From NCBI GenBank assembly GCA_012798435.1, contig JAAZNF010000087.1:1-64000 (forward strand): a stretch of 64,000 nucleotides of DNA, in the 5' to 3' direction. The notes under the pieces are model-generated. The model had not been told where the DNA came from and ran no database searches. It saw only the letters and a list, made by a program, of their open reading frames with translations. The position numbers were made by a program, and so were the translations under genes. Every line of letters starts with the position of its first letter. The stretch's first letter is position 1. Shown piece by piece: positions 1-64,000 of this stretch. This stretch comes from Myxococcales bacterium (GTDB lineage Bacteria; Myxococcota; B64-G9).

Positions 1-10
1 CCATCCGGCA

Positions 11-52
11 GATCGAATGGTGCCAGTCACCCCGGAAATAGTTATTAATCAA
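11..52. repeat. REP-like direct repeat, left boundary of Rhs island
   Basis: A stretch of about 42 bases contains the near-palindrome GGTGCCAGTCACC followed by CCCGGAAATA and then GTTATTAATCAAT. The same string, with a small internal duplication, recurs at 3155-3217 right after the transposase remnant. The pair therefore brackets the toxin island. Palindromes of this kind commonly accompany RAYT transposases; the link here is an inference from position. Confidence 0.6.
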
Positions 53-97
53 TAGATTACGTCATGGATTGACGGTTTATGACACCGGAACCGGAGG

Positions 98-991
98 GTG
101 GCGCGGAAGGTGAACGGAGCGGTGCAGAAGGGGTACCTGTGGAAGGGGCAGCTCAGGATAGTTGCCGAGCTGGATGCGAGCGGGCAGGTGACGAGCAGGT
201 TCATCTATGGTACAAAGGTCAACGTGCCGGAGTACATGATAAAGGGCGGCGCGACGTACAGGCTGATTGCCGACCAGCTCGGCTCGGTGCGGCTGGTGGT
301 AAACACCTCTACCGGCGCGGTCGCGCAGCGCATGGACTACGACGAGTTCGGCGTCGTCACAAACGACACCAACCCCGGCTTCACCCCCTTCGGATTCGCC
401 GGCGGGCTGTACGACAATGACACCAAGCTCGTCCGCTTCGGCGCCAGGGACTACGATGCCGAGACGGGGAGGTGGACGAGCAAGGATCCGATCCTGTTCG
501 CCGGAGGGGATGCGAATCTGTTTGGGTATATTCTCTCTGATCCGATTAATGCGGTTGATGTCCTTGGCCTAAAACCAGGTGACAGATATCGACACGAAGA
601 CAGCGCGGCAATGGCAGCGAGTGCAGACATCTGGGACCAATACTATTTTGACAGGTCATATCCTCCCGCGGATCAGATTGACATTGAACGAGGAGGTTTT
701 ATCTGTGTTTGCGAAGACGGGTTTTTTACATATACTCCAATGACAGATGGTGGCTTTGGATTTTGTGATCCCCGGGGTGGCGAGAAGTGCCCGCCGGGAT
801 GTGAGGCATATGCATTCTATCACTCGCACCCTAACAACACCGGCATTAGTGGAGATGACAGATTCTATGGCAACAAGATCGTGCCCTTGAGGCGGGGTTA
901 TGCTGTCGGTTCAAATGGAAGCGTATTCTACTACGACGATGTGCTCGGTATTGACAGTGCATTTCTTGGAAGCGTCAACTATGGCAAATAG
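98..991 (+). CDS. Rhs core fragment with DUF4329/JAB-like C-terminal toxin tip
   Basis: This is the 3' end of an Rhs/YD-repeat polymorphic toxin, not a full gene. Residues 1-150 carry the Rhs core, including [14 protein letters not shown] and the DPINAVDVLGL border that separates core from toxin. The tip (about 150-297) contains YHSHP followed by SGDD, resembling the metal-binding H-x-H-P...S-x-x-D signature of JAB/DUF4329 domains often found on Rhs tips; a proteolytic role is possible but unproven. The frame is open only from 83, and a stop at 80-82 together with a YD-like sequence in another frame upstream suggests frameshift or truncation. Rhs tips act as contact-dependent effectors; a displaced tip needs recombination into a full Rhs gene to be delivered. 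The next gene overlaps its end by 11 bases and is the likely immunity gene. The GTG start is nominal. Confidence 0.7.
   Translation: MARKVNGAVQKGYLWKGQLRIVAELDASGQVTSRFIYGTKVNVPEYMIKGGATYRLIADQLGSVRLVVNTSTGAVAQRMDYDEFGVVTNDTNPGFTPFGFAGGLYDNDTKLVRFGARDYDAETGRWTSKDPILFAGGDANLFGYILSDPINAVDVLGLKPGDRYRHEDSAAMAASADIWDQYYFDRSYPPADQIDIERGGFICVCEDGFFTYTPMTDGGFGFCDPRGGEKCPPGCEAYAFYHSHPNNTGISGDDRFYGNKIVPLRRGYAVGSNGSVFYYDDVLGIDSAFLGSVNYGK
184..560 (+). repeat. Duplicated Rhs core segment, copy 1
   Basis: This stretch is highly similar to 1962-2335: both encode the same Rhs core from [19 protein letters not shown] to the DPIN border. The two copies are in direct orientation with a toxin tip after each. 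This is the arrangement that lets displaced Rhs tips recombine through the conserved core. Confidence 0.75.
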
Positions 992-1907
992 AATATTTAC
1001 ATATGGCACGGTGGTAGCTGTACTGCTTGAGTTGGTGTGTTGCAAGGAGGAGAACGGCACCCAGGGGGTTCGCTGGGTGGAGGAGACAAGACCTGGTGTT
1101 CAGTTCCTGATTTCCGAGATCCGACGAATATCGGACTGCATCGAAAAAGGTAAGACATGCGTCGCGGATTATAAAGAGCTGATTCGCAGAAAAGTCGATT
1201 TTGAGTTCGGCATTGACAATGATCTAAAATGTTTCATTGGAAAAAACAATGAAGAGATTCGTGATGTTCTTGGCAGGCCCCAGGTGGTTGATCGTGACTA
1301 TGACCTCGGTATGAATGATGGCAAGATCCTAACAGGTGATTGGGAGTACCGACTCTTGACCAGCGATGAGTTGGTAGATCGTTGTTTTATGAGGATTCCT
1401 GACAGTGTATATATTCGGTACGATGAACGATGTGTATGTTCATCGGCATTCCGTGCGTTGACGAGTACTGCTCTTCTAAAAAGCGAATACTTTTCTTATC
1501 ATGATACAGACACCGCTATTAAGGTCCTTGTGGAGCGAGTTATTGACTATGACGAATATGATGTGCGGGTCATATCTTCAAAAAAGGTTGATAAGGTTAG
1601 AGTCATGGGTGTTGACTGCAAGAGATTGGAAGACGAACCATCAGGCGAAAGTAAAAAGAGCCATCAGGCAAGACTTGCCGAGCTCGAGAAGGTCGTCATG
1701 GGAAAGGTGATCATGCTGTCCAAAGACAAAATATGCAGTGATTCGGATGTGACAAAAGACCGAAGGTATGTTATCGTCCCGCACGGGCCATTCGATTATG
1801 GGGGCTACTTAATAGAGAACGAATACTGTGTGCCGGCTGTGTATTCGTGCAGATACGAGCGGGAGGATAAATATAAGAGAATAAAGGACAAGGAGCAAAG
1901 AGAGTAG
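981..1907 (+). CDS. Putative lipoprotein, candidate immunity protein for the upstream Rhs tip
   Basis: The 308-residue product begins [12 protein letters not shown] and has a short hydrophobic segment ending LVCC, which could be a lipoprotein signal (imperfect lipobox). The rest is charged and soluble, with many Lys/Glu and a Lys-rich tail. I do not recognise a family. The start at 981 is chosen because it lies 11 bases inside the end of the toxin gene, with GGAAG at 968-972, and gives a signal-like N-terminus; an upstream start at 900 would read through the toxin gene. Immediate overlap with a toxin tip is the classic position of an Rhs immunity gene, and envelope location would fit protection against an incoming effector. 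Base composition is clearly more AT-rich than the flanking chromosome, consistent with transfer. Confidence 0.55.
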
Positions 1908-1918
1908 TCATACTCCAT

Positions 1919-2623
1919 ATGCTCGGACATCATTGGGTTGTGGCAACGTTGGATTCTGGTGGCCAGGTGACGAGCAGGTTCATATATGGTACCAAGGTGA
2001 ACGTGCCGGAGTACATGCGAAAGAGCAGCACCCTCTACCGCATCATCACCGACCAGCTCGGCTCCGTCCGCCTGGTGGTCAACGCCAGCACCGGCGCGGT
2101 CGCGCAGCGGATGGACTACGACGAGTTCGGCATCGTGACAAACGACACGAATCCTGGGTTCCAGCCCTTCGGCTTCGCCGGGGGGCTCTACGAACCGGAC
2201 ACCAAGCTCACCCGCTTCGGAGCCAGGGACTACGATGCGGAGACGGGGAGGTGGGTGACCAAGGATCCGATAGGTTTCGGGGGAGGGGATGCGAATCTGT
2301 ATGGGTATGTTGTTGCCGATCCGATCAATAAACAAGACACACATGGACTCGCCACCGATTATAACATCCAATGGATTTGTCGTCTCGGTGATTGCGCAGA
2401 AAGAGGAACCCCATTTCTCGCCCCATTTCGCCAGCTCAGCGAGGGTCCAGGGTGTTCTTTTAAGAAATGCTGGGAGAACTGTCGAGGGACAACCAACCCA
2501 ATAGGTGTATGTGGCAAAGGTATTGGTGGAAAACTGCTAACCGCGGTAACTGCTGCATGGGATACAGGCACCGGAATCGGATGCGCCATTACTTGCAGTA
2601 TGGCTCCTTGTGTATGGAAATGA
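1919..2623 (+). CDS. Second displaced Rhs core fragment with Cys-rich toxin tip
   Basis: Residues 1-145 repeat the Rhs core of the first fragment ([14 protein letters not shown], then [11 protein letters not shown] at the core/toxin border). The tip (about 145-234) is different: it is rich in cysteine ([22 protein letters not shown]) and ends in a Gly/Ala-rich hydrophobic stretch. I do not recognise it. Homology to the core begins abruptly near VVATLDSGG, only a few codons after the ATG, so this is a displaced tip rather than an intact gene. Two tips behind one core, each followed by a small unrelated gene, is the normal storage layout of polymorphic toxin repertoires. Confidence 0.65.
1962..2335 (+). 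repeat. Duplicated Rhs core segment, copy 2
   Basis: Direct repeat of the core DNA at 184-560, diverging mainly at third codon positions and ending where the two toxin tips begin to differ. It supplies the homology for tip exchange. Confidence 0.75.
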
Positions 2624-2647
2624 CACAAGAGAGAATGGTTAACTGCC

Positions 2648-2893
2648 ATGCAAATAAATAGGAAAGAACAAACGGTAAGTAGGTTCATCGAATCGGGAGC
2701 AGACGGCATCAGCATAGACAGAAAGAAGATACAAGCATTGATAAACGCGGAGGCGGAAGAGAAATATGGCCAACAAATAATGAGGTACACAAAATTCATA
2801 TCACTGTGGTACAGAATTCAGCGTTGGATCTACCGGAGAAGACGCTTCAGGGAGGAAATCAGAAAGGCTGTGCCACCAGATGCGTTGTATTAA
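2648..2893 (+). CDS. Small basic protein, possible second immunity gene
   Basis: An 81-residue product starting MQINRKEQTVSRF lies 24 bases after the second Rhs tip. It is charged, with an aromatic/basic patch near the end (RIQRWIYRRRRF), and has no signal peptide or recognisable domain. A purine-rich AAGAGAG lies 13-20 bases upstream, which is weak spacing. Position after a toxin tip suggests an immunity role, but it could equally be a fragment. Base composition matches the AT-rich island rather than the surrounding genome. Confidence 0.4.
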   Translation: MQINRKEQTVSRFIESGADGISIDRKKIQALINAEAEEKYGQQIMRYTKFISLWYRIQRWIYRRRRFREEIRKAVPPDALY

Positions 2894-2979
2894 CCATTAC
2901 GTGACCAGGAAGCGCAGGAGAACCAAGGGGTCAGACACCGGCACATGACACTTGGCGCTGCCCGTGGTCTGGTGGTCTC

Positions 2980-3153
2980 ATGCCAAGGCAGAAGCGAGAG
3001 GACCTCCCGGGCGCCTGGCATCACGTCATGCACCGCGGAGCGCGGCGGGCGCCGATCTTCGCGGTGCCCTCGGACTGCGTGGGCTTCCTCGATCTGGTTG
3101 CGGAGATGGTCTCGCGCCACGGGATCGAGGTGCACGCCTGCTCGCCGATGCCC
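2980..3153 (+). pseudogene. Truncated REP-associated tyrosine transposase (RAYT, IS200-like)
   Basis: The N-terminal 58 codons read MPRQKREDLPGAWHHVMHR followed by a typical RAYT stretch ending VHACSPMP. RAYT/TnpA-REP proteins normally continue with an N-H-x-H motif at exactly this point, which with a later Tyr forms the catalytic site. Here the frame runs into the REP-like palindrome at 3155 instead, so the HUH motif, the catalytic Tyr and about two thirds of the gene are missing. The remnant sits at the right edge of the Rhs island and is probably the source of REP-like palindromes seen elsewhere in the window. Confidence 0.7.
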
Positions 3154-3154
3154 C

Positions 3155-3217
3155 CATCGAATGGTGCCAGCCACCCCGGAAACCCCCCGGGAACCCCGGA
3201 AATGGTTATTAATCAAT
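3155..3217. repeat. REP-like direct repeat, right boundary of Rhs island
   Basis: ATCGAATGGTGCCAGCCACC, a CCCGGAAA repeat and GTTATTAATCAAT match 11-52. This copy carries an extra internal duplication of the CCCCGGAA unit of about 18 bases. It starts immediately after the break point of the transposase reading frame. Confidence 0.6.
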
Positions 3218-3222
3218 TGGAT

Positions 3223-3575
3223 ACGTTGAGGGTATTTATGGGGACAGGCCCCCTGGCGCGCCCTGTCGTGACCATGGATACTGCGTTGGCAACTGCTTTG
3301 CGTCATCTCCAGTAATGGTTGCTTCGTTCGAGGCGTGTGCTTCGCTATCCGAGAAGTGTGCTCCTGCAGCCGCGACCGTTCGAAGGCCCCTTGCGAGAGA
3401 GTTTTCTCGTCTTGCATAGCGAGGATCGAACGGTGCCAGGGTTCGCTCGGGCGCAAAGATCGCAGGAGAGGTCATCACTGCGATGTGGTCTTGTCGCACG
3501 GCACTAGGATCTCTCCAACCGGCTAGGCGTGCGCGCGCAACCACATGCTTTGCAAGCGTTTTTTCGTGCGAATTT
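3223..3575. other. Non-coding stretch between Rhs island and beta-oxidation operon
   Basis: No convincing gene is present on either strand. A degenerate GGTGCCAGG string near 3432-3442 may be a decayed REP copy. The last part turns AT-rich and leads into the promoter region of the operon that begins at 3662. Confidence 0.5.
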
Positions 3576-3579
3576 TCTT

Positions 3580-3619
3580 TATATTTTCTGGTTGACACGA
3601 AAGTCAATCTGTGTTTAGC
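3580..3619 (+). promoter_or_regulatory. Putative promoter with palindromic operator for the beta-oxidation operon
   Basis: An AT-rich segment with TATATT at 3580-3585 is followed by the perfect inverted repeat TTGAC-N6-GTCAA at 3592-3607. The palindrome would overlap the transcription start if TATATT is the -10 box; alternatively its left arm could serve as a -35 (TTGACA) with a poor -10. A dyad at this spot suggests a repressor, as is usual for fatty-acid degradation operons (FadR or TetR-type), but the regulator cannot be named from sequence. Confidence 0.4.
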
Positions 3620-3661
3620 CTGCTGCGTCAAGAGCGGTCTTTCAATCCCCAAGGAGGGTTC

Positions 3662-6124
3662 ATGAAGCGCAAGATCGAGAAAGTGGCGGTACTCGGCGCC
3701 GGGATCATGGGCACCGGCATCGCGGCCCACCTGGCCAACTGCCGGATCCCCTGTTACCTCCTCGACATCGTGCCCAAGGAGCTCACCGAGGAGGACAAGA
3801 AGGCCGGCCTCACCCTGGACTCGCCGGCCTTCCGAAACAAGTTCTCGCAGGGTGGCGTTGCGAACGCCCTCAAGAATAAAAAACCCATCCCGGCCTTCTA
3901 CCACGACTCCTTCGCCCAACTCGTCACCTGCGGCAACTTCGAAGACAACATGGAGTGGCTCAAGGAGTGCGACTGGGTGGTGGAGGTGGTGGTCGAGAAC
4001 CTCGACATCAAGCGCAAGCTCTTCGAAAAGGTCGAGAAGAACCTCAAGAAGGGCGCCATCGTCTCCTCCAACACCTCGGGCCTGCCCATCAAGGGCATGG
4101 TCGAGGGGCGCTCGGCGGAGTTCCGCAAGAACTTCCTGGTCACGCACTTCTTCAACCCGGTGCGCTTCATGCGCCTTTTGGAAGTCATCGGCGGCGCCGA
4201 CACCGACCCCGAGGTGGTGAAGTTCATGGCCGACTTCGGCCAGAACGTGCTGGGCAAGGGCATCGTGTACGGCTACGACTCGCCCAACTTCGTGGCCAAC
4301 CGCATCGGCGTGTACGGCATGGTGCGGACCTTCAAGGAGATGATGGACAAGGGCTACAGCGTGGAGGAGGTGGACGCCATCCTGGGCGAGCCCATGGGCC
4401 GGCCCAAGACCGCGGCCTTCCGCACCATCGACATGGTGGGCCTGGACACGGTGGTGCACATCATCGACAACTGCTACCAGAGCCTCACCGACGACGACGA
4501 GCGCGAGCTGTTCAAGGTGCCCGACTTCGTGCGCAAGATGGCCGAGAAGAAGTGGCTCGGCAACAAGACCAAGGGCGGCTTCTATAAGAAGCAAAAGGGT
4601 TCCGGCGAGGGCGACGAGGGCGAGATGCTGGTGATCGACCCGCAGACCGCCGACTACCGCCCCAAGCAGAAGGTGCGCATCGATTCCTTGGGCGCCGCCA
4701 AGAACACCGAGGATCTGCGCGAGCGCGTGAAGAACCTGCTGGCCGCCGACGACCGCGCCGGGCAGTTCGCCTGGGCGGTGTTCCGCGACACGCTCATCTA
4801 CTCGGGCAAGATGCTGGGCAAGATCTGCGACGACGTGGTGCAGATCGACAACGGCATGAAGTGGGGCTACAACTGGAGCCAGGGCCCGTTCGAGGCCTGG
4901 GACGCGGTCGGCTTCGACGACGTGTGCCAGCGCATGGAGAAGGACGGCAAAAAGCTCCCGCCCATCGCCGCCGCCATCCGCAAGGCCAAGGGGCCGGGCT
5001 TCTACAAGCGCGAGAAGGGCAAGACCTACTACTTCGATCTCAAGAGCAAGAAGTACAAGCCCATCGCCGCCGACCCGCTGGCCATCCGGCTGCCCGACGT
5101 GCGCGACGTGCGCGGCGAGGTGGCCGCCAACGCCGGGGCCACCCTGTACGATCTCGGCGAGGGCGTCCTGTGCTGCGAGTTCCACACCAAGATGAACTCC
5201 ATCGACGCCGACGTGCTGGGCATGATGAACCAGGGCATCGACCTTCTGGAGAAGGACGACCGCTGGATCGGCATGGTGATCGGCAACCACGGCGAGAACT
5301 TCTGCGTGGGCGCCAACCTGATGCTGGTGTTCATGGTGATCCAGCAGGCCAACTCCGCCGAGAGCGACTCCGACAAGCGCGCCATCTGGGCCCAGCTCGA
5401 GGCGGTGGTGAAGCAGATGCAGGACACCTGCCAGCGCCTCAAGTACAGCGCAAAGCCTACCGTGGCTGCGCCCTTCGGCATGACGCTGGGCGGCGGCATG
5501 GAGATCTCCATGGGCGCCGACCGCATCTGCGCCCACGCCGATCTGTTCATGGGCCAGGTCGAGTTGGGGGTGGGGCTCATCCCCGGCGGCGGTGGCACCA
5601 AGGAACTCCTGGTGCGCAACATGGAAGGGCTGCCGGAGAACATCGAGGGCGTCAACCTCATCCACTTCGTGCGCCAGGCCTTCGAGGCCATCGGCATGGC
5701 CAAGGTGAGCATGAGCGCGCACGAGGCCCAGGCGCTCAAGTTCCTGCGACATACCGACAAGATCGTGACCAACAAGGACCAGCTCCTCGGCACCGCCAAG
5801 CGCATGGTGCAGGCCATGGCCCTGGAGGGCTACCAGCAGCCGCTGCCGCGCACCCTGCGCCTGCCGGGCGAGATGGGATACGCCACCTTCAAGATGGTCA
5901 TCGACTCCATGTGCAAGCAGCACCAGATCACCCCGCACGAGCAGGTCATGGCCGAGAAACTGGCCTGGGTGCTGTGCGGCGGCAAGACCTCGCCCAGCGT
6001 GCCGGTCAGCGAGCAGTACATCCTGGATCTCGAGCGCGAGGCCTTCCTGTCGCTGTGCGGCCATCCCAAGAGCCAGGAGCGCATGCAGCACTTTTTGCTG
6101 AAGGGCAAGCCCCTCCGGAACTAG
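3662..6124 (+). CDS. 3-hydroxyacyl-CoA dehydrogenase / enoyl-CoA hydratase fusion (FadN-like)
   Basis: Bifunctional beta-oxidation enzyme of 820 residues: hydrates trans-2-enoyl-CoA and oxidises L-3-hydroxyacyl-CoA with NAD+. The N-terminal NAD-binding motif is GAGIMGTG (12-19); the dehydrogenase part continues through THFFNPVRFM (about 162-171). The hydratase is C-terminal, with GENFCVGANL near 545, LGGGMEISMGAD near 610 and VELGVGLIPGGGG near 640; both catalytic glutamates of the crotonase family are present. Dehydrogenase-first order matches Bacillus FadN rather than E. coli FadB, where the hydratase comes first. AAGGAGG at 3651-3657 fixes the start at 3662. The thiolase gene follows after 31 bases, so this is a two-gene operon converting enoyl-CoA to acetyl-CoA plus shortened acyl-CoA. 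Confidence 0.93.
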   Translation: MKRKIEKVAVLGAGIMGTGIAAHLANCRIPCYLLDIVPKELTEEDKKAGLTLDSPAFRNKFSQGGVANALKNKKPIPAFYHDSFAQLVTCGNFEDNMEWLKECDWVVEVVVENLDIKRKLFEKVEKNLKKGAIVSSNTSGLPIKGMVEGRSAEFRKNFLVTHFFNPVRFMRLLEVIGGADTDPEVVKFMADFGQNVLGKGIVYGYDSPNFVANRIGVYGMVRTFKEMMDKGYSVEEVDAILGEPMGRPKTAAFRTIDMVGLDTVVHIIDNCYQSLTDDDERELFKVPDFVRKMAEKKWLGNKTKGGFYKKQKGSGEGDEGEMLVIDPQTADYRPKQKVRIDSLGAAKNTEDLRERVKNLLAADDRAGQFAWAVFRDTLIYSGKMLGKICDDVVQIDNGMKWGYNWSQGPFEAWDAVGFDDVCQRMEKDGKKLPPIAAAIRKAKGPGFYKREKGKTYYFDLKSKKYKPIAADPLAIRLPDVRDVRGEVAANAGATLYDLGEGVLCCEFHTKMNSIDADVLGMMNQGIDLLEKDDRWIGMVIGNHGENFCVGANLMLVFMVIQQANSAESDSDKRAIWAQLEAVVKQMQDTCQRLKYSAKPTVAAPFGMTLGGGMEISMGADRICAHADLFMGQVELGVGLIPGGGGTKELLVRNMEGLPENIEGVNLIHFVRQAFEAIGMAKVSMSAHEAQALKFLRHTDKIVTNKDQLLGTAKRMVQAMALEGYQQPLPRTLRLPGEMGYATFKMVIDSMCKQHQITPHEQVMAEKLAWVLCGGKTSPSVPVSEQYILDLEREAFLSLCGHPKSQERMQHFLLKGKPLRN

Positions 6125-6155
6125 CCGGCGGGCCACTGGAACGAAGGAGAATGCC

Positions 6156-7346
6156 ATGACTCGTGAAGCCGTCATCGTCAGCGCGGTCCGCTCGCCCATC
6201 GCCCGCTACCGCCGTGGCAAGTTCAAGGACACCCACCCGGTGTACTACGGCGGGCAGGTGTTCCGGGAGGCGGTGAAGCGCGCCAAGGGGTTGAAACCCG
6301 AGGACATCGACGACGTCATCGTGGGCTGCGCCATGCCCGAGGCCGAGCTGGGCATGAACCTGGCCCGGCTGGTGTCGTTCGCGGCCAAGATCCCCTACAC
6401 GGCCTCGGCCGTCACCGTGAACCGCTTCTGCGCCTCGGGCCTGCAGAGCATCTCCCAGGCCGCCGAGCGCATCATGCTCGACGAGGCCGACGTCATCGTG
6501 GCCGGTGGGGTCGAGGACATGAGCCACGTGCCCATGGGCGGCAACAAGCCGGTGGCCGAGCTCAACCTGGTGAACGAGTGGGTGGAGGCCTACACCCCCA
6601 TGGGGCTCACCGCCGACAACGTGGCCCGCAAGTTCAACATATCGCGCGAGCGGCAGGACAAGTTCGCCCTGCGCTCCCACCAGAACGCCATCCGGGCCAT
6701 CGACGAGGGGCGCTTCAAGACCCAGATCCTGCCCATCACCACCGAGGTCATCGAGCCGGGCCCCGATGGGCGTCCCAAGGTGAAGCAAGTGACCGTGGAC
6801 ACCGACGAGGGGCCGCGCCGCGACACCTCGCTGGAGGGGCTGGCCAAGCTCCGGCCGGCCTTCGACCCCAAGGAGGGCACGGTCACCGCCGGCAACTCCT
6901 CCCAGATGAACGACGGCGCCGCCGCGGTGGTGGTGATGAGCCGGGAGAAGGCCCGCTCGCTGGGCCTTAGGCCCCTGGCGGTGTACCGCCGCTTCCAGGT
7001 GGCGGGGACTCCACCCGAGATCATGGGCGTGGGCCCGGCCTACGCCATCCCCAAGCTGCTCGAGAAGGCCGGCATGAAGAAGGAGCAGATCGACCTGTGG
7101 GAGGTCAACGAGGCCTTTGCCTCGCAGGCCTTGTACTGCTGCGAGGACGTGCTGAAGCTGGACATGAACAAGGTCAACGTCAACGGCGGCGCCATCGCGC
7201 TGGGCCACCCGCTGGGCTGCACCGGGGCCTTCCTCACCTGCAAGCTGCTCTACGAGATGGAGCGCTCGAAGCTGCGTTGGGGCGTGGTGAGCATGTGCAT
7301 CGGCGGCGGCATGGGCGCGGCCGGGCTGTTCGAGCGCGAAGCCTAG
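6156..7346 (+). CDS. fadA: Acetyl-CoA acyltransferase (thiolase) of beta-oxidation
   Basis: A 396-residue thiolase that cleaves 3-ketoacyl-CoA with CoA to give acetyl-CoA and a chain two carbons shorter. The nucleophilic Cys is at about 92 (NRFCASGLQ), the acid/base His in GHPLG near 350 and the second catalytic Cys in CIGGGMG near 380; NEAFA is also present. Length is normal. GAAGGAG at 6143-6149 precedes the ATG. It lies directly behind the dehydrogenase/hydratase fusion, as in fadN-fadA operons. Degradative rather than biosynthetic thiolase is inferred from this context. Confidence 0.93.
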   Translation: MTREAVIVSAVRSPIARYRRGKFKDTHPVYYGGQVFREAVKRAKGLKPEDIDDVIVGCAMPEAELGMNLARLVSFAAKIPYTASAVTVNRFCASGLQSISQAAERIMLDEADVIVAGGVEDMSHVPMGGNKPVAELNLVNEWVEAYTPMGLTADNVARKFNISRERQDKFALRSHQNAIRAIDEGRFKTQILPITTEVIEPGPDGRPKVKQVTVDTDEGPRRDTSLEGLAKLRPAFDPKEGTVTAGNSSQMNDGAAAVVVMSREKARSLGLRPLAVYRRFQVAGTPPEIMGVGPAYAIPKLLEKAGMKKEQIDLWEVNEAFASQALYCCEDVLKLDMNKVNVNGGAIALGHPLGCTGAFLTCKLLYEMERSKLRWGVVSMCIGGGMGAAGLFEREA

Positions 7347-7506
7347 ACACGATTCATCCCGCTCCGTTCGCCCCCTCCATCTTCTCCAGATGTCGGGGAT
7401 TCATCTGAAATGACCCAGGGGAAGCGCCATCCGCCGCAAATGATCTCTTCGCGTTCTTCCCCTACGAGGCAGGTTCTCTCTTCGCAGGCTCGCCGGAGCT
7501 TCGAGC

Positions 7507-8682
7507 TTACGCCATCTCGACCCGCAGCACCTCGGACCCCGCCAGGATCTCGTCGCCGTTCAGCAGCGGTTGCGGCCCGTTCAGCCGCACGAACACCCCC
7601 GAGCCCGCGCTCTTGTCCTCGAGCTGTACCCCCGCGGCGCGGATGTGGAGCTCCAGGTGGCGCGGTGACAGCAAAGCGTCCTCGGGGAAGTTGATGGCGC
7701 AGCCGCGCTGGCCGAGGGATACCACCGGGCCGCAGCGCAGGATGACCATGCCCTGGCGTCCCCGCCCGTCGGGGCCCCGGTGGAGCTGGCGCAGCGCCAC
7801 GAAGAGCTGCCGCGGCACTGGGCCGCCGTAGGCCCGGGTGTCCGAGGAGGGCGGGGTGCGCACGTCGCTGGTGGGGCCGCCCAGCCCGATCAGGCGAAAG
7901 CGCTGGGTGCCGCAGATGAACTCGGTGCCCTGCCGAAGATCGGCGCGTTCGCGAACGCGCAGGAAGGTGCCGTTCCGGCTCTGCATGTCCTCGAGCACTG
8001 GCCGGCCGTCCTGCCAGCGGACCATAAGGTGGGGCGAGGAGAGGCAGGCGTCCTGGGGGATGGAGATGGTGCTCCCCTCGCGGCCCAGGGTCAGCCCCAC
8101 CGGCCCGATAGGGAACGTGGCGTCCTCCCGGCCGTACCCTCGCAGCAGGCGCAGCCGCACCGAGACATCGGATGCGGGTTGGGGCTCCGGGGTGGCTGCC
8201 GTAAGGCGCCGGCCGCACACCGGGCAGCCGCTGGCGGCGGGGGGGAGGCGCGCCCCGCAGTACGGACATCCCGCGTCGGCCGGCTTGGCCCCGGCGGCCG
8301 CCGCCAGGGGGGCGGTGGCGCTGCGGGGTTTCAAAAGCACCGGCTCGGCGGGTTCGTCCGCGGCCGGCATGGAAGGAAGCGTGCTGGCCGGTAGCTCGGG
8401 CCGGGTGCGCGGGGTGGATGACGTCTCCACCGCGGTGATCTCGGAGCGGCTGGGATCGGCGGCCCCGCTCAGGCGGAGAAAGCCGGTGAGCCCGGCCAAG
8501 TCCTGGCCACACCCGGCGCAGACCTTGGCGTCGGGCTCGTTGTAGGTCTCGCAGGCCGGGCACACCACCCCGGTGGCCGAGAGATCGACCGCGTCCGAAG
8601 GCGCTGCGAGCGGGGCGCCGCACTCGGCGCAGGTGGTGGCCGCGGGCAGGTTGGCGCGCAGGCATTTCGGGCAGGTCGCCAT
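7507..8682 (-). CDS. Zinc-ribbon and double FHA-domain protein
   Basis: About 391 residues. The N-terminal half holds three paired zinc knuckles (CPKC/CAEC, CPAC/CAGC, CPYC/CPVC) separated by Ala/Pro-rich linkers. The C-terminal half has two FHA domains. The first keeps the phosphothreonine-binding signature (LGREG, SSPH, SRNGT). The second keeps LGQRG and SPRH but has GSG where NGT should be, so it is probably degenerate. Such proteins usually act in Ser/Thr-kinase signalling, common in Myxococcota. No kinase lies next to it. The start at 8682 (MATCPKC) is preferred because the upstream extension to 8805 begins inside a conserved hairpin of repeat family A; the extension does contain a CSSC/CADC pair, so a longer form is not excluded. 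Confidence 0.8.
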   Translation of the reverse strand: MATCPKCLRANLPAATTCAECGAPLAAPSDAVDLSATGVVCPACETYNEPDAKVCAGCGQDLAGLTGFLRLSGAADPSRSEITAVETSSTPRTRPELPASTLPSMPAADEPAEPVLLKPRSATAPLAAAAGAKPADAGCPYCGARLPPAASGCPVCGRRLTAATPEPQPASDVSVRLRLLRGYGREDATFPIGPVGLTLGREGSTISIPQDACLSSPHLMVRWQDGRPVLEDMQSRNGTFLRVRERADLRQGTEFICGTQRFRLIGLGGPTSDVRTPPSSDTRAYGGPVPRQLFVALRQLHRGPDGRGRQGMVILRCGPVVSLGQRGCAINFPEDALLSPRHLELHIRAAGVQLEDKSAGSGVFVRLNGPQPLLNGDEILAGSEVLRVEMA

Positions 8683-8791
8683 CGAGCCGGAGTGTGCCAG
8701 AAATCCGGCCCGAGATCCACAATCCGCGCAGGCTCTGGCGACCACGCGGTCATGCGTTCCAGCGGATCCGCCAAACTTCCTGGAACAGGAA

Positions 8792-8913
8792 GAGCATGCC
8801 TGCATGCTCGTCTTGTCAGCGGCTTCAGCCGAAGCTCGGCGGCTGTCAAGGGTGAGCGAATGCGAATCCCTTGGGTACCGCAGGCCCTTGACAGCGCAAG
8901 CCGAGCGGAGGCT
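8792..8913. repeat. Structured repeat family A, copy 1
   Basis: Upstream hairpin GAGCATGC-CT-GCATGCTC (8792-8809), then the main element: AGCC, GCTCGGC (8834-8840) and GCTGTCAAGGG (8842-8852) pair with CCCTTGACAGC (8885-8895), GCCGAGC (8900-8906) and GGCT (8910-8913). The apical region is 32 nt. It lies in the gap between two genes that both run leftward. The same architecture recurs at 15479, 34422 and 36706. Confidence 0.8.
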
Positions 8914-9042
8914 AACCGAGACAACCTATGTGCAAAAGCGCTGGCTCCTGAGGTCTTGCGGCCAGACGCCCAAATGTCTCGAAGCGAAGGAGATCGCGTA
9001 AAGGGTTTTCTGATAGCGCGGATTTTTGGGGAGGTATGGCCT
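8914..9042. other. Non-coding stretch after repeat A copy 1
   Basis: Nothing recognisable lies between the repeat and the end of the neighbouring leftward gene. There is no clear terminator hairpin with a T-run; the repeat itself may serve that role. Confidence 0.5.
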
Positions 9043-11790
9043 TCAGGGAGGTGTCGGGGTGGCGTCGATCTGGCGTCCGAGCTCCTCGATGAGCGCACGG
9101 GTGCGTTCGAAGCCTGCGAAGCGGCCGAGGATCTCTCTCGCGGTGTCGGCCCGCCCGGCACGAAGCTCAGAGAGCGCCAGCAGCGCCCCCGCCTCGCCGA
9201 AGTCGCTCACGGTCTCGATGCCGCGCAGCAGGATGGCGCGGGCCTTGAGCGGATCGACGGCGGAGCTTGCGTTGGCCCACAGCAGGATCTCGGCCCGGTA
9301 GAAGCCGCGCAGGCGCTCCGAGCCCGGCGCTCGCGCCAGGCCCTGCTCCAGCAGCCGCGCGCGTTCTTCGAAGTCCCGTCCGGCGCGAAGCATTCCGAGC
9401 GCGAACAGGGTGTCCCGCACCGCGCGGGCCTCGGCGAACACCTCGGCCTCGGCGCCGGAGGCGGCGTAGCGGGCGGGATCCTCCAGGCGCGGCTCGAGGG
9501 CCGCGGTGATCTCGCCCGCCAAGTCGCGGCCGATCACCCGCGCGGCCCAGAACTCGAGAAACGGCCGGTCGTCCTCCACCAAAGGAGCCCCGGTGCTCCA
9601 GGCCCGCAGCGCCTCGTCGCCCATGAGAAAGAGCGACAGGAGATCGGCGGCGCGGGTCAGGTGGTTCTGGCGCAGGTCCGGCCCCACCCCGCGCTCGCGC
9701 ACGCGCCGGCGCAAGGTTTCGGGGTCCAGGCGCAGCGGCTGCGTTGACAGTAGCAGGATGCCCTCGAACTGATCCTGCCACAGCATGGCGTGGGGGAACT
9801 CCGAGAGCGCGGTCGCCACCATGGCGCGCAGGCTCTCCACGGTCTGCCCGTACAGCGGGATCATCTGGGCCATCACCCCATCCGGGGCGAGCCGCGCGCG
9901 GGCGTCGCGGTAGAACTCGCGGGTGTACAGCGTGGTCATGCCGGCGGCCCAGGTCTGGCTGGGCTCGAGCACGATGAGATCGACCGGCCGGCGCAGCGCG
10001 CGCAGGAAGGCTCGCCCGTCGGCGTGGTGCAGCCGCACCCGGGGATCGGAGAAGAAGCCGCCGGTGACCTCGTTGAAGTACTTGCTGGCGAGCCGGAGGA
10101 TGTTCTCGTCGATCTCCACCGCGTCGAAGCGCTCCGGCCCGTGGCGCAGTGCCGCGGCGAAGGTCTGCCCCGAGCCCATGGCGATGCCCAGCATGCGCTG
10201 CGGGTTGTCGCAGAACAGGGCGGGGAGGTGGCCCAGCAGCCGGTGCCGCGCGCCCAGGGTGGTCGAGTGCCAGGAGGAGTTGATCCACAGGCGGAGCTGG
10301 CCTTCGTTCGTGCGGGTGACCATGGCGTCGCTGCCCACGCCCTCGCGAAGCTCCAGGATGCGCTCCCCGAGCGGCAGCCACAGCTCCAAGATTCGGCGCG
10401 GGATCTCGAAGGTGAGGAGCGGTAGCAAGAGGAGCACGCCGGTGCCCAGGATGGCCAGGCGATGGCGCAGGTCTGGAACGGCGGGGAGGACCAGCAGGGC
10501 CACCAGCGGGCAGCACAACGCGAGCACGGTGAGCGTCGCGTGCGATCCCAGCAGGGGGAGCATCACGAAGCCCGCGAGCAGACTTCCCAGGATGCCGCCG
10601 GCGGTGTTGATCGCGTACAGGCGCCCGAAGGCCCGCGAGCCGTCGGGCGCGCCGGAGGCCGCCGCCAGCAGTGGCAGCACCGCCGCGTTCAGCGCGGCGG
10701 GAGGGACCAGCAGGCCCATCAGCGCCAGAAACTCCAGGGAAAATTCACCCCGGGCGACGGTCAGCATCTGGGAGCCCGAGGCGACCAGAGAAAGCAGCAG
10801 CAGCGGCACCGCGGCTGCGAGCAACCCCGCCGCGAGTTGCATCCAGGACAGGGTGAGCCGCAGCCGGCTCGGCTCCGGTTGCCGCCGCGCCAGGTAGCCC
10901 CCGAGCAGGCCGCCCAGGGCGACGCCCAAGAGCACCGCGGCCAGCACCAGGGTGAAGGCGTGGACGGTGTTGACCATGACCACCGAGAGCAGCCGGGTCC
11001 ACACCACCTCGCACCCCAGCCCGATCAGGCCGCCCAGCGCCGCGGCCAAGACCACGCGACGCCCCAGCGGCGGGTCGCTCCCCGTGGGCGCCTTGGCCGT
11101 CGGGGGAAGGGAAGCCGCGGCTTCCGAGCGCCGGGCGAACTGCACCCCCAGGGCGAGCAAGCCGGCCAGCAGGGCCAGCGCGGCGCCCAGGAGCGCGGTC
11201 AGCCGCAGCCCCAGGCTCTCCACCCCGATGAAACCGGCGAAGAGAGTCCCCGCCACCGCCCCCGCGGTGTTGATGCCGTAGAGCCATCCCATCCAGGCCC
11301 CGCGGCGCGCTCCGCTCCCGGTGGCGCGCTGCACGTGGGCCAGCAAAAGCGGCAGCGAGGCACCCAGCAAGATGGTGGGGAGCAGGAAGTACAGGCCGGC
11401 CAGCAGCAGCTGGAGAAAGAGCGGGTCGGTAAGCTCGGCCTCGGTACCGGCGCTGGCGCCGAGGTGCGAGAGCTTCACGACGAGCGGCAGCCCGAGGATG
11501 GCCAAACCCGCGGCGCAGGCCTCCGCCACGGCGTAGCCGGCCAGCGGGAGGCGCAGCCGCCGCGAGAGCTGGCCGGCCAGCGCCGAGCCGATCCCCAGCC
11601 CGGCCATGAACACCGAGAGCACCACCGCCTGGGCGGTGGCCGTGGCGCTGGTGAGGGCGCACAAGGCCCGCGTCCAGGCCACCTGGTACATGAGCGAGGC
11701 CGCGCCCGAGGCGGCCAGGGCCAGGCACAACACCACACCGCCGCGTACGCGCGCGCCGGGTTCGGCGCAGGTTGTTTCGGGCGCTGTCAT
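9043..11790 (-). CDS. Polytopic membrane protein fused to spermidine-synthase-like methyltransferase-fold domain
   Basis: About 915 residues. Residues 1 to about 490 are a multi-helix membrane domain of the type seen in fused MFS/spermidine-synthase proteins. Around 530-690 lies a Rossmann fold: GIAMGSGQTF, DAVEIDENIL, then HADGRAFL. Where true aminopropyltransferases have a D-x-x-D-P gate loop with the catalytic Asp, this protein has LIVLEPSQTW, so spermidine synthesis is unlikely and another SAM-type or unknown reaction should be considered. The last 150 residues are Ala/Leu/Arg-rich helices resembling TPR-type repeats. The start at 11790 (MTAPETTC) avoids an implausible N-terminal extension of 47 residues. 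It is divergent from the lipoprotein locus starting at 11913. Confidence 0.75.
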   Translation of the reverse strand: MTAPETTCAEPGARVRGGVVLCLALAASGAASLMYQVAWTRALCALTSATATAQAVVLSVFMAGLGIGSALAGQLSRRLRLPLAGYAVAEACAAGLAILGLPLVVKLSHLGASAGTEAELTDPLFLQLLLAGLYFLLPTILLGASLPLLLAHVQRATGSGARRGAWMGWLYGINTAGAVAGTLFAGFIGVESLGLRLTALLGAALALLAGLLALGVQFARRSEAAASLPPTAKAPTGSDPPLGRRVVLAAALGGLIGLGCEVVWTRLLSVVMVNTVHAFTLVLAAVLLGVALGGLLGGYLARRQPEPSRLRLTLSWMQLAAGLLAAAVPLLLLSLVASGSQMLTVARGEFSLEFLALMGLLVPPAALNAAVLPLLAAASGAPDGSRAFGRLYAINTAGGILGSLLAGFVMLPLLGSHATLTVLALCCPLVALLVLPAVPDLRHRLAILGTGVLLLLPLLTFEIPRRILELWLPLGERILELREGVGSDAMVTRTNEGQLRLWINSSWHSTTLGARHRLLGHLPALFCDNPQRMLGIAMGSGQTFAAALRHGPERFDAVEIDENILRLASKYFNEVTGGFFSDPRVRLHHADGRAFLRALRRPVDLIVLEPSQTWAAGMTTLYTREFYRDARARLAPDGVMAQMIPLYGQTVESLRAMVATALSEFPHAMLWQDQFEGILLLSTQPLRLDPETLRRRVRERGVGPDLRQNHLTRAADLLSLFLMGDEALRAWSTGAPLVEDDRPFLEFWAARVIGRDLAGEITAALEPRLEDPARYAASGAEAEVFAEARAVRDTLFALGMLRAGRDFEERARLLEQGLARAPGSERLRGFYRAEILLWANASSAVDPLKARAILLRGIETVSDFGEAGALLALSELRAGRADTAREILGRFAGFERTRALIEELGRQIDATPTPP

Positions 11791-11912
11791 CGGGCCGACG
11801 GTATCGCCTCGTCCGGCCCCAGTCAAAGCCAATTCCTTCGCACTCTTCTTGACGGGTAGAGATGCATCCGGCAGACTGTAGCAGGAGCCGCCAGACGGCC
11901 CTGGAGACGGAC

Positions 11913-12530
11913 ATGATTCGCCGTGAAGCATGCTGGCTGATGCTTTCTCTGGGGGCGGCGCTCGGGGCCTGCGCCCACGACGAGGTACCCCTGTTGTGCC
12001 AGGCGGCGCGCACCGGCGATCTGGTCATCAGCGAGCTCCGCGGCAAACAATCCGACACCGACACCTGGGGCGAGTGGGTGGAGTTCTACAACGCCTCCTC
12101 CCGGGAGCTCTCCTTGCGTGGGCTCGACCTGCGCATGGCGAAATTCGACGGCAGCAGCGAGCACCACCTGGTGGTGCGTTCGCCGCATACCCTCGCCCCC
12201 GGCGGCTACTTCGTGTTCGGGCGGTTCGACGAAGCCAGCCTACCAGACCACGTGGACGCCGGGTTCCTGATCGACTTCGACTCGGATCTCTACAAGGAAG
12301 GGATTTACGACCTGCTGTGCGGCACGGCGGAGCAACTGGTGGACCGGGTGGTGCTGAACGGCAACCTGCCCTCCCAGGGGACCCTGTCGCTCGACGGTCG
12401 CCTCACGCCCAGCGCCGCCGCCAACGACGATTCGCAAAACTGGTGCCCCGACGCCACCAGCACGTCGGACGGAGGGTCGCAGCTGGGTCTGCCGGGGACC
12501 CCCGGCCGGGAGAACCGTCCATGCGGCTGA
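11913..12530 (+). CDS. Lamin-tail domain lipoprotein
   Basis: A 205-residue exported protein. The signal peptide ends in a lipobox LGAC (Cys20). The mature part is one lamin-tail (LTD) beta-sandwich: GDLVISELRG, EWVEFYNASS, LAPGGYFVFG and a closing LGLPGTPGREN. Bacterial LTDs are known to accompany secreted nucleases and are thought to bind DNA, protein or the surface. GGAGACGG precedes the ATG; an earlier start at 11862 would bury the signal peptide. It is the first gene of an exported-protein series, and the next gene starts 10 bases before its stop. Confidence 0.8.
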   Translation: MIRREACWLMLSLGAALGACAHDEVPLLCQAARTGDLVISELRGKQSDTDTWGEWVEFYNASSRELSLRGLDLRMAKFDGSSEHHLVVRSPHTLAPGGYFVFGRFDEASLPDHVDAGFLIDFDSDLYKEGIYDLLCGTAEQLVDRVVLNGNLPSQGTLSLDGRLTPSAAANDDSQNWCPDATSTSDGGSQLGLPGTPGRENRPCG

Positions 12531-13705
12531 GGTGCAATCCGACGGCTCTGATCGTCGCGCTTTCGGGCGCGTTGCTGCTCTCCTCGCTCGCCTGTTTCGG
12601 CGGCTCCAAGCGAGTGCGGCGGTACCACAAGGCCGAGTTGCAAGAGGTGCTGAGCCGGCTCGAGACCCCGGGGCTGGTCATCGGGGAGTTCACCCTGGCC
12701 AAGAACGCCGTGGTGGACGGCGATACCATCAAGGTCGCCGGGCTCGACTCCTCGCTGCGCCTCTCCAACCTCGACACCGAGGAGACCTTCAAGAACGAGG
12801 CCGACCGGCGCCTCTTCGAGAGCGGCTGGGAAAACTATCTCACCACCAAGCAAAGCCAGACCAATCGGCCCATCAAGGCGGCCACGCCCATGGGCGAGGC
12901 CGCCAAGGAGTTCGCCAAGAAGTTCTTCGAGGGCGTCGACGTGGTACGCCTGGAGCGTGATCACCCGAAGGAGATCCGCGACCGCTACAACCGCTACCTG
13001 GCCTATGCGTTCGTGCGCAAGAACGGGGAGTGGATCAACTACAACGTCGAGGCGGTGCGCGCCGGCATGAGCCCGTACTTCACCAAGTACGGCTACTCGC
13101 GCCGCTTCCACGACCTGTTCGCCCAGGCCCAGCGCGAGGCCCAGCAGAAGGAGCTCGGCATCTGGAACCCCAGCACCCTGCACTACCGCGACTACGTGCA
13201 GCGGCTGGAGTGGTGGGACGCGCGGGCCGACTTCCTCATGGAGTTCGAGACCGAGGCTGCCGGCAAGGAGAACTACATCGATCTCAGCCACTGGGACGCC
13301 ATGCGCAGGCTCGAGAAGTACGAGGGCCGGGAGGTGGTGGTGTTCGGCTCCATCGAGGAGATCATCCTGGGCGACAAGGGCCCGACGCGCGTCAAGCTCA
13401 GCCGGCGCCTGGGCGGCTCGTTCCCGCTGATCTTCTTCGACAAGGATGTCTTCGGCTCCTCGCATATCGCGCGCTGGCAGGGTGAGTACGTGCGAGTGAA
13501 GGGGACGGTGACCCGCTACCGCAACCGCTTCGGGCGCGAGGAGCTGCAGATCGTGGTGAACTTCCCGGGCCAGGTGCGGGGCTCGGAGCGGGTGCCCAAC
13601 TTCAGCGGGGTCAACCCCGAGGGTACGGGACGGGGGAACGACGACGGCGAGGACATCGAGCCCGCGCCGGCCGAGGAAAAGAAGGAGGAAGCCCATGCGC
13701 CGTAG
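12521..13705 (+). CDS. Thermonuclease-family (SNase) lipoprotein with C-terminal OB-fold-like domain
   Basis: A 394-residue lipoprotein (lipobox LLSSLAC, Cys25). The SNase core shows VVDGDT (65-70), Arg80, Asp85 and Glu88 in RLSNLDTEET and Arg158 in DRYNRYLAY, matching the Arg35, Asp40, Glu43 and Arg87 set of staphylococcal nuclease, so it should be a Ca-dependent DNA/RNA endonuclease. An insert of about 50 residues separates the two halves of the site. Residues about 255-350 (EGREVVVFGS, EYVRVKGTV) look like an OB fold, a second possible nucleic-acid-binding module. An acidic tail follows. The ATG lies inside the previous gene, and its own end overlaps the next start by 11 bases, indicating translational coupling. 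Confidence 0.82.
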   Translation: MRLRCNPTALIVALSGALLLSSLACFGGSKRVRRYHKAELQEVLSRLETPGLVIGEFTLAKNAVVDGDTIKVAGLDSSLRLSNLDTEETFKNEADRRLFESGWENYLTTKQSQTNRPIKAATPMGEAAKEFAKKFFEGVDVVRLERDHPKEIRDRYNRYLAYAFVRKNGEWINYNVEAVRAGMSPYFTKYGYSRRFHDLFAQAQREAQQKELGIWNPSTLHYRDYVQRLEWWDARADFLMEFETEAAGKENYIDLSHWDAMRRLEKYEGREVVVFGSIEEIILGDKGPTRVKLSRRLGGSFPLIFFDKDVFGSSHIARWQGEYVRVKGTVTRYRNRFGREELQIVVNFPGQVRGSERVPNFSGVNPEGTGRGNDDGEDIEPAPAEEKKEEAHAP

Positions 13706-15374
13706 CCGACAGATATTCACCGGGCTACTCGTGCTGCCGCTGCTCGCCTGGTGCGGGGCCGGCTGCGGCGGGTCCTCGGGGTCGAGCTGCCAGGGGCTCA
13801 TGCCCGGGGACCTGGTCATCAGCGAACTCTTCGCCAACCCCAAGGGCACCGACGACGGCAAGGAGTGGTTCGAGATCTACAACGCCACCACCCGCCCCAT
13901 CGAGCTGAAAAATCTGGAGCTGGTCTCGGCGCGGGCCGACGGCACCGGCGAGACCGTGCACCGCATGGCCCAGGCCACCATCCCCGCGGCGGGGTTTTTC
14001 GTGCTGGGCAGCATGCTCTCGAGCATCAAGCCCGAGTGGGTGGACTACGCCTACCAGAGCGATCTCGGGGGGCTCCGCAACGACTCGGGCTCGCTGGCCT
14101 TGCGCTGCGGCGGGGTGGTGATCGACCGGGTGATCTACGAAAACTGTGCCGAGGGCGCCTCCAAGCAGTTCGACGGGGCCCAGGTGCCGGACGCGGTGGC
14201 CAACGACACCCTCACCCGTTGGTGCGACGCCACCGTGCCCTACGAGACCGACTCGCTGGGCACCCCGGGCGCCCCCAACGAGAACTGCGCCGGCATCTCG
14301 CCCACCTCGTGCAAGGAGAACGGCCAGGTCCGCGACGTGGTGAAGCCCGTCCTGGGCGACCTGGTGATCGCCGAGTTCATGCCCGATCCCTCCAAGGTCG
14401 GCGACACCGCCGGTGAATGGTTCGAGATCGCGGTGAAGCGGGACGTCGACCTCAACGGCGTGGAGGTCGGCAACACGCCGGGGACGGTCAAGTTCCGGGT
14501 GGCCTCGCTGGACTGCGTGAAGGCCCAGGCCGGGGACTTCCTCCTGTTCGCGCGCTCGGGCGATCCCACCCTGAACGGCGGCCTGCCCACGCCCAAGTTC
14601 GTCGCCAACGTGAGCCAGGCCAACAGCGCCGGCAGCTTGTTCGTCTCTCACAACGGCGCGCTGCTGGACCAGGTGAGCTGGACTTCGGCCAAGGCCGGCA
14701 AGTCTCGCGCGCTCGATCCCGGCAGCCTCGACCCGGCGGCCAACGACGACCCCGGGGTGTGGTGCGACGGCCAGGATGCCTACGGCGCCGGCGACCTCGG
14801 CACCCCGGGCGCGGCCAACCCCTCCTGCGGCATCGTGCCGCCCGGCAAGTGTCTGGTGGGTGGCGCGCCGCGCGACAAGGTGGCCCCCGCCGCCGGCGAC
14901 CTGGTGATCTCCGAACTCATGCCCAACCCGGCCGCGGTGGACGACACCGCTGGAGAGTGGTTCGAGATCGCGGTGAAGCGAGACGTGGACCTCAACGGCC
15001 TGCAACTCGGCCGGGACATCGGCAGCATCACCCAGACGCTGCCGGAGGGCGAGTGCCTGCGAGTGACGGCGGGATCCTTCGTGGTCTTCGCCCGCAACGA
15101 CGATCCCGCCACGAATGGCGGCCTGCCCCGGGTGGACTTCGTGACCACCCTGAGCCTGGTGAACACGGACGGCACGCTGGCCGTGGGCATCGGTGGTACG
15201 CTCCTGGACGGGGTGAGCTGGGCGAGCTCCACCAGCGGCGCCAGCAAGAGCCTGTCGGCGAACCACCTCGACGCGACCGAGAACGACACGCAGAGCTTCT
15301 GGTGCGACGGCCAGGTGGCCTACGGCGCCGGAGACAAGGGCAGCCCCGGCGCGGCCAACCCGGCCTGCCCGTGA
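13695..15374 (+). CDS. Triple lamin-tail domain lipoprotein
   Basis: 559 residues: a signal peptide with Cys at the cleavage region (LLAWCGAGC), then three LTD modules in tandem. Each opens with GDLVISEL or GDLVIAEF, contains EWFEI and closes with DLGTPGAPN-type loops, at about 35-200, 215-380 and 390-559. Modules two and three are clearly duplicates (EWFEIAVKRDVDLNG in both). Cysteines bordering each module could form disulphides. No catalytic motif is visible, so a binding or scaffold role is inferred, perhaps holding DNA for the flanking nucleases. It is coupled to the upstream nuclease by an 11-base overlap. Confidence 0.8.
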   Translation: MRRSRQIFTGLLVLPLLAWCGAGCGGSSGSSCQGLMPGDLVISELFANPKGTDDGKEWFEIYNATTRPIELKNLELVSARADGTGETVHRMAQATIPAAGFFVLGSMLSSIKPEWVDYAYQSDLGGLRNDSGSLALRCGGVVIDRVIYENCAEGASKQFDGAQVPDAVANDTLTRWCDATVPYETDSLGTPGAPNENCAGISPTSCKENGQVRDVVKPVLGDLVIAEFMPDPSKVGDTAGEWFEIAVKRDVDLNGVEVGNTPGTVKFRVASLDCVKAQAGDFLLFARSGDPTLNGGLPTPKFVANVSQANSAGSLFVSHNGALLDQVSWTSAKAGKSRALDPGSLDPAANDDPGVWCDGQDAYGAGDLGTPGAANPSCGIVPPGKCLVGGAPRDKVAPAAGDLVISELMPNPAAVDDTAGEWFEIAVKRDVDLNGLQLGRDIGSITQTLPEGECLRVTAGSFVVFARNDDPATNGGLPRVDFVTTLSLVNTDGTLAVGIGGTLLDGVSWASSTSGASKSLSANHLDATENDTQSFWCDGQVAYGAGDKGSPGAANPACP

Positions 15375-15394
15375 GGCACCGGCCGAAACTTGGA

Positions 15395-15478
15395 ACCGCA
15401 CGCCCGACCGCGTAGGCTCTTTCAAGCCCGAGGTCGAGTGAGAAACGAAGTCCATGTGGAACATGTCGCTCATCCCAA
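15395..15478. other. Intergenic DNA with a possible decayed family B repeat
   Basis: GCCCGACCGCG near 15400 and CCCGAGGTCG near 15430 resemble the arms of family B but lack its conserved centre. Nothing else is recognisable before the family A copy that follows. Confidence 0.35.
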
Positions 15479-15600
15479 GGAGCATGCTCGCATGCTCCTC
15501 ATTTTCGCGAAAACGGCCGAAGCCCGACCGCTGTCAAGGGCGAGCGCAGCGAGTCGCGAAGCGATCGGAGACCCTTGACAGCAAAGGTCGGGCGAAGGCG
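15479..15600. repeat. Structured repeat family A, copy 2 (compensatory variant)
   Basis: Upstream hairpin GGAGCATG-CTCG-CATGCTCC (15479-15498). The main stem has GCCCGACC (15522-15529) with GGTCGGGC (15586-15593) and GCTGTCAAGGG (15530-15540) with CCCTTGACAGC (15572-15582), separated by 31 nt. Compared with the other copies the outer stem differs by two paired substitutions (T-A to C-G and G-C to A-T) that keep base pairing. Confidence 0.8.
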
Positions 15601-15692
15601 ATGTCTGACAAGACTTGCGACCAGGAGAACGCCGCTATCGGAAGGGGGGATTCTGAACGCAAGCTGCACGCTTCTGACGCAGATGTTTCTTG

Positions 15693-15731
15693 GTGCGACC
15701 GACCGCGAGCCCACACAGCCAGCGCGCGCAC
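15693..15731 (-). repeat. GC-rich palindromic repeat family B, copy 1
   Basis: Read on the minus strand it carries the core GCTGGCTGTGTGGGC between GC-rich arms. It lies 43 bases upstream of the small nuclease gene and is inverted relative to copy 2, which lies just after that gene. Confidence 0.65.
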
Positions 15732-15774
15732 GTTGCGATGCAGCCGTGCTTGGGGGGGGTGAGGTGTCCCACGG

Positions 15775-16278
15775 GTGAACCGGATGCGTGCATGCCGAGT
15801 CTTTTTCGTGATCCTTTGCTGCGCCGGCGGGATGTGCGCCTGCGGTGGCGGGGGAAGCTCGTGCGGTCCGGCCTCGGCCCAGGTGACCCGGATCATCGAC
15901 GGCGACACGCTGGAGATCGCGAGCGGCGAGAAGCTGCGCCTGCTCATGGTCAACGCGCCGGAGATCACCGCCGGCAAGAACGAGTGCTACGGCACCGAGG
16001 CCCGCGACTACAACGTGCAGATGGTGCAGGGCCGCACCGTGAAACTCGCATACGACAAGCAGTGCCGCGACATCTACGACCGCCTGCTGGCCTGGGTGGA
16101 GGTGGACGGCCGCGACCTCAACCTCACCCTGGTGGAGCGCGGCTACGCCTGCGTGCTGTACATCCCGCCCAACGGAGAGGCGCGCCAGTCGGAGTTCCGT
16201 CAGGCGGAGGCCGAGGCGCAGCTCGCCCACCGCGGCCTGTGGGGCGCCTGCCAGCCGGAGGAGATCTTCTGTGAGTGA
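15775..16278 (+). CDS. Small thermonuclease-family (SNase) lipoprotein
   Basis: A 167-residue SNase with a Cys-rich signal region (CCAGGMCAC). Active-site positions: Asp42 and Asp44 in IDGDT, Arg55, Glu63 and Arg103 are kept, but the Ca ligand equivalent to Asp40 of staphylococcal nuclease is Asn60 (LMVNAPEI), so metal use may differ. Extra cysteines (30, 71, 98, 126) suggest disulphides in the envelope. The GTG start at 15775 follows GGGGTGAGG at 15757-15765; an ATG at 15784 is possible. Its last codons overlap the start of the barrel protein gene (GTGAGTGA), indicating coupled translation. It is flanked by inverted copies of repeat family B. Confidence 0.82.
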   Translation: MNRMRACRVFFVILCCAGGMCACGGGGSSCGPASAQVTRIIDGDTLEIASGEKLRLLMVNAPEITAGKNECYGTEARDYNVQMVQGRTVKLAYDKQCRDIYDRLLAWVEVDGRDLNLTLVERGYACVLYIPPNGEARQSEFRQAEAEAQLAHRGLWGACQPEEIFCE

Positions 16279-18553
16279 CTTTTTCCCGGTACGGTCTTCC
16301 ACCGTCACCCCAACGCGCGACCGACCGCGCTGGCTGTGTGGGCCCCACGGCCGATCGCGCCCTGACCCGCGCCGCGGGTGGCTCGTTCTGCTGGGCTCGC
16401 TCCTTCTCGCCGCGGCTCCGCCTGCGCTCGGTGCGGACTACGGCGTGTTCGTAGAGGCCGAGACGGAGGAGGACCTGCTCGAGCTCCTGCGCGCCGACGA
16501 GATCGACCAGGACAGCTACGAGACGCTGACCGAACTTCTCAACGACGGGGTGGACCTCAACAGTGCCAGCCGCGAGGAATTGTACGCGCTGCCCAACCTG
16601 AGCTACGCCGACGTGGACGCCATCCTGGCCTTCCGCAAGGAGAACGGCGAGATCCGCGACCCGATCGAGCTCGTCTCCTCGGGCACGCTCACCAAAGAAT
16701 TGCTCCTCTCCATCGCGCCGTTCCTCATCGTGAGCGAGCCCGGAGAGCCGGCCACGGTGTCCACCCGGGCCCGGCTCCGCTACCGCACTACCTTCGTGGC
16801 GGGGGACGAGATCGTGCCGCCCATGATGCTCTCGGGCAACCTCTCCACCCTGCGCCACCTGGACGCCGGCCTCACCGGCGTGCTCACCCGCAACACGCTC
16901 GGCGAGGTGCGGGCCGATCCCAACTCATTCCGCGACGGCCTGTCGGCGGCGGCGCCCGGGGTCAAGCTGCAACCGGCCAAGTACTACGTGCAGTGGAAGG
17001 ACAGCCACCTGCACCTGGTGGCCGGCACCTACCGCATCGGCTTCGGGCAGCGTCTGGTGTTCGACAACACCGGTCGCTACGTCCCGCACGGGATCCGTGT
17101 CGACGACACCATCTACTACTCCCAGGACCTGAGCCTGGCCTGCCGCGAGAGCGCCGGGGAACTCACCCAGAGCCCGTGCAGCGGGGACCTGCTCTACTCC
17201 TACCAGGCCCCCGACTACCGCTGGACCGACCGGCTGCGCGGGTTCGCCGCCGGCTACCGCAGCGGCGACACCTTCGGGCAGGGTTTTTCGGTCCACGCCT
17301 TCGGCTCGTGGGTGAGCCGCGGGGTGTACCAGTACGAGCTCTTCCGCCCCGACCGCTGCGACGACCCCGAGCGCGACGACGATCCCGCCTGCAAGGCGCC
17401 GCCGGTGTACAAGCGCCAGGACGACCCGGCCGCGGCCGCGCCCACCTTCAAGTACATGACGCTGCCGGATCTCTTCGACGACCTCCTGGCGGGCGGCAAC
17501 TTCACCTACTTCTTCGACCGGCGCACCCACCTCGGTGTCACCGGCTACGGCGACGTGCTGCGCTGGAAGGTCGAGGGCATGGAGCTCGACTTCCAGGAGT
17601 ACTCCCGCTACCCCTACGGCGGGCCGTTCGGCGCGGTGGGGCTCGACGCGGCCTGGGGCGCGGGCAACATGGACGTGGCGTTGGAGGTGGCCCGCTCCTT
17701 CGACGGCACCCCGACCGGCGGCGGTTTCGCCGGCATCCTGCGCGGCACCGCCAACTGGAAGAAGCAGGAGATCGAGGGCGTGCTGCGCGCCTACGCCGGG
17801 GGCTACAAGAACCCCTATGCCCGCCCCATCGCCGAGCCCGACGAGTACGGCGGGTTGCGCTCGGCGGACGAGCTGGGCCTGCGCCTCAAATACCGCGCCA
17901 TCATCGACGATCTGCGGCTCAACTCCATGCTGGACTTCTGGGCGCCGCCCTCGAGCTGGACGCCCAAGATGGCCGCGCGCGTGCGCGCCGAGTACGAGGT
18001 CGAGACCTGGTTCCGGCCGGGGTTGTGGGTGGAGTACCAGGACAAGGATCTGGGGCCTGCCGAGGCGGGCGTGGACGAGTGCTTCGATTATTCATCCCAG
18101 ACCATCGCCGGCGAGGTCAGCCCGTGCGCCGGAAAGAAGCTCAAGTTCGGCGGCCAGGCCGCCTTGCTGCCGCGAAAGAGCCTCTCGTTCGTCGGCCGCG
18201 CCGAGATGCGACTGGTGTCCGACCCGGCGGTGGCTTCGCGGGGCGAGGATTTTCGCAAGGACATGGTGGCCTACCTGTGGGTCACCGTCCGGCCGGTGGA
18301 GAGCCTGCGGCTGCGGCTGCGTGTGCGCTACCTCAACGAGGATCTCGGCGTCTCGGAATCCGGCGAGGACTCGCTGTGGTGGTTTGTCGAGGCGGCCTGG
18401 GGGTTCGAGAAGACCTTCCGCGCCAAGTTCCGCGCCGAGCTGTACACCCTGCTCGACGACCGGGACAGCACGCAGCAGCGGCAGGCCTCGTTCCGCCTGG
18501 GCGGGCACCCGAGCGACCTGTGGCTCAGGCTCGAGCTCGAGTACCGCTTCTGA
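16271..18553 (+). CDS. Helix-hairpin-helix outer-membrane beta-barrel protein
   Basis: 760 residues. After a long Arg/Pro-rich n-region comes a signal peptide core (LVLLGSLLLAAAPPALG). Residues about 90-160 form a ComEA-like helix-hairpin-helix unit (LNSASREELYALPNLSYAD, then ILAFRKENGEI and a second half), a fold that binds DNA backbone. The rest is rich in alternating aromatic strands (KYYVQWKDSHLHLV, FRLGGHPSDLWLRLELEYRF) and ends in Phe, the usual outer-membrane insertion signal, so a barrel is inferred. HhH plus barrel next to two exported nucleases suggests a surface DNA receptor or channel. The GTG start overlaps the preceding nuclease gene. A copy of repeat B lies inside codons 15-30, lengthening the n-region. 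Confidence 0.72.
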   Translation: MSDFFPVRSSTVTPTRDRPRWLCGPHGRSRPDPRRGWLVLLGSLLLAAAPPALGADYGVFVEAETEEDLLELLRADEIDQDSYETLTELLNDGVDLNSASREELYALPNLSYADVDAILAFRKENGEIRDPIELVSSGTLTKELLLSIAPFLIVSEPGEPATVSTRARLRYRTTFVAGDEIVPPMMLSGNLSTLRHLDAGLTGVLTRNTLGEVRADPNSFRDGLSAAAPGVKLQPAKYYVQWKDSHLHLVAGTYRIGFGQRLVFDNTGRYVPHGIRVDDTIYYSQDLSLACRESAGELTQSPCSGDLLYSYQAPDYRWTDRLRGFAAGYRSGDTFGQGFSVHAFGSWVSRGVYQYELFRPDRCDDPERDDDPACKAPPVYKRQDDPAAAAPTFKYMTLPDLFDDLLAGGNFTYFFDRRTHLGVTGYGDVLRWKVEGMELDFQEYSRYPYGGPFGAVGLDAAWGAGNMDVALEVARSFDGTPTGGGFAGILRGTANWKKQEIEGVLRAYAGGYKNPYARPIAEPDEYGGLRSADELGLRLKYRAIIDDLRLNSMLDFWAPPSSWTPKMAARVRAEYEVETWFRPGLWVEYQDKDLGPAEAGVDECFDYSSQTIAGEVSPCAGKKLKFGGQAALLPRKSLSFVGRAEMRLVSDPAVASRGEDFRKDMVAYLWVTVRPVESLRLRLRVRYLNEDLGVSESGEDSLWWFVEAAWGFEKTFRAKFRAELYTLLDDRDSTQQRQASFRLGGHPSDLWLRLELEYRF
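16315..16360 (+). repeat. GC-rich palindromic repeat family B, copy 2 (inside coding sequence)
   Basis: GCGCGACCGACCGCG and CACGGCCGATCGCGC flank the core GCTGGCTGTGTGGGCC. It lies within the first 30 codons of the barrel gene, before the hydrophobic signal core, so it is translated. Confidence 0.65.
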
Positions 18554-18562
18554 GAAAGATGT

Positions 18563-19387
18563 TCACGGGGGCGAGGTGAGTACGCGCCGTACCCGTTCGA
18601 ACACCGCCGGGTGCAAGAGGTAGCTGTAGTGCGTGGCGGGGGTGAGATCGATGTGCTCGCTCCCCGGCAGGATGGCCGACTCGGCCGGCAGCACGAAGAG
18701 ATCGTTCCGGCTCCACAGACACACCACGCGGATCCGCGCGGGTAGCGGCTTTTGGGCGAGGCGCGAAAGCAGCTCGCTCCCCGGGCGCAGGTCGTGCAGG
18801 ATCGGGGTGTTCCCGTAGCGGGCCGGGTAGGTGCCCTGGTGCGGGCTCCCCAGCGTGACGAGCGTTTGCACCGACGGGCCCAGGCGGTGATCGGCGATGG
18901 CCAGCCGCGCCACGATCCCGCCCAGCGAGTGGGCCACCATGTCCACCTTCTTCTCGCCGGTGACCCTGCGCACCTTCCGCACCAGGCCGGCGAGGTGTCT
19001 GGCCCGCTCGCGCATCCCCATGCCGGACTCAAAGTGGGCGGGGTAGCAGCGCCGGAAGCCGTGCAGCCGAAAGTACCAGCGCATGAGGCGGAAGGCCGCC
19101 CCCGTCGCGCCCAGTCCCGGGACGAAGACCACCGGCGTGTGGTCGTCGGCCGGCGCGGGCCGGACCTCCTCGCCGCGGGTAAAGAGCGAAAACGACAGCG
19201 CCGGGAGCTGGGCCAGGTGGCGCTTCACGTCGGGATCGATGGCGCGGTAGGCATCCGCGCTCTTCTCACCGATGATTTTAGCGGCCTTGACGATGGCCGA
19301 CCCCGTGGCCTGGAGCGCGCGCCTCGCCTTGTTCTTGCGCTCTGTCAGTATAACCTCCCGGTCGCAGCAGTGTAGGCTTTGCGACAC
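18563..19387 (-). CDS. Alpha/beta-hydrolase, lipase-like
   Basis: About 274 residues of the lipase/PGAP1-like alpha/beta-hydrolase group. The oxyanion strand is VVFVPGLG (about 86-93), the nucleophile elbow AHSLGG (Ser near 154), the acid probably Asp in SRNDLFVLP and the catalytic His in THYSYLLHP near the end. There is no clear signal peptide, although the N-terminus is basic and amphipathic. It probably hydrolyses lipid or other esters. Start uncertain: the GTG at 19387 has no visible ribosome site, whereas a CTG at 19348-19350 has GGAGG five bases upstream, so the real protein may be 12 residues shorter. Convergent with the barrel gene, 9 bases apart. Confidence 0.75.
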   Translation of the reverse strand: MSQSLHCCDREVILTERKNKARRALQATGSAIVKAAKIIGEKSADAYRAIDPDVKRHLAQLPALSFSLFTRGEEVRPAPADDHTPVVFVPGLGATGAAFRLMRWYFRLHGFRRCYPAHFESGMGMRERARHLAGLVRKVRRVTGEKKVDMVAHSLGGIVARLAIADHRLGPSVQTLVTLGSPHQGTYPARYGNTPILHDLRPGSELLSRLAQKPLPARIRVVCLWSRNDLFVLPAESAILPGSEHIDLTPATHYSYLLHPAVFERVRRVLTSPP

Positions 19388-19488
19388 AACGCGTCAACAA
19401 GCAAGAGGCCGAGGTCGCCAGATGACGAGGGCGGCGTGCCGGCGGACAATGCCAGAGTCCTGTCGGACAACCAGCTTTCCCAGCTTTC

Positions 19489-19530
19489 GGTTCCACCCAC
19501 CCCGGAAATTCCCCGGAAATTTCCCCCGTC
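19489..19530. repeat. REP-like CCCCGGAAAT repeat cluster
   Basis: GGTTCCACCCACCCCGG followed by two CCCCGGAAATT units resembles the second half of the REP-like repeats at 11 and 3155. It lies in the 230-base gap between divergent genes; nothing else is recognised in that gap. Confidence 0.4.
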
Positions 19531-19617
19531 TGGCGGGACGTTGCCACTGACGACGACACCGGGTTGGCGGCGCGGCGGGTTTGACAGGGGCGGCCGGGGC
19601 GATCTACGGTTCATGCC

Positions 19618-20388
19618 ATGAAAATCGAAAACGCGACAGCAATGGTGACGGGCGGAGCCTCGGGGCTGGGGCTTGCCACTGCGCGGGCGCTGCACGCGCT
19701 CGGCGCCAAGGTGGTCCTGGTCGACCTCGCGCCCGAGGAAACCGGACAGGCACTGGCCCGAGAGCTCGGCGAGCGGGCGCGCTACCAGCTCACCGACGTG
19801 GCCGACGATCAGTCGGCGCGTCGCGCGGTGGAGGCGACCGAGAAGGCCTTCGGCCCGGTGCGCATCCTGGTGAACTGCGCCGGCATCGCGGTGGCGCAGA
19901 AGATCCTGGGCAAGGAGGGGCCGGCGGACCTGGCCGCCTTCGCCAAGGTCATCGCGGTCAACCTCACCGGGACCTTCAACCTGATGCGCCTCGCCGCCGC
20001 CTCCATGGCCAGGGCCGAGCCCGACGCGGACGGTGCGCGCGGGGTGATCGTGAACACCGCCTCCATCGCCGCCTTCGACGGCCAGATCGGCCAGGCGGCC
20101 TACGCCGCCTCCAAGGGTGGCATCGTCGCCATGACGCTGCCGGCGGCCCGGGAGCTCGCGCGCCACGGCATCCGGGTGGTGACCATCGCGCCGGGGATCT
20201 TCGAGACTCCCATGCTGGCCAAGGTGCCGCCGGCCGCGCGGGCCACCCTGAGCGCCGAGGTGCCGTTTCCCTCCCGCCTCGGAAAGCCCGAGGAGTACGC
20301 CGCCCTGGTGCGCCACATCGTGGAGAACCCCATGCTGAACGGCGAGGTCATCCGCCTCGACGGCGCCCTGCGCATGGGCCGGCAATAA
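19618..20388 (+). CDS. Short-chain dehydrogenase, 3-hydroxyacyl-CoA dehydrogenase type II-like
   Basis: 256-residue classical SDR. Cofactor motif TGGASGLG (11-18), Asp after the second strand (VLVDLA) favouring NAD(H), NCAG near 84, catalytic Ser in [10 protein letters not shown], and YAASKGG (Tyr-x-x-x-Lys). The closing ETPML and [14 protein letters not shown] loops are typical of HSD10-type 3-hydroxyacyl-CoA dehydrogenases, which oxidise 2-methyl-3-hydroxybutyryl-CoA and related substrates in isoleucine and fatty-acid catabolism. Substrate is inferred from overall resemblance. It stands alone and is convergent with the pectate-lyase-like gene. Confidence 0.85.
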
Positions 20389-20411
20389 GGGCGCTCAGGA
20401 TTCGATGGCGC

Positions 20412-20439
20412 GCTCGGGTGCGGGTGCTAGCGCCCGAGC
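20412..20439. terminator. Possible bidirectional hairpin between convergent genes
   Basis: GCTCGGG (20412-20418) and CCCGAGC (20433-20439) form a strong stem spanning the stop codon of the leftward gene. There is no T-run on either side, so intrinsic termination is uncertain. Confidence 0.3.
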
Positions 20440-22025
20440 CGGCGGGCGAGCTGGTCTTCGTACAGCGACTGCGGGCGCAGCCACTCTCCCTGGTCAATCC
20501 CCTCACGGTAGTCCTCGGGCTCGGTGCCCTGGGCCTGGCCGAAGATGTCGGCAAGGTCGGTCACCACCTCGACCTCGCGCGTGCCGATGACGTAACCCCA
20601 GCCGAACTGCATGGAGCGCAGGGCGCCGCCCTGGAGGTTCCAGAACACCGTCTGGGTCGCGGTGTGGCCCGCCCCGGAGCTCTCCAGCCCTCGGTTGACC
20701 GCGCCCCAGCCGTCGCCGGTGACGGCCGAGTCGATGAGGTTGGCCATGGCCAGCGAGTGGTGGAACTCCGAAAACCCCATCATGCTGCCGTAGGTCCCCA
20801 CCGCCAGTCCCTCGCGGCTTTCAACTCGCAGAAAGACGCAGCCCGAGGTGCCGAAGTCCCAGTTCTGGATGAAGTTGTGCCGGCCGGCGATGCCCGCCGA
20901 GTCCGCGATCAGGATCTCGTTCGACTGGCGCACCTCGAAGAGGTAGCCGTTGCCCCCCGAGAGGCGGTTCTGGGCCCGCTGCAAGGTGCAGTCGGTCACC
21001 GTCACCCGGCGCGAGCGGTGCAGCAGAAAACCTCCCGATTGGAGGTGCGCGTCGCCCTCGGCCAGCGGTGAGGCGAACGAGGATACCCGGCGCAGCCAGC
21101 CGTCCTTCACCCAGAAGAATTCGAGTGCGTGCACCTGGTCGTAGGCGCGGGCCGCCGCGCCCGAGACGGCGTTGGAGAGGCCCAGGTCCTCGATGCCGAC
21201 CTCCGTAAGCCAGCCGCGCACTCTGCGCAGGCCGGCCCCGTCGCGCACGCGCAAGGGGTAGCGCAGCGGCACGTCGAGCCGGACCCGCGCGGGAGGGCCC
21301 GGCGCCACCGAGACCACCGTGCGCCGGAAGAACGTCCGCCACTGACCGGCCGAGACCGTCCACACCCCGCCCATGCCGTGCTCTTCGATCCAGGCGTCGC
21401 TCACGAGCTGGCCGAGGTCGATCTCGTCGCCGGGGGCGAGGTCCGCCACCTCCGCCAGCACGACCTCGCTCGCAAGGTTCTCGGCGTCTTGCGAGAGGGT
21501 GAGCAGCGGCCCTTCCTCCTCGCGGCCCATGACGCGGATGTCGCTCGAGTAGCTCGGGCCGTCGTCCATGGAAAAGAAGATCCGCGACCTCTGGGGCCCC
21601 TCGCCGCGCAGGATGATGTTCGAGGCTTCTACGGTGAGCGGGCCGTCGCAGCGGTACAGCCCTTCCGGGAACCACACCACGCCGCCGCCGGCCCGGGCCG
21701 CCTCGTCGATGGCCGCCTGGATGGCGGCGCGGCTATCGGCGGCCCCGGTGGGGTCGGCCCCCGCCCCCGTCACGTCGAAGAGAGGGCCCGCCACGTCGGG
21801 GATGGCCGCCTCGCCGGCGCGGTAGCCGGCGTAGGAGAAGTCGTGCAGGAAGCGGCCCTCGGTGTCGGCGAACCCCGGGCGCCAGTCGGGCGGGTAGAGC
21901 GCGGAGCGGAAACAGCGCGGGCAGTCCGGGTCGGTGTCGCTCCCCCCGTCGGTGGCGCCGCCGCTTCCGGTGCAGGCCGGTAGGGCGACCAGGGCAAGCG
22001 CAAGGTACATGAGCGGCCACCCCAT
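20427..22025 (-). CDS. Pectate-lyase-superfamily (right-handed beta-helix) lipoprotein
   Basis: 532 residues with lipobox LVALPAC and a short Gly/Asp linker. The core starts with the Pectate_lyase_3 pattern: ADSRAAIQAAIDEAARAGGG then VVWFPEGLYRC and NIILRGEG, followed by beta-helix repeats rich in Asn and Val (VTDCTLQRAQN, GRHNFIQNW). This fold serves polysaccharide lyases and hydrolases of family 28 type; catalytic residues cannot be assigned safely. Surface attachment and the neighbouring GH9 gene, transcribed the same way, point to plant or algal polysaccharide use. The start at 22025 gives the signal peptide. Confidence 0.78.
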   Translation of the reverse strand: MGWPLMYLALALVALPACTGSGGATDGGSDTDPDCPRCFRSALYPPDWRPGFADTEGRFLHDFSYAGYRAGEAAIPDVAGPLFDVTGAGADPTGAADSRAAIQAAIDEAARAGGGVVWFPEGLYRCDGPLTVEASNIILRGEGPQRSRIFFSMDDGPSYSSDIRVMGREEEGPLLTLSQDAENLASEVVLAEVADLAPGDEIDLGQLVSDAWIEEHGMGGVWTVSAGQWRTFFRRTVVSVAPGPPARVRLDVPLRYPLRVRDGAGLRRVRGWLTEVGIEDLGLSNAVSGAAARAYDQVHALEFFWVKDGWLRRVSSFASPLAEGDAHLQSGGFLLHRSRRVTVTDCTLQRAQNRLSGGNGYLFEVRQSNEILIADSAGIAGRHNFIQNWDFGTSGCVFLRVESREGLAVGTYGSMMGFSEFHHSLAMANLIDSAVTGDGWGAVNRGLESSGAGHTATQTVFWNLQGGALRSMQFGWGYVIGTREVEVVTDLADIFGQAQGTEPEDYREGIDQGEWLRPQSLYEDQLARRLGR

Positions 22026-22059
22026 GGAGCACCTGGTATGGTCTGCGGCAACCAGACAC

Positions 22060-22101
22060 ACGCCCGACCGCGCTGGCGGTGTGGGCCCCGCGGTCGGGCG
22101 T
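22060..22101 (+). repeat. GC-rich palindromic repeat family B, copy 3
   Basis: ACGCCCGACCGCG (22060-22072) and CGCGGTCGGGCGT (22089-22101) are perfect inverted arms around GCTGGCGGTGTGGGCC-like sequence. It lies in the gap between the GH9 and beta-helix genes and could end or attenuate transcription. Confidence 0.7.
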
Positions 22102-22153
22102 ACCCAAATGCCAGCCCGCGTCCCAACCGATTCCCGATGCGTATGAACCAGCA

Positions 22154-24325
22154 TCAGCTTCCGCTCATCACGAAGGACAGGAGCAGCACCAGCGGCCCCT
22201 GGTAGGCGGCCATGGGCTCGGTGATCTCCCAGGAGCAGGCACGGCACGCCGAACCGCTCCAGTCGCAGCCCACCGAGAAGTCGCGGTAGGCGTAGGCTGG
22301 CCGGCTGCGGTTGGGGATCTCGTAGGTGCACGAGTAGTAGTAGTTGGGGCCGCCCACCAGCAGACCGGGCGCCGGGCCGTAGCGCGAGGTCTGGGTGTCC
22401 TGCGGGTGGTAGGGGTAGAGCGGCTCGACCACGGCGGCGGGCTTGCCGTTGTACTGCGCGTTGCCGTGGTCGCCGTCGTTGCCGGTGTAGGAGAACCAGC
22501 CGTGGTAGAGCTGGAACGACGAGTGCTCGCCGCCGTAGGCCGCCATGTTGGTGAGGTACAGCATGTTCAGCGGGTTGAGGCCGAGCAGAAAGTGCAAATG
22601 CTTCAGGGCGCGCAGCTCGACCTGGGCGCGGCTGTGGCTGCCCAGTATGCCGAAGTGCGCGGCCATGAGCAGGTTGGCCCCGTACATGCCCTGGTGGCTG
22701 TTGCTGCCCCAACCCCAATCCCAGCCATCGGCGCTGCTCCCGAACATGCCGCCGTACACGCCCTCCTCCTCGAAGGCGCGCTCCACCAAGGCCGCGGCCA
22801 CCGCCGCGCCTACCCGGCTTTTGAGCGCCGCGGAGGCGTCCGCGTTGAGCAGCACGTGCCAGGCGCCGGCCGCGATGACGCGCTCGGCCGGCGTCACGCT
22901 CCAGGGGAGCTCCCCGTCCCAGGTGTCCCAGGCGAAGGCCTCGACCACGTCCTTCGCCGAGGTGCGGGCGGGGTCGAGGCGGTACACCGCCGCCGCCGCC
23001 GCCAGGCGCGCGCGCCGCTCGGTGGCGTTCTGGGGCGCGTAGGCGGCCAGCCACTCCCAGCCGTTCAGGGCCGCGTTGCGGTAGGCCTCCGCCCGGGCCG
23101 AGTCGCCCGCGGGACCGAAGAGCAGGGCCGCGTGCGCGAGGCACAGCACCGCGTTGCCGGTGGCCTCGCCGATGGTGACCCCGCCGCCGGACCAGTCGCC
23201 GCCGGAGGGCGAGGTGCAGTCGAAGTACACGCGCTCCTGGTCGGAGGCGCTGGGGGGCGAGGTGGCCGTGCCGCCGCGGCCCTTGGCCGAGGTCATGAAG
23301 TGCCCGTCGGGCCGCTGCATGCGCAGGTAGAAGTCGAGCTCCCAGGCCAGCTCGTCCAGAATGTCCGCGACACCGTTGCCGCTCTCGGGGATGTTGAGCT
23401 GTTGGTCCTTCCACGCGCCGGGGTTCACCTCGTAGGCGAACAGCATCTCGGGGACGCCGCGGCCCCACAGGGTCTTCTGGTAGTCGCCGGCGTCGTGCCA
23501 GCCGCCGTGGACGTCGAGCGCGCCGTGGTCGGGGGAGCCGGGGCCGGCGGGGGCGGCGTAGTCGGTGGCGTGGCAGGCGCCGTCGAGCCACTGGCCGCCG
23601 ATGCCGGCGAACCCGGCCAGCGCATCGGAAGCGTACGGGAGCGCCTTGTCGTGGTTGCAGCGCTGGAAGTAGAAGGACTTCATGGCCGCCGCCCCGGCGA
23701 CGTCATAGACGGTGCCGGCAATGGCGAAGGTGTACGAGCGCAGGTTGTCCCCGGGGAGGTACAGGTAGTAATCGCCCGGTTCGGTAACACTCGAGAAGTC
23801 GGCCAGCGCCACCCGGTCCACCGAGTCCTCGTCATTCTGGAGCGTGCCGCTGGTGACGCTCTGGGCGACGGTGTTGTCGGAGAGCCGGCGCAACTCGACG
23901 GTGCTGCCCTCGTGACCCAGCACTACGGCGATCTTGCGGTCCTGGGGCCGCCAGCCGAGGTGGTTGACCCGCAGGACGCCGCTAAGCGCCCCGAGCGGCT
24001 CCACCGGGCCGGCGTCGCCGCCGTCATCGCCGCCGCCATCCGGGCCCGCGTCTCCGTCCGGGCCGGCGTCCGCGCCGTCGGGCCCGGCGTCCGGTCCCGG
24101 ATCCCCGCCCGGGTCGCCCCCGGGGTCTCCGCCGGCGTCTTCTCCGTCGTCGCCCGCGTCCGGGCGCGCATCCCCGTCAGGGAGGACCGCGCCGTCGCCG
24201 TCCTCGGTGCTGCCGTCGCTCCCCGCGTCCCACACCTGGATGGTGCCCTGGTGGCAGGCGGTGAGCGCGGCGAGCAGAACGACGGCGTAGAGGAGCCGCA
24301 TCCAACGGAGCCCATGCGGGTTCAT
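22154..24325 (-). CDS. Glycoside hydrolase family 9 endoglucanase lipoprotein
   Basis: 723 residues. Lipobox ALTAC, then a low-complexity Asp/Gly/Pro linker of about 75 residues, an Ig-like CelD_N-type module (LRVNHLGWRP near 120, DYYLYLPGD) and the GH9 (alpha/alpha)6 barrel. GGWHDAGDY near 270 carries the family's catalytic Asp pair, and the C-terminal WEITEPMAAYQG carries the likely proton-donor Glu. It should cut beta-1,4-glucan. GGGAGG lies 6-7 bases before the ATG at 24325. The linker suggests surface display. Together with the beta-helix lipoprotein it forms a small plant-polymer degradation pair. Confidence 0.88.
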   Translation of the reverse strand: MNPHGLRWMRLLYAVVLLAALTACHQGTIQVWDAGSDGSTEDGDGAVLPDGDARPDAGDDGEDAGGDPGGDPGGDPGPDAGPDGADAGPDGDAGPDGGGDDGGDAGPVEPLGALSGVLRVNHLGWRPQDRKIAVVLGHEGSTVELRRLSDNTVAQSVTSGTLQNDEDSVDRVALADFSSVTEPGDYYLYLPGDNLRSYTFAIAGTVYDVAGAAAMKSFYFQRCNHDKALPYASDALAGFAGIGGQWLDGACHATDYAAPAGPGSPDHGALDVHGGWHDAGDYQKTLWGRGVPEMLFAYEVNPGAWKDQQLNIPESGNGVADILDELAWELDFYLRMQRPDGHFMTSAKGRGGTATSPPSASDQERVYFDCTSPSGGDWSGGGVTIGEATGNAVLCLAHAALLFGPAGDSARAEAYRNAALNGWEWLAAYAPQNATERRARLAAAAAVYRLDPARTSAKDVVEAFAWDTWDGELPWSVTPAERVIAAGAWHVLLNADASAALKSRVGAAVAAALVERAFEEEGVYGGMFGSSADGWDWGWGSNSHQGMYGANLLMAAHFGILGSHSRAQVELRALKHLHFLLGLNPLNMLYLTNMAAYGGEHSSFQLYHGWFSYTGNDGDHGNAQYNGKPAAVVEPLYPYHPQDTQTSRYGPAPGLLVGGPNYYYSCTYEIPNRSRPAYAYRDFSVGCDWSGSACRACSWEITEPMAAYQGPLVLLLSFVMSGS

Positions 24326-24456
24326 GCCAGGCCTCCCGGATACTCTATTTAGCATAGGAGCATCGGGAAGCCGCGGCAAGATCTCGACCGGGCACGCTCT
24401 TCCTCTTTGAAAAAAAATCATCGGTAGCCCGCGGTGAACGGGCGGGCGGGGGCTCG

Positions 24457-25365
24457 TCAACCGGTCCGGCCGCGGTGCTCCAGGGCGTGGACAAGCTCGG
24501 TGAGCAGCCGGTTGACCGGGGCGTCGGCGCGGCCAGACAACGCGCCGTTGAGGTAGTCGATCTCGGTGCGCCGGCCGGCCACAAGATCGGAGAGCAGGCT
24601 GTTTCGGTTCTGGGCCGTGCTGCGGACCACGGAAAGGACCCGCTCGATCTCGTGCTCCTCGTCGAACGCGAGGCCTTGCTCGCGGACGAAGCGAACCGCC
24701 TCGGCCACCGCCTGGCGCATGATGGCCAGGGCGGGGGGGTTGTCGAGCAGCCGGCCGTTCTCCCCGCCCAGGATAGCAGCGAGCGCGTTGATGCCCACGT
24801 TGACGATGAACTTCTCCATGATGACGCGCCGCACGTCCGGCGCCGCCTGGGCCGGCAGACCCGCTCGGGTCAGCGCTGCGGCCAGCTCCGGCGTGGGGTC
24901 GGGTGCCCCACCCTCGGGCGGGCCCATGAAGCTCATCCCCTGCGCCGCGTGCACCAGCGCACCCTGGGCATCGAAGTAGGCGCCCTGGAAGGTGGCCCCG
25001 CCCAGCACCTGCTCCGACCCGAGCGCCCGGCGCAACACCTCGAGCGGCCCGAGGCCGTTCTGGACGGTCCACACCCACGGGATGCCTCGCAGCGCCTGGC
25101 CGTGGAGGCGGAGGAGATTTTCGGTTTGATGGGCCTTGACGCACACGATGCCGAGAGCCGCTGGCCCGAGCGACGCGCCGTCGGCGGTGACCGCCAGCCG
25201 GAGCCTGCGCTCGCCTTTCGCGTCGCGAAGGATGAGATCGGACCCGGCCCGCCGGGCCGCACGACCCGCATCACGGTCCAGCAGCACGACGTCCAGGCCG
25301 CCCTCGGCGAGGAGGGCGCCAAACAGCGACCCGACGGCGCCGGGGCCGGCGACGACGACGCGCAT
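24457..25365 (-). CDS. panE: 2-dehydropantoate 2-reductase (ketopantoate reductase)
   Basis: 302 residues, normal for the family. The N-terminal dinucleotide motif is MRVVVAGPGAVGSLFGALLA; the central KAHQTE carries the conserved Lys and NGLGPLE the conserved Asn region; the C-terminal helical domain has EKFIVNVGINALAA with the catalytic Lys. It reduces ketopantoate to pantoate with NADPH in pantothenate and CoA synthesis. No other pan gene is nearby, so an alternative ApbA-like 2-oxoacid reductase is possible. It starts 8 bases after the stop of the C25 peptidase gene and may be co-transcribed with it. Confidence 0.85.
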   Translation of the reverse strand: MRVVVAGPGAVGSLFGALLAEGGLDVVLLDRDAGRAARRAGSDLILRDAKGERRLRLAVTADGASLGPAALGIVCVKAHQTENLLRLHGQALRGIPWVWTVQNGLGPLEVLRRALGSEQVLGGATFQGAYFDAQGALVHAAQGMSFMGPPEGGAPDPTPELAAALTRAGLPAQAAPDVRRVIMEKFIVNVGINALAAILGGENGRLLDNPPALAIMRQAVAEAVRFVREQGLAFDEEHEIERVLSVVRSTAQNRNSLLSDLVAGRRTEIDYLNGALSGRADAPVNRLLTELVHALEHRGRTG

Positions 25366-25372
25366 CGATCTC

Positions 25373-28300
25373 TCAGCCGATGGGGCGGCGCCTCCGCAAG
25401 ACGAGCAGCAGGCCGAGCCCGAGGCCGAGGCCAGTGACATCGCCGCTCCCGGTGGCGCAGCCGCAGCCGGAGGACTCTTCCTGGCACACCCCGTCCTGGC
25501 AGGTGCCCTTCGAGCACTTGGTGCCATTTACGGCCGGCGGGTTGCTGCACGCGCCGGTCTGCGGATCACAGGTGCCGTCCATGTGGCACTCGTCGGAGGC
25601 CGGGCAGGACTTGCGGTCGCTGCCCAGGCACGCGCCGGCCTGGCAGGCGTCGCTCTGCGTACAGGCGTCGTTGTCGTCGCAGGCCGTGCCGTCGGCGGCG
25701 GCCGGCTGGCTGCACTCGCCGCTGATCGGGTTGCACACGCCGGCGACATGGCACTGGTCCTGGGCCTCGCACACGACCGGGTTTGCGCCGGTGCACACGC
25801 CCTCCTGGCAGGCGTCGCTGCGGGTGCAGGCGTCGCCGTCGTCGCAGGCGGTGCCGTTCTCGGCCACGGGCTGGCTGCAAACGCCGGTGGCCGGGTCGCA
25901 GGTGCCCGCCGGGTGGCACTGATCGAGCGCTTCACACACCACCGGGTCGGCGCCGGTACACACGCCCTGCTGGCAGGTGTCGCTGCGGGTGCAGGCGCTG
26001 CCGTCGTCGCAGGGGATGTTGTCCTCGGCCGGCGGGTTGCTGCATTCGCCGGTGGCGGGATCGCACACCCCGGCCACGTGGCAGGCGTCGAGCGCGGTGC
26101 ATTGCACCGGGGCATAGCCGCGGCACACACCGCTCCGACAGATGTCGTTGCGGGTGCAGCCGTTGCCGTCGTCGCAGGGGGAGTTCTCGGGCCGGGTCGG
26201 GTTGCTGCACTGGCCAGTGGCCGGGTTGCAGGTGCCGGCGGTGTGGCAGGAGTCGAGCGGCTGGCACACCACGGGGTTGGTGCCGGTGCAAGCACCGTTC
26301 TGGCATAAATCGGTCTGGGTGCAGGCGTCGCCGTCGTCGCAGGAGGGCGGGTTCTGCTGCCCGCCCGCGATGCAGGTGCCGCCGACGCACACGCCGTCGC
26401 TGTCGCACAGCGAGCAGTCGGCGTGCACCGTGTGCGTGCAGGCGGTCCCGGTGAACTGGTCGGTGGTGCAGCTGTTGCCGTCGTCGCAATTGTGAACCAC
26501 TACCTTGACCTGGTCGCTGGCGGACTCCTCGGCGTCGGAGACGGTGAGCTCGAAGGTCAGCTCGGTCTCGCCCGGCAGGACGGGGGCGGTGAAGGTGGGG
26601 CGCGCGGTGTCGGCGCCGGTGAGCGTCACCGACGGCCCGTCGACCTGGGCCCAAACGAAGGTGATGGGATCGGCGTCGGGATCGCGGCTCTGGCTCCCGT
26701 CGAGCGTCACGGTGGCGCCGGCGATCACGTCTTGATCGGGGCCGGCGTCGGCCACCGGGGGCCGGTTGCCGCCGCCGCAGGCCAGTTGCTGGCACACCAG
26801 CGACTGGGTGTCCACGCGCACGTCGTCGATCCACCAGCCGGTGCCGGAGACGCTGCCGTCGCTGGTGAAGTGGAAGCGTATCAGGACCGGCCCCGGCCCG
26901 AAGCCGGAAAGATCCGCGGTCACGTGCTGCCAGGCGATGGTGCCTGACCAGGCCGGGCCGCCGGAAATGGAGTCGTTGTAGCCGTTTTCAGTGATGCGCG
27001 AGCCGAGATCGGTGTAGCTCTGCCCGTTGTCGGTCGAGATCTCGATGCGCCCGCCGTCGTAGCCGGACTCGCTGGCCATGCGGTGCCAGAACTGCAGGCT
27101 GGCGGCGGCGCCGACCGTGATGGAGGGGGTGCGCAGCCACTTGTCCGAGGTGGTGCCCGGATCGGAACAGAACCAGGCGTGCGTGGGGGAGTGGGACGAG
27201 GTGGTGACGTAGGCCCAGTCGTCGCTGCCCGAGCTCGCACCGTGGGTCCAGCCGTTCGGCGGCGTGCCTTCCATGTCGTCGAAGAACTGGTCGGCGGCCA
27301 GATCGGCGTTCATGTCCTGGGCGAAGTTGGCGACGTCGGGGATGGGCAGCTCGTCGGCGCTCACGCGCAAGGTGAAGGGCACGTCCTCGGCCGGACAGGC
27401 CAAGGTCTGGTCTCCGCGCACCACCACCGGGGCGATCACCGTCTGCCCCGCGGCCACCGTGCTCAGGCTGGCCGGGGCCACCTGGGTGCAATCGGGGGCG
27501 GCCAGCGAGACGGTCACGTTGTGGGCGTCGGCGCTACCCTGGTTCTCGAGCGTGAGCCGGAAGGTGGCCGCCTCGTTGGCGTCGGGGATGCCGTCGGCGT
27601 CGCAGCCGGCCAGCGCGTCGTCCACCGCGTGAGCGGAGAAGACGAAGCGCGGCCGCTGCACCGATACGCCGAAGCGGCTCGTCCCGCTCGCGCCCTCGGC
27701 GGTGCTCCAGGCGAGCTGGAGATCGATGAGCGCGCCGTCGGAAGCGCTCGGGTTGATGTCGAACTCGGCGTGGGTGGTGGAGCGGGCGGTCGTGCCCGGA
27801 GCCACGTTGGGGAAGGCAGGGTGAGCCTGGGTGATGGTGGCGGTGCTTCCCGGCGTGCTCAGGGTGGCGTTGATGCCGGTGGCCGAGACGGTGCCCACGT
27901 TCTTTACCGTGATGGGCAGCACGATGTGCCGGCCGGGGGTGGGTGGCACCGGCGTTACGCCGTCCGAGGTGACTTCGTGGGACTGCCGCGAGAGGTACGG
28001 CCCGCTGGCCGGGATGACCTGGATGGTGCCCGAGTGGCGGCGCAGGTTGTGGCCGGTCACGGTGATGGCCAGATCGCCCACGTCGGCGGGCACCGGGTTC
28101 ATGATCAGGGTCACCTGACCGGCGGCGTCGGTGTAGCCGACCTGCTGCACGCCCAGGCCGCGCAGGCTCACCAGGGCGCCGGCTACCGGGGTGGCGCCGT
28201 TCATGACGCTCACGTCCACGGTATCGAGGCCCAACGGCAGTTGCTGCGGATAGATGATATTGGCGGTGAAGGGCACGTCGGTGTAGAGGTCGAGGCTGCC

Positions 28301-30112
28301 GTCGCCGAGGTCGTTGTACTCCTCGAAGTAGTACTCCATGTTGTCGACCGGCCCGTAGTGTACCAGCGTCTGCATCTTGGCGTTCCGGTTGATGGCCGAG
28401 AGCCTGGTGATGCTGGAGGCGAACACGCCATCCCAAAGCTTCCTCTCCAGGATGTCGTCTTCGTTCCAATAGGTGTTGTTGCTCGAACCGAAAAACAAGA
28501 TGGCGCCGCCCTGGGTCTTGTTGAGCCACATCTCGCCCCAGCAGTCGCCGCCCGAGCGGCCGAAGGTCCCGGTGACGCAGGCGTTGCTGATGACGTAGGG
28601 CGCGGCGTCGGCCGGGAGCACCTGGTTGAGGTAGGTCTGGGTGAAGGACGGGTCGGCCCACTCGGTCTCGCCGCCGTGGCCCGACATGTTGATCACCAGC
28701 CGGCCGTCATGGAGCGCGTTCTTGATCACCGTCTCGGTCAGGCCGCCCGCGCTGCAATAGAGCCGGTCGCCGCCGGGCTGGGGGTTGGCCGGGTAGGTAC
28801 CGGTATAGCCGCGCGGCGAGGTGTAGGTGTTGATCACGTAGTTGTGGGTGCCCTCGGTGATGTTGGAGTTGTCGCAGGAGGCGATCCAGGAGAACTTTCG
28901 CATCCAGGCGGTGGTGGTGGGGAAGTTGGCCCACAGATAGCCCGTGGCGCGGGAGAGGTAGGTCGAAAGCTCGGTCGCGTTGTTCACGCTGATGCGGGAG
29001 ACCAGGATATCCGGGGCCAGAAGATCGGCGGTGTAGTTGTCGGGATCGATGGCAGCGTAGTAGTTGTCGGTCACCTGGCTGTTGCCGCCGCCGCTCCCGG
29101 TGAACACCGGCACATCGGCGGTGTCGCCGACCAGGACCACCTGGGACAGGGCCGGCTCGCTCCAGGTGGTGTACTGAGCGCGGATGTACGAGCGCACCGC
29201 GGCCGGGGTGCTGCCGCCGACGTTGGCCATGGAGACGAGCTCCACCCGGTGGCCCTCGGCGCGACGCAGCTCCACGTAGGTGGCGAGACCCGCGTCGCCA
29301 GCGTAGGCGGTGCCGGCGATGATCAGGATGCCCTCGGCGTACTTCTGGGTGGAGGTGCCCTTGCTACGGGTCGCCGGGCGGGAGTTCAGGGTGTTCTTGG
29401 AGAGCCAGGCGTCGAAGCTCGGGGAGGAGACGAACGCCGCGTCGACGGCGGCGATCTCATCGGTTGGAACGAAACGAAGCGAGAGCGAGGCCTCCAGCGT
29501 GGTCTGGACCTCGCGCCGCACCGGGTTGTAGCGGAAAGGGCGGTATTCCAATAGGTACAACCGGTGGCCGCGGACCACGAACGGGCCGCTCACCACGGCG
29601 TCCTCGCTCGGATACAGCTCGTCGCGGCCGTAGGCCTCGTCGTCCTTCGCAAACACCACCCGCTCGAAGGCGCCGGGGAGCTTGGGCACCGGGGGCTGGA
29701 CCGGGAGCACTTCCTCCACGAGCTGGGACGTCTTGCGGCTGAGGGCCACGAACGCGACCACCGGCCGGGTCCCCGCCGGGGCCTCGACGAAGCGCCGCAC
29801 CACCGGCAGGCGCGGGCGGCCGAGTTCGTTGGTCACGCCGCAGTTCGGGCAGTCGAGCAGAGAGTAACGTCCCCCATGGATCTCGGTCCGCCGAAGCAGG
29901 TAGCGCCCGGGCAGGGCTGAAAGCGAGAGCGTCTGTCCGTCAAAAGAGGCGACCTGGAGCTCGGGGGTGACGGTCACGCCGAGGTTCTCTCGCTGGGCCG
30001 GAGCCGGATTGCCGGAAGACGGATCTGCAACCGATCCATCCTGGCAGGCGATGAGCCCGGCCAGAAGCAGGCACACAGAGAACAACCTCACCATCGGAAG
30101 GGTGCTCTTCAT
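25373..30112 (-). CDS. Giant secreted C25-family (gingipain-like) cysteine peptidase with MYXO-CTERM-like tail
   Basis: 1579 residues. Lipobox-like IAC at 23, a propeptide-like region to about 250, then the C25 peptidase. The catalytic dyad is His479 (NMSGHGGE) and Cys512 (ISNACVTGTF). After it come an Ig-like segment, CARDB/adhesion-like modules, a jelly-roll (MAM-like) domain with YDGGRIEIS, a PKD/cadherin-like module (VADAGPDQDV), and five Cys-rich repeats of the type CDDGDACTRSDxC. The end, CGCATGSG then a Gly/Leu helix and LRRRRPIG, fits a MYXO-CTERM sorting signal cleaved by a myxosortase, giving surface anchoring or release. AAGGAG precedes the ATG at 30112. Predatory or nutritional proteolysis is inferred. 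Confidence 0.87.
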   Translation of the reverse strand: MKSTLPMVRLFSVCLLLAGLIACQDGSVADPSSGNPAPAQRENLGVTVTPELQVASFDGQTLSLSALPGRYLLRRTEIHGGRYSLLDCPNCGVTNELGRPRLPVVRRFVEAPAGTRPVVAFVALSRKTSQLVEEVLPVQPPVPKLPGAFERVVFAKDDEAYGRDELYPSEDAVVSGPFVVRGHRLYLLEYRPFRYNPVRREVQTTLEASLSLRFVPTDEIAAVDAAFVSSPSFDAWLSKNTLNSRPATRSKGTSTQKYAEGILIIAGTAYAGDAGLATYVELRRAEGHRVELVSMANVGGSTPAAVRSYIRAQYTTWSEPALSQVVLVGDTADVPVFTGSGGGNSQVTDNYYAAIDPDNYTADLLAPDILVSRISVNNATELSTYLSRATGYLWANFPTTTAWMRKFSWIASCDNSNITEGTHNYVINTYTSPRGYTGTYPANPQPGGDRLYCSAGGLTETVIKNALHDGRLVINMSGHGGETEWADPSFTQTYLNQVLPADAAPYVISNACVTGTFGRSGGDCWGEMWLNKTQGGAILFFGSSNNTYWNEDDILERKLWDGVFASSITRLSAINRNAKMQTLVHYGPVDNMEYYFEEYNDLGDGSLDLYTDVPFTANIIYPQQLPLGLDTVDVSVMNGATPVAGALVSLRGLGVQQVGYTDAAGQVTLIMNPVPADVGDLAITVTGHNLRRHSGTIQVIPASGPYLSRQSHEVTSDGVTPVPPTPGRHIVLPITVKNVGTVSATGINATLSTPGSTATITQAHPAFPNVAPGTTARSTTHAEFDINPSASDGALIDLQLAWSTAEGASGTSRFGVSVQRPRFVFSAHAVDDALAGCDADGIPDANEAATFRLTLENQGSADAHNVTVSLAAPDCTQVAPASLSTVAAGQTVIAPVVVRGDQTLACPAEDVPFTLRVSADELPIPDVANFAQDMNADLAADQFFDDMEGTPPNGWTHGASSGSDDWAYVTTSSHSPTHAWFCSDPGTTSDKWLRTPSITVGAAASLQFWHRMASESGYDGGRIEISTDNGQSYTDLGSRITENGYNDSISGGPAWSGTIAWQHVTADLSGFGPGPVLIRFHFTSDGSVSGTGWWIDDVRVDTQSLVCQQLACGGGNRPPVADAGPDQDVIAGATVTLDGSQSRDPDADPITFVWAQVDGPSVTLTGADTARPTFTAPVLPGETELTFELTVSDAEESASDQVKVVVHNCDDGNSCTTDQFTGTACTHTVHADCSLCDSDGVCVGGTCIAGGQQNPPSCDDGDACTQTDLCQNGACTGTNPVVCQPLDSCHTAGTCNPATGQCSNPTRPENSPCDDGNGCTRNDICRSGVCRGYAPVQCTALDACHVAGVCDPATGECSNPPAEDNIPCDDGSACTRSDTCQQGVCTGADPVVCEALDQCHPAGTCDPATGVCSQPVAENGTACDDGDACTRSDACQEGVCTGANPVVCEAQDQCHVAGVCNPISGECSQPAAADGTACDDNDACTQSDACQAGACLGSDRKSCPASDECHMDGTCDPQTGACSNPPAVNGTKCSKGTCQDGVCQEESSGCGCATGSGDVTGLGLGLGLLLVLRRRRPIG

Positions 30113-30200
30113 GAGATTACTCCTTGATAAGAGATCCGTCGGACCTTGCAGCCTAAGATCAGGCCACGCCTGAGTCAACGGCTTTTTTCGACAGGAGATT

Positions 30201-30665
30201 TCAGTCCGAAAGCGAAAACGAGGCCGGGCGGCCCATGTCGTCGGCGGGGCAGAACTCGGAGAGATCCTCCAGCAGCGGGCCGGAGAGGCCGCGCAGCTCT
30301 TCGAGGAACGAGTCGAACTTCGCCGACAGCGCCTGGGGCATGTCCTCGGTGTACGAGACGTAGAAGATGAACGAGTCCAGCAGCCGGTAGAACCCGTCCA
30401 GCATGCGGATGATCTCGACCGGGAAGCAGGTGAGGTCTTTGGCGGTGAGGTCGAAGTACCGGCTGCGCAGCGTCTGGAGCAGCGGCTGGCGGGTGCGGTG
30501 CTTGGACCACAGCCGGAACAGCATGTCCTTGCGGAACCCCAGGTCGAACACGATGCGGTCGATCTCGCGCAGCAGCAGCGCGGCCAACCGCTCGCGCTGC
30601 ACATCCGGGGGGCGCGCGCGCCGGCGTTCCTTCCGGGCGGGCGCATTTTTCCTGGTCGTCCTCAT
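30201..30665 (-). CDS. Conserved-looking hypothetical protein
   Basis: 154 residues with a very basic N-terminus (RKNAPARKERRRAR) and a helical body containing IDRIVFDLGFRKDML, FYRLLDSFIFYVSYTEDM and an acidic end. No signal peptide, membrane segment or known motif is seen. The basic tail could contact nucleic acid or membrane. It lies 88 bases upstream of the C25 peptidase start, on the same strand. Codon use fits the genome. Confidence 0.6.
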   Translation of the reverse strand: MRTTRKNAPARKERRRARPPDVQRERLAALLLREIDRIVFDLGFRKDMLFRLWSKHRTRQPLLQTLRSRYFDLTAKDLTCFPVEIIRMLDGFYRLLDSFIFYVSYTEDMPQALSAKFDSFLEELRGLSGPLLEDLSEFCPADDMGRPASFSLSD

Positions 30666-30751
30666 GCGGTGAAACTACCCGCGCCGAATACGGAATGCAA
30701 CTTCGTTCCGCGGGGCCGAAGGAGTCAGGGCTCCCTCGCAGCTCCGCGGCG

Positions 30752-31579
30752 TCACTGGCTCTGGATCTGGGCGAAGGCCTGCATGAGCGCGCTGTCCGTG
30801 GCGCGATCGAGCGCCTCCTCGGTGAGCTCTTTCTTCTCCGCCTTGGAAAGCTCGGTCCCGTCGATCCAGGCATCCCCTTCGCCGCCGACCTGGAAGGCCA
30901 ACCGCCGCTCGAGCATGGTTCGGCCCTGGATGCCCACCCGCGCGAAGAACGTCGTCCGGCCGCCCTCGGGCGCGACCCGGAACTCGTCCAGCGACGGCCG
31001 CAGCAGGTACCCCACCAGGCCGCGGCGCTCGAGGTGGGCGCCGAGCTCCTCGTCGGAGAGGACCCGGTGCTCGCCGCAGCCCAGCACCGCCCCGCGAGCC
31101 GCCTTCACCCGGGCCTGCAGCGTCTCCAGGATGCGCCGGCCCAGCGCCGGCGCCGAGCGTGGCGGCAGCGCCGGGGGCTCGAGCTCCACCATGACCACCG
31201 GCGGGGCGGGCAGGGCGCGGTCGAGGAGGATGAGCGACTTCTCGGCGTGGGTCGCCATCAGCTTGCTCTTGTGCCCCACCAGCGGGCCCAACAAGGTGCG
31301 AGCCTCCTGGTCGCCGATCTGTCCCAGGGCGAGCGCCGTCGCGGCCCGCAGCGCATCCGGCTCGTTCTGGGCGGCCAGGATCTGGCGCAGCCGTGGCGCG
31401 GCCTGCGTCACTTTGTGCTTGCCCGCCTGGGCCACCGCCTTGAGGCGCACCTTGAGCGATGGATCCGACAGCGAACGCAGCAGCAGGCTCGGGTTCTCCT
31501 CCTGCGCCGCCGCGGCCGGTGGGCCGAGGAGCGGAAGGAGCAGCGAGAGGAACACCGGCCGAACAACCCGCGACCTCAT
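30752..31579 (-). CDS. Secreted HEAT-repeat-like protein
   Basis: 275 residues with a signal peptide ending PPAAAAQ. Residues about 30-110 form three short HEAT/armadillo-type helices (LLLRSLSDPSLKVRLKAVAQ, LRQILAAQNEPDALRAATAL, ARTLLGPLVGH). The second half has a QARVKAARGAVLGCGEH segment followed by beta-rich sequence (VGIQGRTMLERRLAFQVGG). Probably a periplasmic protein-binding or scaffold protein; no enzyme motif. It stands alone, divergent from the PilZ gene. Confidence 0.62.
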   Translation of the reverse strand: MRSRVVRPVFLSLLLPLLGPPAAAAQEENPSLLLRSLSDPSLKVRLKAVAQAGKHKVTQAAPRLRQILAAQNEPDALRAATALALGQIGDQEARTLLGPLVGHKSKLMATHAEKSLILLDRALPAPPVVMVELEPPALPPRSAPALGRRILETLQARVKAARGAVLGCGEHRVLSDEELGAHLERRGLVGYLLRPSLDEFRVAPEGGRTTFFARVGIQGRTMLERRLAFQVGGEGDAWIDGTELSKAEKKELTEEALDRATDSALMQAFAQIQSQ

Positions 31580-31734
31580 GAGAAGATTCTTACCCGCAAT
31601 CGCGGCTTGCGCAACAGGCTTTTCCGGGGGGCCAGGAAGCCAGGCCCCCCTGGCTGCGATCTTTGCTCGGGAGGGGGACCGGGGTTGACCCGGACATGCT
31701 GGACGGAGTATCTCTGAGAAGGAAAGGGGGGCCG

Positions 31735-32076
31735 ATGCCCGAACGCGATCCGACCCCGGAGATGGAGCGCCACCCGTACCACCGGCGCTTCGTGCGGCAC
31801 AAGGTGCGCCTGCGGGTCAAGGTGAACGGCGGGCGGAGCTTTCAGACCTGGACCCACAACGTCTCGGAGGGCGGGAGCTGCTTCGAGATCCCGGTCGCGC
31901 TGGAGGTCGGGCGGACGGTGGGGGTGTCCATCTACCTGCCGGACGCGCCGGTCGAGGCCCAGGCCCGGGTGGTGTGGAGCGACCGGGGGCGCAAGGGGCA
32001 GCGCCACGGAGCGGAGTTCGTGTCGTTCGATCTGGACGGCCGCGAGCGGCTACGGCTTTTTCTCGATGGCTTGTGA
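31735..32076 (+). CDS. PilZ domain protein (cyclic-di-GMP receptor)
   Basis: 113 residues, a single PilZ domain. The binding signature is present: RRFVRHKVRLRVKV (R-x-x-x-R) and NVSEGG (N-x-S-x-x-G). It continues with LEVGRTVGVSIYLP and ARVVWSDRG strands. Single-domain PilZ proteins relay c-di-GMP to motility, exopolysaccharide or type IV pili. AAGGAAAGGGGGG precedes the ATG. Its 3' end overlaps by 27 bases with the convergent secretin-N-like gene, so the two transcripts are antisense there. Confidence 0.85.
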   Translation: MPERDPTPEMERHPYHRRFVRHKVRLRVKVNGGRSFQTWTHNVSEGGSCFEIPVALEVGRTVGVSIYLPDAPVEAQARVVWSDRGRKGQRHGAEFVSFDLDGRERLRLFLDGL

Positions 32077-32727
32077 AAGCTGCAGCCCGTCCTCCACGAG
32101 CAGCTTGCCGACCATCCCTCGGTACAGGATCAGCAGAACCCGGCGTCGGGCCGCCTCGTCGGCTACCTCGCCGGTGAGCGAGAGCGTCGCTCCGCGGAAG
32201 GCGAGGCGGATACCGGCGAGACCCGCCTCCCGCAGCGCCTGCTCCAGCCGGAGGAGTTGCGCCTGGAGCCCGGCCACGGTGTACCGCACCTGCACCTTGC
32301 CCGGATCGAGCTCGGGGTGGGAGAGGAAGTCGGCCAGCGCCGCAAGGCAGCTCGGGCCGTCCACCTGGCAATCCAGCACATCGTCCTCGGTCTTCCGGCA
32401 GCAGCCTGCGGCGGCCGGCGGAATGGCGACGGGTTTCGCCTCGATCGGGTGCGCCACCACCCGGATCTCCCACACCTGGGCGGCCCGCAGGACGCGGTTC
32501 TGCCACAAGAGCAGCGCGCCGCCGGCCTCGCGCGCGTGGAAGAACACCTCGTCCGTCTCCAGCACCGAAAACTCTACCACCGCCGGCCCTTCCAGGGTGG
32601 CGGTCCACTCGCCGCGAGGCCGGGGCAGGATGACGTCGTCTCCGGGCGTGAGCGCCACCACCGCGTGGGGTGGCACGGCCATCGCCGCCGGGGATATCAG
32701 CGCAAGCAGGAGCCACAGCCGACGCAT
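32050..32727 (-). CDS. Exported protein with secretin/CpaC N-terminal-like domain
   Basis: 225 residues with signal peptide LLALISPAAMA. Residues about 25-100 (LTPGDDVILPRP, EFSVLETDEVFFHAREAGG, QVWEIRVV) resemble the N-terminal beta domain of type IV/Tad pilus secretins (CpaC N). The later part (GLAGIRLAFRGATLSLTGEV, then ARRRVLLILY) resembles a BON or secretin N0 module. No secretin barrel follows, so it may be an accessory or pilotin-like subunit or a truncated homologue. Being next to a PilZ gene is suggestive of pilus or c-di-GMP biology. Confidence 0.6.
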   Translation of the reverse strand: MRRLWLLLALISPAAMAVPPHAVVALTPGDDVILPRPRGEWTATLEGPAVVEFSVLETDEVFFHAREAGGALLLWQNRVLRAAQVWEIRVVAHPIEAKPVAIPPAAAGCCRKTEDDVLDCQVDGPSCLAALADFLSHPELDPGKVQVRYTVAGLQAQLLRLEQALREAGLAGIRLAFRGATLSLTGEVADEAARRRVLLILYRGMVGKLLVEDGLQLSQAIEKKP

Positions 32728-32746
32728 GGTGTTCCTCCCGCCGCGC

Positions 32747-34300
32747 TCACATGGGGATGTTGCCGTGCTTTCGCGTCGGGCGCAGCTCGCGCTTCTGGCG
32801 CAGCATCTCGAAGGCCTCGACGATGCGGGCGCGCGAGTCGCGCGGCGCGATCACCGCCGAGAGGAAGCCGCGCGAGGCCGCCAGGTACGGGTGGTAGAAG
32901 GCCTTCTGGTACTCGGTGACCTTCTCCTGGAACTTGGCGGCGCGGTCGGCGGCGGATTCGATCTCCTTGCGGAAGATGATGCGCGAGGCCCCCTCGGCGC
33001 CCATGACGGCGATCTCGGCGGTGGGCCAGGCCATGACGCAGTCCGCGCCCAGGTCCGACGAGCACATGGCCAGGTAGGCGCCGCCGTAGGCCTTGCGGGT
33101 GATCAGCGTCACCTTGGGCACGGTGGCCTCGGAGTAGCACCACAACAGTTTCGCCCCGTGGCGGATGATGCCGGCCCACTCCTGGTCCGTCCCCGGCAGG
33201 TAGCCGGGCACGTCGGTGAGCGTGAGCAGCGGGATGTTGAAGGCGTCGCAGAAGCGGATGAAGCGGGTGGCCTTGTCCGAGGCGTTCACGTCCAGGCAGC
33301 CGGCCATGACCTGCGGCTGGTTGGCGATCACCCCCACCGGGTATCCGTCGAGGCGGATGAAGCCCACCAGGATATTGGGGGCGTACAGCTCGTGGGGCTC
33401 GAAGAAATCATTCTGGTCGGCGATGGCGCGGATCACCGCGCGCATGTCGTAGCCCGCGCGCGGGTCGTCGGGGATGACGCGATCGAGCTCCGGGACGGCC
33501 CGCGCCGGATCGTCGCCGCTCTCGAGACGGGGCGGTTCGGAGAGGTTGTTCGAGGGGAGGTACGAGAGCAGCGTGCGGATCTTGTGCAGGCAGTCGCGGT
33601 CGTCTTCGCAGGCGAAGTGGGCGCAGCCGCTCTTCTGGCAGTGGGCCATGGCTCCGCCCAGCGCCTCGAAGGAGACCTCCTCGCCGGTCACCGACTTGAT
33701 GACCTCGGGGCCGGTGATGAACATGTAGCTGACGTTCTTTACCATGAAGACGAAGTCGGTCATGGCCGGCGAGTACACCGCCCCGCCGGCGGTGGGGCCC
33801 ATGATGCCGGAGAGCTGCGGGATGACCCCGGAGGCCAGCGAGTTGCGGTAGAAGATCTGCCCGTAGCCCGACAGCGCGTCCACCCCCTCCTGGATGCGGG
33901 CGCCGCCCGAGTCGGCCAGGCCCACGAAGGGCGCGCCGGTCTTGAGGGCCAGGTCCATCACCTTGCAGATCTTCTTGGACTGCATCTCGGCCATGGTGCC
34001 GGCGCGGGCGGTGAAGTCCTGCGCGTAGGCGAATACCCGCCGCCCGTCGATGCGGCCGTGACCGGTGACCACCCCGTCGGCCGGGATGTCGGTCTTGTCC
34101 ATGCCGAACTGGGTGCAGCGGTGACGCACGAACAGATCGAGCTCGGTGAAACTGCCGGGGTCGAAGAGCAGCTCGATGCGCTCGCGGGCGGTGAGCTTGC
34201 CCTCCTTGTGCTGCTTCTCGATAGCCTTCTCGCCGCCCATGGCGCGCTCGGCGCGCTCGCGGGCTTCGAGTTCCCGGATCCGGTCTTCCACCGACGGCAT
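32747..34300 (-). CDS. Acyl-CoA carboxylase, carboxyltransferase (beta) subunit
   Basis: 517 residues, family length. Crotonase-type halves are seen: GLADSGGARIQEGVDAL with GIMGPTAGGAVYSPAMTD (N-terminal) and VPGYLPGTDQEW, then KAYGGAYLAMCS (C-terminal), ending in the family-typical KHGNIPM. It transfers carboxyl from biotin to propionyl-CoA (or acetyl-/methylcrotonyl-CoA). The PccB-like ending favours propionyl-CoA, linking odd-chain and branched-chain oxidation to methylmalonyl-CoA. No biotin carboxylase or biotin carrier subunit lies nearby, so partners are elsewhere. Confidence 0.9.
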   Translation of the reverse strand: MPSVEDRIRELEARERAERAMGGEKAIEKQHKEGKLTARERIELLFDPGSFTELDLFVRHRCTQFGMDKTDIPADGVVTGHGRIDGRRVFAYAQDFTARAGTMAEMQSKKICKVMDLALKTGAPFVGLADSGGARIQEGVDALSGYGQIFYRNSLASGVIPQLSGIMGPTAGGAVYSPAMTDFVFMVKNVSYMFITGPEVIKSVTGEEVSFEALGGAMAHCQKSGCAHFACEDDRDCLHKIRTLLSYLPSNNLSEPPRLESGDDPARAVPELDRVIPDDPRAGYDMRAVIRAIADQNDFFEPHELYAPNILVGFIRLDGYPVGVIANQPQVMAGCLDVNASDKATRFIRFCDAFNIPLLTLTDVPGYLPGTDQEWAGIIRHGAKLLWCYSEATVPKVTLITRKAYGGAYLAMCSSDLGADCVMAWPTAEIAVMGAEGASRIIFRKEIESAADRAAKFQEKVTEYQKAFYHPYLAASRGFLSAVIAPRDSRARIVEAFEMLRQKRELRPTRKHGNIPM

Positions 34301-34421
34301 GACGCACCTCCGGCACGCTTACGCGCCGAAGCCTGTCACGCGGCCGGGCGGGTTGTCAAACCAAGCCGCGACTTGCCGCCACGCGAATCATCCAACTGGG
34401 TTGCCACATATCAGCGGATCC

Positions 34422-34507
34422 AGCCGCAGCTCGGCTGCTGTCAAGGGTGAGCGAAGCGAATCCCGAAGCGACCGTAGGCCCTTGACAGCACAAGCCGAGC
34501 GGAGGCT
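34422..34507. repeat. Structured repeat family A, copy 3 (no upstream hairpin)
   Basis: AGCC, GCTCGGC (34429-34435) and GCTGTCAAGGG (34437-34447) pair with CCCTTGACAGC (34479-34489), GCCGAGC (34494-34500) and GGCT (34504-34507), with 31 nt between the inner arms. The right end overlaps the stop codon of the leftward radical SAM gene, so it could form immediately after translation ends. Confidence 0.8.
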
Positions 34508-35444
34508 ACGCCAGAACGGCCCAGGGTCGCAGCCGCCGCACCGCCTGGCCGCAGTTGCTGCCGATGCGGTCCTCGCGCCCGTCGCCCACGCTCCAGATGA
34601 CCTCGAAGCCCTCCCGGGCGAGGAGCCGCGCGGCCGGTTCGATCTCCCGCTGGCGCGGCGTGCGCAGCAGGCTGGCGAGGTGGTGGCGGACGCTCTCGGC
34701 GGTGGGGTTGAGCGGGGTGAGCTTCACCAGGAAGCGTGCCGGATCGAAGCGCTCGGCGATGAGGCGAGGGTCGAACGGCGAGCCCTCGGCCAGGGCGAAG
34801 TTGAGCCCCACCTTGCGATCGCCCGCTTCCACGAACGCCTCGCCGAGCCGCGCCAGCTCGCTCAGATCGAGGTGGGGGACGGGGATGAACCAGCGGCGTG
34901 TCGCGGCGTCGGTGGACTGGATCGAGAACTGGAGCTGGAACCGACCCGGAAAATGCCGGCGCTTCACCGCGAGCAGGTCGGCGAACCAACGTTCGCGGCC
35001 GCGGGGGGCCACGCTGGCGACACAGCAGTGGAGGCCACCAGACGGCAGGAGCTCGGGCAACGCCGCGGCGGCACGGGGCACGGCGTCGTTGAGCGAGGGC
35101 TCGCCCATGCGCGCAAAGTGGACCTTGAGCTTCTTACAGCGGTCGGCCAGGCGCGGGTGGCGCGCGCGCACCCAACGCACCTGAGCAAGGATCTCATCCA
35201 TCGAGAGGTTGCCCCGGAAGTCTCCGCCGGCGTCGCAGCACGGGCAGCCCACTGGACAGCCGAACTGCGTGGACAGGTTGATGACCCATTTTTCTCGCCG
35301 GGGCAGGGGAGGGGCGCGCCCGTCCACGGTCTCGGCGAGCCGGCCGCCACCGAAGTCGAGCACCGCCACGCTGGCGACCCGCGGATCCCCGCTCAGCGAG
35401 GCCACGCGGAAAAAGCCGAATCTTTCGGTCGAGAGCGCTTCCAT
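34506..35444 (-). CDS. Divergent RlmN/Cfr-like radical SAM protein
   Basis: 312 residues, shorter than RlmN. Radical SAM cluster C63-x3-C67-x2-C70 (FGCPVGCPCC), then RMGEPSLN, and a C-terminal SNCGQ with Cys298 that matches the methyl-carrying Cys of RlmN. However, the second catalytic Cys of RlmN, seven residues before the cluster in CVSSQVGC, is Asn56 here (NLSTQFGC). The usual N-terminal helical accessory domain is also reduced. It may modify another RNA or act by altered chemistry. The flavoprotein gene ends 12 bases upstream on the same strand, and repeat A copy 3 overlaps the stop. Confidence 0.75.
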   Translation of the reverse strand: MEALSTERFGFFRVASLSGDPRVASVAVLDFGGGRLAETVDGRAPPLPRREKWVINLSTQFGCPVGCPCCDAGGDFRGNLSMDEILAQVRWVRARHPRLADRCKKLKVHFARMGEPSLNDAVPRAAAALPELLPSGGLHCCVASVAPRGRERWFADLLAVKRRHFPGRFQLQFSIQSTDAATRRWFIPVPHLDLSELARLGEAFVEAGDRKVGLNFALAEGSPFDPRLIAERFDPARFLVKLTPLNPTAESVRHHLASLLRTPRQREIEPAARLLAREGFEVIWSVGDGREDRIGSNCGQAVRRLRPWAVLA

Positions 35445-35456
35445 CGAGTTTGCCTC

Positions 35457-36491
35457 CTAGAAAGACTTGCCCCGCCTGCTCGCTACGCCGGGTCGCGCGG
35501 CGAGGGGTTGGTCCAGGTACGCGCAGGCCGCCTGGGCCGCCGCCTGGCCATCGGCCAGGGCCTGGGCGCAGAAGCGCAGGCCCCGGCCGCGCACGTCACC
35601 GGCCAAGAACAACCCCGGCGCGAGCCCCGCCACGGCCAGCTCGGCCGACACGTCGGGGGCGAGGCCCGAGATCAGCTCGCGCGCCGGGGCCCGGCCGATG
35701 CAGACCGCCAGGTGGTGACAACGCACACGGCGTTGGCGACCGGCGACCTCCGTGAAGATACGAACGGCCCCCGGCGCGGCGTGCACCGATCGGACTCGCT
35801 GGTGAGCCATCACCCGAACGCCCGCCCGGCGCGCCTCGCGCACCAGCGGAGCGGGAGCCCGGAGCCGGTCTGAGCGGAGCAGGAGCTTCACCCGGGCGCC
35901 CCGATCGGCGGCCGACAACGCGGTATCCAGAGCCGCTTCTCCGCCGCCCACCACCACCACGGAGGTGCCCCGCAGGTCGCGCGGCAGCGTTCGGGCGTCG
36001 CGGTGGAGCCAATTTCCCGCGACGGCCGGCACCCAGGGCAAGGGTCGCGTGCCGGTAGCCAGGATCACACAACGGGCTCGCCAGGACCTCTCTCGATCAT
36101 CTGTGCAGAGAAATTCGATCCCATCGCGCTCGATGCGTACCACCCGCGTGTGCTGGAGCCGGGCCTTGCGGTCTTGCAGATGTCGCGCGAGTCGTCGGGC
36201 GAGCGCGGCGCCGGGGGCCGGCCGCCCCAGGGCGGGCAGGTTGTCGATGCGCCGGGCCGCCCGGACGAGGCCCCCCACCGGCTCGTCGCCGATCCCGAGC
36301 GCGGCGATCCCCTGGCGCGCAAGCTCGCTGAGCGCGGCCGCGCCCGCCGGGCCGAGGCCCACGACGATGACGGGAAAGAGTGGCTCGCTGGAAGTTCTCG
36401 CGCGCACCGCCACCTCCGGGGCGAGAAGCGTAAAAAGCGCCTCGCGCCAGGAGCGGTGGGGATGCCTCGCCGAAGGCGAGCCTGACATCAC
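35457..36491 (-). CDS. Thioredoxin-reductase-like FAD/NAD(P) oxidoreductase lacking CxxC
   Basis: 344 residues with FAD motif VIVVGLGPAGAAAL near 40, ATGTRPLPW near 148, NAD(P) motif VVVVGGGEAALDTAL near 175 and the closing LAGDV then ALADGQAAAQAACAYL typical of TrxR-like enzymes. The redox-active CxxC that normally precedes the second Rossmann motif is absent (HRDARTLPRDLRGT there instead), so it cannot be a thioredoxin reductase; ferredoxin/flavodoxin reductase-like or other electron transfer is likely. It is the first gene of a tight pair with the radical SAM gene, which needs one-electron reduction. Confidence 0.78.
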   Translation of the reverse strand: MMSGSPSARHPHRSWREALFTLLAPEVAVRARTSSEPLFPVIVVGLGPAGAAALSELARQGIAALGIGDEPVGGLVRAARRIDNLPALGRPAPGAALARRLARHLQDRKARLQHTRVVRIERDGIEFLCTDDRERSWRARCVILATGTRPLPWVPAVAGNWLHRDARTLPRDLRGTSVVVVGGGEAALDTALSAADRGARVKLLLRSDRLRAPAPLVREARRAGVRVMAHQRVRSVHAAPGAVRIFTEVAGRQRRVRCHHLAVCIGRAPARELISGLAPDVSAELAVAGLAPGLFLAGDVRGRGLRFCAQALADGQAAAQAACAYLDQPLAARPGVASRRGKSF

Positions 36492-36559
36492 CGCATGAGG
36501 CGGACTATACTCGCCCGCCGCCGCCAGTCAAGCCGCCGCACCGGGCGGAGAAAACCGAC

Positions 36560-36705
36560 AACCAGGAAAAGATTCTAGCAAGGGGGCGCGCCCCCTCGAA
36601 CCCCCACCGGAACCCATCCGAGAAAACCTTCTTCTGAGGAAAAGCCCAGAAAGAAACTTGGATAAAACCTGCTGCCAAGGAAAACCGCAAGAAGACTTTG
36701 ATGCC
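36560..36705. repeat. Mosaic repeat block left of the MlaE-like gene
   Basis: Contains a GGGGGCGCGCCCCC dyad with CGAACCCCC, and units of the form AAAACCT(T/G)CT...AGGAAAA at least twice. The same units, in another order, occur at 37735-37900 on the other side of the gene. No coding potential is seen. Confidence 0.5.
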
Positions 36706-36844
36706 CCCTTCATCGAAGATGAAGGGAATGCCTGCATTCCCTTCTTGTCAGCCAAAGAAGCCGCAGCTCGGCTGCTGTCAAGGGTGAGCGAAGCGAATCC
36801 CGATAGGACCGCAGGCCCTTGACAGCACAAGCCGAGCGAAGGCT
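36706..36844. repeat. Structured repeat family A, copy 4, with mutually exclusive upstream hairpins
   Basis: CCCTTCATC-GAA-GATGAAGGG (36706-36726) shares bases 36721-36726 with GAAGGGAATGC-CT-GCATTCCCTTC (36721-36744), so the two perfect hairpins cannot form together. The main element follows: GCTCGGC (36766-36772) with GCCGAGC (36831-36837), GCTGTCAAGGG (36774-36784) with CCCTTGACAGC (36816-36826), 31 nt apart. Confidence 0.8.
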
Positions 36845-36901
36845 AACCCGACGATCAGCCGGGCGAAGGCTATACGCGGCATTTTTTCGGTGATCGTTTT
36901 C

Positions 36902-36930
36902 TTGGAGCGGGTGGGCAAACCGGGTATCAT
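36902..36930 (+). promoter_or_regulatory. Putative promoter of the MlaE-like permease gene
   Basis: TTGGAG (36902-36907) and TATCAT (36925-36930) are 17 bases apart. A start seven bases downstream would be about three bases before the ATG at 36940, and no ribosome site is visible, so a leaderless transcript is possible. Confidence 0.4.
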
Positions 36931-36939
36931 GCTTCGCCG

Positions 36940-37707
36940 ATGAAGCCGATCTCGCTCGCCCTGCGCTACACGACCTCTTTTTTACGAGAGGTGGGCCAGA
37001 TGGTGCTCACCTTCAGCGAGGCCATCCTCGGGGTGTTCCGCCCGCCCTACCGGGTGTGGCTGTGGCTGCAGCAGATGGACTTCGTGGGGGTGGGATCGCT
37101 GCCCATCATCCTGCTCACCGGGACCTTCACCGGGGCGGTGTTCACCTTGCAGAGCGTGTACGCCTTCTCGCTGTTCAACATGGAGAGCATGGTGGGGGCC
37201 ACCGCCACCCTGGCGCTCACCCGCGAGCTGTCGCCGGTGCTCACCTCGCTCATGATCACCGGCCGGGCCGGTTCGGCCATGGCCACCGAGCTCGGCACCA
37301 TGCGGGTGACCGAGCAGATCGACGCGCTGGCCGCCATGGCGGTGAACCCGGTGCACTACCTGTTCGTGCCGCGCTTTCTGGCCGCGGTGATCATGTTCCC
37401 GCTGCTCACCATGGTGTTCAACCTGGTGGGCGTGGTCGGGAGCTACGTGGTGGGCGTGGTGATGTGGGGCATCGACCCCGGCAACTTCCTGGCCAAGATC
37501 CGCTGGCTGGTGCGCACCAACGACATCATCTCGGGCCTGGTCAAGGCCTCGGTGTTCGGGGGGTTCGTGGCGCTGGTGAGCTGCTTCAAGGGCTTCAACG
37601 CCGAGGGCGGCGCCCGCGGGGTGGGCACCGCCACCACCCGGGCGGTGGTGATCGGCTCGGTGAGCATCATGATCCTCGACTACTTCCTCACCGTGCTCAT
37701 GTTCTGA
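36940..37707 (+). CDS. MlaE-family ABC transporter permease
   Basis: 255 residues with five or six membrane segments and the MlaE signature: MESMVGATATLALTRELSPV, LMITGRAGSAMATELGTM, RVTEQIDALAAMAVNP and a final IGSVSIMILDYFLTVLMF. MlaE forms the inner-membrane core of transporters that move phospholipids or other lipids between membranes. It normally sits with the ATPase (mlaF) and the MCE protein (mlaD); here neither is adjacent and the gene stands alone between repeat blocks. It may work with partners encoded elsewhere. Confidence 0.87.
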   Translation: MKPISLALRYTTSFLREVGQMVLTFSEAILGVFRPPYRVWLWLQQMDFVGVGSLPIILLTGTFTGAVFTLQSVYAFSLFNMESMVGATATLALTRELSPVLTSLMITGRAGSAMATELGTMRVTEQIDALAAMAVNPVHYLFVPRFLAAVIMFPLLTMVFNLVGVVGSYVVGVVMWGIDPGNFLAKIRWLVRTNDIISGLVKASVFGGFVALVSCFKGFNAEGGARGVGTATTRAVVIGSVSIMILDYFLTVLMF

Positions 37708-37734
37708 AATCTCGCAAGGCGAAGAACGCGGCAC

Positions 37735-37900
37735 GGGGGCGCTGCCCTCGCGACCCCTGGGAAAGAACCGAAAAAACCTGCTGACAAGGAAAACCCCAGA
37801 GGGAAATCTGGAAAAAACCTTCTACTAGGGAAAAGCAGGAGAAAACCTGCAATTTGATGCCCTCTTCATCTTCGATGAAGTTGGCTTTTCTTATCAGCGA
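37735..37900. repeat. Mosaic repeat block right of the MlaE-like gene
   Basis: GGGGGCGCTGCCC with GACCCCTGGG, AAAACCTGCTGACAAGGAAAA, AAAACCTTCTACTAGGGAAAA and TTTGATGCCC followed by hairpin CTTCATC-TTC-GATGAAG (37864-37880) match units left of the gene in a different order. A third GGGGGC...CCCC-type dyad lies at 38025-38055. Confidence 0.5.
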
Positions 37901-37924
37901 TTTCTCCGGAATCCTTTCTGGCAG

Positions 37925-37976
37925 CCCCCGGTGCCAGGCACCCCGGTTTGCCCCCGGTGCCAGGCACCCCGGTTTC
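37925..37976. repeat. Tandem pair of REP-like palindromes
   Basis: Two 26-bp units, identical except the last base, each containing the palindrome GGTGCCAGGCACC with CCCCGG flanks. They lie between the ends of two convergent genes and could act as terminators or REP sequences mobilised by a RAYT. Confidence 0.65.
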
Positions 37977-38061
37977 ATACCTCGGTTCCACCCGGATTCG
38001 CCTCTGGATTCGGAAAGATCCTCGCGCGGGGGCTCTGGCCCCGTGAACCCCTGGGAGGCGC

Positions 38062-41526
<3,465 letters not shown>

Positions 41527-41673
41527 TCGAGAAGCAAACCTCGAGCAGCGATTGTGCGCGAGCGCGACGGTGAAGTCAAGGCGCGCTCAGATGGGTAAAT
41601 TTATATAAATTATGAATAACTATATGATTTTTATATGCAATTCTTGACACTCGAAAAGGGCGACGATGGGTTC

Positions 41674-41702
41674 CTGACACCCGATTCGGGGTGTGGTATT
41701 AT
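41674..41702 (+). promoter_or_regulatory. Sigma70-type promoter with internal dyad for the MopE-repeat lipoprotein
   Basis: CTGACA (41674-41679) and TATTAT (41697-41702) are separated by 17 bases, in an unusually AT-rich upstream region. The inverted repeat ACACCC/GGGTGT (41677-41694) fills the spacer and is a candidate operator. The start would be near 41709, 34 bases before the ATG. Confidence 0.6.
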
Positions 41703-41742
41703 TGCTTTTGCAGTAGATACAAACCCTCCTAGAGGTGCCGAG

Positions 41743-44700
41743 ATGAGAACCAAGATGACGCGATTCGGCTGGCTGCTCATGGCCATTGGTCTGGCCTGGG
41801 CCTGCTCATCCTCCACCCCGCCCGGGGTCAAACGTTGCCAGGAAAGCAGCGAGTGTCCCGACGGCCAGGTGTGCAGCCACGGCGCCTGCCACAAGCCCTG
41901 CACCGGGCCGGCGGATTGTCCTGCGCCCGAGATCTGCATCGACGGCGCCTGTGTCGTGCCATGCGATGAGGACGACGATTGCCCCACCGGGTACGAGTGT
42001 GGCCCGGACGGCGTGTGCGTCCCCGAGATCGTGGACGTCGACGGCGGGACGGACGGCGACGCCGACGGCGGCGCCTGTGTCGACCGGGACGGAGACGGCT
42101 ATGGGGATGGCTGCCCGCGCGGCCGGGATTGCAACGACGATGACGCCAGCATCCATCCCGGGGCCACCGAGGACTGCCACGACGGCATCGACAACAACTG
42201 CGACGGAAAGAGCGACGCCGCCGACCCGGCCTGCGCCTGCCGCCAGGGGGATAGCCGCTCCTGCTACGGCGGGCCGGCAGGGACGGAGAACCGCGGGGTG
42301 TGCCGGTCGGGGATCTCGCGCTGCGGTCCGGACGGGGTGTTCGGGCCCTGCGCGGGCGAGCGGCTGCCGACGGAGAACCCGGAGGCGAGCTGCGACGGCC
42401 TGGACAACGACTGCGACGGGGAGACGGACGAGGGGCTGCTCAACCGCTGTGGGACGTGCGCGCCGTCGAATGACCAGCTCGTCGAGCTGTGCGGGAACGG
42501 CCTGGACGACAACTGCGACGGTCAGATCGACGAGAACTGCGACTGCGATCCCAACTGCGAGTGCGATCCGCAGAACCCCGGCTACAACTGCGTCTGCCAC
42601 CCGCCGACGCACCAGCCGTGCTATTCGGGCCCGGTGAACACCCTGGGCTTCGGCGAGTGCCGGGGCGGGTTCCACGACTGCGTGGAGCAGGCGGGCGGTG
42701 GCTATGCCTGGAACGAGTGCTCCGGCGAGGTGCTGCCGGGCCAGGAGTGCGCCGGCGGCGCCGCCGACGGCAAGGACAACGACTGCGACGGCATGACGGA
42801 CGAGGACTGCCTGCCGGACGCCGACCAGGACGGTCACTCTCCGCCGCTGGACTGCGACGACAACGACCCGGCGGTGTACCCCGGGGCGGCCGAGCTATGC
42901 AACGAGCGGGACGACAACTGCAACGGACTTACGGACGAGGGGGTGCAGAACGCCTGCGGGACGTGCGGGGCGGTGGGGCCGGAAGTGTGCGGCGATGGGC
43001 TGGACAATGACTGCAACGGCGAGGTGGACGATGGCTGCGGCGGCTGCCTGGGGTCCGAGGTGATGCCGTGCTACCGGGGGCCGCCGGAGACGGTGGGGCA
43101 TGGGAGCTGCAAGTACGGCGAGATGAAGTGCGACGGGGAGTTCTGGGGTCCGTGCCAGGGGGACGTGACGCCGGAGAGGGAGGTGTGCGACGGGGCGGAC
43201 AACGACTGCGACGACGAGACGGACGAGCGCTGGGCGGGGGGGGCGAACCCGTGCGGCTATTGCGAATGGGAGGAGGTCTGCGACGGGACCGACAACGACT
43301 GCGACGGGCTGACGGACGAGGAGCTGCGCAATGCTTGCGGCGATTGTCTCCCGGTTCCCGAGGAGACCGCCTGCGACGGCCTCGACAACGACTGCGACGG
43401 GCTCACCGACGAGGGGTTGCTCAACGCCTGCGGCACCTGCGGCGACAGCTGCTTCGAGCAGAGCTGGGGTGGCCCGGGCAACGGCGACCAGTGGAGCCAG
43501 GGGACTGCGGACGGGGTGAGCAACAACACCGACCCCGACTCGCTCATGCTCGACTCCACCACCTTGTCCCCCCACTTCATCTGGATCGCCGGGACCACCA
43601 CCATCTGCAATGCCGCCAACGGGTGTCTCAGCGATCCGCCCTGCTACAGCGGCCAGGACTGCCACGTGGTGCGCAAGTTCGACACCCGCACCAACGAGCT
43701 CATGGGCATCTACTCGAGCTGGGGCTGGAGCCCCTCGCGCACCGCGGTGGCGGTGGACAACTCGGTGTGGGTGGGCAACCGCGGCTGCCAGAACAACCTG
43801 TCCAACTGCGACAGCGACGATCCGCGGCACGGCAACGCGGCGCACCTGGACGTCGAGGGCAACCTCATCTGCCGCGCCGACGTCTCGTGCGGCACGGACG
43901 GGGTGGCGGTGCGGGCGGTGACCATCGACAAGGCCGGCGACGCCTGGCTGGGGTGCTGGCAGGACGGTCACATCTACCAGTACTCCGGATCCGAGGTGGA
44001 CAACACCCAGGATCCGCCCCGCTGCGTGCGCAAGCGGGACGTCAACCTGGGGGGCAGCCGGGCCTACGGCGCGGCGGTGGACGGCAATGGCTTCTTGTGG
44101 ATCGCCACGCTCAACAACGGGGCGCTCAAGAAGATCAACACCGCCACCGGCGAGATCGTGCTCTCGGTGTCGCCCGGAGTGCAGACCTACGGCGTGGCGG
44201 TGGACCAGAACAACAACGTCTGGCTGGGCAACTGGTCGGGCAACGCCACTGGCGTGGTGCGGGTGAACGGCGAGACCGGGGAATTCACCCTGGTGCCGCG
44301 CTCCCAGGGCACCCTCACCGGGCAGTCCCGTGGGGTGGCGGTCGATCACCAGGGCAACATCTGGGTGGCCGAGTGGAGCAACCGGGCGGTGTCCAAGTAC
44401 GCCCCCGACGGGACGCACCTGGGCCAGTTCAGCCTTCCCGCCAACAACAGCTGCAATCCGCTGGGCATGGCCATCGACTTCGACAACGTCATCTGGGCCA
44501 TCAACTACCGCGACGATGCCACCACCATTTGCAACGCCAACAAGCTCGACGTCAATGGCAACTTGCTCGATTCCTTCCCTGTCGGGACTCGCCCCTACAC
44601 CTACTCCGATATGACCGGCTACCAGCTGCGCACGGTGACGCTCAAGCACGGCACCTGGACGGTGGACTTCGACAGCGGCTACGCGAATGCCCAGTGGGAC

Positions 44701-44958
44701 TCCGTCACCTGGGGCGGCGCACTCGCCGCCGACGACCAGATCCGCATCCGGGCGCGTTCCGCCGCCACCCAGGGCGGGCTGGCCTCCGCCGGCTGGTCGC
44801 CGTACCACGACACCGACTTCCTCCAGCCCAGCCCCTGGACGGCCAGCCTGCAGGGGGAGATCCCGCGCGGGCGCTGGGTGCAGATCGAGGTCACCCTCAC
44901 CACCCAGGACGACGTCTCGCCCGTCTTCTCCAGCCTGGCGGTCCACTGGCAATACTGA
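41743..44958 (+). CDS. MopE-repeat and beta-propeller surface lipoprotein
   Basis: 1071 residues. Lipobox GLAWAC, two or three small Cys-rich DGQVC/DGACV units, then nine metal-binding repeats of the CDGLDNDCDGLTDE type (about 140-590), as in MopE of Methylococcus, which bind calcium or copper. The second half is an NHL/Vgb-like six-bladed propeller (DNSVWVGNRG, DGNGFLWIATLNNGAL, VDQNNNVWLGNW, VDHQGNIWVAEWS) and a short beta-sandwich tail. It probably binds a ligand or carbohydrate at the cell surface. AGAGGTG precedes the ATG; a promoter lies about 40 bases upstream. Confidence 0.82.
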   Translation: MRTKMTRFGWLLMAIGLAWACSSSTPPGVKRCQESSECPDGQVCSHGACHKPCTGPADCPAPEICIDGACVVPCDEDDDCPTGYECGPDGVCVPEIVDVDGGTDGDADGGACVDRDGDGYGDGCPRGRDCNDDDASIHPGATEDCHDGIDNNCDGKSDAADPACACRQGDSRSCYGGPAGTENRGVCRSGISRCGPDGVFGPCAGERLPTENPEASCDGLDNDCDGETDEGLLNRCGTCAPSNDQLVELCGNGLDDNCDGQIDENCDCDPNCECDPQNPGYNCVCHPPTHQPCYSGPVNTLGFGECRGGFHDCVEQAGGGYAWNECSGEVLPGQECAGGAADGKDNDCDGMTDEDCLPDADQDGHSPPLDCDDNDPAVYPGAAELCNERDDNCNGLTDEGVQNACGTCGAVGPEVCGDGLDNDCNGEVDDGCGGCLGSEVMPCYRGPPETVGHGSCKYGEMKCDGEFWGPCQGDVTPEREVCDGADNDCDDETDERWAGGANPCGYCEWEEVCDGTDNDCDGLTDEELRNACGDCLPVPEETACDGLDNDCDGLTDEGLLNACGTCGDSCFEQSWGGPGNGDQWSQGTADGVSNNTDPDSLMLDSTTLSPHFIWIAGTTTICNAANGCLSDPPCYSGQDCHVVRKFDTRTNELMGIYSSWGWSPSRTAVAVDNSVWVGNRGCQNNLSNCDSDDPRHGNAAHLDVEGNLICRADVSCGTDGVAVRAVTIDKAGDAWLGCWQDGHIYQYSGSEVDNTQDPPRCVRKRDVNLGGSRAYGAAVDGNGFLWIATLNNGALKKINTATGEIVLSVSPGVQTYGVAVDQNNNVWLGNWSGNATGVVRVNGETGEFTLVPRSQGTLTGQSRGVAVDHQGNIWVAEWSNRAVSKYAPDGTHLGQFSLPANNSCNPLGMAIDFDNVIWAINYRDDATTICNANKLDVNGNLLDSFPVGTRPYTYSDMTGYQLRTVTLKHGTWTVDFDSGYANAQWDSVTWGGALAADDQIRIRARSAATQGGLASAGWSPYHDTDFLQPSPWTASLQGEIPRGRWVQIEVTLTTQDDVSPVFSSLAVHWQY

Positions 44959-44980
44959 GCGATACCCGCGCCAAGATCGT

Positions 44981-45754
44981 CTAGCGTTGGCGGCGCCGGC
45001 CCCGCGGCTGGTTGGGCGTCGGCGGGCCGCCGTGCGAGGCGATGAAGAGATCCATGCGGTGCAGGATGCCGCGCAGCATCTGGAGCTCGCGGCGCGAGGG
45101 CCGGGCGCGCGCGAGCAGCAGCCGCAGCGCGTCCAGCGCCAGCGATGGGTTCTGGGCGTTGAGGAAGTCGAGGTTCCCCAGGGTGAACCGGGCGTGCGCG
45201 ATGAGCCCCTCGAGCTCCCCGGCCGGCGCCGTCTCTTCCAGCGGGAGCGCGGAACCTGCGGCGTGCCGGTCTTCACGCCGGATCTCCCATAGCAGCACCG
45301 CCACGGCGTGGGAGAGGTTGAGCACCGGGTAGCCGTCATCGGCCGGGATCCGGATCAACTCGTGGCACAGGGCCAGATCCGGGTTGGCGAGGCCGGTCCG
45401 TTCGGGGCCGAACACCAGCGCCACCCGTTCCGGGGCCGCGGCGCGCAGGCGCTCGGCGGCGGCGGGTGGGGCGAGGAACGGCCGGCGCTCGGGGTTGTCC
45501 CGCTGGCGCGCGGTGGTGCCGAACACGAGCTGCGCGTCCGCGATCGCTTCCGCCAGTGTGTCGAAGCGCGCCGCGCGATCCAGCAGGGGGCGGGCGTGTA
45601 CCGCCAGGATCCGTGCCTCGCGGGCGTCGAACGCCGGCCGCACCAGGCGCAGATCCTGAAAGCCAAAGTTGGCCATGACGCGGGCGCAGCCACCCACGTT
45701 GCCGCCCTCGGCGGGCTCGACCAGCACCACCGCCACCCTCGCAGGCGGGCTCAC
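44981..45754 (-). CDS. SpoU/TrmJ-type tRNA/rRNA ribose methyltransferase
   Basis: 257 residues with the trefoil-knot methyltransferase motifs: EPAEGGNVGGCARVMANFGF (motif 1), VFGPERTGLANPDLALCHEL (motif 2) and PVLNLSHAVAVLLWEI (motif 3). It 2'-O-methylates ribose using SAM. Motifs and length match TrmJ, which modifies tRNA position 32, but the exact target is inferred. A C-terminal helical extension is typical. Start is coupled to the upstream GspF-like gene by a 4-base overlap. Confidence 0.88.
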   Translation of the reverse strand: MSPPARVAVVLVEPAEGGNVGGCARVMANFGFQDLRLVRPAFDAREARILAVHARPLLDRAARFDTLAEAIADAQLVFGTTARQRDNPERRPFLAPPAAAERLRAAAPERVALVFGPERTGLANPDLALCHELIRIPADDGYPVLNLSHAVAVLLWEIRREDRHAAGSALPLEETAPAGELEGLIAHARFTLGNLDFLNAQNPSLALDALRLLLARARPSRRELQMLRGILHRMDLFIASHGGPPTPNQPRGRRRQR

Positions 45755-46971
45755 CTCAAGATCTCCCGCAATTCGGGCGGCACCGTGCCACCGCCGGCCT
45801 CGCGCAACAGCTTCTCCATTTGCTCGCCGGTTCCAGAGAGGATGCCGCGGTACTCGGCGAACACGCTCCAGGCCACATACAGGTACACCAGCAGCAACAC
45901 TCCGACGGCGAAGAGTTGCACCGCCACCTGGACCCGGTGCAGGTAGGCTCCCTCCTGAAGGCGCGCCTGTTGCTCGAGGACCTCCGAGAGCTTGCCGGCC
46001 GCCTCGCCGCTCGTCACCGCCGCCATGCCGGCCTCGTCGAGAAACTCCGCTTCCGAGAGCGCCTGCCCCAGGGTGGCACCCTCGCGCACCCGGCGCGCCG
46101 CGCGCTCGGTCCGCGACTCGATCCAGGCGTCGCCGGTGGCGCGGGCCGCGAGCTCCAGGGAGGCGAACACCTCCAGCCCCGCTTCATTCGCCATGGCCAG
46201 GTGCCGGGTGAACAGGAGCTGGCTCCGGGCGCGGCGCATGGCGCCCAAAATCGGCAGGCGCCGCACCAGGGCCGAGAAGTTCTCCTCGCCCAGGAGCCGG
46301 CGGAAAAGCCAGGGGACGCCCCACCCGACACAGACGATGCCTAGCGTCGAGAGCACCGCCGGCACCAGCGAGGCGCTCAGGTACGAACCGAGGCCGCCGG
46401 TCACCAGCCGGGAGAGCGGCAACAGGAAAAACGACAGGTAGAAGAGGATGGCCGGGTACAGGCAGGCGCGGATCATCTGCCGGCGCAGAGCCAGACGCCA
46501 TTCCAGGACCTGTGCGATGGTCCGCGCCACCGCGGGCAGCGAGCCGGTCCGCTCGCCCACCTCGACCAGGATGCGTTCCTCGCGCGCGAAGACCTCGGGC
46601 GCCGTCGCCGCCGCTGCTCCCAGCTGGGCGCCCCGTTCCAACTCGGCGCGGACCCGGCCCAGGGCGCGGGACAGCGCGTCGGGCCGCCGCTCGAAGTGGC
46701 GCAACGACTCGACGATGGGAAGGCCGGCCTCCAGCAAAAAGCTCCATTGGCCGAAGAACGCGGCCCGTCGAGCCGCGCCGATGCCCCGGCCCCAGGATGC
46801 GGCCGGCCGGGCCCCGGGTGGGGTATCCTGCGCGGGAGGAGGGATCTTGGGTGCCGGGGAGGCGGGGCGCGGCCCCTGGGCCGGACGGGGACGGAACTTG
46901 GCCATCACCACGCCGCAGAAGGGGCACTCCGGACCGTCTGGAACTTCCTTGTGGCAACGAGGACAAAGCAT
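45751..46971 (-). CDS. Zinc ribbon fused to GspF/PilC-like membrane protein
   Basis: 406 residues. The N-terminal zinc ribbon (CPRC-x8-CPFC, residues 3-19) is followed by a Pro/Ala linker and a GspF/PilC-type domain: FFGQWSFLLEAGLPIVESL, TGSLPAVARTIAQVL, membrane segments near 195-215 and 235-255, a second copy with FTRHLAMANEAGLEVFASL and SGEAAGKLSEVLEQQARL, and a final membrane helix. GspF/PilC is the platform protein of type II secretion and type IV pili, normally beside the ATPase and pseudopilins; none is adjacent. The zinc ribbon fusion is unusual. The start at 46971 places the ribbon first. Confidence 0.75.
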   Translation of the reverse strand: MLCPRCHKEVPDGPECPFCGVVMAKFRPRPAQGPRPASPAPKIPPPAQDTPPGARPAASWGRGIGAARRAAFFGQWSFLLEAGLPIVESLRHFERRPDALSRALGRVRAELERGAQLGAAAATAPEVFAREERILVEVGERTGSLPAVARTIAQVLEWRLALRRQMIRACLYPAILFYLSFFLLPLSRLVTGGLGSYLSASLVPAVLSTLGIVCVGWGVPWLFRRLLGEENFSALVRRLPILGAMRRARSQLLFTRHLAMANEAGLEVFASLELAARATGDAWIESRTERAARRVREGATLGQALSEAEFLDEAGMAAVTSGEAAGKLSEVLEQQARLQEGAYLHRVQVAVQLFAVGVLLLVYLYVAWSVFAEYRGILSGTGEQMEKLLREAGGGTVPPELREILR

Positions 46972-47080
46972 GTGTGTCCCGGCTCCGTCGGACCGAGAGG
47001 AGAGTAGCACGGATCCTCTTGCATTCGAAAAAAAATGGTGTATGTTACTCCGCCCTTTGGCGGGAAGGAGGTCGGATTCC

Positions 47081-47701
47081 ATGCTCATCGAAATCAACCC
47101 CACCCATCCGCAGCCGCGGCTGGTGCGCCGGGTCGTCGAGGCCCTGGCGCAGGGCGCGGTCATCGCCTATCCCACGGACACGGTGTACGGCATCGGCTGC
47201 GACATCTTCTCCAAGTCCGGCATCGAGCGCATCTACCAACTCAAGGATCGCAGCCGCAAGAAGCCGCTGTCCTTCGTGTGCGCGGATCTTCGAGACATCA
47301 GCCGTTACGCCCAGGTGTCGGACGCGGCCTTCCGCATCATGAAGCGCTTCTTGCCCGGGCCGTATACCTTCATCCTCGAGGCCACCAAGGAGGTGCCGCG
47401 CATCATGATGTCCAAGCGGCGCACGGTGGGCATCCGCGTGCCCAACCACCCGGTGTGCCTGGCCCTGGTTCGCGAGCTCATGCACCCCATCATCTCCACC
47501 AGCGCCAACATCAGCTCCGAGGATCCCTTGTGTCACCCCAAGGAGATCCACGACAAGTTCGGCAAGGTGCTGGACCTGGTGATCGACGGTGGCTTGTTGC
47601 CCAACCAGCCCTCCACGGTGATCGACCTGACCGGCGAGGCGCCCTATGTGGTACGCGAGGGCAAGGGCCCGGTGGACTGGCTGAACCAGTCCGTGGCCTG
47701 A
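47081..47701 (+). CDS. Sua5/YciO/YrdC family protein (threonylcarbamoyl-AMP synthase-like)
   Basis: 206 residues, single YrdC domain: AYPTDTVYGIGCD, KDRSRKKPLSFVC with the substrate-binding KxR/SxxN pattern, FLPGPYTFIL, TVGIRVPNHP and ISTSANISSE. The family makes threonylcarbamoyl-AMP for the t6A modification of ANN-reading tRNAs; this length and sequence lean to the YciO subgroup, whose role is less certain. AAGGAGG at 47065-47071 fixes the start. A tRNA gene follows on the same strand about 280 bases later. Confidence 0.85.
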   Translation: MLIEINPTHPQPRLVRRVVEALAQGAVIAYPTDTVYGIGCDIFSKSGIERIYQLKDRSRKKPLSFVCADLRDISRYAQVSDAAFRIMKRFLPGPYTFILEATKEVPRIMMSKRRTVGIRVPNHPVCLALVRELMHPIISTSANISSEDPLCHPKEIHDKFGKVLDLVIDGGLLPNQPSTVIDLTGEAPYVVREGKGPVDWLNQSVA

Positions 47702-47883
47702 GCCCGCCCCCCCCCTGCGAGTGCCTCTGGCGGCGATGCCGAAAGAGCAAGCGCGGCCAGACGAGACCTTCCCAATCGTCGAGTCATTCTGGTGTGGAGT
47801 TCGGGCAGGTTCGCGCAAGGCGCATCCGCCCGCGCTGGTTCTGGTGGCCCCGTTTCACGTTGCGAACTGACGCAGGCAAATGC

Positions 47884-47912
47884 TTGACAGGGATGGGGCA
47901 AGGTGCTAAACG
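47884..47912 (+). promoter_or_regulatory. Possible promoter of tRNA-Ala
   Basis: TTGACA (47884-47889) and TAAACG (47907-47912) are 17 bases apart, about 70 bases upstream of the tRNA. The -35 is perfect, the -10 weak. Nothing else is recognised between 47702 and the tRNA. Confidence 0.4.
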
Positions 47913-47980
47913 GGTTGCCCCGTCGGCGCCGCGTTCTGGCCGGCGGACGGTGCAGGTGGCTCGTTGACAATCCGTGTCTT

Positions 47981-48053
<73 letters not shown>

Positions 48054-48056
48054 CTG

Positions 48057-48096
48057 AAAGAAGCCGGTTCCGTCGTCTGGACCGGCTTCTTTTTTA
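48057..48096. terminator. Rho-independent terminator, probably bidirectional
   Basis: AAGAAGCCGGT and ACCGGCTTCTT form a stem with a 12-base loop followed by a T-run on the plus strand, and preceded by an A-run that gives a T-run on the minus strand. It ends the tRNA and overlaps the stop of the leftward amidohydrolase gene. Confidence 0.85.
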
Positions 48097-51000
48097 GCGG
48101 CCGGCGGCGTTGGGCGCTCCCGGCGTGGGCGTGTTGACGAAGCGCCAGTCGGCGGCGGCGTTGTCGGTGTCCGCGTGATCGGGGATGCGCGCTATCGAGC
48201 TGACGGCGGTGTTGCTGTCGGCCCCGGATGCGGGGGAACCCTCCACCAGGCTTACGGTTCCCACGCCGGGGATGGCCACCGCGGTGATGCTGCCTTCGTA
48301 GGAGAGCGCGTCCACCAGAATACCCGCGTTGGTGTCCACCAGGGCCAGCCCGTCCGGGGCGCCGTTCTGGATGTAGTCGCTGCCGCTGCCCAGGCTGATG
48401 AAGAGGGTCTCCGGCGGTAGGGAGGCCTGGACCGAGTCTGCTCCCACCACCAGGTATTGATCGGCGCCCAGGCTCCCCGCCACCGACAGGTTCAGCGTGC
48501 GGTAGATCGAGGGCGGGTTGGTGCCGCCGTTGACCAGGATCAGGGAGAAGCCGTTGAGGTCCAGCGCCCTCCCTGTGCCGTTGTAGAGTTCGCACCACTC
48601 CGCGTTGTCTGTCCCCACCTGGTCGTAATCCACCTCGTTGATGACGAATCCCCCGGTGCCTCCGGGCACGACCGTGACCGGCGTGTCGACGGAGCCCGCC
48701 GCCGTGGAGGCGGTGAGCGTGGTCGCACCCTCGGCCAGGCCCGAGGCGGAGAACGTCGCCGTGAAGCTCCCCGCCAGCGCAATCGCCGTGGCCGGGACGG
48801 AGACCAACGAGGGATCGCCGGCGCTGAGGGCGACGGTGCAACCTCCCGACGGGGCCGGGACATCCAGGCTCACCGAAAACTCCAGCGAGCCCCCCAAGGG
48901 GATGGCCGCGTTCGCCGGCAGCAGGGCCACGGGCGCCGGCACCCGATCCGCGGCCAGCACCTGCACCTCGGCGACAAACTGGTCGGGATCCAGCGTGGCG
49001 GTGACGGACACGGTGTCCGCTCCGCTCGCCAGGCCCGTGAGCGGTACGGCCACCTGCCGCGCTCCCTCGGGGACGGTGACCGCAGCCGGCGCGTCCAGGC
49101 GGTTCGGATCGGAGACGGCGATGGCCACGGTGGTGCCGCCTTGACCGACCGGCGAGGGGCGGTCCAGGGTGACGAGGAGTTCGGGGCTCGAGCCGGTCTG
49201 GCCCTCGTACACGTACACCGGGCTGGGCCCGAGGCCGGTGAGCCGCGGCGGGGTGGTGCTGCGGAAGACGACGTCGAAGACGTCGCGTGGCTCGACCTTG
49301 GAGTCGTTGTTGGCGTAGCGCAGGATGCCGGTGACGTCGAGCCGGTCACCGAGTTGCGGGAAGGGCGTGGTGAGGTACATGAAGTCATTGACCCGCAACG
49401 AATTGTCGAGAACGTATTCGTTTGTGGGGTCGGTGTCGCCGGCGCCGGCCGGAGGGTTGAGCGCGGTGACCTGGCCATCGCTCACCTTCACCAGGACACC
49501 TTCATAAGCAGCCGCCAGGCTGCCGCCGGTCGCCACGTCGGAGGGAAGCACCGCTACCGGCTGCGGCAGCGGCTCGCCCTGCGCCAGGATCTGCACCGCG
49601 CTGACGCTGGAAAGCTCGATCTGGCCGTACCAGAGAGTGACCGTGCCTGTCACTCGTACCCGGTCGCCACGGACAGGGATGGGGAATCCACCGGGGTTGG
49701 TCGCGGGCAGGTACACGTAGATACCGCTGAACTGCTCGCGTAGCTGGGGATCCTGCTCGGCCGGCGGTACCTGGAGGAAGAAGCGGGGCGAGGCAACGGC
49801 GGTGGTCACGCCCTGAATGCTCACCACGCTGCCCGCCGGGACCGAACCGTTCTTAACCGCGTAGATGCTGGCCGGGCAGGCGGAGAAGCCGGGGTTGGGA
49901 TCGTTGGGGCATGGATCGCAGGCATCGCCGATGAAGTCCAGGTCGCGATCGGCCTGGTCGGGGTTGGGGATGAGCGGGCAGTTGTCGGCGGCGTTGGGCA
50001 CGCCGTCCCGATCCCGGTCGTTGGGATCGGGCGGGCTGCACGAGGTGGTGTTCGGATCGAGGGGGCAGACGTCGCAGGTGTCCCCCACGCCGTCATCGTC
50101 CTGGTCTCCCTGGAGGCCCTGATCCATGGGCCGGATGGGGTTGAAGACCTCGGGGCAGTTGTCGGCGCTGTTGGGAATGCCGTCGCCGTCGAGATCATCG
50201 GCGCTGGTCGTGCCGTCGTATTCGCCGGGGCGCATGGGCACGCACGACGGTTCGCCGGGCGGATCGTCGCAGAAGAAGAGCCCGTAGGCGGTGGCGTTGG
50301 CGGCCGCCAGCGCGGCGAAACTCTGACCGATCTCGCGCTGGACGCACAGGCTCTTGGGCACGCCGCACACGTCGCCGGGGATGGGCTCGCAGCCCGTCTG
50401 GCCGCCGGGCAACACCGCCATGATGTTGCTGTCCCCGACCAGCGGCAAGCCGGCGCGCAGCACCAGGGCCAGGTCCCCGGGGTTGCCGGCGATCACCGCG
50501 CGGTAGAACTCGCGTCCGGCATGCTCGGCGAAGATGGCGATGTCGGCCACCCGCCCTGGGGTGAGCAGGCCCACCGCGTCGTCGATGGCCAGGATGGAGG
50601 CGGGTTGGGAGGTGGCCATGAGCCACAGCTCCCGATCGGAGAAGAACGAGTTGAAGTGTTGCCGGTTGAGGTAGTCGGCGCAGCGCAGCTCCCGCACCAG
50701 GTTGATGCTGCCGCTGGCGGACCAGTCGGTGCCGACGGCGATGCGCACCCCCTGGGCGGCGAACATGGTGACGGGGGCGGTGTTGCCGTAGAGCGAGACG
50801 TTCGAGCGCGGGGACCACACCAGACCCGCGCCGTCGTCGGCGGTCGCCTGGCCGTCCACCGGCTGCATGCCGACCAGGTGGATGGCGCCGACGTTGCCGG
50901 CGATGAGATCGACACCGCCGGCCTGGGCGCCGCTGAGGCACAAAAACTCGTTGCGGGCCTCAGCGTTCACACCCTCGGCGATGTGGGGCAGGTAGCAGTC

Positions 51001-51945
51001 CGACTGCAGCACGCTGACGCCGTCGATGTCGGGGTAGGCGCAGCTCCCGGTGAGCATGACGCCGGAGCTGTCGCCGAGCGGGAAGGTCTGGGAGTTCACC
51101 GTGCCCTGATTGAGGCCTTGCTGGCTGCCGCCGTCCATGTTGCGCAAGAAGCCGTTGGCCGAGCCGGCACCGGCGATGGTGGTCTCGCCCCCGAGCAGGT
51201 GGCGGATCTCCCCCCAGGCCACCTGCAGCGCGGTGGCGCCGCCGGGGACGGGGATGCGGGTGTGGCCGTTGAGGCCGCGGCGCCACTCGTGGCGATGATC
51301 GTAGCGTTCGGTGCCCCAGTTGCCCGGGGCGTTCTGGGCAAAGGTGAGGTGCTCGTGGGCGTTGATGAGCCCGGGCGAGACGGCACCGCGCGGGCAGGTC
51401 AGGCGCGTGGCGCCCGCCGCCGCGGGCTCTCCGCTGCAGTCGCAGGCGACGCACTGAATCCAGCCCTCGGTGGAGACGAGGATCTGCCCGCCCCGCAGCA
51501 CGCGGTCGGGCGCCAGGATGTCGCCGGTGATGAGCAGGTTTCCGTTGCCCGCGACCGCCTCGCAGGTGCCGCTGGGAAGCGGAGCGAGATCCTGGCACTC
51601 CTCGATCTCACTGGTCCCGCCGTCCCCTCCGTCTCCGCCGTCGGAACCGCCATCCTCGCCTGCATCGGCGCCGCCGTCCTCGGCTTCATCTCCTCCGCCA
51701 TCCGAGCCGCCGTCGATCAATTCATCGCCTCCGTCTTGACCGGCGTCCTCCGCCTCGTCGCCTCCGTCCGGGCCGGTGTCGGTCATGGTATCGCCGCCGC
51801 CGTCCGCCGCGTCCACCGCGGCATCCGCGTCGCCATCACCGTCGCCGTCCGAACCGTCCGGCCGGGGGGAAGAGCCGCCGCAACCTACAGAAGTCACGGT
51901 CAGACTCAAGAAGAAGGCCAACAGCAACAAATGAATTCGCGTCAT
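48094..51945 (-). CDS. Amidohydrolase-like lipoprotein with thrombospondin-3 repeats and lamin-tail domain
   Basis: 1283 residues. Lipobox TSVGC and a long Asp/Gly linker, then an amidohydrolase (about 150-520) with metal-site residues NAHEHL, GAIHLVG and GTDWSAS and the composite beta domain (GRVADIAIFAEHAG). Next come type-3 thrombospondin repeats (DLDGDGIPNSADNCPE, DRDGVPNAADNCP) that bind calcium, an OB-like domain (VRVTGTVTLWYGQIELSSV), Ig-like modules and a C-terminal lamin-tail domain (FVINEVDYDQVGTDNAEW). Probably a surface hydrolase; substrate unknown. GAGAGGA precedes the ATG at 51945. It shares the LTD with the 11913-18553 locus. Confidence 0.8.
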   Translation of the reverse strand: MTRIHLLLLAFFLSLTVTSVGCGGSSPRPDGSDGDGDGDADAAVDAADGGGDTMTDTGPDGGDEAEDAGQDGGDELIDGGSDGGGDEAEDGGADAGEDGGSDGGDGGDGGTSEIEECQDLAPLPSGTCEAVAGNGNLLITGDILAPDRVLRGGQILVSTEGWIQCVACDCSGEPAAAGATRLTCPRGAVSPGLINAHEHLTFAQNAPGNWGTERYDHRHEWRRGLNGHTRIPVPGGATALQVAWGEIRHLLGGETTIAGAGSANGFLRNMDGGSQQGLNQGTVNSQTFPLGDSSGVMLTGSCAYPDIDGVSVLQSDCYLPHIAEGVNAEARNEFLCLSGAQAGGVDLIAGNVGAIHLVGMQPVDGQATADDGAGLVWSPRSNVSLYGNTAPVTMFAAQGVRIAVGTDWSASGSINLVRELRCADYLNRQHFNSFFSDRELWLMATSQPASILAIDDAVGLLTPGRVADIAIFAEHAGREFYRAVIAGNPGDLALVLRAGLPLVGDSNIMAVLPGGQTGCEPIPGDVCGVPKSLCVQREIGQSFAALAAANATAYGLFFCDDPPGEPSCVPMRPGEYDGTTSADDLDGDGIPNSADNCPEVFNPIRPMDQGLQGDQDDDGVGDTCDVCPLDPNTTSCSPPDPNDRDRDGVPNAADNCPLIPNPDQADRDLDFIGDACDPCPNDPNPGFSACPASIYAVKNGSVPAGSVVSIQGVTTAVASPRFFLQVPPAEQDPQLREQFSGIYVYLPATNPGGFPIPVRGDRVRVTGTVTLWYGQIELSSVSAVQILAQGEPLPQPVAVLPSDVATGGSLAAAYEGVLVKVSDGQVTALNPPAGAGDTDPTNEYVLDNSLRVNDFMYLTTPFPQLGDRLDVTGILRYANNDSKVEPRDVFDVVFRSTTPPRLTGLGPSPVYVYEGQTGSSPELLVTLDRPSPVGQGGTTVAIAVSDPNRLDAPAAVTVPEGARQVAVPLTGLASGADTVSVTATLDPDQFVAEVQVLAADRVPAPVALLPANAAIPLGGSLEFSVSLDVPAPSGGCTVALSAGDPSLVSVPATAIALAGSFTATFSASGLAEGATTLTASTAAGSVDTPVTVVPGGTGGFVINEVDYDQVGTDNAEWCELYNGTGRALDLNGFSLILVNGGTNPPSIYRTLNLSVAGSLGADQYLVVGADSVQASLPPETLFISLGSGSDYIQNGAPDGLALVDTNAGILVDALSYEGSITAVAIPGVGTVSLVEGSPASGADSNTAVSSIARIPDHADTDNAAADWRFVNTPTPGAPNAAGR

Positions 51946-52064
51946 GATTTCATCCTCTCTGAACTTGTCCCGGCCCATCCTCACACAATCCTTTCTGGAC
52001 CGCAATCGGTTCGACTGCACGGCAGGCTTGCCCGCGGGGCCGCTTTCGGCGATAACAGCCGGCC

Positions 52065-53861
52065 ATGAGACGGGTGCGCAACTTCTCCATCATCGCCCAC
52101 ATCGATCACGGCAAGTCCACCCTGGCGGATCGTTTCATCCAGCAGGCGGGGCTGGTGAGCGAGCGCGAGCTGGGCGAGCAGATGCTCGACAACCTGGACA
52201 TCGAGCGCGAGCGGGGCATCACCATCAAGAGCCAGACCGTCAACCTGCCCTACACCGCCCCCGACGGGAGCGCCTACGAGCTGAACCTCATCGACACCCC
52301 GGGGCACGTGGACTTCTCCTACGAGGTGTCCCGGGCGCTGGCCTCGTGCGAGGGCGTGCTGCTCTTGGTGGACGCCAGCCAGGGGGTGCAGGCGCAGACG
52401 GTGGCCAACCTGTACGCGGCCCTGGAGCACGACCTGGTCATCCTGCCGGTCATCAACAAGATCGATCTGCCGGTGGCGGACATCCCACGGGCCCGGGAGC
52501 AGATCGAGAGCGACCTCGGGCTGGACGGGAGCGCGGCCTGGCAGGTCTCCGGCAAGACCGGGGTCGGGGTGCCGGAGCTGCTGCAGGCCATCGTGGAGCA
52601 CATCCCTCCGCCGCAAGACAGGAGCCAGGAGCCGCTGCAGGCGCTGATCTTCGATGCGCACTACGACGCCTTCCGCGGCGCGGTAATCAGCTGCCGGGTC
52701 TTCGCGGGCCGCGTCCGGCCGGGAGACGAGATCCGCCTCATGTCCACCGGTCGCAACTACCGCGTCGAGGAGGTGGGCGTGTTCCGCCTCAAGCGGGTTC
52801 CGCGGGAGGAACTGGCCGCCGGCGACGTCGGCTACCTCATCGCGGGCATCAAGACCGTCTCGGACACCCGAGTGGGCGACACCATCACGCTCGCAGAGCA
52901 GCCCGCCGCGGCGCCGCTCCCTGGCTTTCGCGAGATGAAGCCGGTGGTGTTCTCCTCGCTCTACCCGATCGCCTCCGACGATTACCTGTCGTTGGCCGAC
53001 GCGCTGGAGAAGTACAAGCTCAACGATGCCGCGCTGACCTACCAGAAGGACTCCTCCGCCGCGCTGGGGCAGGGTTTTCGCTGCGGGTTTCTCGGCCTGC
53101 TCCACCTCGAGATCGTCCAGGAGCGGCTGGAGCGGGAGTTCGACCAGGCCATCTTGATGACCGCTCCCAGCGTCCAGTACCGCTTCACGCTCAACGACGG
53201 CACCCAGGTCGTCATCGACAACCCGGCGCACTATCCGGATCCGGGCAGCATCCGCAAGGCCGAGGAGCCGTACATCCGCGCCACCATCATCTCGCCGGAC
53301 CGCTACCTGGGCGCGCTGATGAAGCTGTGCCTCGATCGGCGCGGGACCAACTCCGATCTCCAGTTCCTCTCTCCGGGCCGGGCCCAGCTGCGCTTCGACC
53401 TGCCGCTGGGAGAGGTGATCTACGACTTCTACGACCGGCTCAAGTCCGTCACCCAGGGATACGGCTCCTTCGACTACGAACTCATCGATTACCGCGAGAG
53501 CGACCTGTGCAAGCTGGACATCCTGGTGAATGGCGAGCGGGTGGACGCGCTCAGCATCATCGTGTTTCGGGAGCGAGCGCGCGCCCGGGCGCTGGTCGCC
53601 TGCGAGCGGCTCAAGGAGGAGATCCCCCGCCAGCAGTTCAAGATCGCCATCCAGGGGGCCATCGGCGGCCAGATCATCGCCCGCTCCACCGTTCAGCCCT
53701 ACCGCAAGGACGTGACCGCCAAGTGCTACGGTGGGGACGTGACCCGGAAGCGCAAGCTGCTGGAGAAGCAGAAGAAGGGCAAGAAGCGCATGAAACTGGT
53801 GGGCGACGTGGAGATCCCCCAGAGCGCCTTCGTGGCGGTGCTCAAGACCGACGAGGACTGA
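52065..53861 (+). CDS. lepA: Elongation factor 4 (LepA)
   Basis: 598 residues, the exact family length. GTPase motifs: AHIDHGKST (G1), DTPGHVDF (G3), NKIDLP (G4); the LepA-specific C-terminal domain is present with VTQGYGSFDYE and the basic tail KDVTAKCYGGDVTRKRKLLEKQKKGKKRMK. LepA is a ribosomal GTPase affecting elongation and 30S biogenesis under stress. There is no good ribosome site before the ATG. Divergent from the amidohydrolase gene and 37 bases before hemW. Confidence 0.97.
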   Translation: MRRVRNFSIIAHIDHGKSTLADRFIQQAGLVSERELGEQMLDNLDIERERGITIKSQTVNLPYTAPDGSAYELNLIDTPGHVDFSYEVSRALASCEGVLLLVDASQGVQAQTVANLYAALEHDLVILPVINKIDLPVADIPRAREQIESDLGLDGSAAWQVSGKTGVGVPELLQAIVEHIPPPQDRSQEPLQALIFDAHYDAFRGAVISCRVFAGRVRPGDEIRLMSTGRNYRVEEVGVFRLKRVPREELAAGDVGYLIAGIKTVSDTRVGDTITLAEQPAAAPLPGFREMKPVVFSSLYPIASDDYLSLADALEKYKLNDAALTYQKDSSAALGQGFRCGFLGLLHLEIVQERLEREFDQAILMTAPSVQYRFTLNDGTQVVIDNPAHYPDPGSIRKAEEPYIRATIISPDRYLGALMKLCLDRRGTNSDLQFLSPGRAQLRFDLPLGEVIYDFYDRLKSVTQGYGSFDYELIDYRESDLCKLDILVNGERVDALSIIVFRERARARALVACERLKEEIPRQQFKIAIQGAIGGQIIARSTVQPYRKDVTAKCYGGDVTRKRKLLEKQKKGKKRMKLVGDVEIPQSAFVAVLKTDED

Positions 53862-53898
53862 ACCGGATTGTCATGCCACCTGACTGGGGAGCTCGGGC

Positions 53899-55098
53899 AT
53901 GCCCAGACACCTGGCAACGCGGTCCGCCGCGGAGCCGACAGAGCCAGCGCGGCCGACGCCGCCATCGTCCGCCACGGCCCAGGCGGATTCCCGTGCTGAC
54001 TGCGGATTGTACGTCCACGTGCCGTTCTGTGCCTCCAAGTGTCCCTACTGCGCCTTCGCCTCCGAAGTGCGGTCCGATCTCATGGAGGCCTGGGCCGGGG
54101 CCGTGTTGCGGGAAGCCGCCGCGCAGGCGGGGAGGTGGGGCGGCTTCGACACGCTGTACCTGGGCGGCGGGACGCCGAGCCTGCTGCCGCCGCGACTGCT
54201 CGAGCGCCTGCTTTCCGGGCTGCGCCGGGTGTTTCGCTTCGCCACGGACTGCGAGACGACGCTGGAGGCCAACCCGGGAGACGTCGATCGAGAACGGATC
54301 GGCGCCTGGCGCGCGTCGGGTATCAACCGCCTGAGCCTCGGGATCCAGTCGTTTTCGGACCCGGAGCTAGAGTTTTTGGGGCGGCGACACGATGCCCAGA
54401 GGGCGCGGCGGGCGCTTGATCTGGCCCGGGAGGCGGGTTTTCGGAATCTGGGCCTGGACCTGGTGTATGGCTGGCGGGGCCAGGACGAAGACACCCTGTG
54501 CGGGACGCTCGCCGAGGTGGTGCGGTTCGGCCCCGAGCACGTCTCTTGCTACCAGCTCACCATCGAGGAGGGCACGCCATTTTTCATTCGAAACAAGTCC
54601 CGGCCGCTTTTGGCCTCCGAGGAGGAGCAGGCGAATCGGTTCTTGCTCTTGAGCGAGGTTCTCGGAGCCGGCGGGTTCGAGCACTACGAGGTGTCGAACT
54701 TCGCGCGCGGCGCGCATTTTCGCTCGCGGCACAACCAGAAGTACTGGGCGCGTGTGCCCACGCTGGGGCTCGGGCCGGCGGCGCACTCGTTCGACGGCTC
54801 CCGGCGCGCCTGGAATGTCCGCTCGCTCGAGGGCTACCTGCGCTCGCTCGGTGAAGGGGGCACGGGCCGGGAAGGGGAGGAGGCGCTCGATGAGCGGCAG
54901 GCGCGGACCGAGCGCATCCTGCTCGGGCTGCGGACTTGCGACGGGGTACGCCTGGATGTGCTCTCCGCTTCAGCCAGAGAGAAGGCGCTCTCGAAGTTCG
55001 TCCCGCAACTCTTGCTGCGTGTGCGCGCCGGCCGTTTGTGCCCGACCCCGCGCGGGATGTTGCTGGCCGATCGGCTGGCCCTGGAGCTGTGCGAATAG
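53899..55098 (+). CDS. hemW: HemW-like radical SAM protein
   Basis: 399 residues. Radical SAM cluster in VPFCASKCPYCAF, then YLGGGTPSLL, LEANPGD, INRLSLGIQSF, GLDLVYG and YEVSNFARG, and the HemW C-terminal winged-helix portion. HemW is a heme chaperone, historically called an oxygen-independent coproporphyrinogen III oxidase. About 30 N-terminal residues before GLYVHVPFC come from repeat family B copy 4, a clear extension; no better start codon is visible. It follows lepA, an arrangement common in many bacteria. Confidence 0.92.
   Translation: MPRHLATRSAAEPTEPARPTPPSSATAQADSRADCGLYVHVPFCASKCPYCAFASEVRSDLMEAWAGAVLREAAAQAGRWGGFDTLYLGGGTPSLLPPRLLERLLSGLRRVFRFATDCETTLEANPGDVDRERIGAWRASGINRLSLGIQSFSDPELEFLGRRHDAQRARRALDLAREAGFRNLGLDLVYGWRGQDEDTLCGTLAEVVRFGPEHVSCYQLTIEEGTPFFIRNKSRPLLASEEEQANRFLLLSEVLGAGGFEHYEVSNFARGAHFRSRHNQKYWARVPTLGLGPAAHSFDGSRRAWNVRSLEGYLRSLGEGGTGREGEEALDERQARTERILLGLRTCDGVRLDVLSASAREKALSKFVPQLLLRVRAGRLCPTPRGMLLADRLALELCE
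53919..53960 (-). repeat. GC-rich palindromic repeat family B, copy 4 (inside coding sequence)
   Basis: On the minus strand the core reads GCTGGCTCTGTCGGCTCC with GC-rich arms. It encodes part of the N-terminal extension of the HemW-like protein, like copy 2 in the barrel gene. Confidence 0.6.
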
Positions 55099-55104
55099 GT
55101 TTGG

Positions 55105-56379
55105 CTACGAGCGCGGCCGCACGTTCCAGATGGACACCATCAAGAAGGCGGAGACGCTGGCCAGGCCGGCCAGCACGAAGAAAACCACATCCCACTGTCC
55201 CTGCATCAGGTCTCGTAGCCACCCCACGCCCGCGCCGGAGAAGATCGAGCCCATGGCGCCCAGGCACATGGTGAAGCCCGTGGCGGCCGCCGCGGCCGCG
55301 GGATGGACGTCGGCCGTGGCCGCGCCGCTCATCAGCATGTCCGGGCCGTAGATCATGAAACCGGCGATCCCCAGCATCACCGTCGCCAGGGCCCAGGAGC
55401 CCTGCGGCACGAAGACGAACAGGACGCACACCAGCGCAAGCCCGAACAGCATGATCGCGCACACCGGCGCCCGGCGCTTGCCGAACAGCGCGTCGCTGGC
55501 CCAGCCGGCGCTCACGGCGCCGAGCGAGCCGATCAACGGCAAGGCCACCGCCATGAAGGCCGAGCCCTTGATGCTGCGCTGATGGAAGTCGGCCATGTAC
55601 TGGACCGCCCAGTTCATGAAGGCGTAGCGCACCGAGTTCATGCAGAAGTAGCCGATCCCCAAGATCCACAGGACGCGGTTGGAGAGCGTCAGGTGCAGCA
55701 CCTGGGCCGCCGAAAGGGCCGAGGGCGGGCTCGGCGCGGCTGCACGGGTGGCGGACGGCGCCGCTGGCGAATCGTCTTGGACCGGCGGCAGGCCGGCGTC
55801 CTCGGGACGGTTCCGAACGAAGAACACGAAGACCGCCGCCACCGGCAGCAGGATCAAGGAGGGCACCCAGAAGGCCGCCCGCCAGCCGATGCTCTGGCAC
55901 AGGTGGCCGGCCAGCAGCCAGGAGACCACGTTGCCGACCTGGTAGCAGGTGGAGATGAGCCCGATCCACGTCCCGCGTCTCGAGAGCGGCGTCCAGTTGG
56001 TGATGGTCTTGACCAGGAGCGACCAGCCGGCGGACTGGGCGTAGCCGTTGACGGCCCACAGCGCGAGCATCAGGGCGTACGAGGAGGTGAAGGAGAACGC
56101 CAGGTTGCTCGCCGCTGCGACGAGCATGGCCGCGGTCATCATGAAGCGGGCGCCGAGCCGTTCGCCCAGTTGCCCGTTGATGAACTGCCCCGCGGCGTAG
56201 AACGCGGCGTAGATGGAGGGGATCCAGCCGATGGTGGCCGAGGTCCAGTCGGGGAACTCCTTGAGGATCTCCGGCTGCGCCACGGCGAAGTTCATGCGGC
56301 ACAGGTAGTAGGAGGCGTAGCTGGTCCACAGGAGGCCAAAGATGCGGAACTGCCAGTGTCGCAGACGCGCGTCGTCCAT
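55105..56379 (-). CDS. Major facilitator transporter, organophosphate:phosphate antiporter type
   Basis: 424 residues, about twelve membrane segments. The opening YASYYLCRMNFAVAQPEIL and WGINGF-like WAVNGYAQSAGWSLLVKTI match the OPA family (GlpT, UhpT, regulatory UhpC), which exchange sugar phosphates or glycerol-3-phosphate for phosphate. A hydrophilic Ala/Pro loop of about 35 residues lies in the middle. The substrate is not determined by sequence. It is the last gene of a proS-cinA-transporter series, with only 3 bases between it and cinA. Confidence 0.85.
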   Translation of the reverse strand: MDDARLRHWQFRIFGLLWTSYASYYLCRMNFAVAQPEILKEFPDWTSATIGWIPSIYAAFYAAGQFINGQLGERLGARFMMTAAMLVAAASNLAFSFTSSYALMLALWAVNGYAQSAGWSLLVKTITNWTPLSRRGTWIGLISTCYQVGNVVSWLLAGHLCQSIGWRAAFWVPSLILLPVAAVFVFFVRNRPEDAGLPPVQDDSPAAPSATRAAAPSPPSALSAAQVLHLTLSNRVLWILGIGYFCMNSVRYAFMNWAVQYMADFHQRSIKGSAFMAVALPLIGSLGAVSAGWASDALFGKRRAPVCAIMLFGLALVCVLFVFVPQGSWALATVMLGIAGFMIYGPDMLMSGAATADVHPAAAAAATGFTMCLGAMGSIFSGAGVGWLRDLMQGQWDVVFFVLAGLASVSAFLMVSIWNVRPRS

Positions 56380-56382
56380 GGC

Positions 56383-57675
56383 TCACCTCGCCTCGTGCTT
56401 TGGCGGCGCCGGCGGCCCCAGCGGCGGCAGTCCCAGCAGGTGGCGCCGGACCATGTCCATGGCGTGGGCGGCGGCCAGCGCGCGCACCGCCTCGCGGGTC
56501 CGCTGCCGGAAGACCCGGCGGCTGGCGGTGGTGCCGCTCTGGTGCGCCAGGGCGAAGTGCACCAGCCCCACCGGCTTCTCCGGCGTGCCGCCGTCCGGCC
56601 CGGCGATGCCCGTTGCCGAGACGGCCAGATCCGCGCCCGAAACCCGGCGAACCCCCTCGGCCATGGCCCGCGCACACGTCTCGCTCACCGCCCCGTGTTC
56701 TCGAATGGTCTCGGGCAAGACCCCCAGCACCGCTTCCTTGGCCGTGTTGGCATAGGTGACCGCGGAGAGCAGGAACGAGACGGAGGCCCCCGGAATGTCC
56801 GTGAGCAGCTTGGCGATGAGGCCGCCAGTGCAGCTCTCGGCGGCGGCCAGGGTGAGCCGGCGTTCGTAGAGCAGGTCCAGCAGCGTCTCCGGCAGCGTCT
56901 GGCCGCTGGAGAAGACCACGTCGCCCAGCAAGTGCCGGACCTCGTGCTCGGCCCGCTCGAGGCGGGCGGAGAGCTCGGCCGGGTTAGCGCCACGCGCATA
57001 GAGCTTCACCTCGATCTCGGGAAGATCGGCGCGAAAGCCGAGCGAAAGGCCGGGAATGGTGGCCTCGAGCGGCGCAAGTTGCTCTCCGATCCAGCCCTCG
57101 CCGCGGCCGAACACGCGCAGGGTGCGCTGGGCCTGCCGCTCGCCCCCGCCTTGTTGCTCGCGCCAGCGGACGAGACGGGGCACGACCTGGTCCGAGAACA
57201 TCCGCCGCAGCTCGAAGGGAGGGCCCGGCAGCCAGAAGATGAGCTTGCCCTCTCGTTCAAGCGCAATCCCTGGCGCGGTGCCCACGGCGTTGTCGAGAAG
57301 CTCCGCGCCCACCGGCCGGCGGGCCTGGCGGGCCTGGTTGTCGGTGAAGGGCAGGCCCATTTCGGAAAAGGCGCGGCGCAGGCGCTCCAGCGCCTCGGGG
57401 CAGACCTCCAGCGGTGCCTGCAGGACCTCGGCCAGGGCGTCCAGCGTGCGGTCGTCGGCCGTCGGCCCCAGTCCACCGCTCCCGATGAGGGCGTCGGCGT
57501 CTCGCAGCGCTCCGGCGATGGTCCGGGTCAGATCGTCGAGGCCATCTCCACAGGTGAAGCGCCGGCCGACCTCGAGGCCGAGATCCACCAGGGCGCGCGA
57601 GAGGAACAGGGCGTTCTCGTCCGCGATCTGGCCCCGCAGGACCTCCTCCCCGGTGCTGACGATGGAGAGGCGCAT
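56383..57675 (-). CDS. cinA: CinA family protein, NMN deamidase
   Basis: 430 residues. The N-terminal MoeA/MoaB-like domain (STGEEVLRGQIADENALFL, GSGGLGPTADDRTLDALA) is followed by the C-terminal NMN amidohydrolase domain (LAAAESCTGGLIAKLLTDIPGAS, VSATGIAGPDGGTPEKPVG, VGLVHFALA). It converts nicotinamide mononucleotide to nicotinate mononucleotide in NAD recycling; the name comes from competence regulation in some Gram-positives. It lies 6 bases after the proS stop, in the same operon. Confidence 0.94.
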   Translation of the reverse strand: MRLSIVSTGEEVLRGQIADENALFLSRALVDLGLEVGRRFTCGDGLDDLTRTIAGALRDADALIGSGGLGPTADDRTLDALAEVLQAPLEVCPEALERLRRAFSEMGLPFTDNQARQARRPVGAELLDNAVGTAPGIALEREGKLIFWLPGPPFELRRMFSDQVVPRLVRWREQQGGGERQAQRTLRVFGRGEGWIGEQLAPLEATIPGLSLGFRADLPEIEVKLYARGANPAELSARLERAEHEVRHLLGDVVFSSGQTLPETLLDLLYERRLTLAAAESCTGGLIAKLLTDIPGASVSFLLSAVTYANTAKEAVLGVLPETIREHGAVSETCARAMAEGVRRVSGADLAVSATGIAGPDGGTPEKPVGLVHFALAHQSGTTASRRVFRQRTREAVRALAAAHAMDMVRRHLLGLPPLGPPAPPKHEAR

Positions 57676-57681
57676 CCGCGT

Positions 57682-59148
<1,467 letters not shown>

Positions 59149-59451
59149 TCAGTGGAACAGGGTGACGGCCGCGGTGGCGACCAGCGCCGCACCAACGGCG
59201 CAGGCCACCAGCCAGGCGGCCGGGTCGATCGCCAGGCCGCGTGCGTGCTCGGCCAATCGAGCCAGCTTCTCCGGCGGAGTCTCTGGGGGTGCGCTTCGCA
59301 CGAGAAGGCGCGCTCTGGCGAAATTACCGGAGGCGAGACATTGTCGCACTTCCCACGAGATCTCGCTTTTGGCTTGCGCCTCGTCGAGCGGGAGGGCGCT
59401 CTTCGGCGAGTCGCTCGGGGGGTTCGAGCTTGCGATGGAATTGTCGTTCAT
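59149..59451 (-). CDS. Small C-terminally anchored membrane protein of unknown function
   Basis: 100 residues from MNDNSIASSNPP. The N-terminal part is soluble and charged, with a helical LASGNFARARLLVRS segment; the C-terminal 25 residues (WLVACAVGAALVATAAVTLF) form one membrane helix, giving a tail-anchored topology. I recognise no family. It lies 30 bases upstream of proS and is probably the first gene of that operon. Confidence 0.55.
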   Translation of the reverse strand: MNDNSIASSNPPSDSPKSALPLDEAQAKSEISWEVRQCLASGNFARARLLVRSAPPETPPEKLARLAEHARGLAIDPAAWLVACAVGAALVATAAVTLFH

Positions 59452-59875
59452 GGCTGGTACGGTCCTTTCTCGCGGCAAAGCATACTGTCAAGCCCTGACG
59501 CGATCAACCAAAACCGCTCGGTTGCGCAATGGCCATTTTTCGATCGCGCCGAACGGGACCGCCATGGTGTCCAATGTTCGTCTTTTGTGATCATATATAT
59601 ATCATGTAAATCAATATCTTGTGCTGCATAGGTCAACAAAAACATTCTTTTGTTCTCCTATGGGGTCTGTTATTGTAAAATAATGATACAATGCTTTCTG
59701 GTGATGTTTTCTAATTTGTGTAAATTATGTATATAAAACAAAGTATTATTTGGTCGAGCGGATCGCCTTGGGGGCGAGGTGTACCTCGCTGTGATGCGTA
59801 TATTTTTTAGTCAATTTGGTAGTTTGCGATGAGTATTATATAGACGTTTTTTCTTTGTTAAGCGCGGGCTTTTTC
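59452..59875. other. AT-rich intergenic region upstream of the division cluster
   Basis: Markedly lower GC than the rest of the window, with runs such as TATATATAT and TGTAAAATAATG near 59675-59690. It divides the proS operon from mraZ and probably holds promoters in both directions. The small hairpin GGCGAGGTGTACCTCGC occurs at about 59773-59789. No gene is supported. Confidence 0.5.
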
Positions 59876-59906
59876 TTGACTTGGGGCAGCGGATCCACGA
59901 CTATAC
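59876..59906 (+). promoter_or_regulatory. Putative promoter of the mraZ-division cluster
   Basis: TTGACT at 59876-59881 lies 18-19 bases before ACTATAC (59900-59906). It is directly followed by the MraZ-box-like repeats, which would overlap the early transcribed region. Confidence 0.5.
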
Positions 59907-59910
59907 GCGG

Positions 59911-59945
59911 TGGGAAATAGTGGTATTTGGTGACGTATAGAGGTA
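59911..59945 (+). promoter_or_regulatory. MraZ-box-like repeats upstream of mraZ
   Basis: TGGGA (59911), TGGTA (59921), TGACG (59931) and AGGTA (59941) occur at an exact 10-base period. MraZ binds series of short TGGG-like repeats with one-helical-turn spacing before its own gene; here the match decays from the first unit on. Autoregulation of the cluster is inferred. Confidence 0.6.
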
Positions 59946-59979
59946 TTCCGTCCCTGGTAGGGACCAGGTGGTGGCAGGA

Positions 59980-60426
59980 ATGTTCAGAGGCCGGTTCGAA
60001 CACACGACGGACAGCAAAGGCCGAGTGAGCATCCCCTCGCGCTTTCGAGAGATCCTGTCGAGCAAGTACCAGGACGACCGGTTGATCGTGACCTCGTTCG
60101 TGGACCCATGCCTGATCGCCTACCCGGTGGCCGAGTGGCAGGCCTTCGAGGAGAAGGTCCGCAAGCTCCCGCAGTTCGATCCGCGCGTGATCCAGGTGAA
60201 GAGGGTGCTGATCTCGGGCGCCATGGAGTGCCCCATCGACAAGAACGGCCGCATCTTGATCCCGCCCACGCTGCGCGAGTTCGCCGCGCTCGAACGCGAG
60301 GTGATCTGGGCCGGCATGGTGGACACCATCGAGATCTGGTCCAAGCAGAACTGGGAGCGGATGTTCGTCGACACCCGCGGCCGCTTGACGGACCTGGGCG
60401 GCGCGCTGGGAGGTCTGGGGTTGTAG
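59980..60426 (+). CDS. mraZ: Transcriptional regulator MraZ
   Basis: 148 residues with the two AbrB-like repeats of MraZ: FRGRFEHTTDSKGRVSIPSR and ECPIDKNGRILIPPTLREF. MraZ forms rings that bind repeats in its own promoter and control the division and cell-wall cluster. The ATG at 59980 is preferred over an upstream GTG at 59968 because AGGTGG at 59966-59971 is well placed for it and MFRGRFEH is the usual family start. First gene of the cluster. Confidence 0.93.
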   Translation: MFRGRFEHTTDSKGRVSIPSRFREILSSKYQDDRLIVTSFVDPCLIAYPVAEWQAFEEKVRKLPQFDPRVIQVKRVLISGAMECPIDKNGRILIPPTLREFAALEREVIWAGMVDTIEIWSKQNWERMFVDTRGRLTDLGGALGGLGL

Positions 60427-60489
60427 GCAGGACCGCGCGCACCGGATGCGCGTCCGGGTTGCGCGCGGGGTCGTGCAGGAGGGATTGCG

Positions 60490-61416
60490 GTGGGCTCGAT
60501 CCGGCACCGCCCGGTCATGGTGAACGAAGTCCTCACGGCGTTGTCGCCGCGGCCCGGAGGCGTGTACCTGGATCTCACCGTGGGGTTGGGTGGCCATGCG
60601 CGCCGGATCCTCGAGGCCAGCGCGCCCACGGGACGTCTGCTCGGCATCGATCGGGACACAAGGGCGCTTTCGCTGGCGCGGGAGACGCTGTCGGAGTTCG
60701 GCTCGCGCGCCACGCTGGCGCACGCCCGCTTCTCGGAGCTCGAGCGGGTGCTGGCGGAGGCCGGGGTCGAGGCGGTCGACGGCATGCTGGCCGACCTGGG
60801 GGTGTCATCGCTGCAGCTCGACAACCCCGAGCGCGGGTTCTCCTTCCAGCAGCCGGGGCCGCTCGACATGCGCATGGATCCCGACCGCGACGCTTCGCTC
60901 GGCGAGCGCTTGCGCTCCATCGGTCTCGACGAGCTGGCGCGCGCTCTCGGGCAGGCCGACGTGCCCGGCGCCCGGCGCCTCGCCGCCCGCATCCTGGAGC
61001 GCGCGCGTTCGGGCGCGGCCGTCACCACCCGCGACCTGGCCGAACTGGCCACGGCTCCGCGGACCGGCGCTACGCACCCGGCCACGCGCATGTTCCTGGC
61101 GCTGCGGATCCTGGTCAACGCCGAGGTGGAGGAGTTGCAGGCGCTGCTGCGGCGCTTGCCGTGGCCGCTGCGGCCCGGCGCGAGGCTGGCCATCATCTCC
61201 TTCCAGAGCCTGGAGGACCGCGCGGTCAAGGAGCGGCTGCGGGAGCTCGCCGGCCGGTGCCGCTGTCCGGCGGATCTGCCGCGCTGTGCTTGCGGAGCGC
61301 GGGCGAGGTTGCGCCTCGTCTCGCGGCGCGCCCTGCGCCCGGCGGCCGACGAGGTGGCAGCGAACCCGCGCGCCCGTAGCGCGCGATTGAGGGTGGCGGA
61401 ATGTCTGGCCGCGTGA
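60490..61416 (+). CDS. rsmH: 16S rRNA m4C1402 methyltransferase
   Basis: 308 residues. RPVMVNEVL at the start, SAM site LDLTVGLGGHARRIL, MLADLGVSSLQLDNPERGFSFQ, and RMDPDRDASLGERL, all typical of RsmH (MraW). The C-terminus shows SFQSLEDRAVKERLRELAG and a Cys-rich CRCPADLPRCAC stretch. It methylates N4 of C1402 of 16S rRNA. GTG start with AGGAGGG at 60477-60484. The ftsL gene begins 16 bases before its stop. Confidence 0.95.
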   Translation: MGSIRHRPVMVNEVLTALSPRPGGVYLDLTVGLGGHARRILEASAPTGRLLGIDRDTRALSLARETLSEFGSRATLAHARFSELERVLAEAGVEAVDGMLADLGVSSLQLDNPERGFSFQQPGPLDMRMDPDRDASLGERLRSIGLDELARALGQADVPGARRLAARILERARSGAAVTTRDLAELATAPRTGATHPATRMFLALRILVNAEVEELQALLRRLPWPLRPGARLAIISFQSLEDRAVKERLRELAGRCRCPADLPRCACGARARLRLVSRRALRPAADEVAANPRARSARLRVAECLAA

Positions 61417-61793
61417 GAACACCCATGGCGCTGCGCAAGCAAACGCCGTCGCCGGCTCAGCCGCAGGCCGCGGCTCGAGCCCCGGTGATATCGAAAAACG
61501 CCTGGGCGGTGGTCATCGCACTGCTGGTGTTCACCCTGGCCGCGTTCCAGCTGGTGCGCACCCGCCATGCGGCGGTCCAGATTGGCTACGCCCTGTCGCA
61601 GGCCACCCGCGAGCACGATCAGTTGCTCGAGGACCAGCGCAAATTGCGTCTGGAAGTGGCCACCCTGAAGAACCCGGTTCGCCTGCGCTCGCTGGCGCAG
61701 AGCCTCGGGCTGGTGGAACCCGATCCGGCGCGCATCGTGCGCCTGGGCCGGGCCACGGGCCGTCTGGCGCTGGATGGCGCCAGGGGCCACTGA
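61401..61793 (+). CDS. ftsL: Cell division protein FtsL
   Basis: 130 residues: a cytoplasmic Pro/Ala-rich N-terminus, one membrane helix (AWAVVIALLVFTLAAFQLV, about 34-52), then a coiled-coil with heptads (QATREHDQLLEDQRKLRLEVATL) and the SLGLVEPDP ending typical of FtsL. It forms the FtsQLB divisome complex that activates septal peptidoglycan synthesis. Overlap with rsmH and the 8-base gap to ftsI agree with the standard cluster order. Confidence 0.88.
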   Translation: MSGRVRTPMALRKQTPSPAQPQAAARAPVISKNAWAVVIALLVFTLAAFQLVRTRHAAVQIGYALSQATREHDQLLEDQRKLRLEVATLKNPVRLRSLAQSLGLVEPDPARIVRLGRATGRLALDGARGH

Positions 61794-61801
61794 GGGAGAG
61801 G

Positions 61802-63805
61802 ATGCCAGATCGCCGGAACATTCGCTGGTTGCGCGTGCGCCTGTTCGGCGTGGTCGGCTTCCTTTCGCTGGCCCTGCTGGCCGTGCTCTGGCGCATCGCC
61901 AACTTGCAGCTGGTTCAGGTGGATTGGCTCCAGGGCCTGGCGCGCGACCAGTACCTTCGGGAGATCTCGCTGGAGCCGATGCGGGGACCCATCCTGGATC
62001 GGAACGGCAACCCCCTGGCCCTGTCGATCATGACCGACTCGCTGTTTGCCGTCCCCCGGGAAGTGGTGGACGCGGAGCGCACCGCCCGCGAGCTGTCGAA
62101 AGCGCTGGGCCTGCCCGAGGCGGCGCTGAAGAAGAAGCTGTCTTCCCAGAAGCATTTCGTGTGGATCCAGCGGCGGCTCCCACCGGACGAGGCCGAGCGG
62201 ATCCGGTCGCTCAAGCTTGCGGGGCTGCATTTCACCCGGGAGAGCCGGCGCTTCTATCCGGCGCGCGAACTGGGCGCCTCGGTGATCGGATTCGCCGGGG
62301 ATGGCCGGGGCCTGGAGGGCCTGGAGCTGCTGTTCGATGGCAACTTGCGGGGAACCCAGGTCATGGCGCAGGGGCTGCGCGACGCCCGGCAGCAGATGCT
62401 GCTGGCCGAGGGGCTAGGCGCGCGCGAGTCCAGTGGTGGTGGCACGGTGGTCACCACCCTGGATCTGACCCTGCAGGAGATCGCGGAGCGGGAGCTTGCG
62501 CGCGCCGTGCTCGAGTCTCGGGCCGCGGGCGGCAGCGTGGTGCTCATGGATCCGATGACCGGAGAGATCCTGGCCCTGGCTAACCTGCCGGGTTTCAACC
62601 CCAACACCTTCGGCAAGGTCCGCCCCGAGCAGAGGCGCAACCGGGCGCTGGTGGACTGTTTCGAGCCGGGCTCCACCATGAAGAGCATCGTGGTGGCCGA
62701 GGCGCTGGAGGCCGGTCTGCTGCGTCCCAATGAGACCATCGACTGCCGGGCGGGTGGGCTTTCGGTGAGCGGCCACGTCATCAACGACTCGCATCCCCAG
62801 GGGGCCGTGCCGCTGTCGCTGCGGGATGTGCTGGTGCGATCGAGCAACGTGGGCATGGCTCGCATCGGGCTGCGTCTGGGGCGAGAGCGGCTGCACGATG
62901 CGCTGCGGAACTGGGGTTTCGGACAGCGCAGCCAGACGGGCTTTCCGGGAGAGGGTGCCTGTCCCCTGCGTCCGGCGCGATCCTGGCCGGAGGTCGAGGT
63001 GGCCACGGCGTCGTTCGGACAAGGGGTGAGCGTCACCGCGGTGCAGCTGGCCGCAGCCTACGCCGCCCTGGCGAACGGGGGTGTGCTGATGCAGCCGCTC
63101 CTGGTGAAGGAGATCCGGGGAGCGCGTGATCAGGTGTTGCAGCGCTTCGAGCCCGAGCCGCTGGGGCGGGTCGTGAGCGAGAAACATGCCGAGACGCTCC
63201 GGGGAATGTTGGAGGGCGTGGTGGAGCCGGGTGGAACCGGCACCGCCGCGGCCGTCCCGGGCTTCCGGGTGGCCGGCAAGACCGGCACGGCGCAAAAAGC
63301 CGATCCCTTGATCGGGGGATATTCCAAGGACAAGCGCATCGCCTCCTTTGTCGGATTCGTGCCTTCCCGGCGGCCTCGGCTGGTCATCCTGGTGGTGGTG
63401 GACGAGCCTGCCACCAGCCCCTTCGGTGGCGTGGTGGCGGCGCCCGTGTTCGCCCGCATCGCGGAGGCGGCGTTGCCGTACCTGGGGGTGTTCCCCGACT
63501 CGCTGGTGGCCGGCACCCCGATCCTGGAGACGCCTCGCACCCCACCGGCTCGGGAAAGCCTTCCCCTTCTGGATGATGAGCCCGAGCCGGAGCCAACGTT
63601 GGCCCAGGGAACCAGCCTGGTGGTCCCCGATGTGCAGGGCCTTTCCCTGCGCGAGGCGTTGCGGCGCCTGGGGCAACGCGGGCTGGAGGCCGTGGCCCAG
63701 GGATACGGGCGCGTAAAGAGGCAAGCGCCGGGTGCGGGGACCTCCACCCAGCCGCTCGCCCGGGTTCAGCTCATCCTGGATCGCGGAGAGGGGGCCGTGC
63801 CATGA
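61802..63805 (+). CDS. ftsI: Septal peptidoglycan transpeptidase FtsI (PBP3) with PASTA domain
   Basis: 667 residues. N-terminal membrane anchor ([19 protein letters not shown]), pedestal ([14 protein letters not shown]), then transpeptidase with GSTMKS (catalytic Ser), RSSNVG (S-x-N) and KTGTA. Residues about 600-665 ([19 protein letters not shown]) form a single C-terminal PASTA domain, which is uncommon in proteobacterial FtsI but usual in Gram-positive and some myxobacterial PBPs. It crosslinks septal peptidoglycan. Its stop overlaps the murE ATG (ATGA). Confidence 0.94.
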
Positions 63806-64000
63806 ATCGTCGCGGCCTCCAGCTGCGAGAGCTACTCTGTGATCTCCAGCCACTCGGCGTCGAGGGGGACGATGGGGTGTCGATCCGAAATCTTGCGACA
63901 GACTCGCGGCGGGTGCAGCCGGGCGATCTGTTCGTGGCCCTGGTGGGAGAGCACGTGGACGGCCACCGCTTCCTGGAACAAGCCGCTGGGCGGGGAGCGG
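63802..64000 (+). CDS. murE: UDP-N-acetylmuramyl-tripeptide synthetase (partial, cut by window end)
   Basis: Only the first 66 codons are inside the window: [19 protein letters not shown], then [20 protein letters not shown] and [13 protein letters not shown]-x-V-x-PGDLF-x-A is the Mur ligase N-terminal motif, and position behind ftsI makes murE the best choice over murF. It adds the third residue to UDP-MurNAc-L-Ala-D-Glu. Confidence 0.8.

Follow-up and report, generated by a model that had tools for sequence, protein, structure and literature searches.

Extracellular nucleases that carry a lamin tail domain (LTD) are known, as in ExeM (PMC6085458), and the DNases of halophiles include proteins fused to an LTD or to a helix-hairpin-helix (HhH) domain (PMC4486849). 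What lamin tail domains do in bacteria is described as unknown (PMC6085458). DNA-degrading loci have also been reported from marine sediment bacteria (PMC8289736), and transformation in Riemerella needs an HhH protein in addition to a separate outer-membrane barrel/surface protein pair (PMC8459023). Beyond the pilus/secretin route, little is settled about how DNA or its fragments cross the outer membrane of diderm bacteria.

The locus analyzed here brings together a pair of nucleases, lipoproteins with LTDs and a dedicated barrel in a compact, phylum-wide unit, of which no description was found in the open-access literature searched. In that literature, no paper joins Myxococcus with the lamin tail, and none joins Myxococcota with the outer membrane, a beta-barrel and the helix-hairpin-helix; these absences from a single open-access collection do not make the cluster unknown. 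Because the cluster occurs in culturable genera (Myxococcus, Corallococcus, Archangium and Nannocystis), the questions of the LTD role and of DNA crossing can be tested in the laboratory.

Organization of the locus

The DNA comes from a Myxococcales bacterium (GCA_012798435.1, contig JAAZNF010000087.1), and the window refers to the whole stretch of 64,000 nucleotides that was analyzed. Five plus-strand ORFs (g1 to g5) are all present at 11913-18553, and their domain matches exceed the curated Pfam cut-offs, which is 21 bits in the case of SNase (PF00565). The features are as follows.

11913..12530, plus strand: g1, LTD lipoprotein with lipobox LGAC; LTD at 12003-12236 (Pfam LTD, 6e-10, 39.9 bits)
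12521..13705, plus strand: g2, lipoprotein with an SNase domain at 12677-13168 and an OB-like domain at about 13331-13555 (Pfam SNase, 6.5e-13, 49.5 bits)
13695..15374, plus strand: g3, lipoprotein with three LTDs at 13803-14132, 14355-14684 and 14886-15122 (Pfam LTD, 6.8e-24, 84.8 bits)
15478..15599, strand not applicable: palindromic interspersed repeat of about 122 bp, inside the g3-g4 gap
15775..16278, plus strand: g4, small SNase lipoprotein; SNase domain at 15931-16242 (Pfam SNase, 1.7e-18, 67.4 bits)
16271..18553, plus strand: g5, HhH-type domain at 16544-16726 and barrel at 16766-18550 (Pfam HHH_3, 1e-8)

The ORFs, the Pfam domains and the overlaps (10 nt for g1/g2, 11 nt for g2/g3 and 8 nt for g4/g5) all agree with the first-pass annotation, which described five consecutive genes for exported proteins with overlaps among the first three and between the last two. 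The start codon is GTG in both g4, which has an alternative ATG at 15784, and g5. A simple lipobox pattern is found in 24/30, 37/49, 58/82 and 57/66 of the homologues of g1, g2, g3 and g4, respectively, and in only 8/95 of the g5 homologues. Both flanking genes lie on the opposite strand and are unrelated to the cluster; the 5' neighbor encodes an MFS/spermidine-synthase fusion (9043-11931), and the 3' neighbor encodes a lipase/PGAP1-like protein (18563-19387). A promoter scan using the sigma-70 consensus, which is unreliable for this host, found nothing, and an Rfam scan that included the repeat returned no matches. At the start of the window (1-2623), where the GC content is 50% versus approximately 69%, two successive ORFs encode Rhs/YD-shell tips (98-991, with DUF4329, and 1919-2623) with a further ORF between them, an arrangement that resembles a polymorphic-toxin tip array.

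The gap between g3 and g4 comprises 400 bases (15375-15774). The REP/MITE-like repeat inside it is present in at least 40 copies in the same genome with 76-90% identity and has a very stable fold (z-score of -5.4). Among 69 homologous loci, 66 have no more than 156 nt between the stop codon of g3 and the conserved portion of g4. Judged from these sequence comparisons, the gap arose by the lineage-specific insertion of a repeat into a compact ancestral operon. The gap had previously been thought to weaken the idea of a single operon; since a genome-wide repeat has inserted here and the relatives are compact, it offers no argument against an operon.

The nucleases and the LTD lipoproteins

The SNase residues considered were the catalytic R35, E43 and R87 and the Ca ligands D21, D40 and T41. 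Equivalents of D21, R35, D40, E43 and R87 are present in all 32 of the g2 homologues, and D21, R35, E43 and R87 are likewise present in 67/67 of the g4 homologues, with D40 in 64/67. This conservation of the catalytic residues in both families supports the cutting by two nucleases that had been proposed. The g4 copy in the window deviates in that N occupies the position of D40 and A that of T41; because these are Ca2+-ligand positions, the activity of this copy may be reduced.

The similarity of g4 to thermonucleases in the PDB reaches 1.6e-14, and the AF2 model of g2 (pLDDT of 86) contains an SNase domain and an OB-like domain, with a Foldseek match to staphylococcal nuclease at a TMt of approximately 0.8. 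The OB part is weak by sequence, as PF01336 is matched in 7/32 homologues, and the topology of the AF2 model at residues 271-345 fits an OB domain. The SNase and OB parts of g2 are both basic, with pI values of 8.8 and 9.8, respectively. The genome (5 Mb) contains three SNase genes in total, two of which are g2 and g4.

The lamin tail domain (PF00932) scores above the curated cut-off in both g1 and g3, in the latter as three stretches, and four of the 14 LTD matches in the genome belong to these two genes. The g1 and g3 proteins are acidic (pI of 4.3-4.5), and g1 homologues adjoin g2 in many genomes. Another large exported LTD protein is encoded elsewhere in the window by a 1308-aa ORF on the minus strand (48094-52020), which matches amidohydrolase, thrombospondin type 3 and LTD domains.

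The g5 barrel and its HhH-type domain

The AF2 model of g5 (64 homologues) has a pLDDT of 90.1 and a pTM of 0.89 and reveals six short helices (model residues 36-121) followed by approximately 24 antiparallel strands that extend to the C-terminus. The model of the 16271-18553 product thus contains a barrel together with an HhH-type domain, as the structure-prediction check suggested for this product had anticipated. A C-terminal Phe or Tyr is a classical signature of outer-membrane proteins. The C-terminal residue is Phe in 66/79 g5 homologues and Phe or Tyr in 73/79, and four of the six homologues without either residue are truncated at the C-terminal end. The Foldseek matches are outer-membrane barrels, with the FimD/PapC ushers and MtrB as the best matches and TonB receptors also present; the similarity to the ushers and MtrB is low and generic (TMq of at most 0.38). 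These results confirm the prediction of g5 as an outer-membrane beta-barrel, the closure of which was judged from the fold matches. No match to the plug or TonB_dep_Rec Pfam families and none to the usher Pfam domain is present in the 64 g5 homologues. Because the number of strands is even, both termini of g5, and hence the helical domain, would be periplasmic according to the model. No relatives of g5 were found on plasmids or on viral contigs.

The HHH_3 family is matched in 57/64 g5 homologues, with T2SSK also touched in 4/64. The hairpin itself is degenerate and reads L-P-[N/G]-L-[T/D/S]; all 64 homologues lack the second Gly of GhG, the motif that binds DNA, and have T, D, S, N or A in its place. 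Two separate, canonical ComEA-like proteins of the same genome carry PGIG. The HhH domain of the window g5 is strongly acidic; its net charge per 100 residues is -9.8, and that of the entire N-terminal part is -17.8. A phmmer comparison of g5 with ComEA from the PDB gives 6e-4, and the score of g5 against the comEA model is 18 bits, which lies below the cut-off of 152.35. The earlier description of this domain as ComEA-like therefore stands for the fold and fails for the hairpin and the comEA score. The capture of DNA by the LTD and HhH domains had also been suggested; both are acidic, and direct capture is unsupported because the hairpin lacks GhG and the charge is acidic. HhH folds that do not serve DNA binding exist, as in PsbU and GspK. 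The assignment of an HhH domain alone is not proof of DNA binding, and the domain in g5 may be a gate or a docking unit.

Conservation of the cluster across Myxococcota

Cluster genes recur in most of 20 regions around g5 homologues in other genomes of the phylum. When named genomes were scanned, 80 g5 loci were obtained, with carriers that include Myxococcus xanthus, Corallococcus, Archangium, Pyxidicoccus, Nannocystis, Enhygromyxa, Paraliomyxa and Kofleriaceae. Where the flanking sequence reaches 5.5 kb or more at each end (52 g5 loci), g3 accompanies g5 in 51 cases, g4 in 43, g2 in 33 and g1 in 23, without exception in the orientation of g5. The order g1-g2-g3-g4-g5 is found in 17 loci, g5-g3-g4 in 12, g5-g2-g3-g4 in six and g2-g3-g5 in five, and the maintenance of proximity through at least four gene orders argues for selection on proximity. 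For scale, given the numbers of SNase genes and LTD matches in this genome, chance is estimated to place such a neighbor within 9 kb in no more than a few per cent of cases. In a subgroup of loci with the order g2-g3-g5 (L093-L095, L097, L101, L103, L109, L113 and L120), some of which are truncated, no g4 homologue was found.

A scan for g4 and g5 in 174 genomes of the phylum found both genes in 90, neither in 73, g5 alone in nine (at least three of which have g5 at a contig end) and g4 alone in two; these counts are not independent, as the genomes are related and vertical inheritance inflates the figures. The co-occurrence check in Myxococcota thus reveals phylum-wide synteny, with g4 and g5 co-present or co-absent. 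In combination with the model of a barrel with an HhH-type domain, this result leaves the statement that the five parts act as one system, formerly an inference, well supported.

No nucleotidase, phosphatase or nucleoside transporter and no com gene is a conserved neighbor among the clustered flanking ORFs. The remaining conserved neighbors are lineage-specific and comprise, by Pfam, a universal stress protein, a thymidine kinase and an ATP-grasp protein, the others being without function by match. The thymidine kinase gene adjoins the cluster upstream of g1 in Nannocystis and two related MAGs (L073, L075, L076, L102, L133, L079 and L072), which is a weak hint of nucleoside salvage from one lineage.

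A link to canonical competence is not supported by the distribution of ComEC. ComEC is present in 167/174 genomes, including most of the g5-negative ones, and this near-universal distribution does not track that of g5; com genes are also absent from the conserved neighbors. The genome studied here encodes ComEC in addition to its two ComEA-like proteins.

Proposed function and comparison with known systems

By computation, the cluster is a gene unit conserved across Myxococcota and comprises exported SNases whose active sites are conserved, LTD lipoproteins and an outer-membrane barrel. We give about even credence to the reading that the five genes form one cell-envelope system for nucleic-acid degradation, which probably also imports the fragments through g5. 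The lipoproteins would reside on the outer membrane, probably on its surface, where the basic g2 and the small g4 would cut extracellular DNA or RNA from prey, kin or biofilm. The acidic g1 and g3 may serve the barrel as a scaffold or a cap instead of binding DNA. The g5 barrel would admit the fragments to the periplasm, with its periplasmic, helical HhH-type domain as a putative gate or docking site, and the most likely use would be nutritional or the scavenging of phosphate or nucleotides. The passage of nucleic acid through the predicted barrel is possible. A more far-reaching proposal, which we regard as rather unlikely, is that g5 represents a new class of outer-membrane nucleic-acid channel, with a barrel of 24 strands and a gate derived from the HhH on the periplasmic side. 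Together with a dedicated set of surface LTD lipoproteins and SNases, it would import DNA or RNA fragments, as a Sus-like system for nucleic acids that is conserved across myxobacteria.

Other readings of the cluster assign a different role to g5. It may be a delivery or presentation device that exports the neighboring lipoproteins or holds them at the surface with no import of nucleic acid, similar to a translocon that serves cognate surface lipoproteins or to the MtrB sheath around MtrA. That ushers (FimD and PapC) and MtrB are the best folds, that lipoprotein genes adjoin g5 nearly always and that an acidic HhH-type domain with a degenerate hairpin fits protein docking better than DNA binding are all in accordance with this role; the generic nature of the fold similarity and the lack of the usher domain in every homologue weigh against it, and we consider it unlikely. 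An entry route for natural transformation, in which surface DNA is bound, nicked by the nucleases and drawn via g5 to ComEC, appears quite improbable. Although the HhH protein and the barrel/surface pair are essential in Riemerella (PMC8459023) and the genome has its own ComEC and ComEA-like proteins, ComEC occurs regardless of g5, the canonical ComEA-like proteins are separate from a cluster that has no conserved com neighbor, the g5 hairpin is without GhG, and two non-specific nucleases are a poor match for the uptake of intact DNA.

The least probable of these readings is defense or competition, in which the envelope nucleases destroy phage or foreign DNA or the eDNA of prey biofilms and the barrel is a structural anchor. 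Stable inheritance across the phylum with a fixed composition differs from the fast turnover of defense islands, and the checked neighbors are housekeeping or lineage-specific genes, none of them for defense, even though envelope nucleases with conserved active sites and the many predatory genera among the carriers would suit such a role.

The reading of a degradation system with fragment import can be set against known systems part by part. The fold and the catalytic residues of g2 and g4 are common to the staphylococcal nuclease family (PF00565; thermonuclease, NucI and EcnA), whereas g2 and g4 are lipoproteins, g2 has an additional OB-like domain, and both score far below the equivalog cut-offs of NucI and EcnA. 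As in ComEA, an HHH_3 domain follows the signal peptide in g5; unlike in ComEA, the hairpin is degenerate, and the acidic domain is joined to a 24-strand barrel. The ushers and MtrB are large outer-membrane barrels with a strand number like that of g5, which differs from them in its low TM relative to the query, in the lack of an usher domain and in its HhH-type N-terminus.

At the level of the whole system, Riemerella RA0C_RS02645 (HhH), RS04915 (barrel) and RS04920 (PMC8459023) appear analogous to the cluster in that DNA is handled at the envelope of a diderm with an exported partner. By description, on which this comparison is based, the HhH and the barrel of Riemerella are separate proteins, for which neither nuclease nor LTD partners are reported, in contrast to the g5 cluster. 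ExeM of Shewanella and YhcR of Bacillus, like the cluster, combine LTD and/or OB modules with nuclease modules for the degradation of extracellular nucleic acids (PMC6085458). However, the modules of ExeM and YhcR are fused in one polypeptide and the nuclease of ExeM is of the EEP type, whereas the present cluster distributes the modules over individual lipoproteins that are linked to a barrel.
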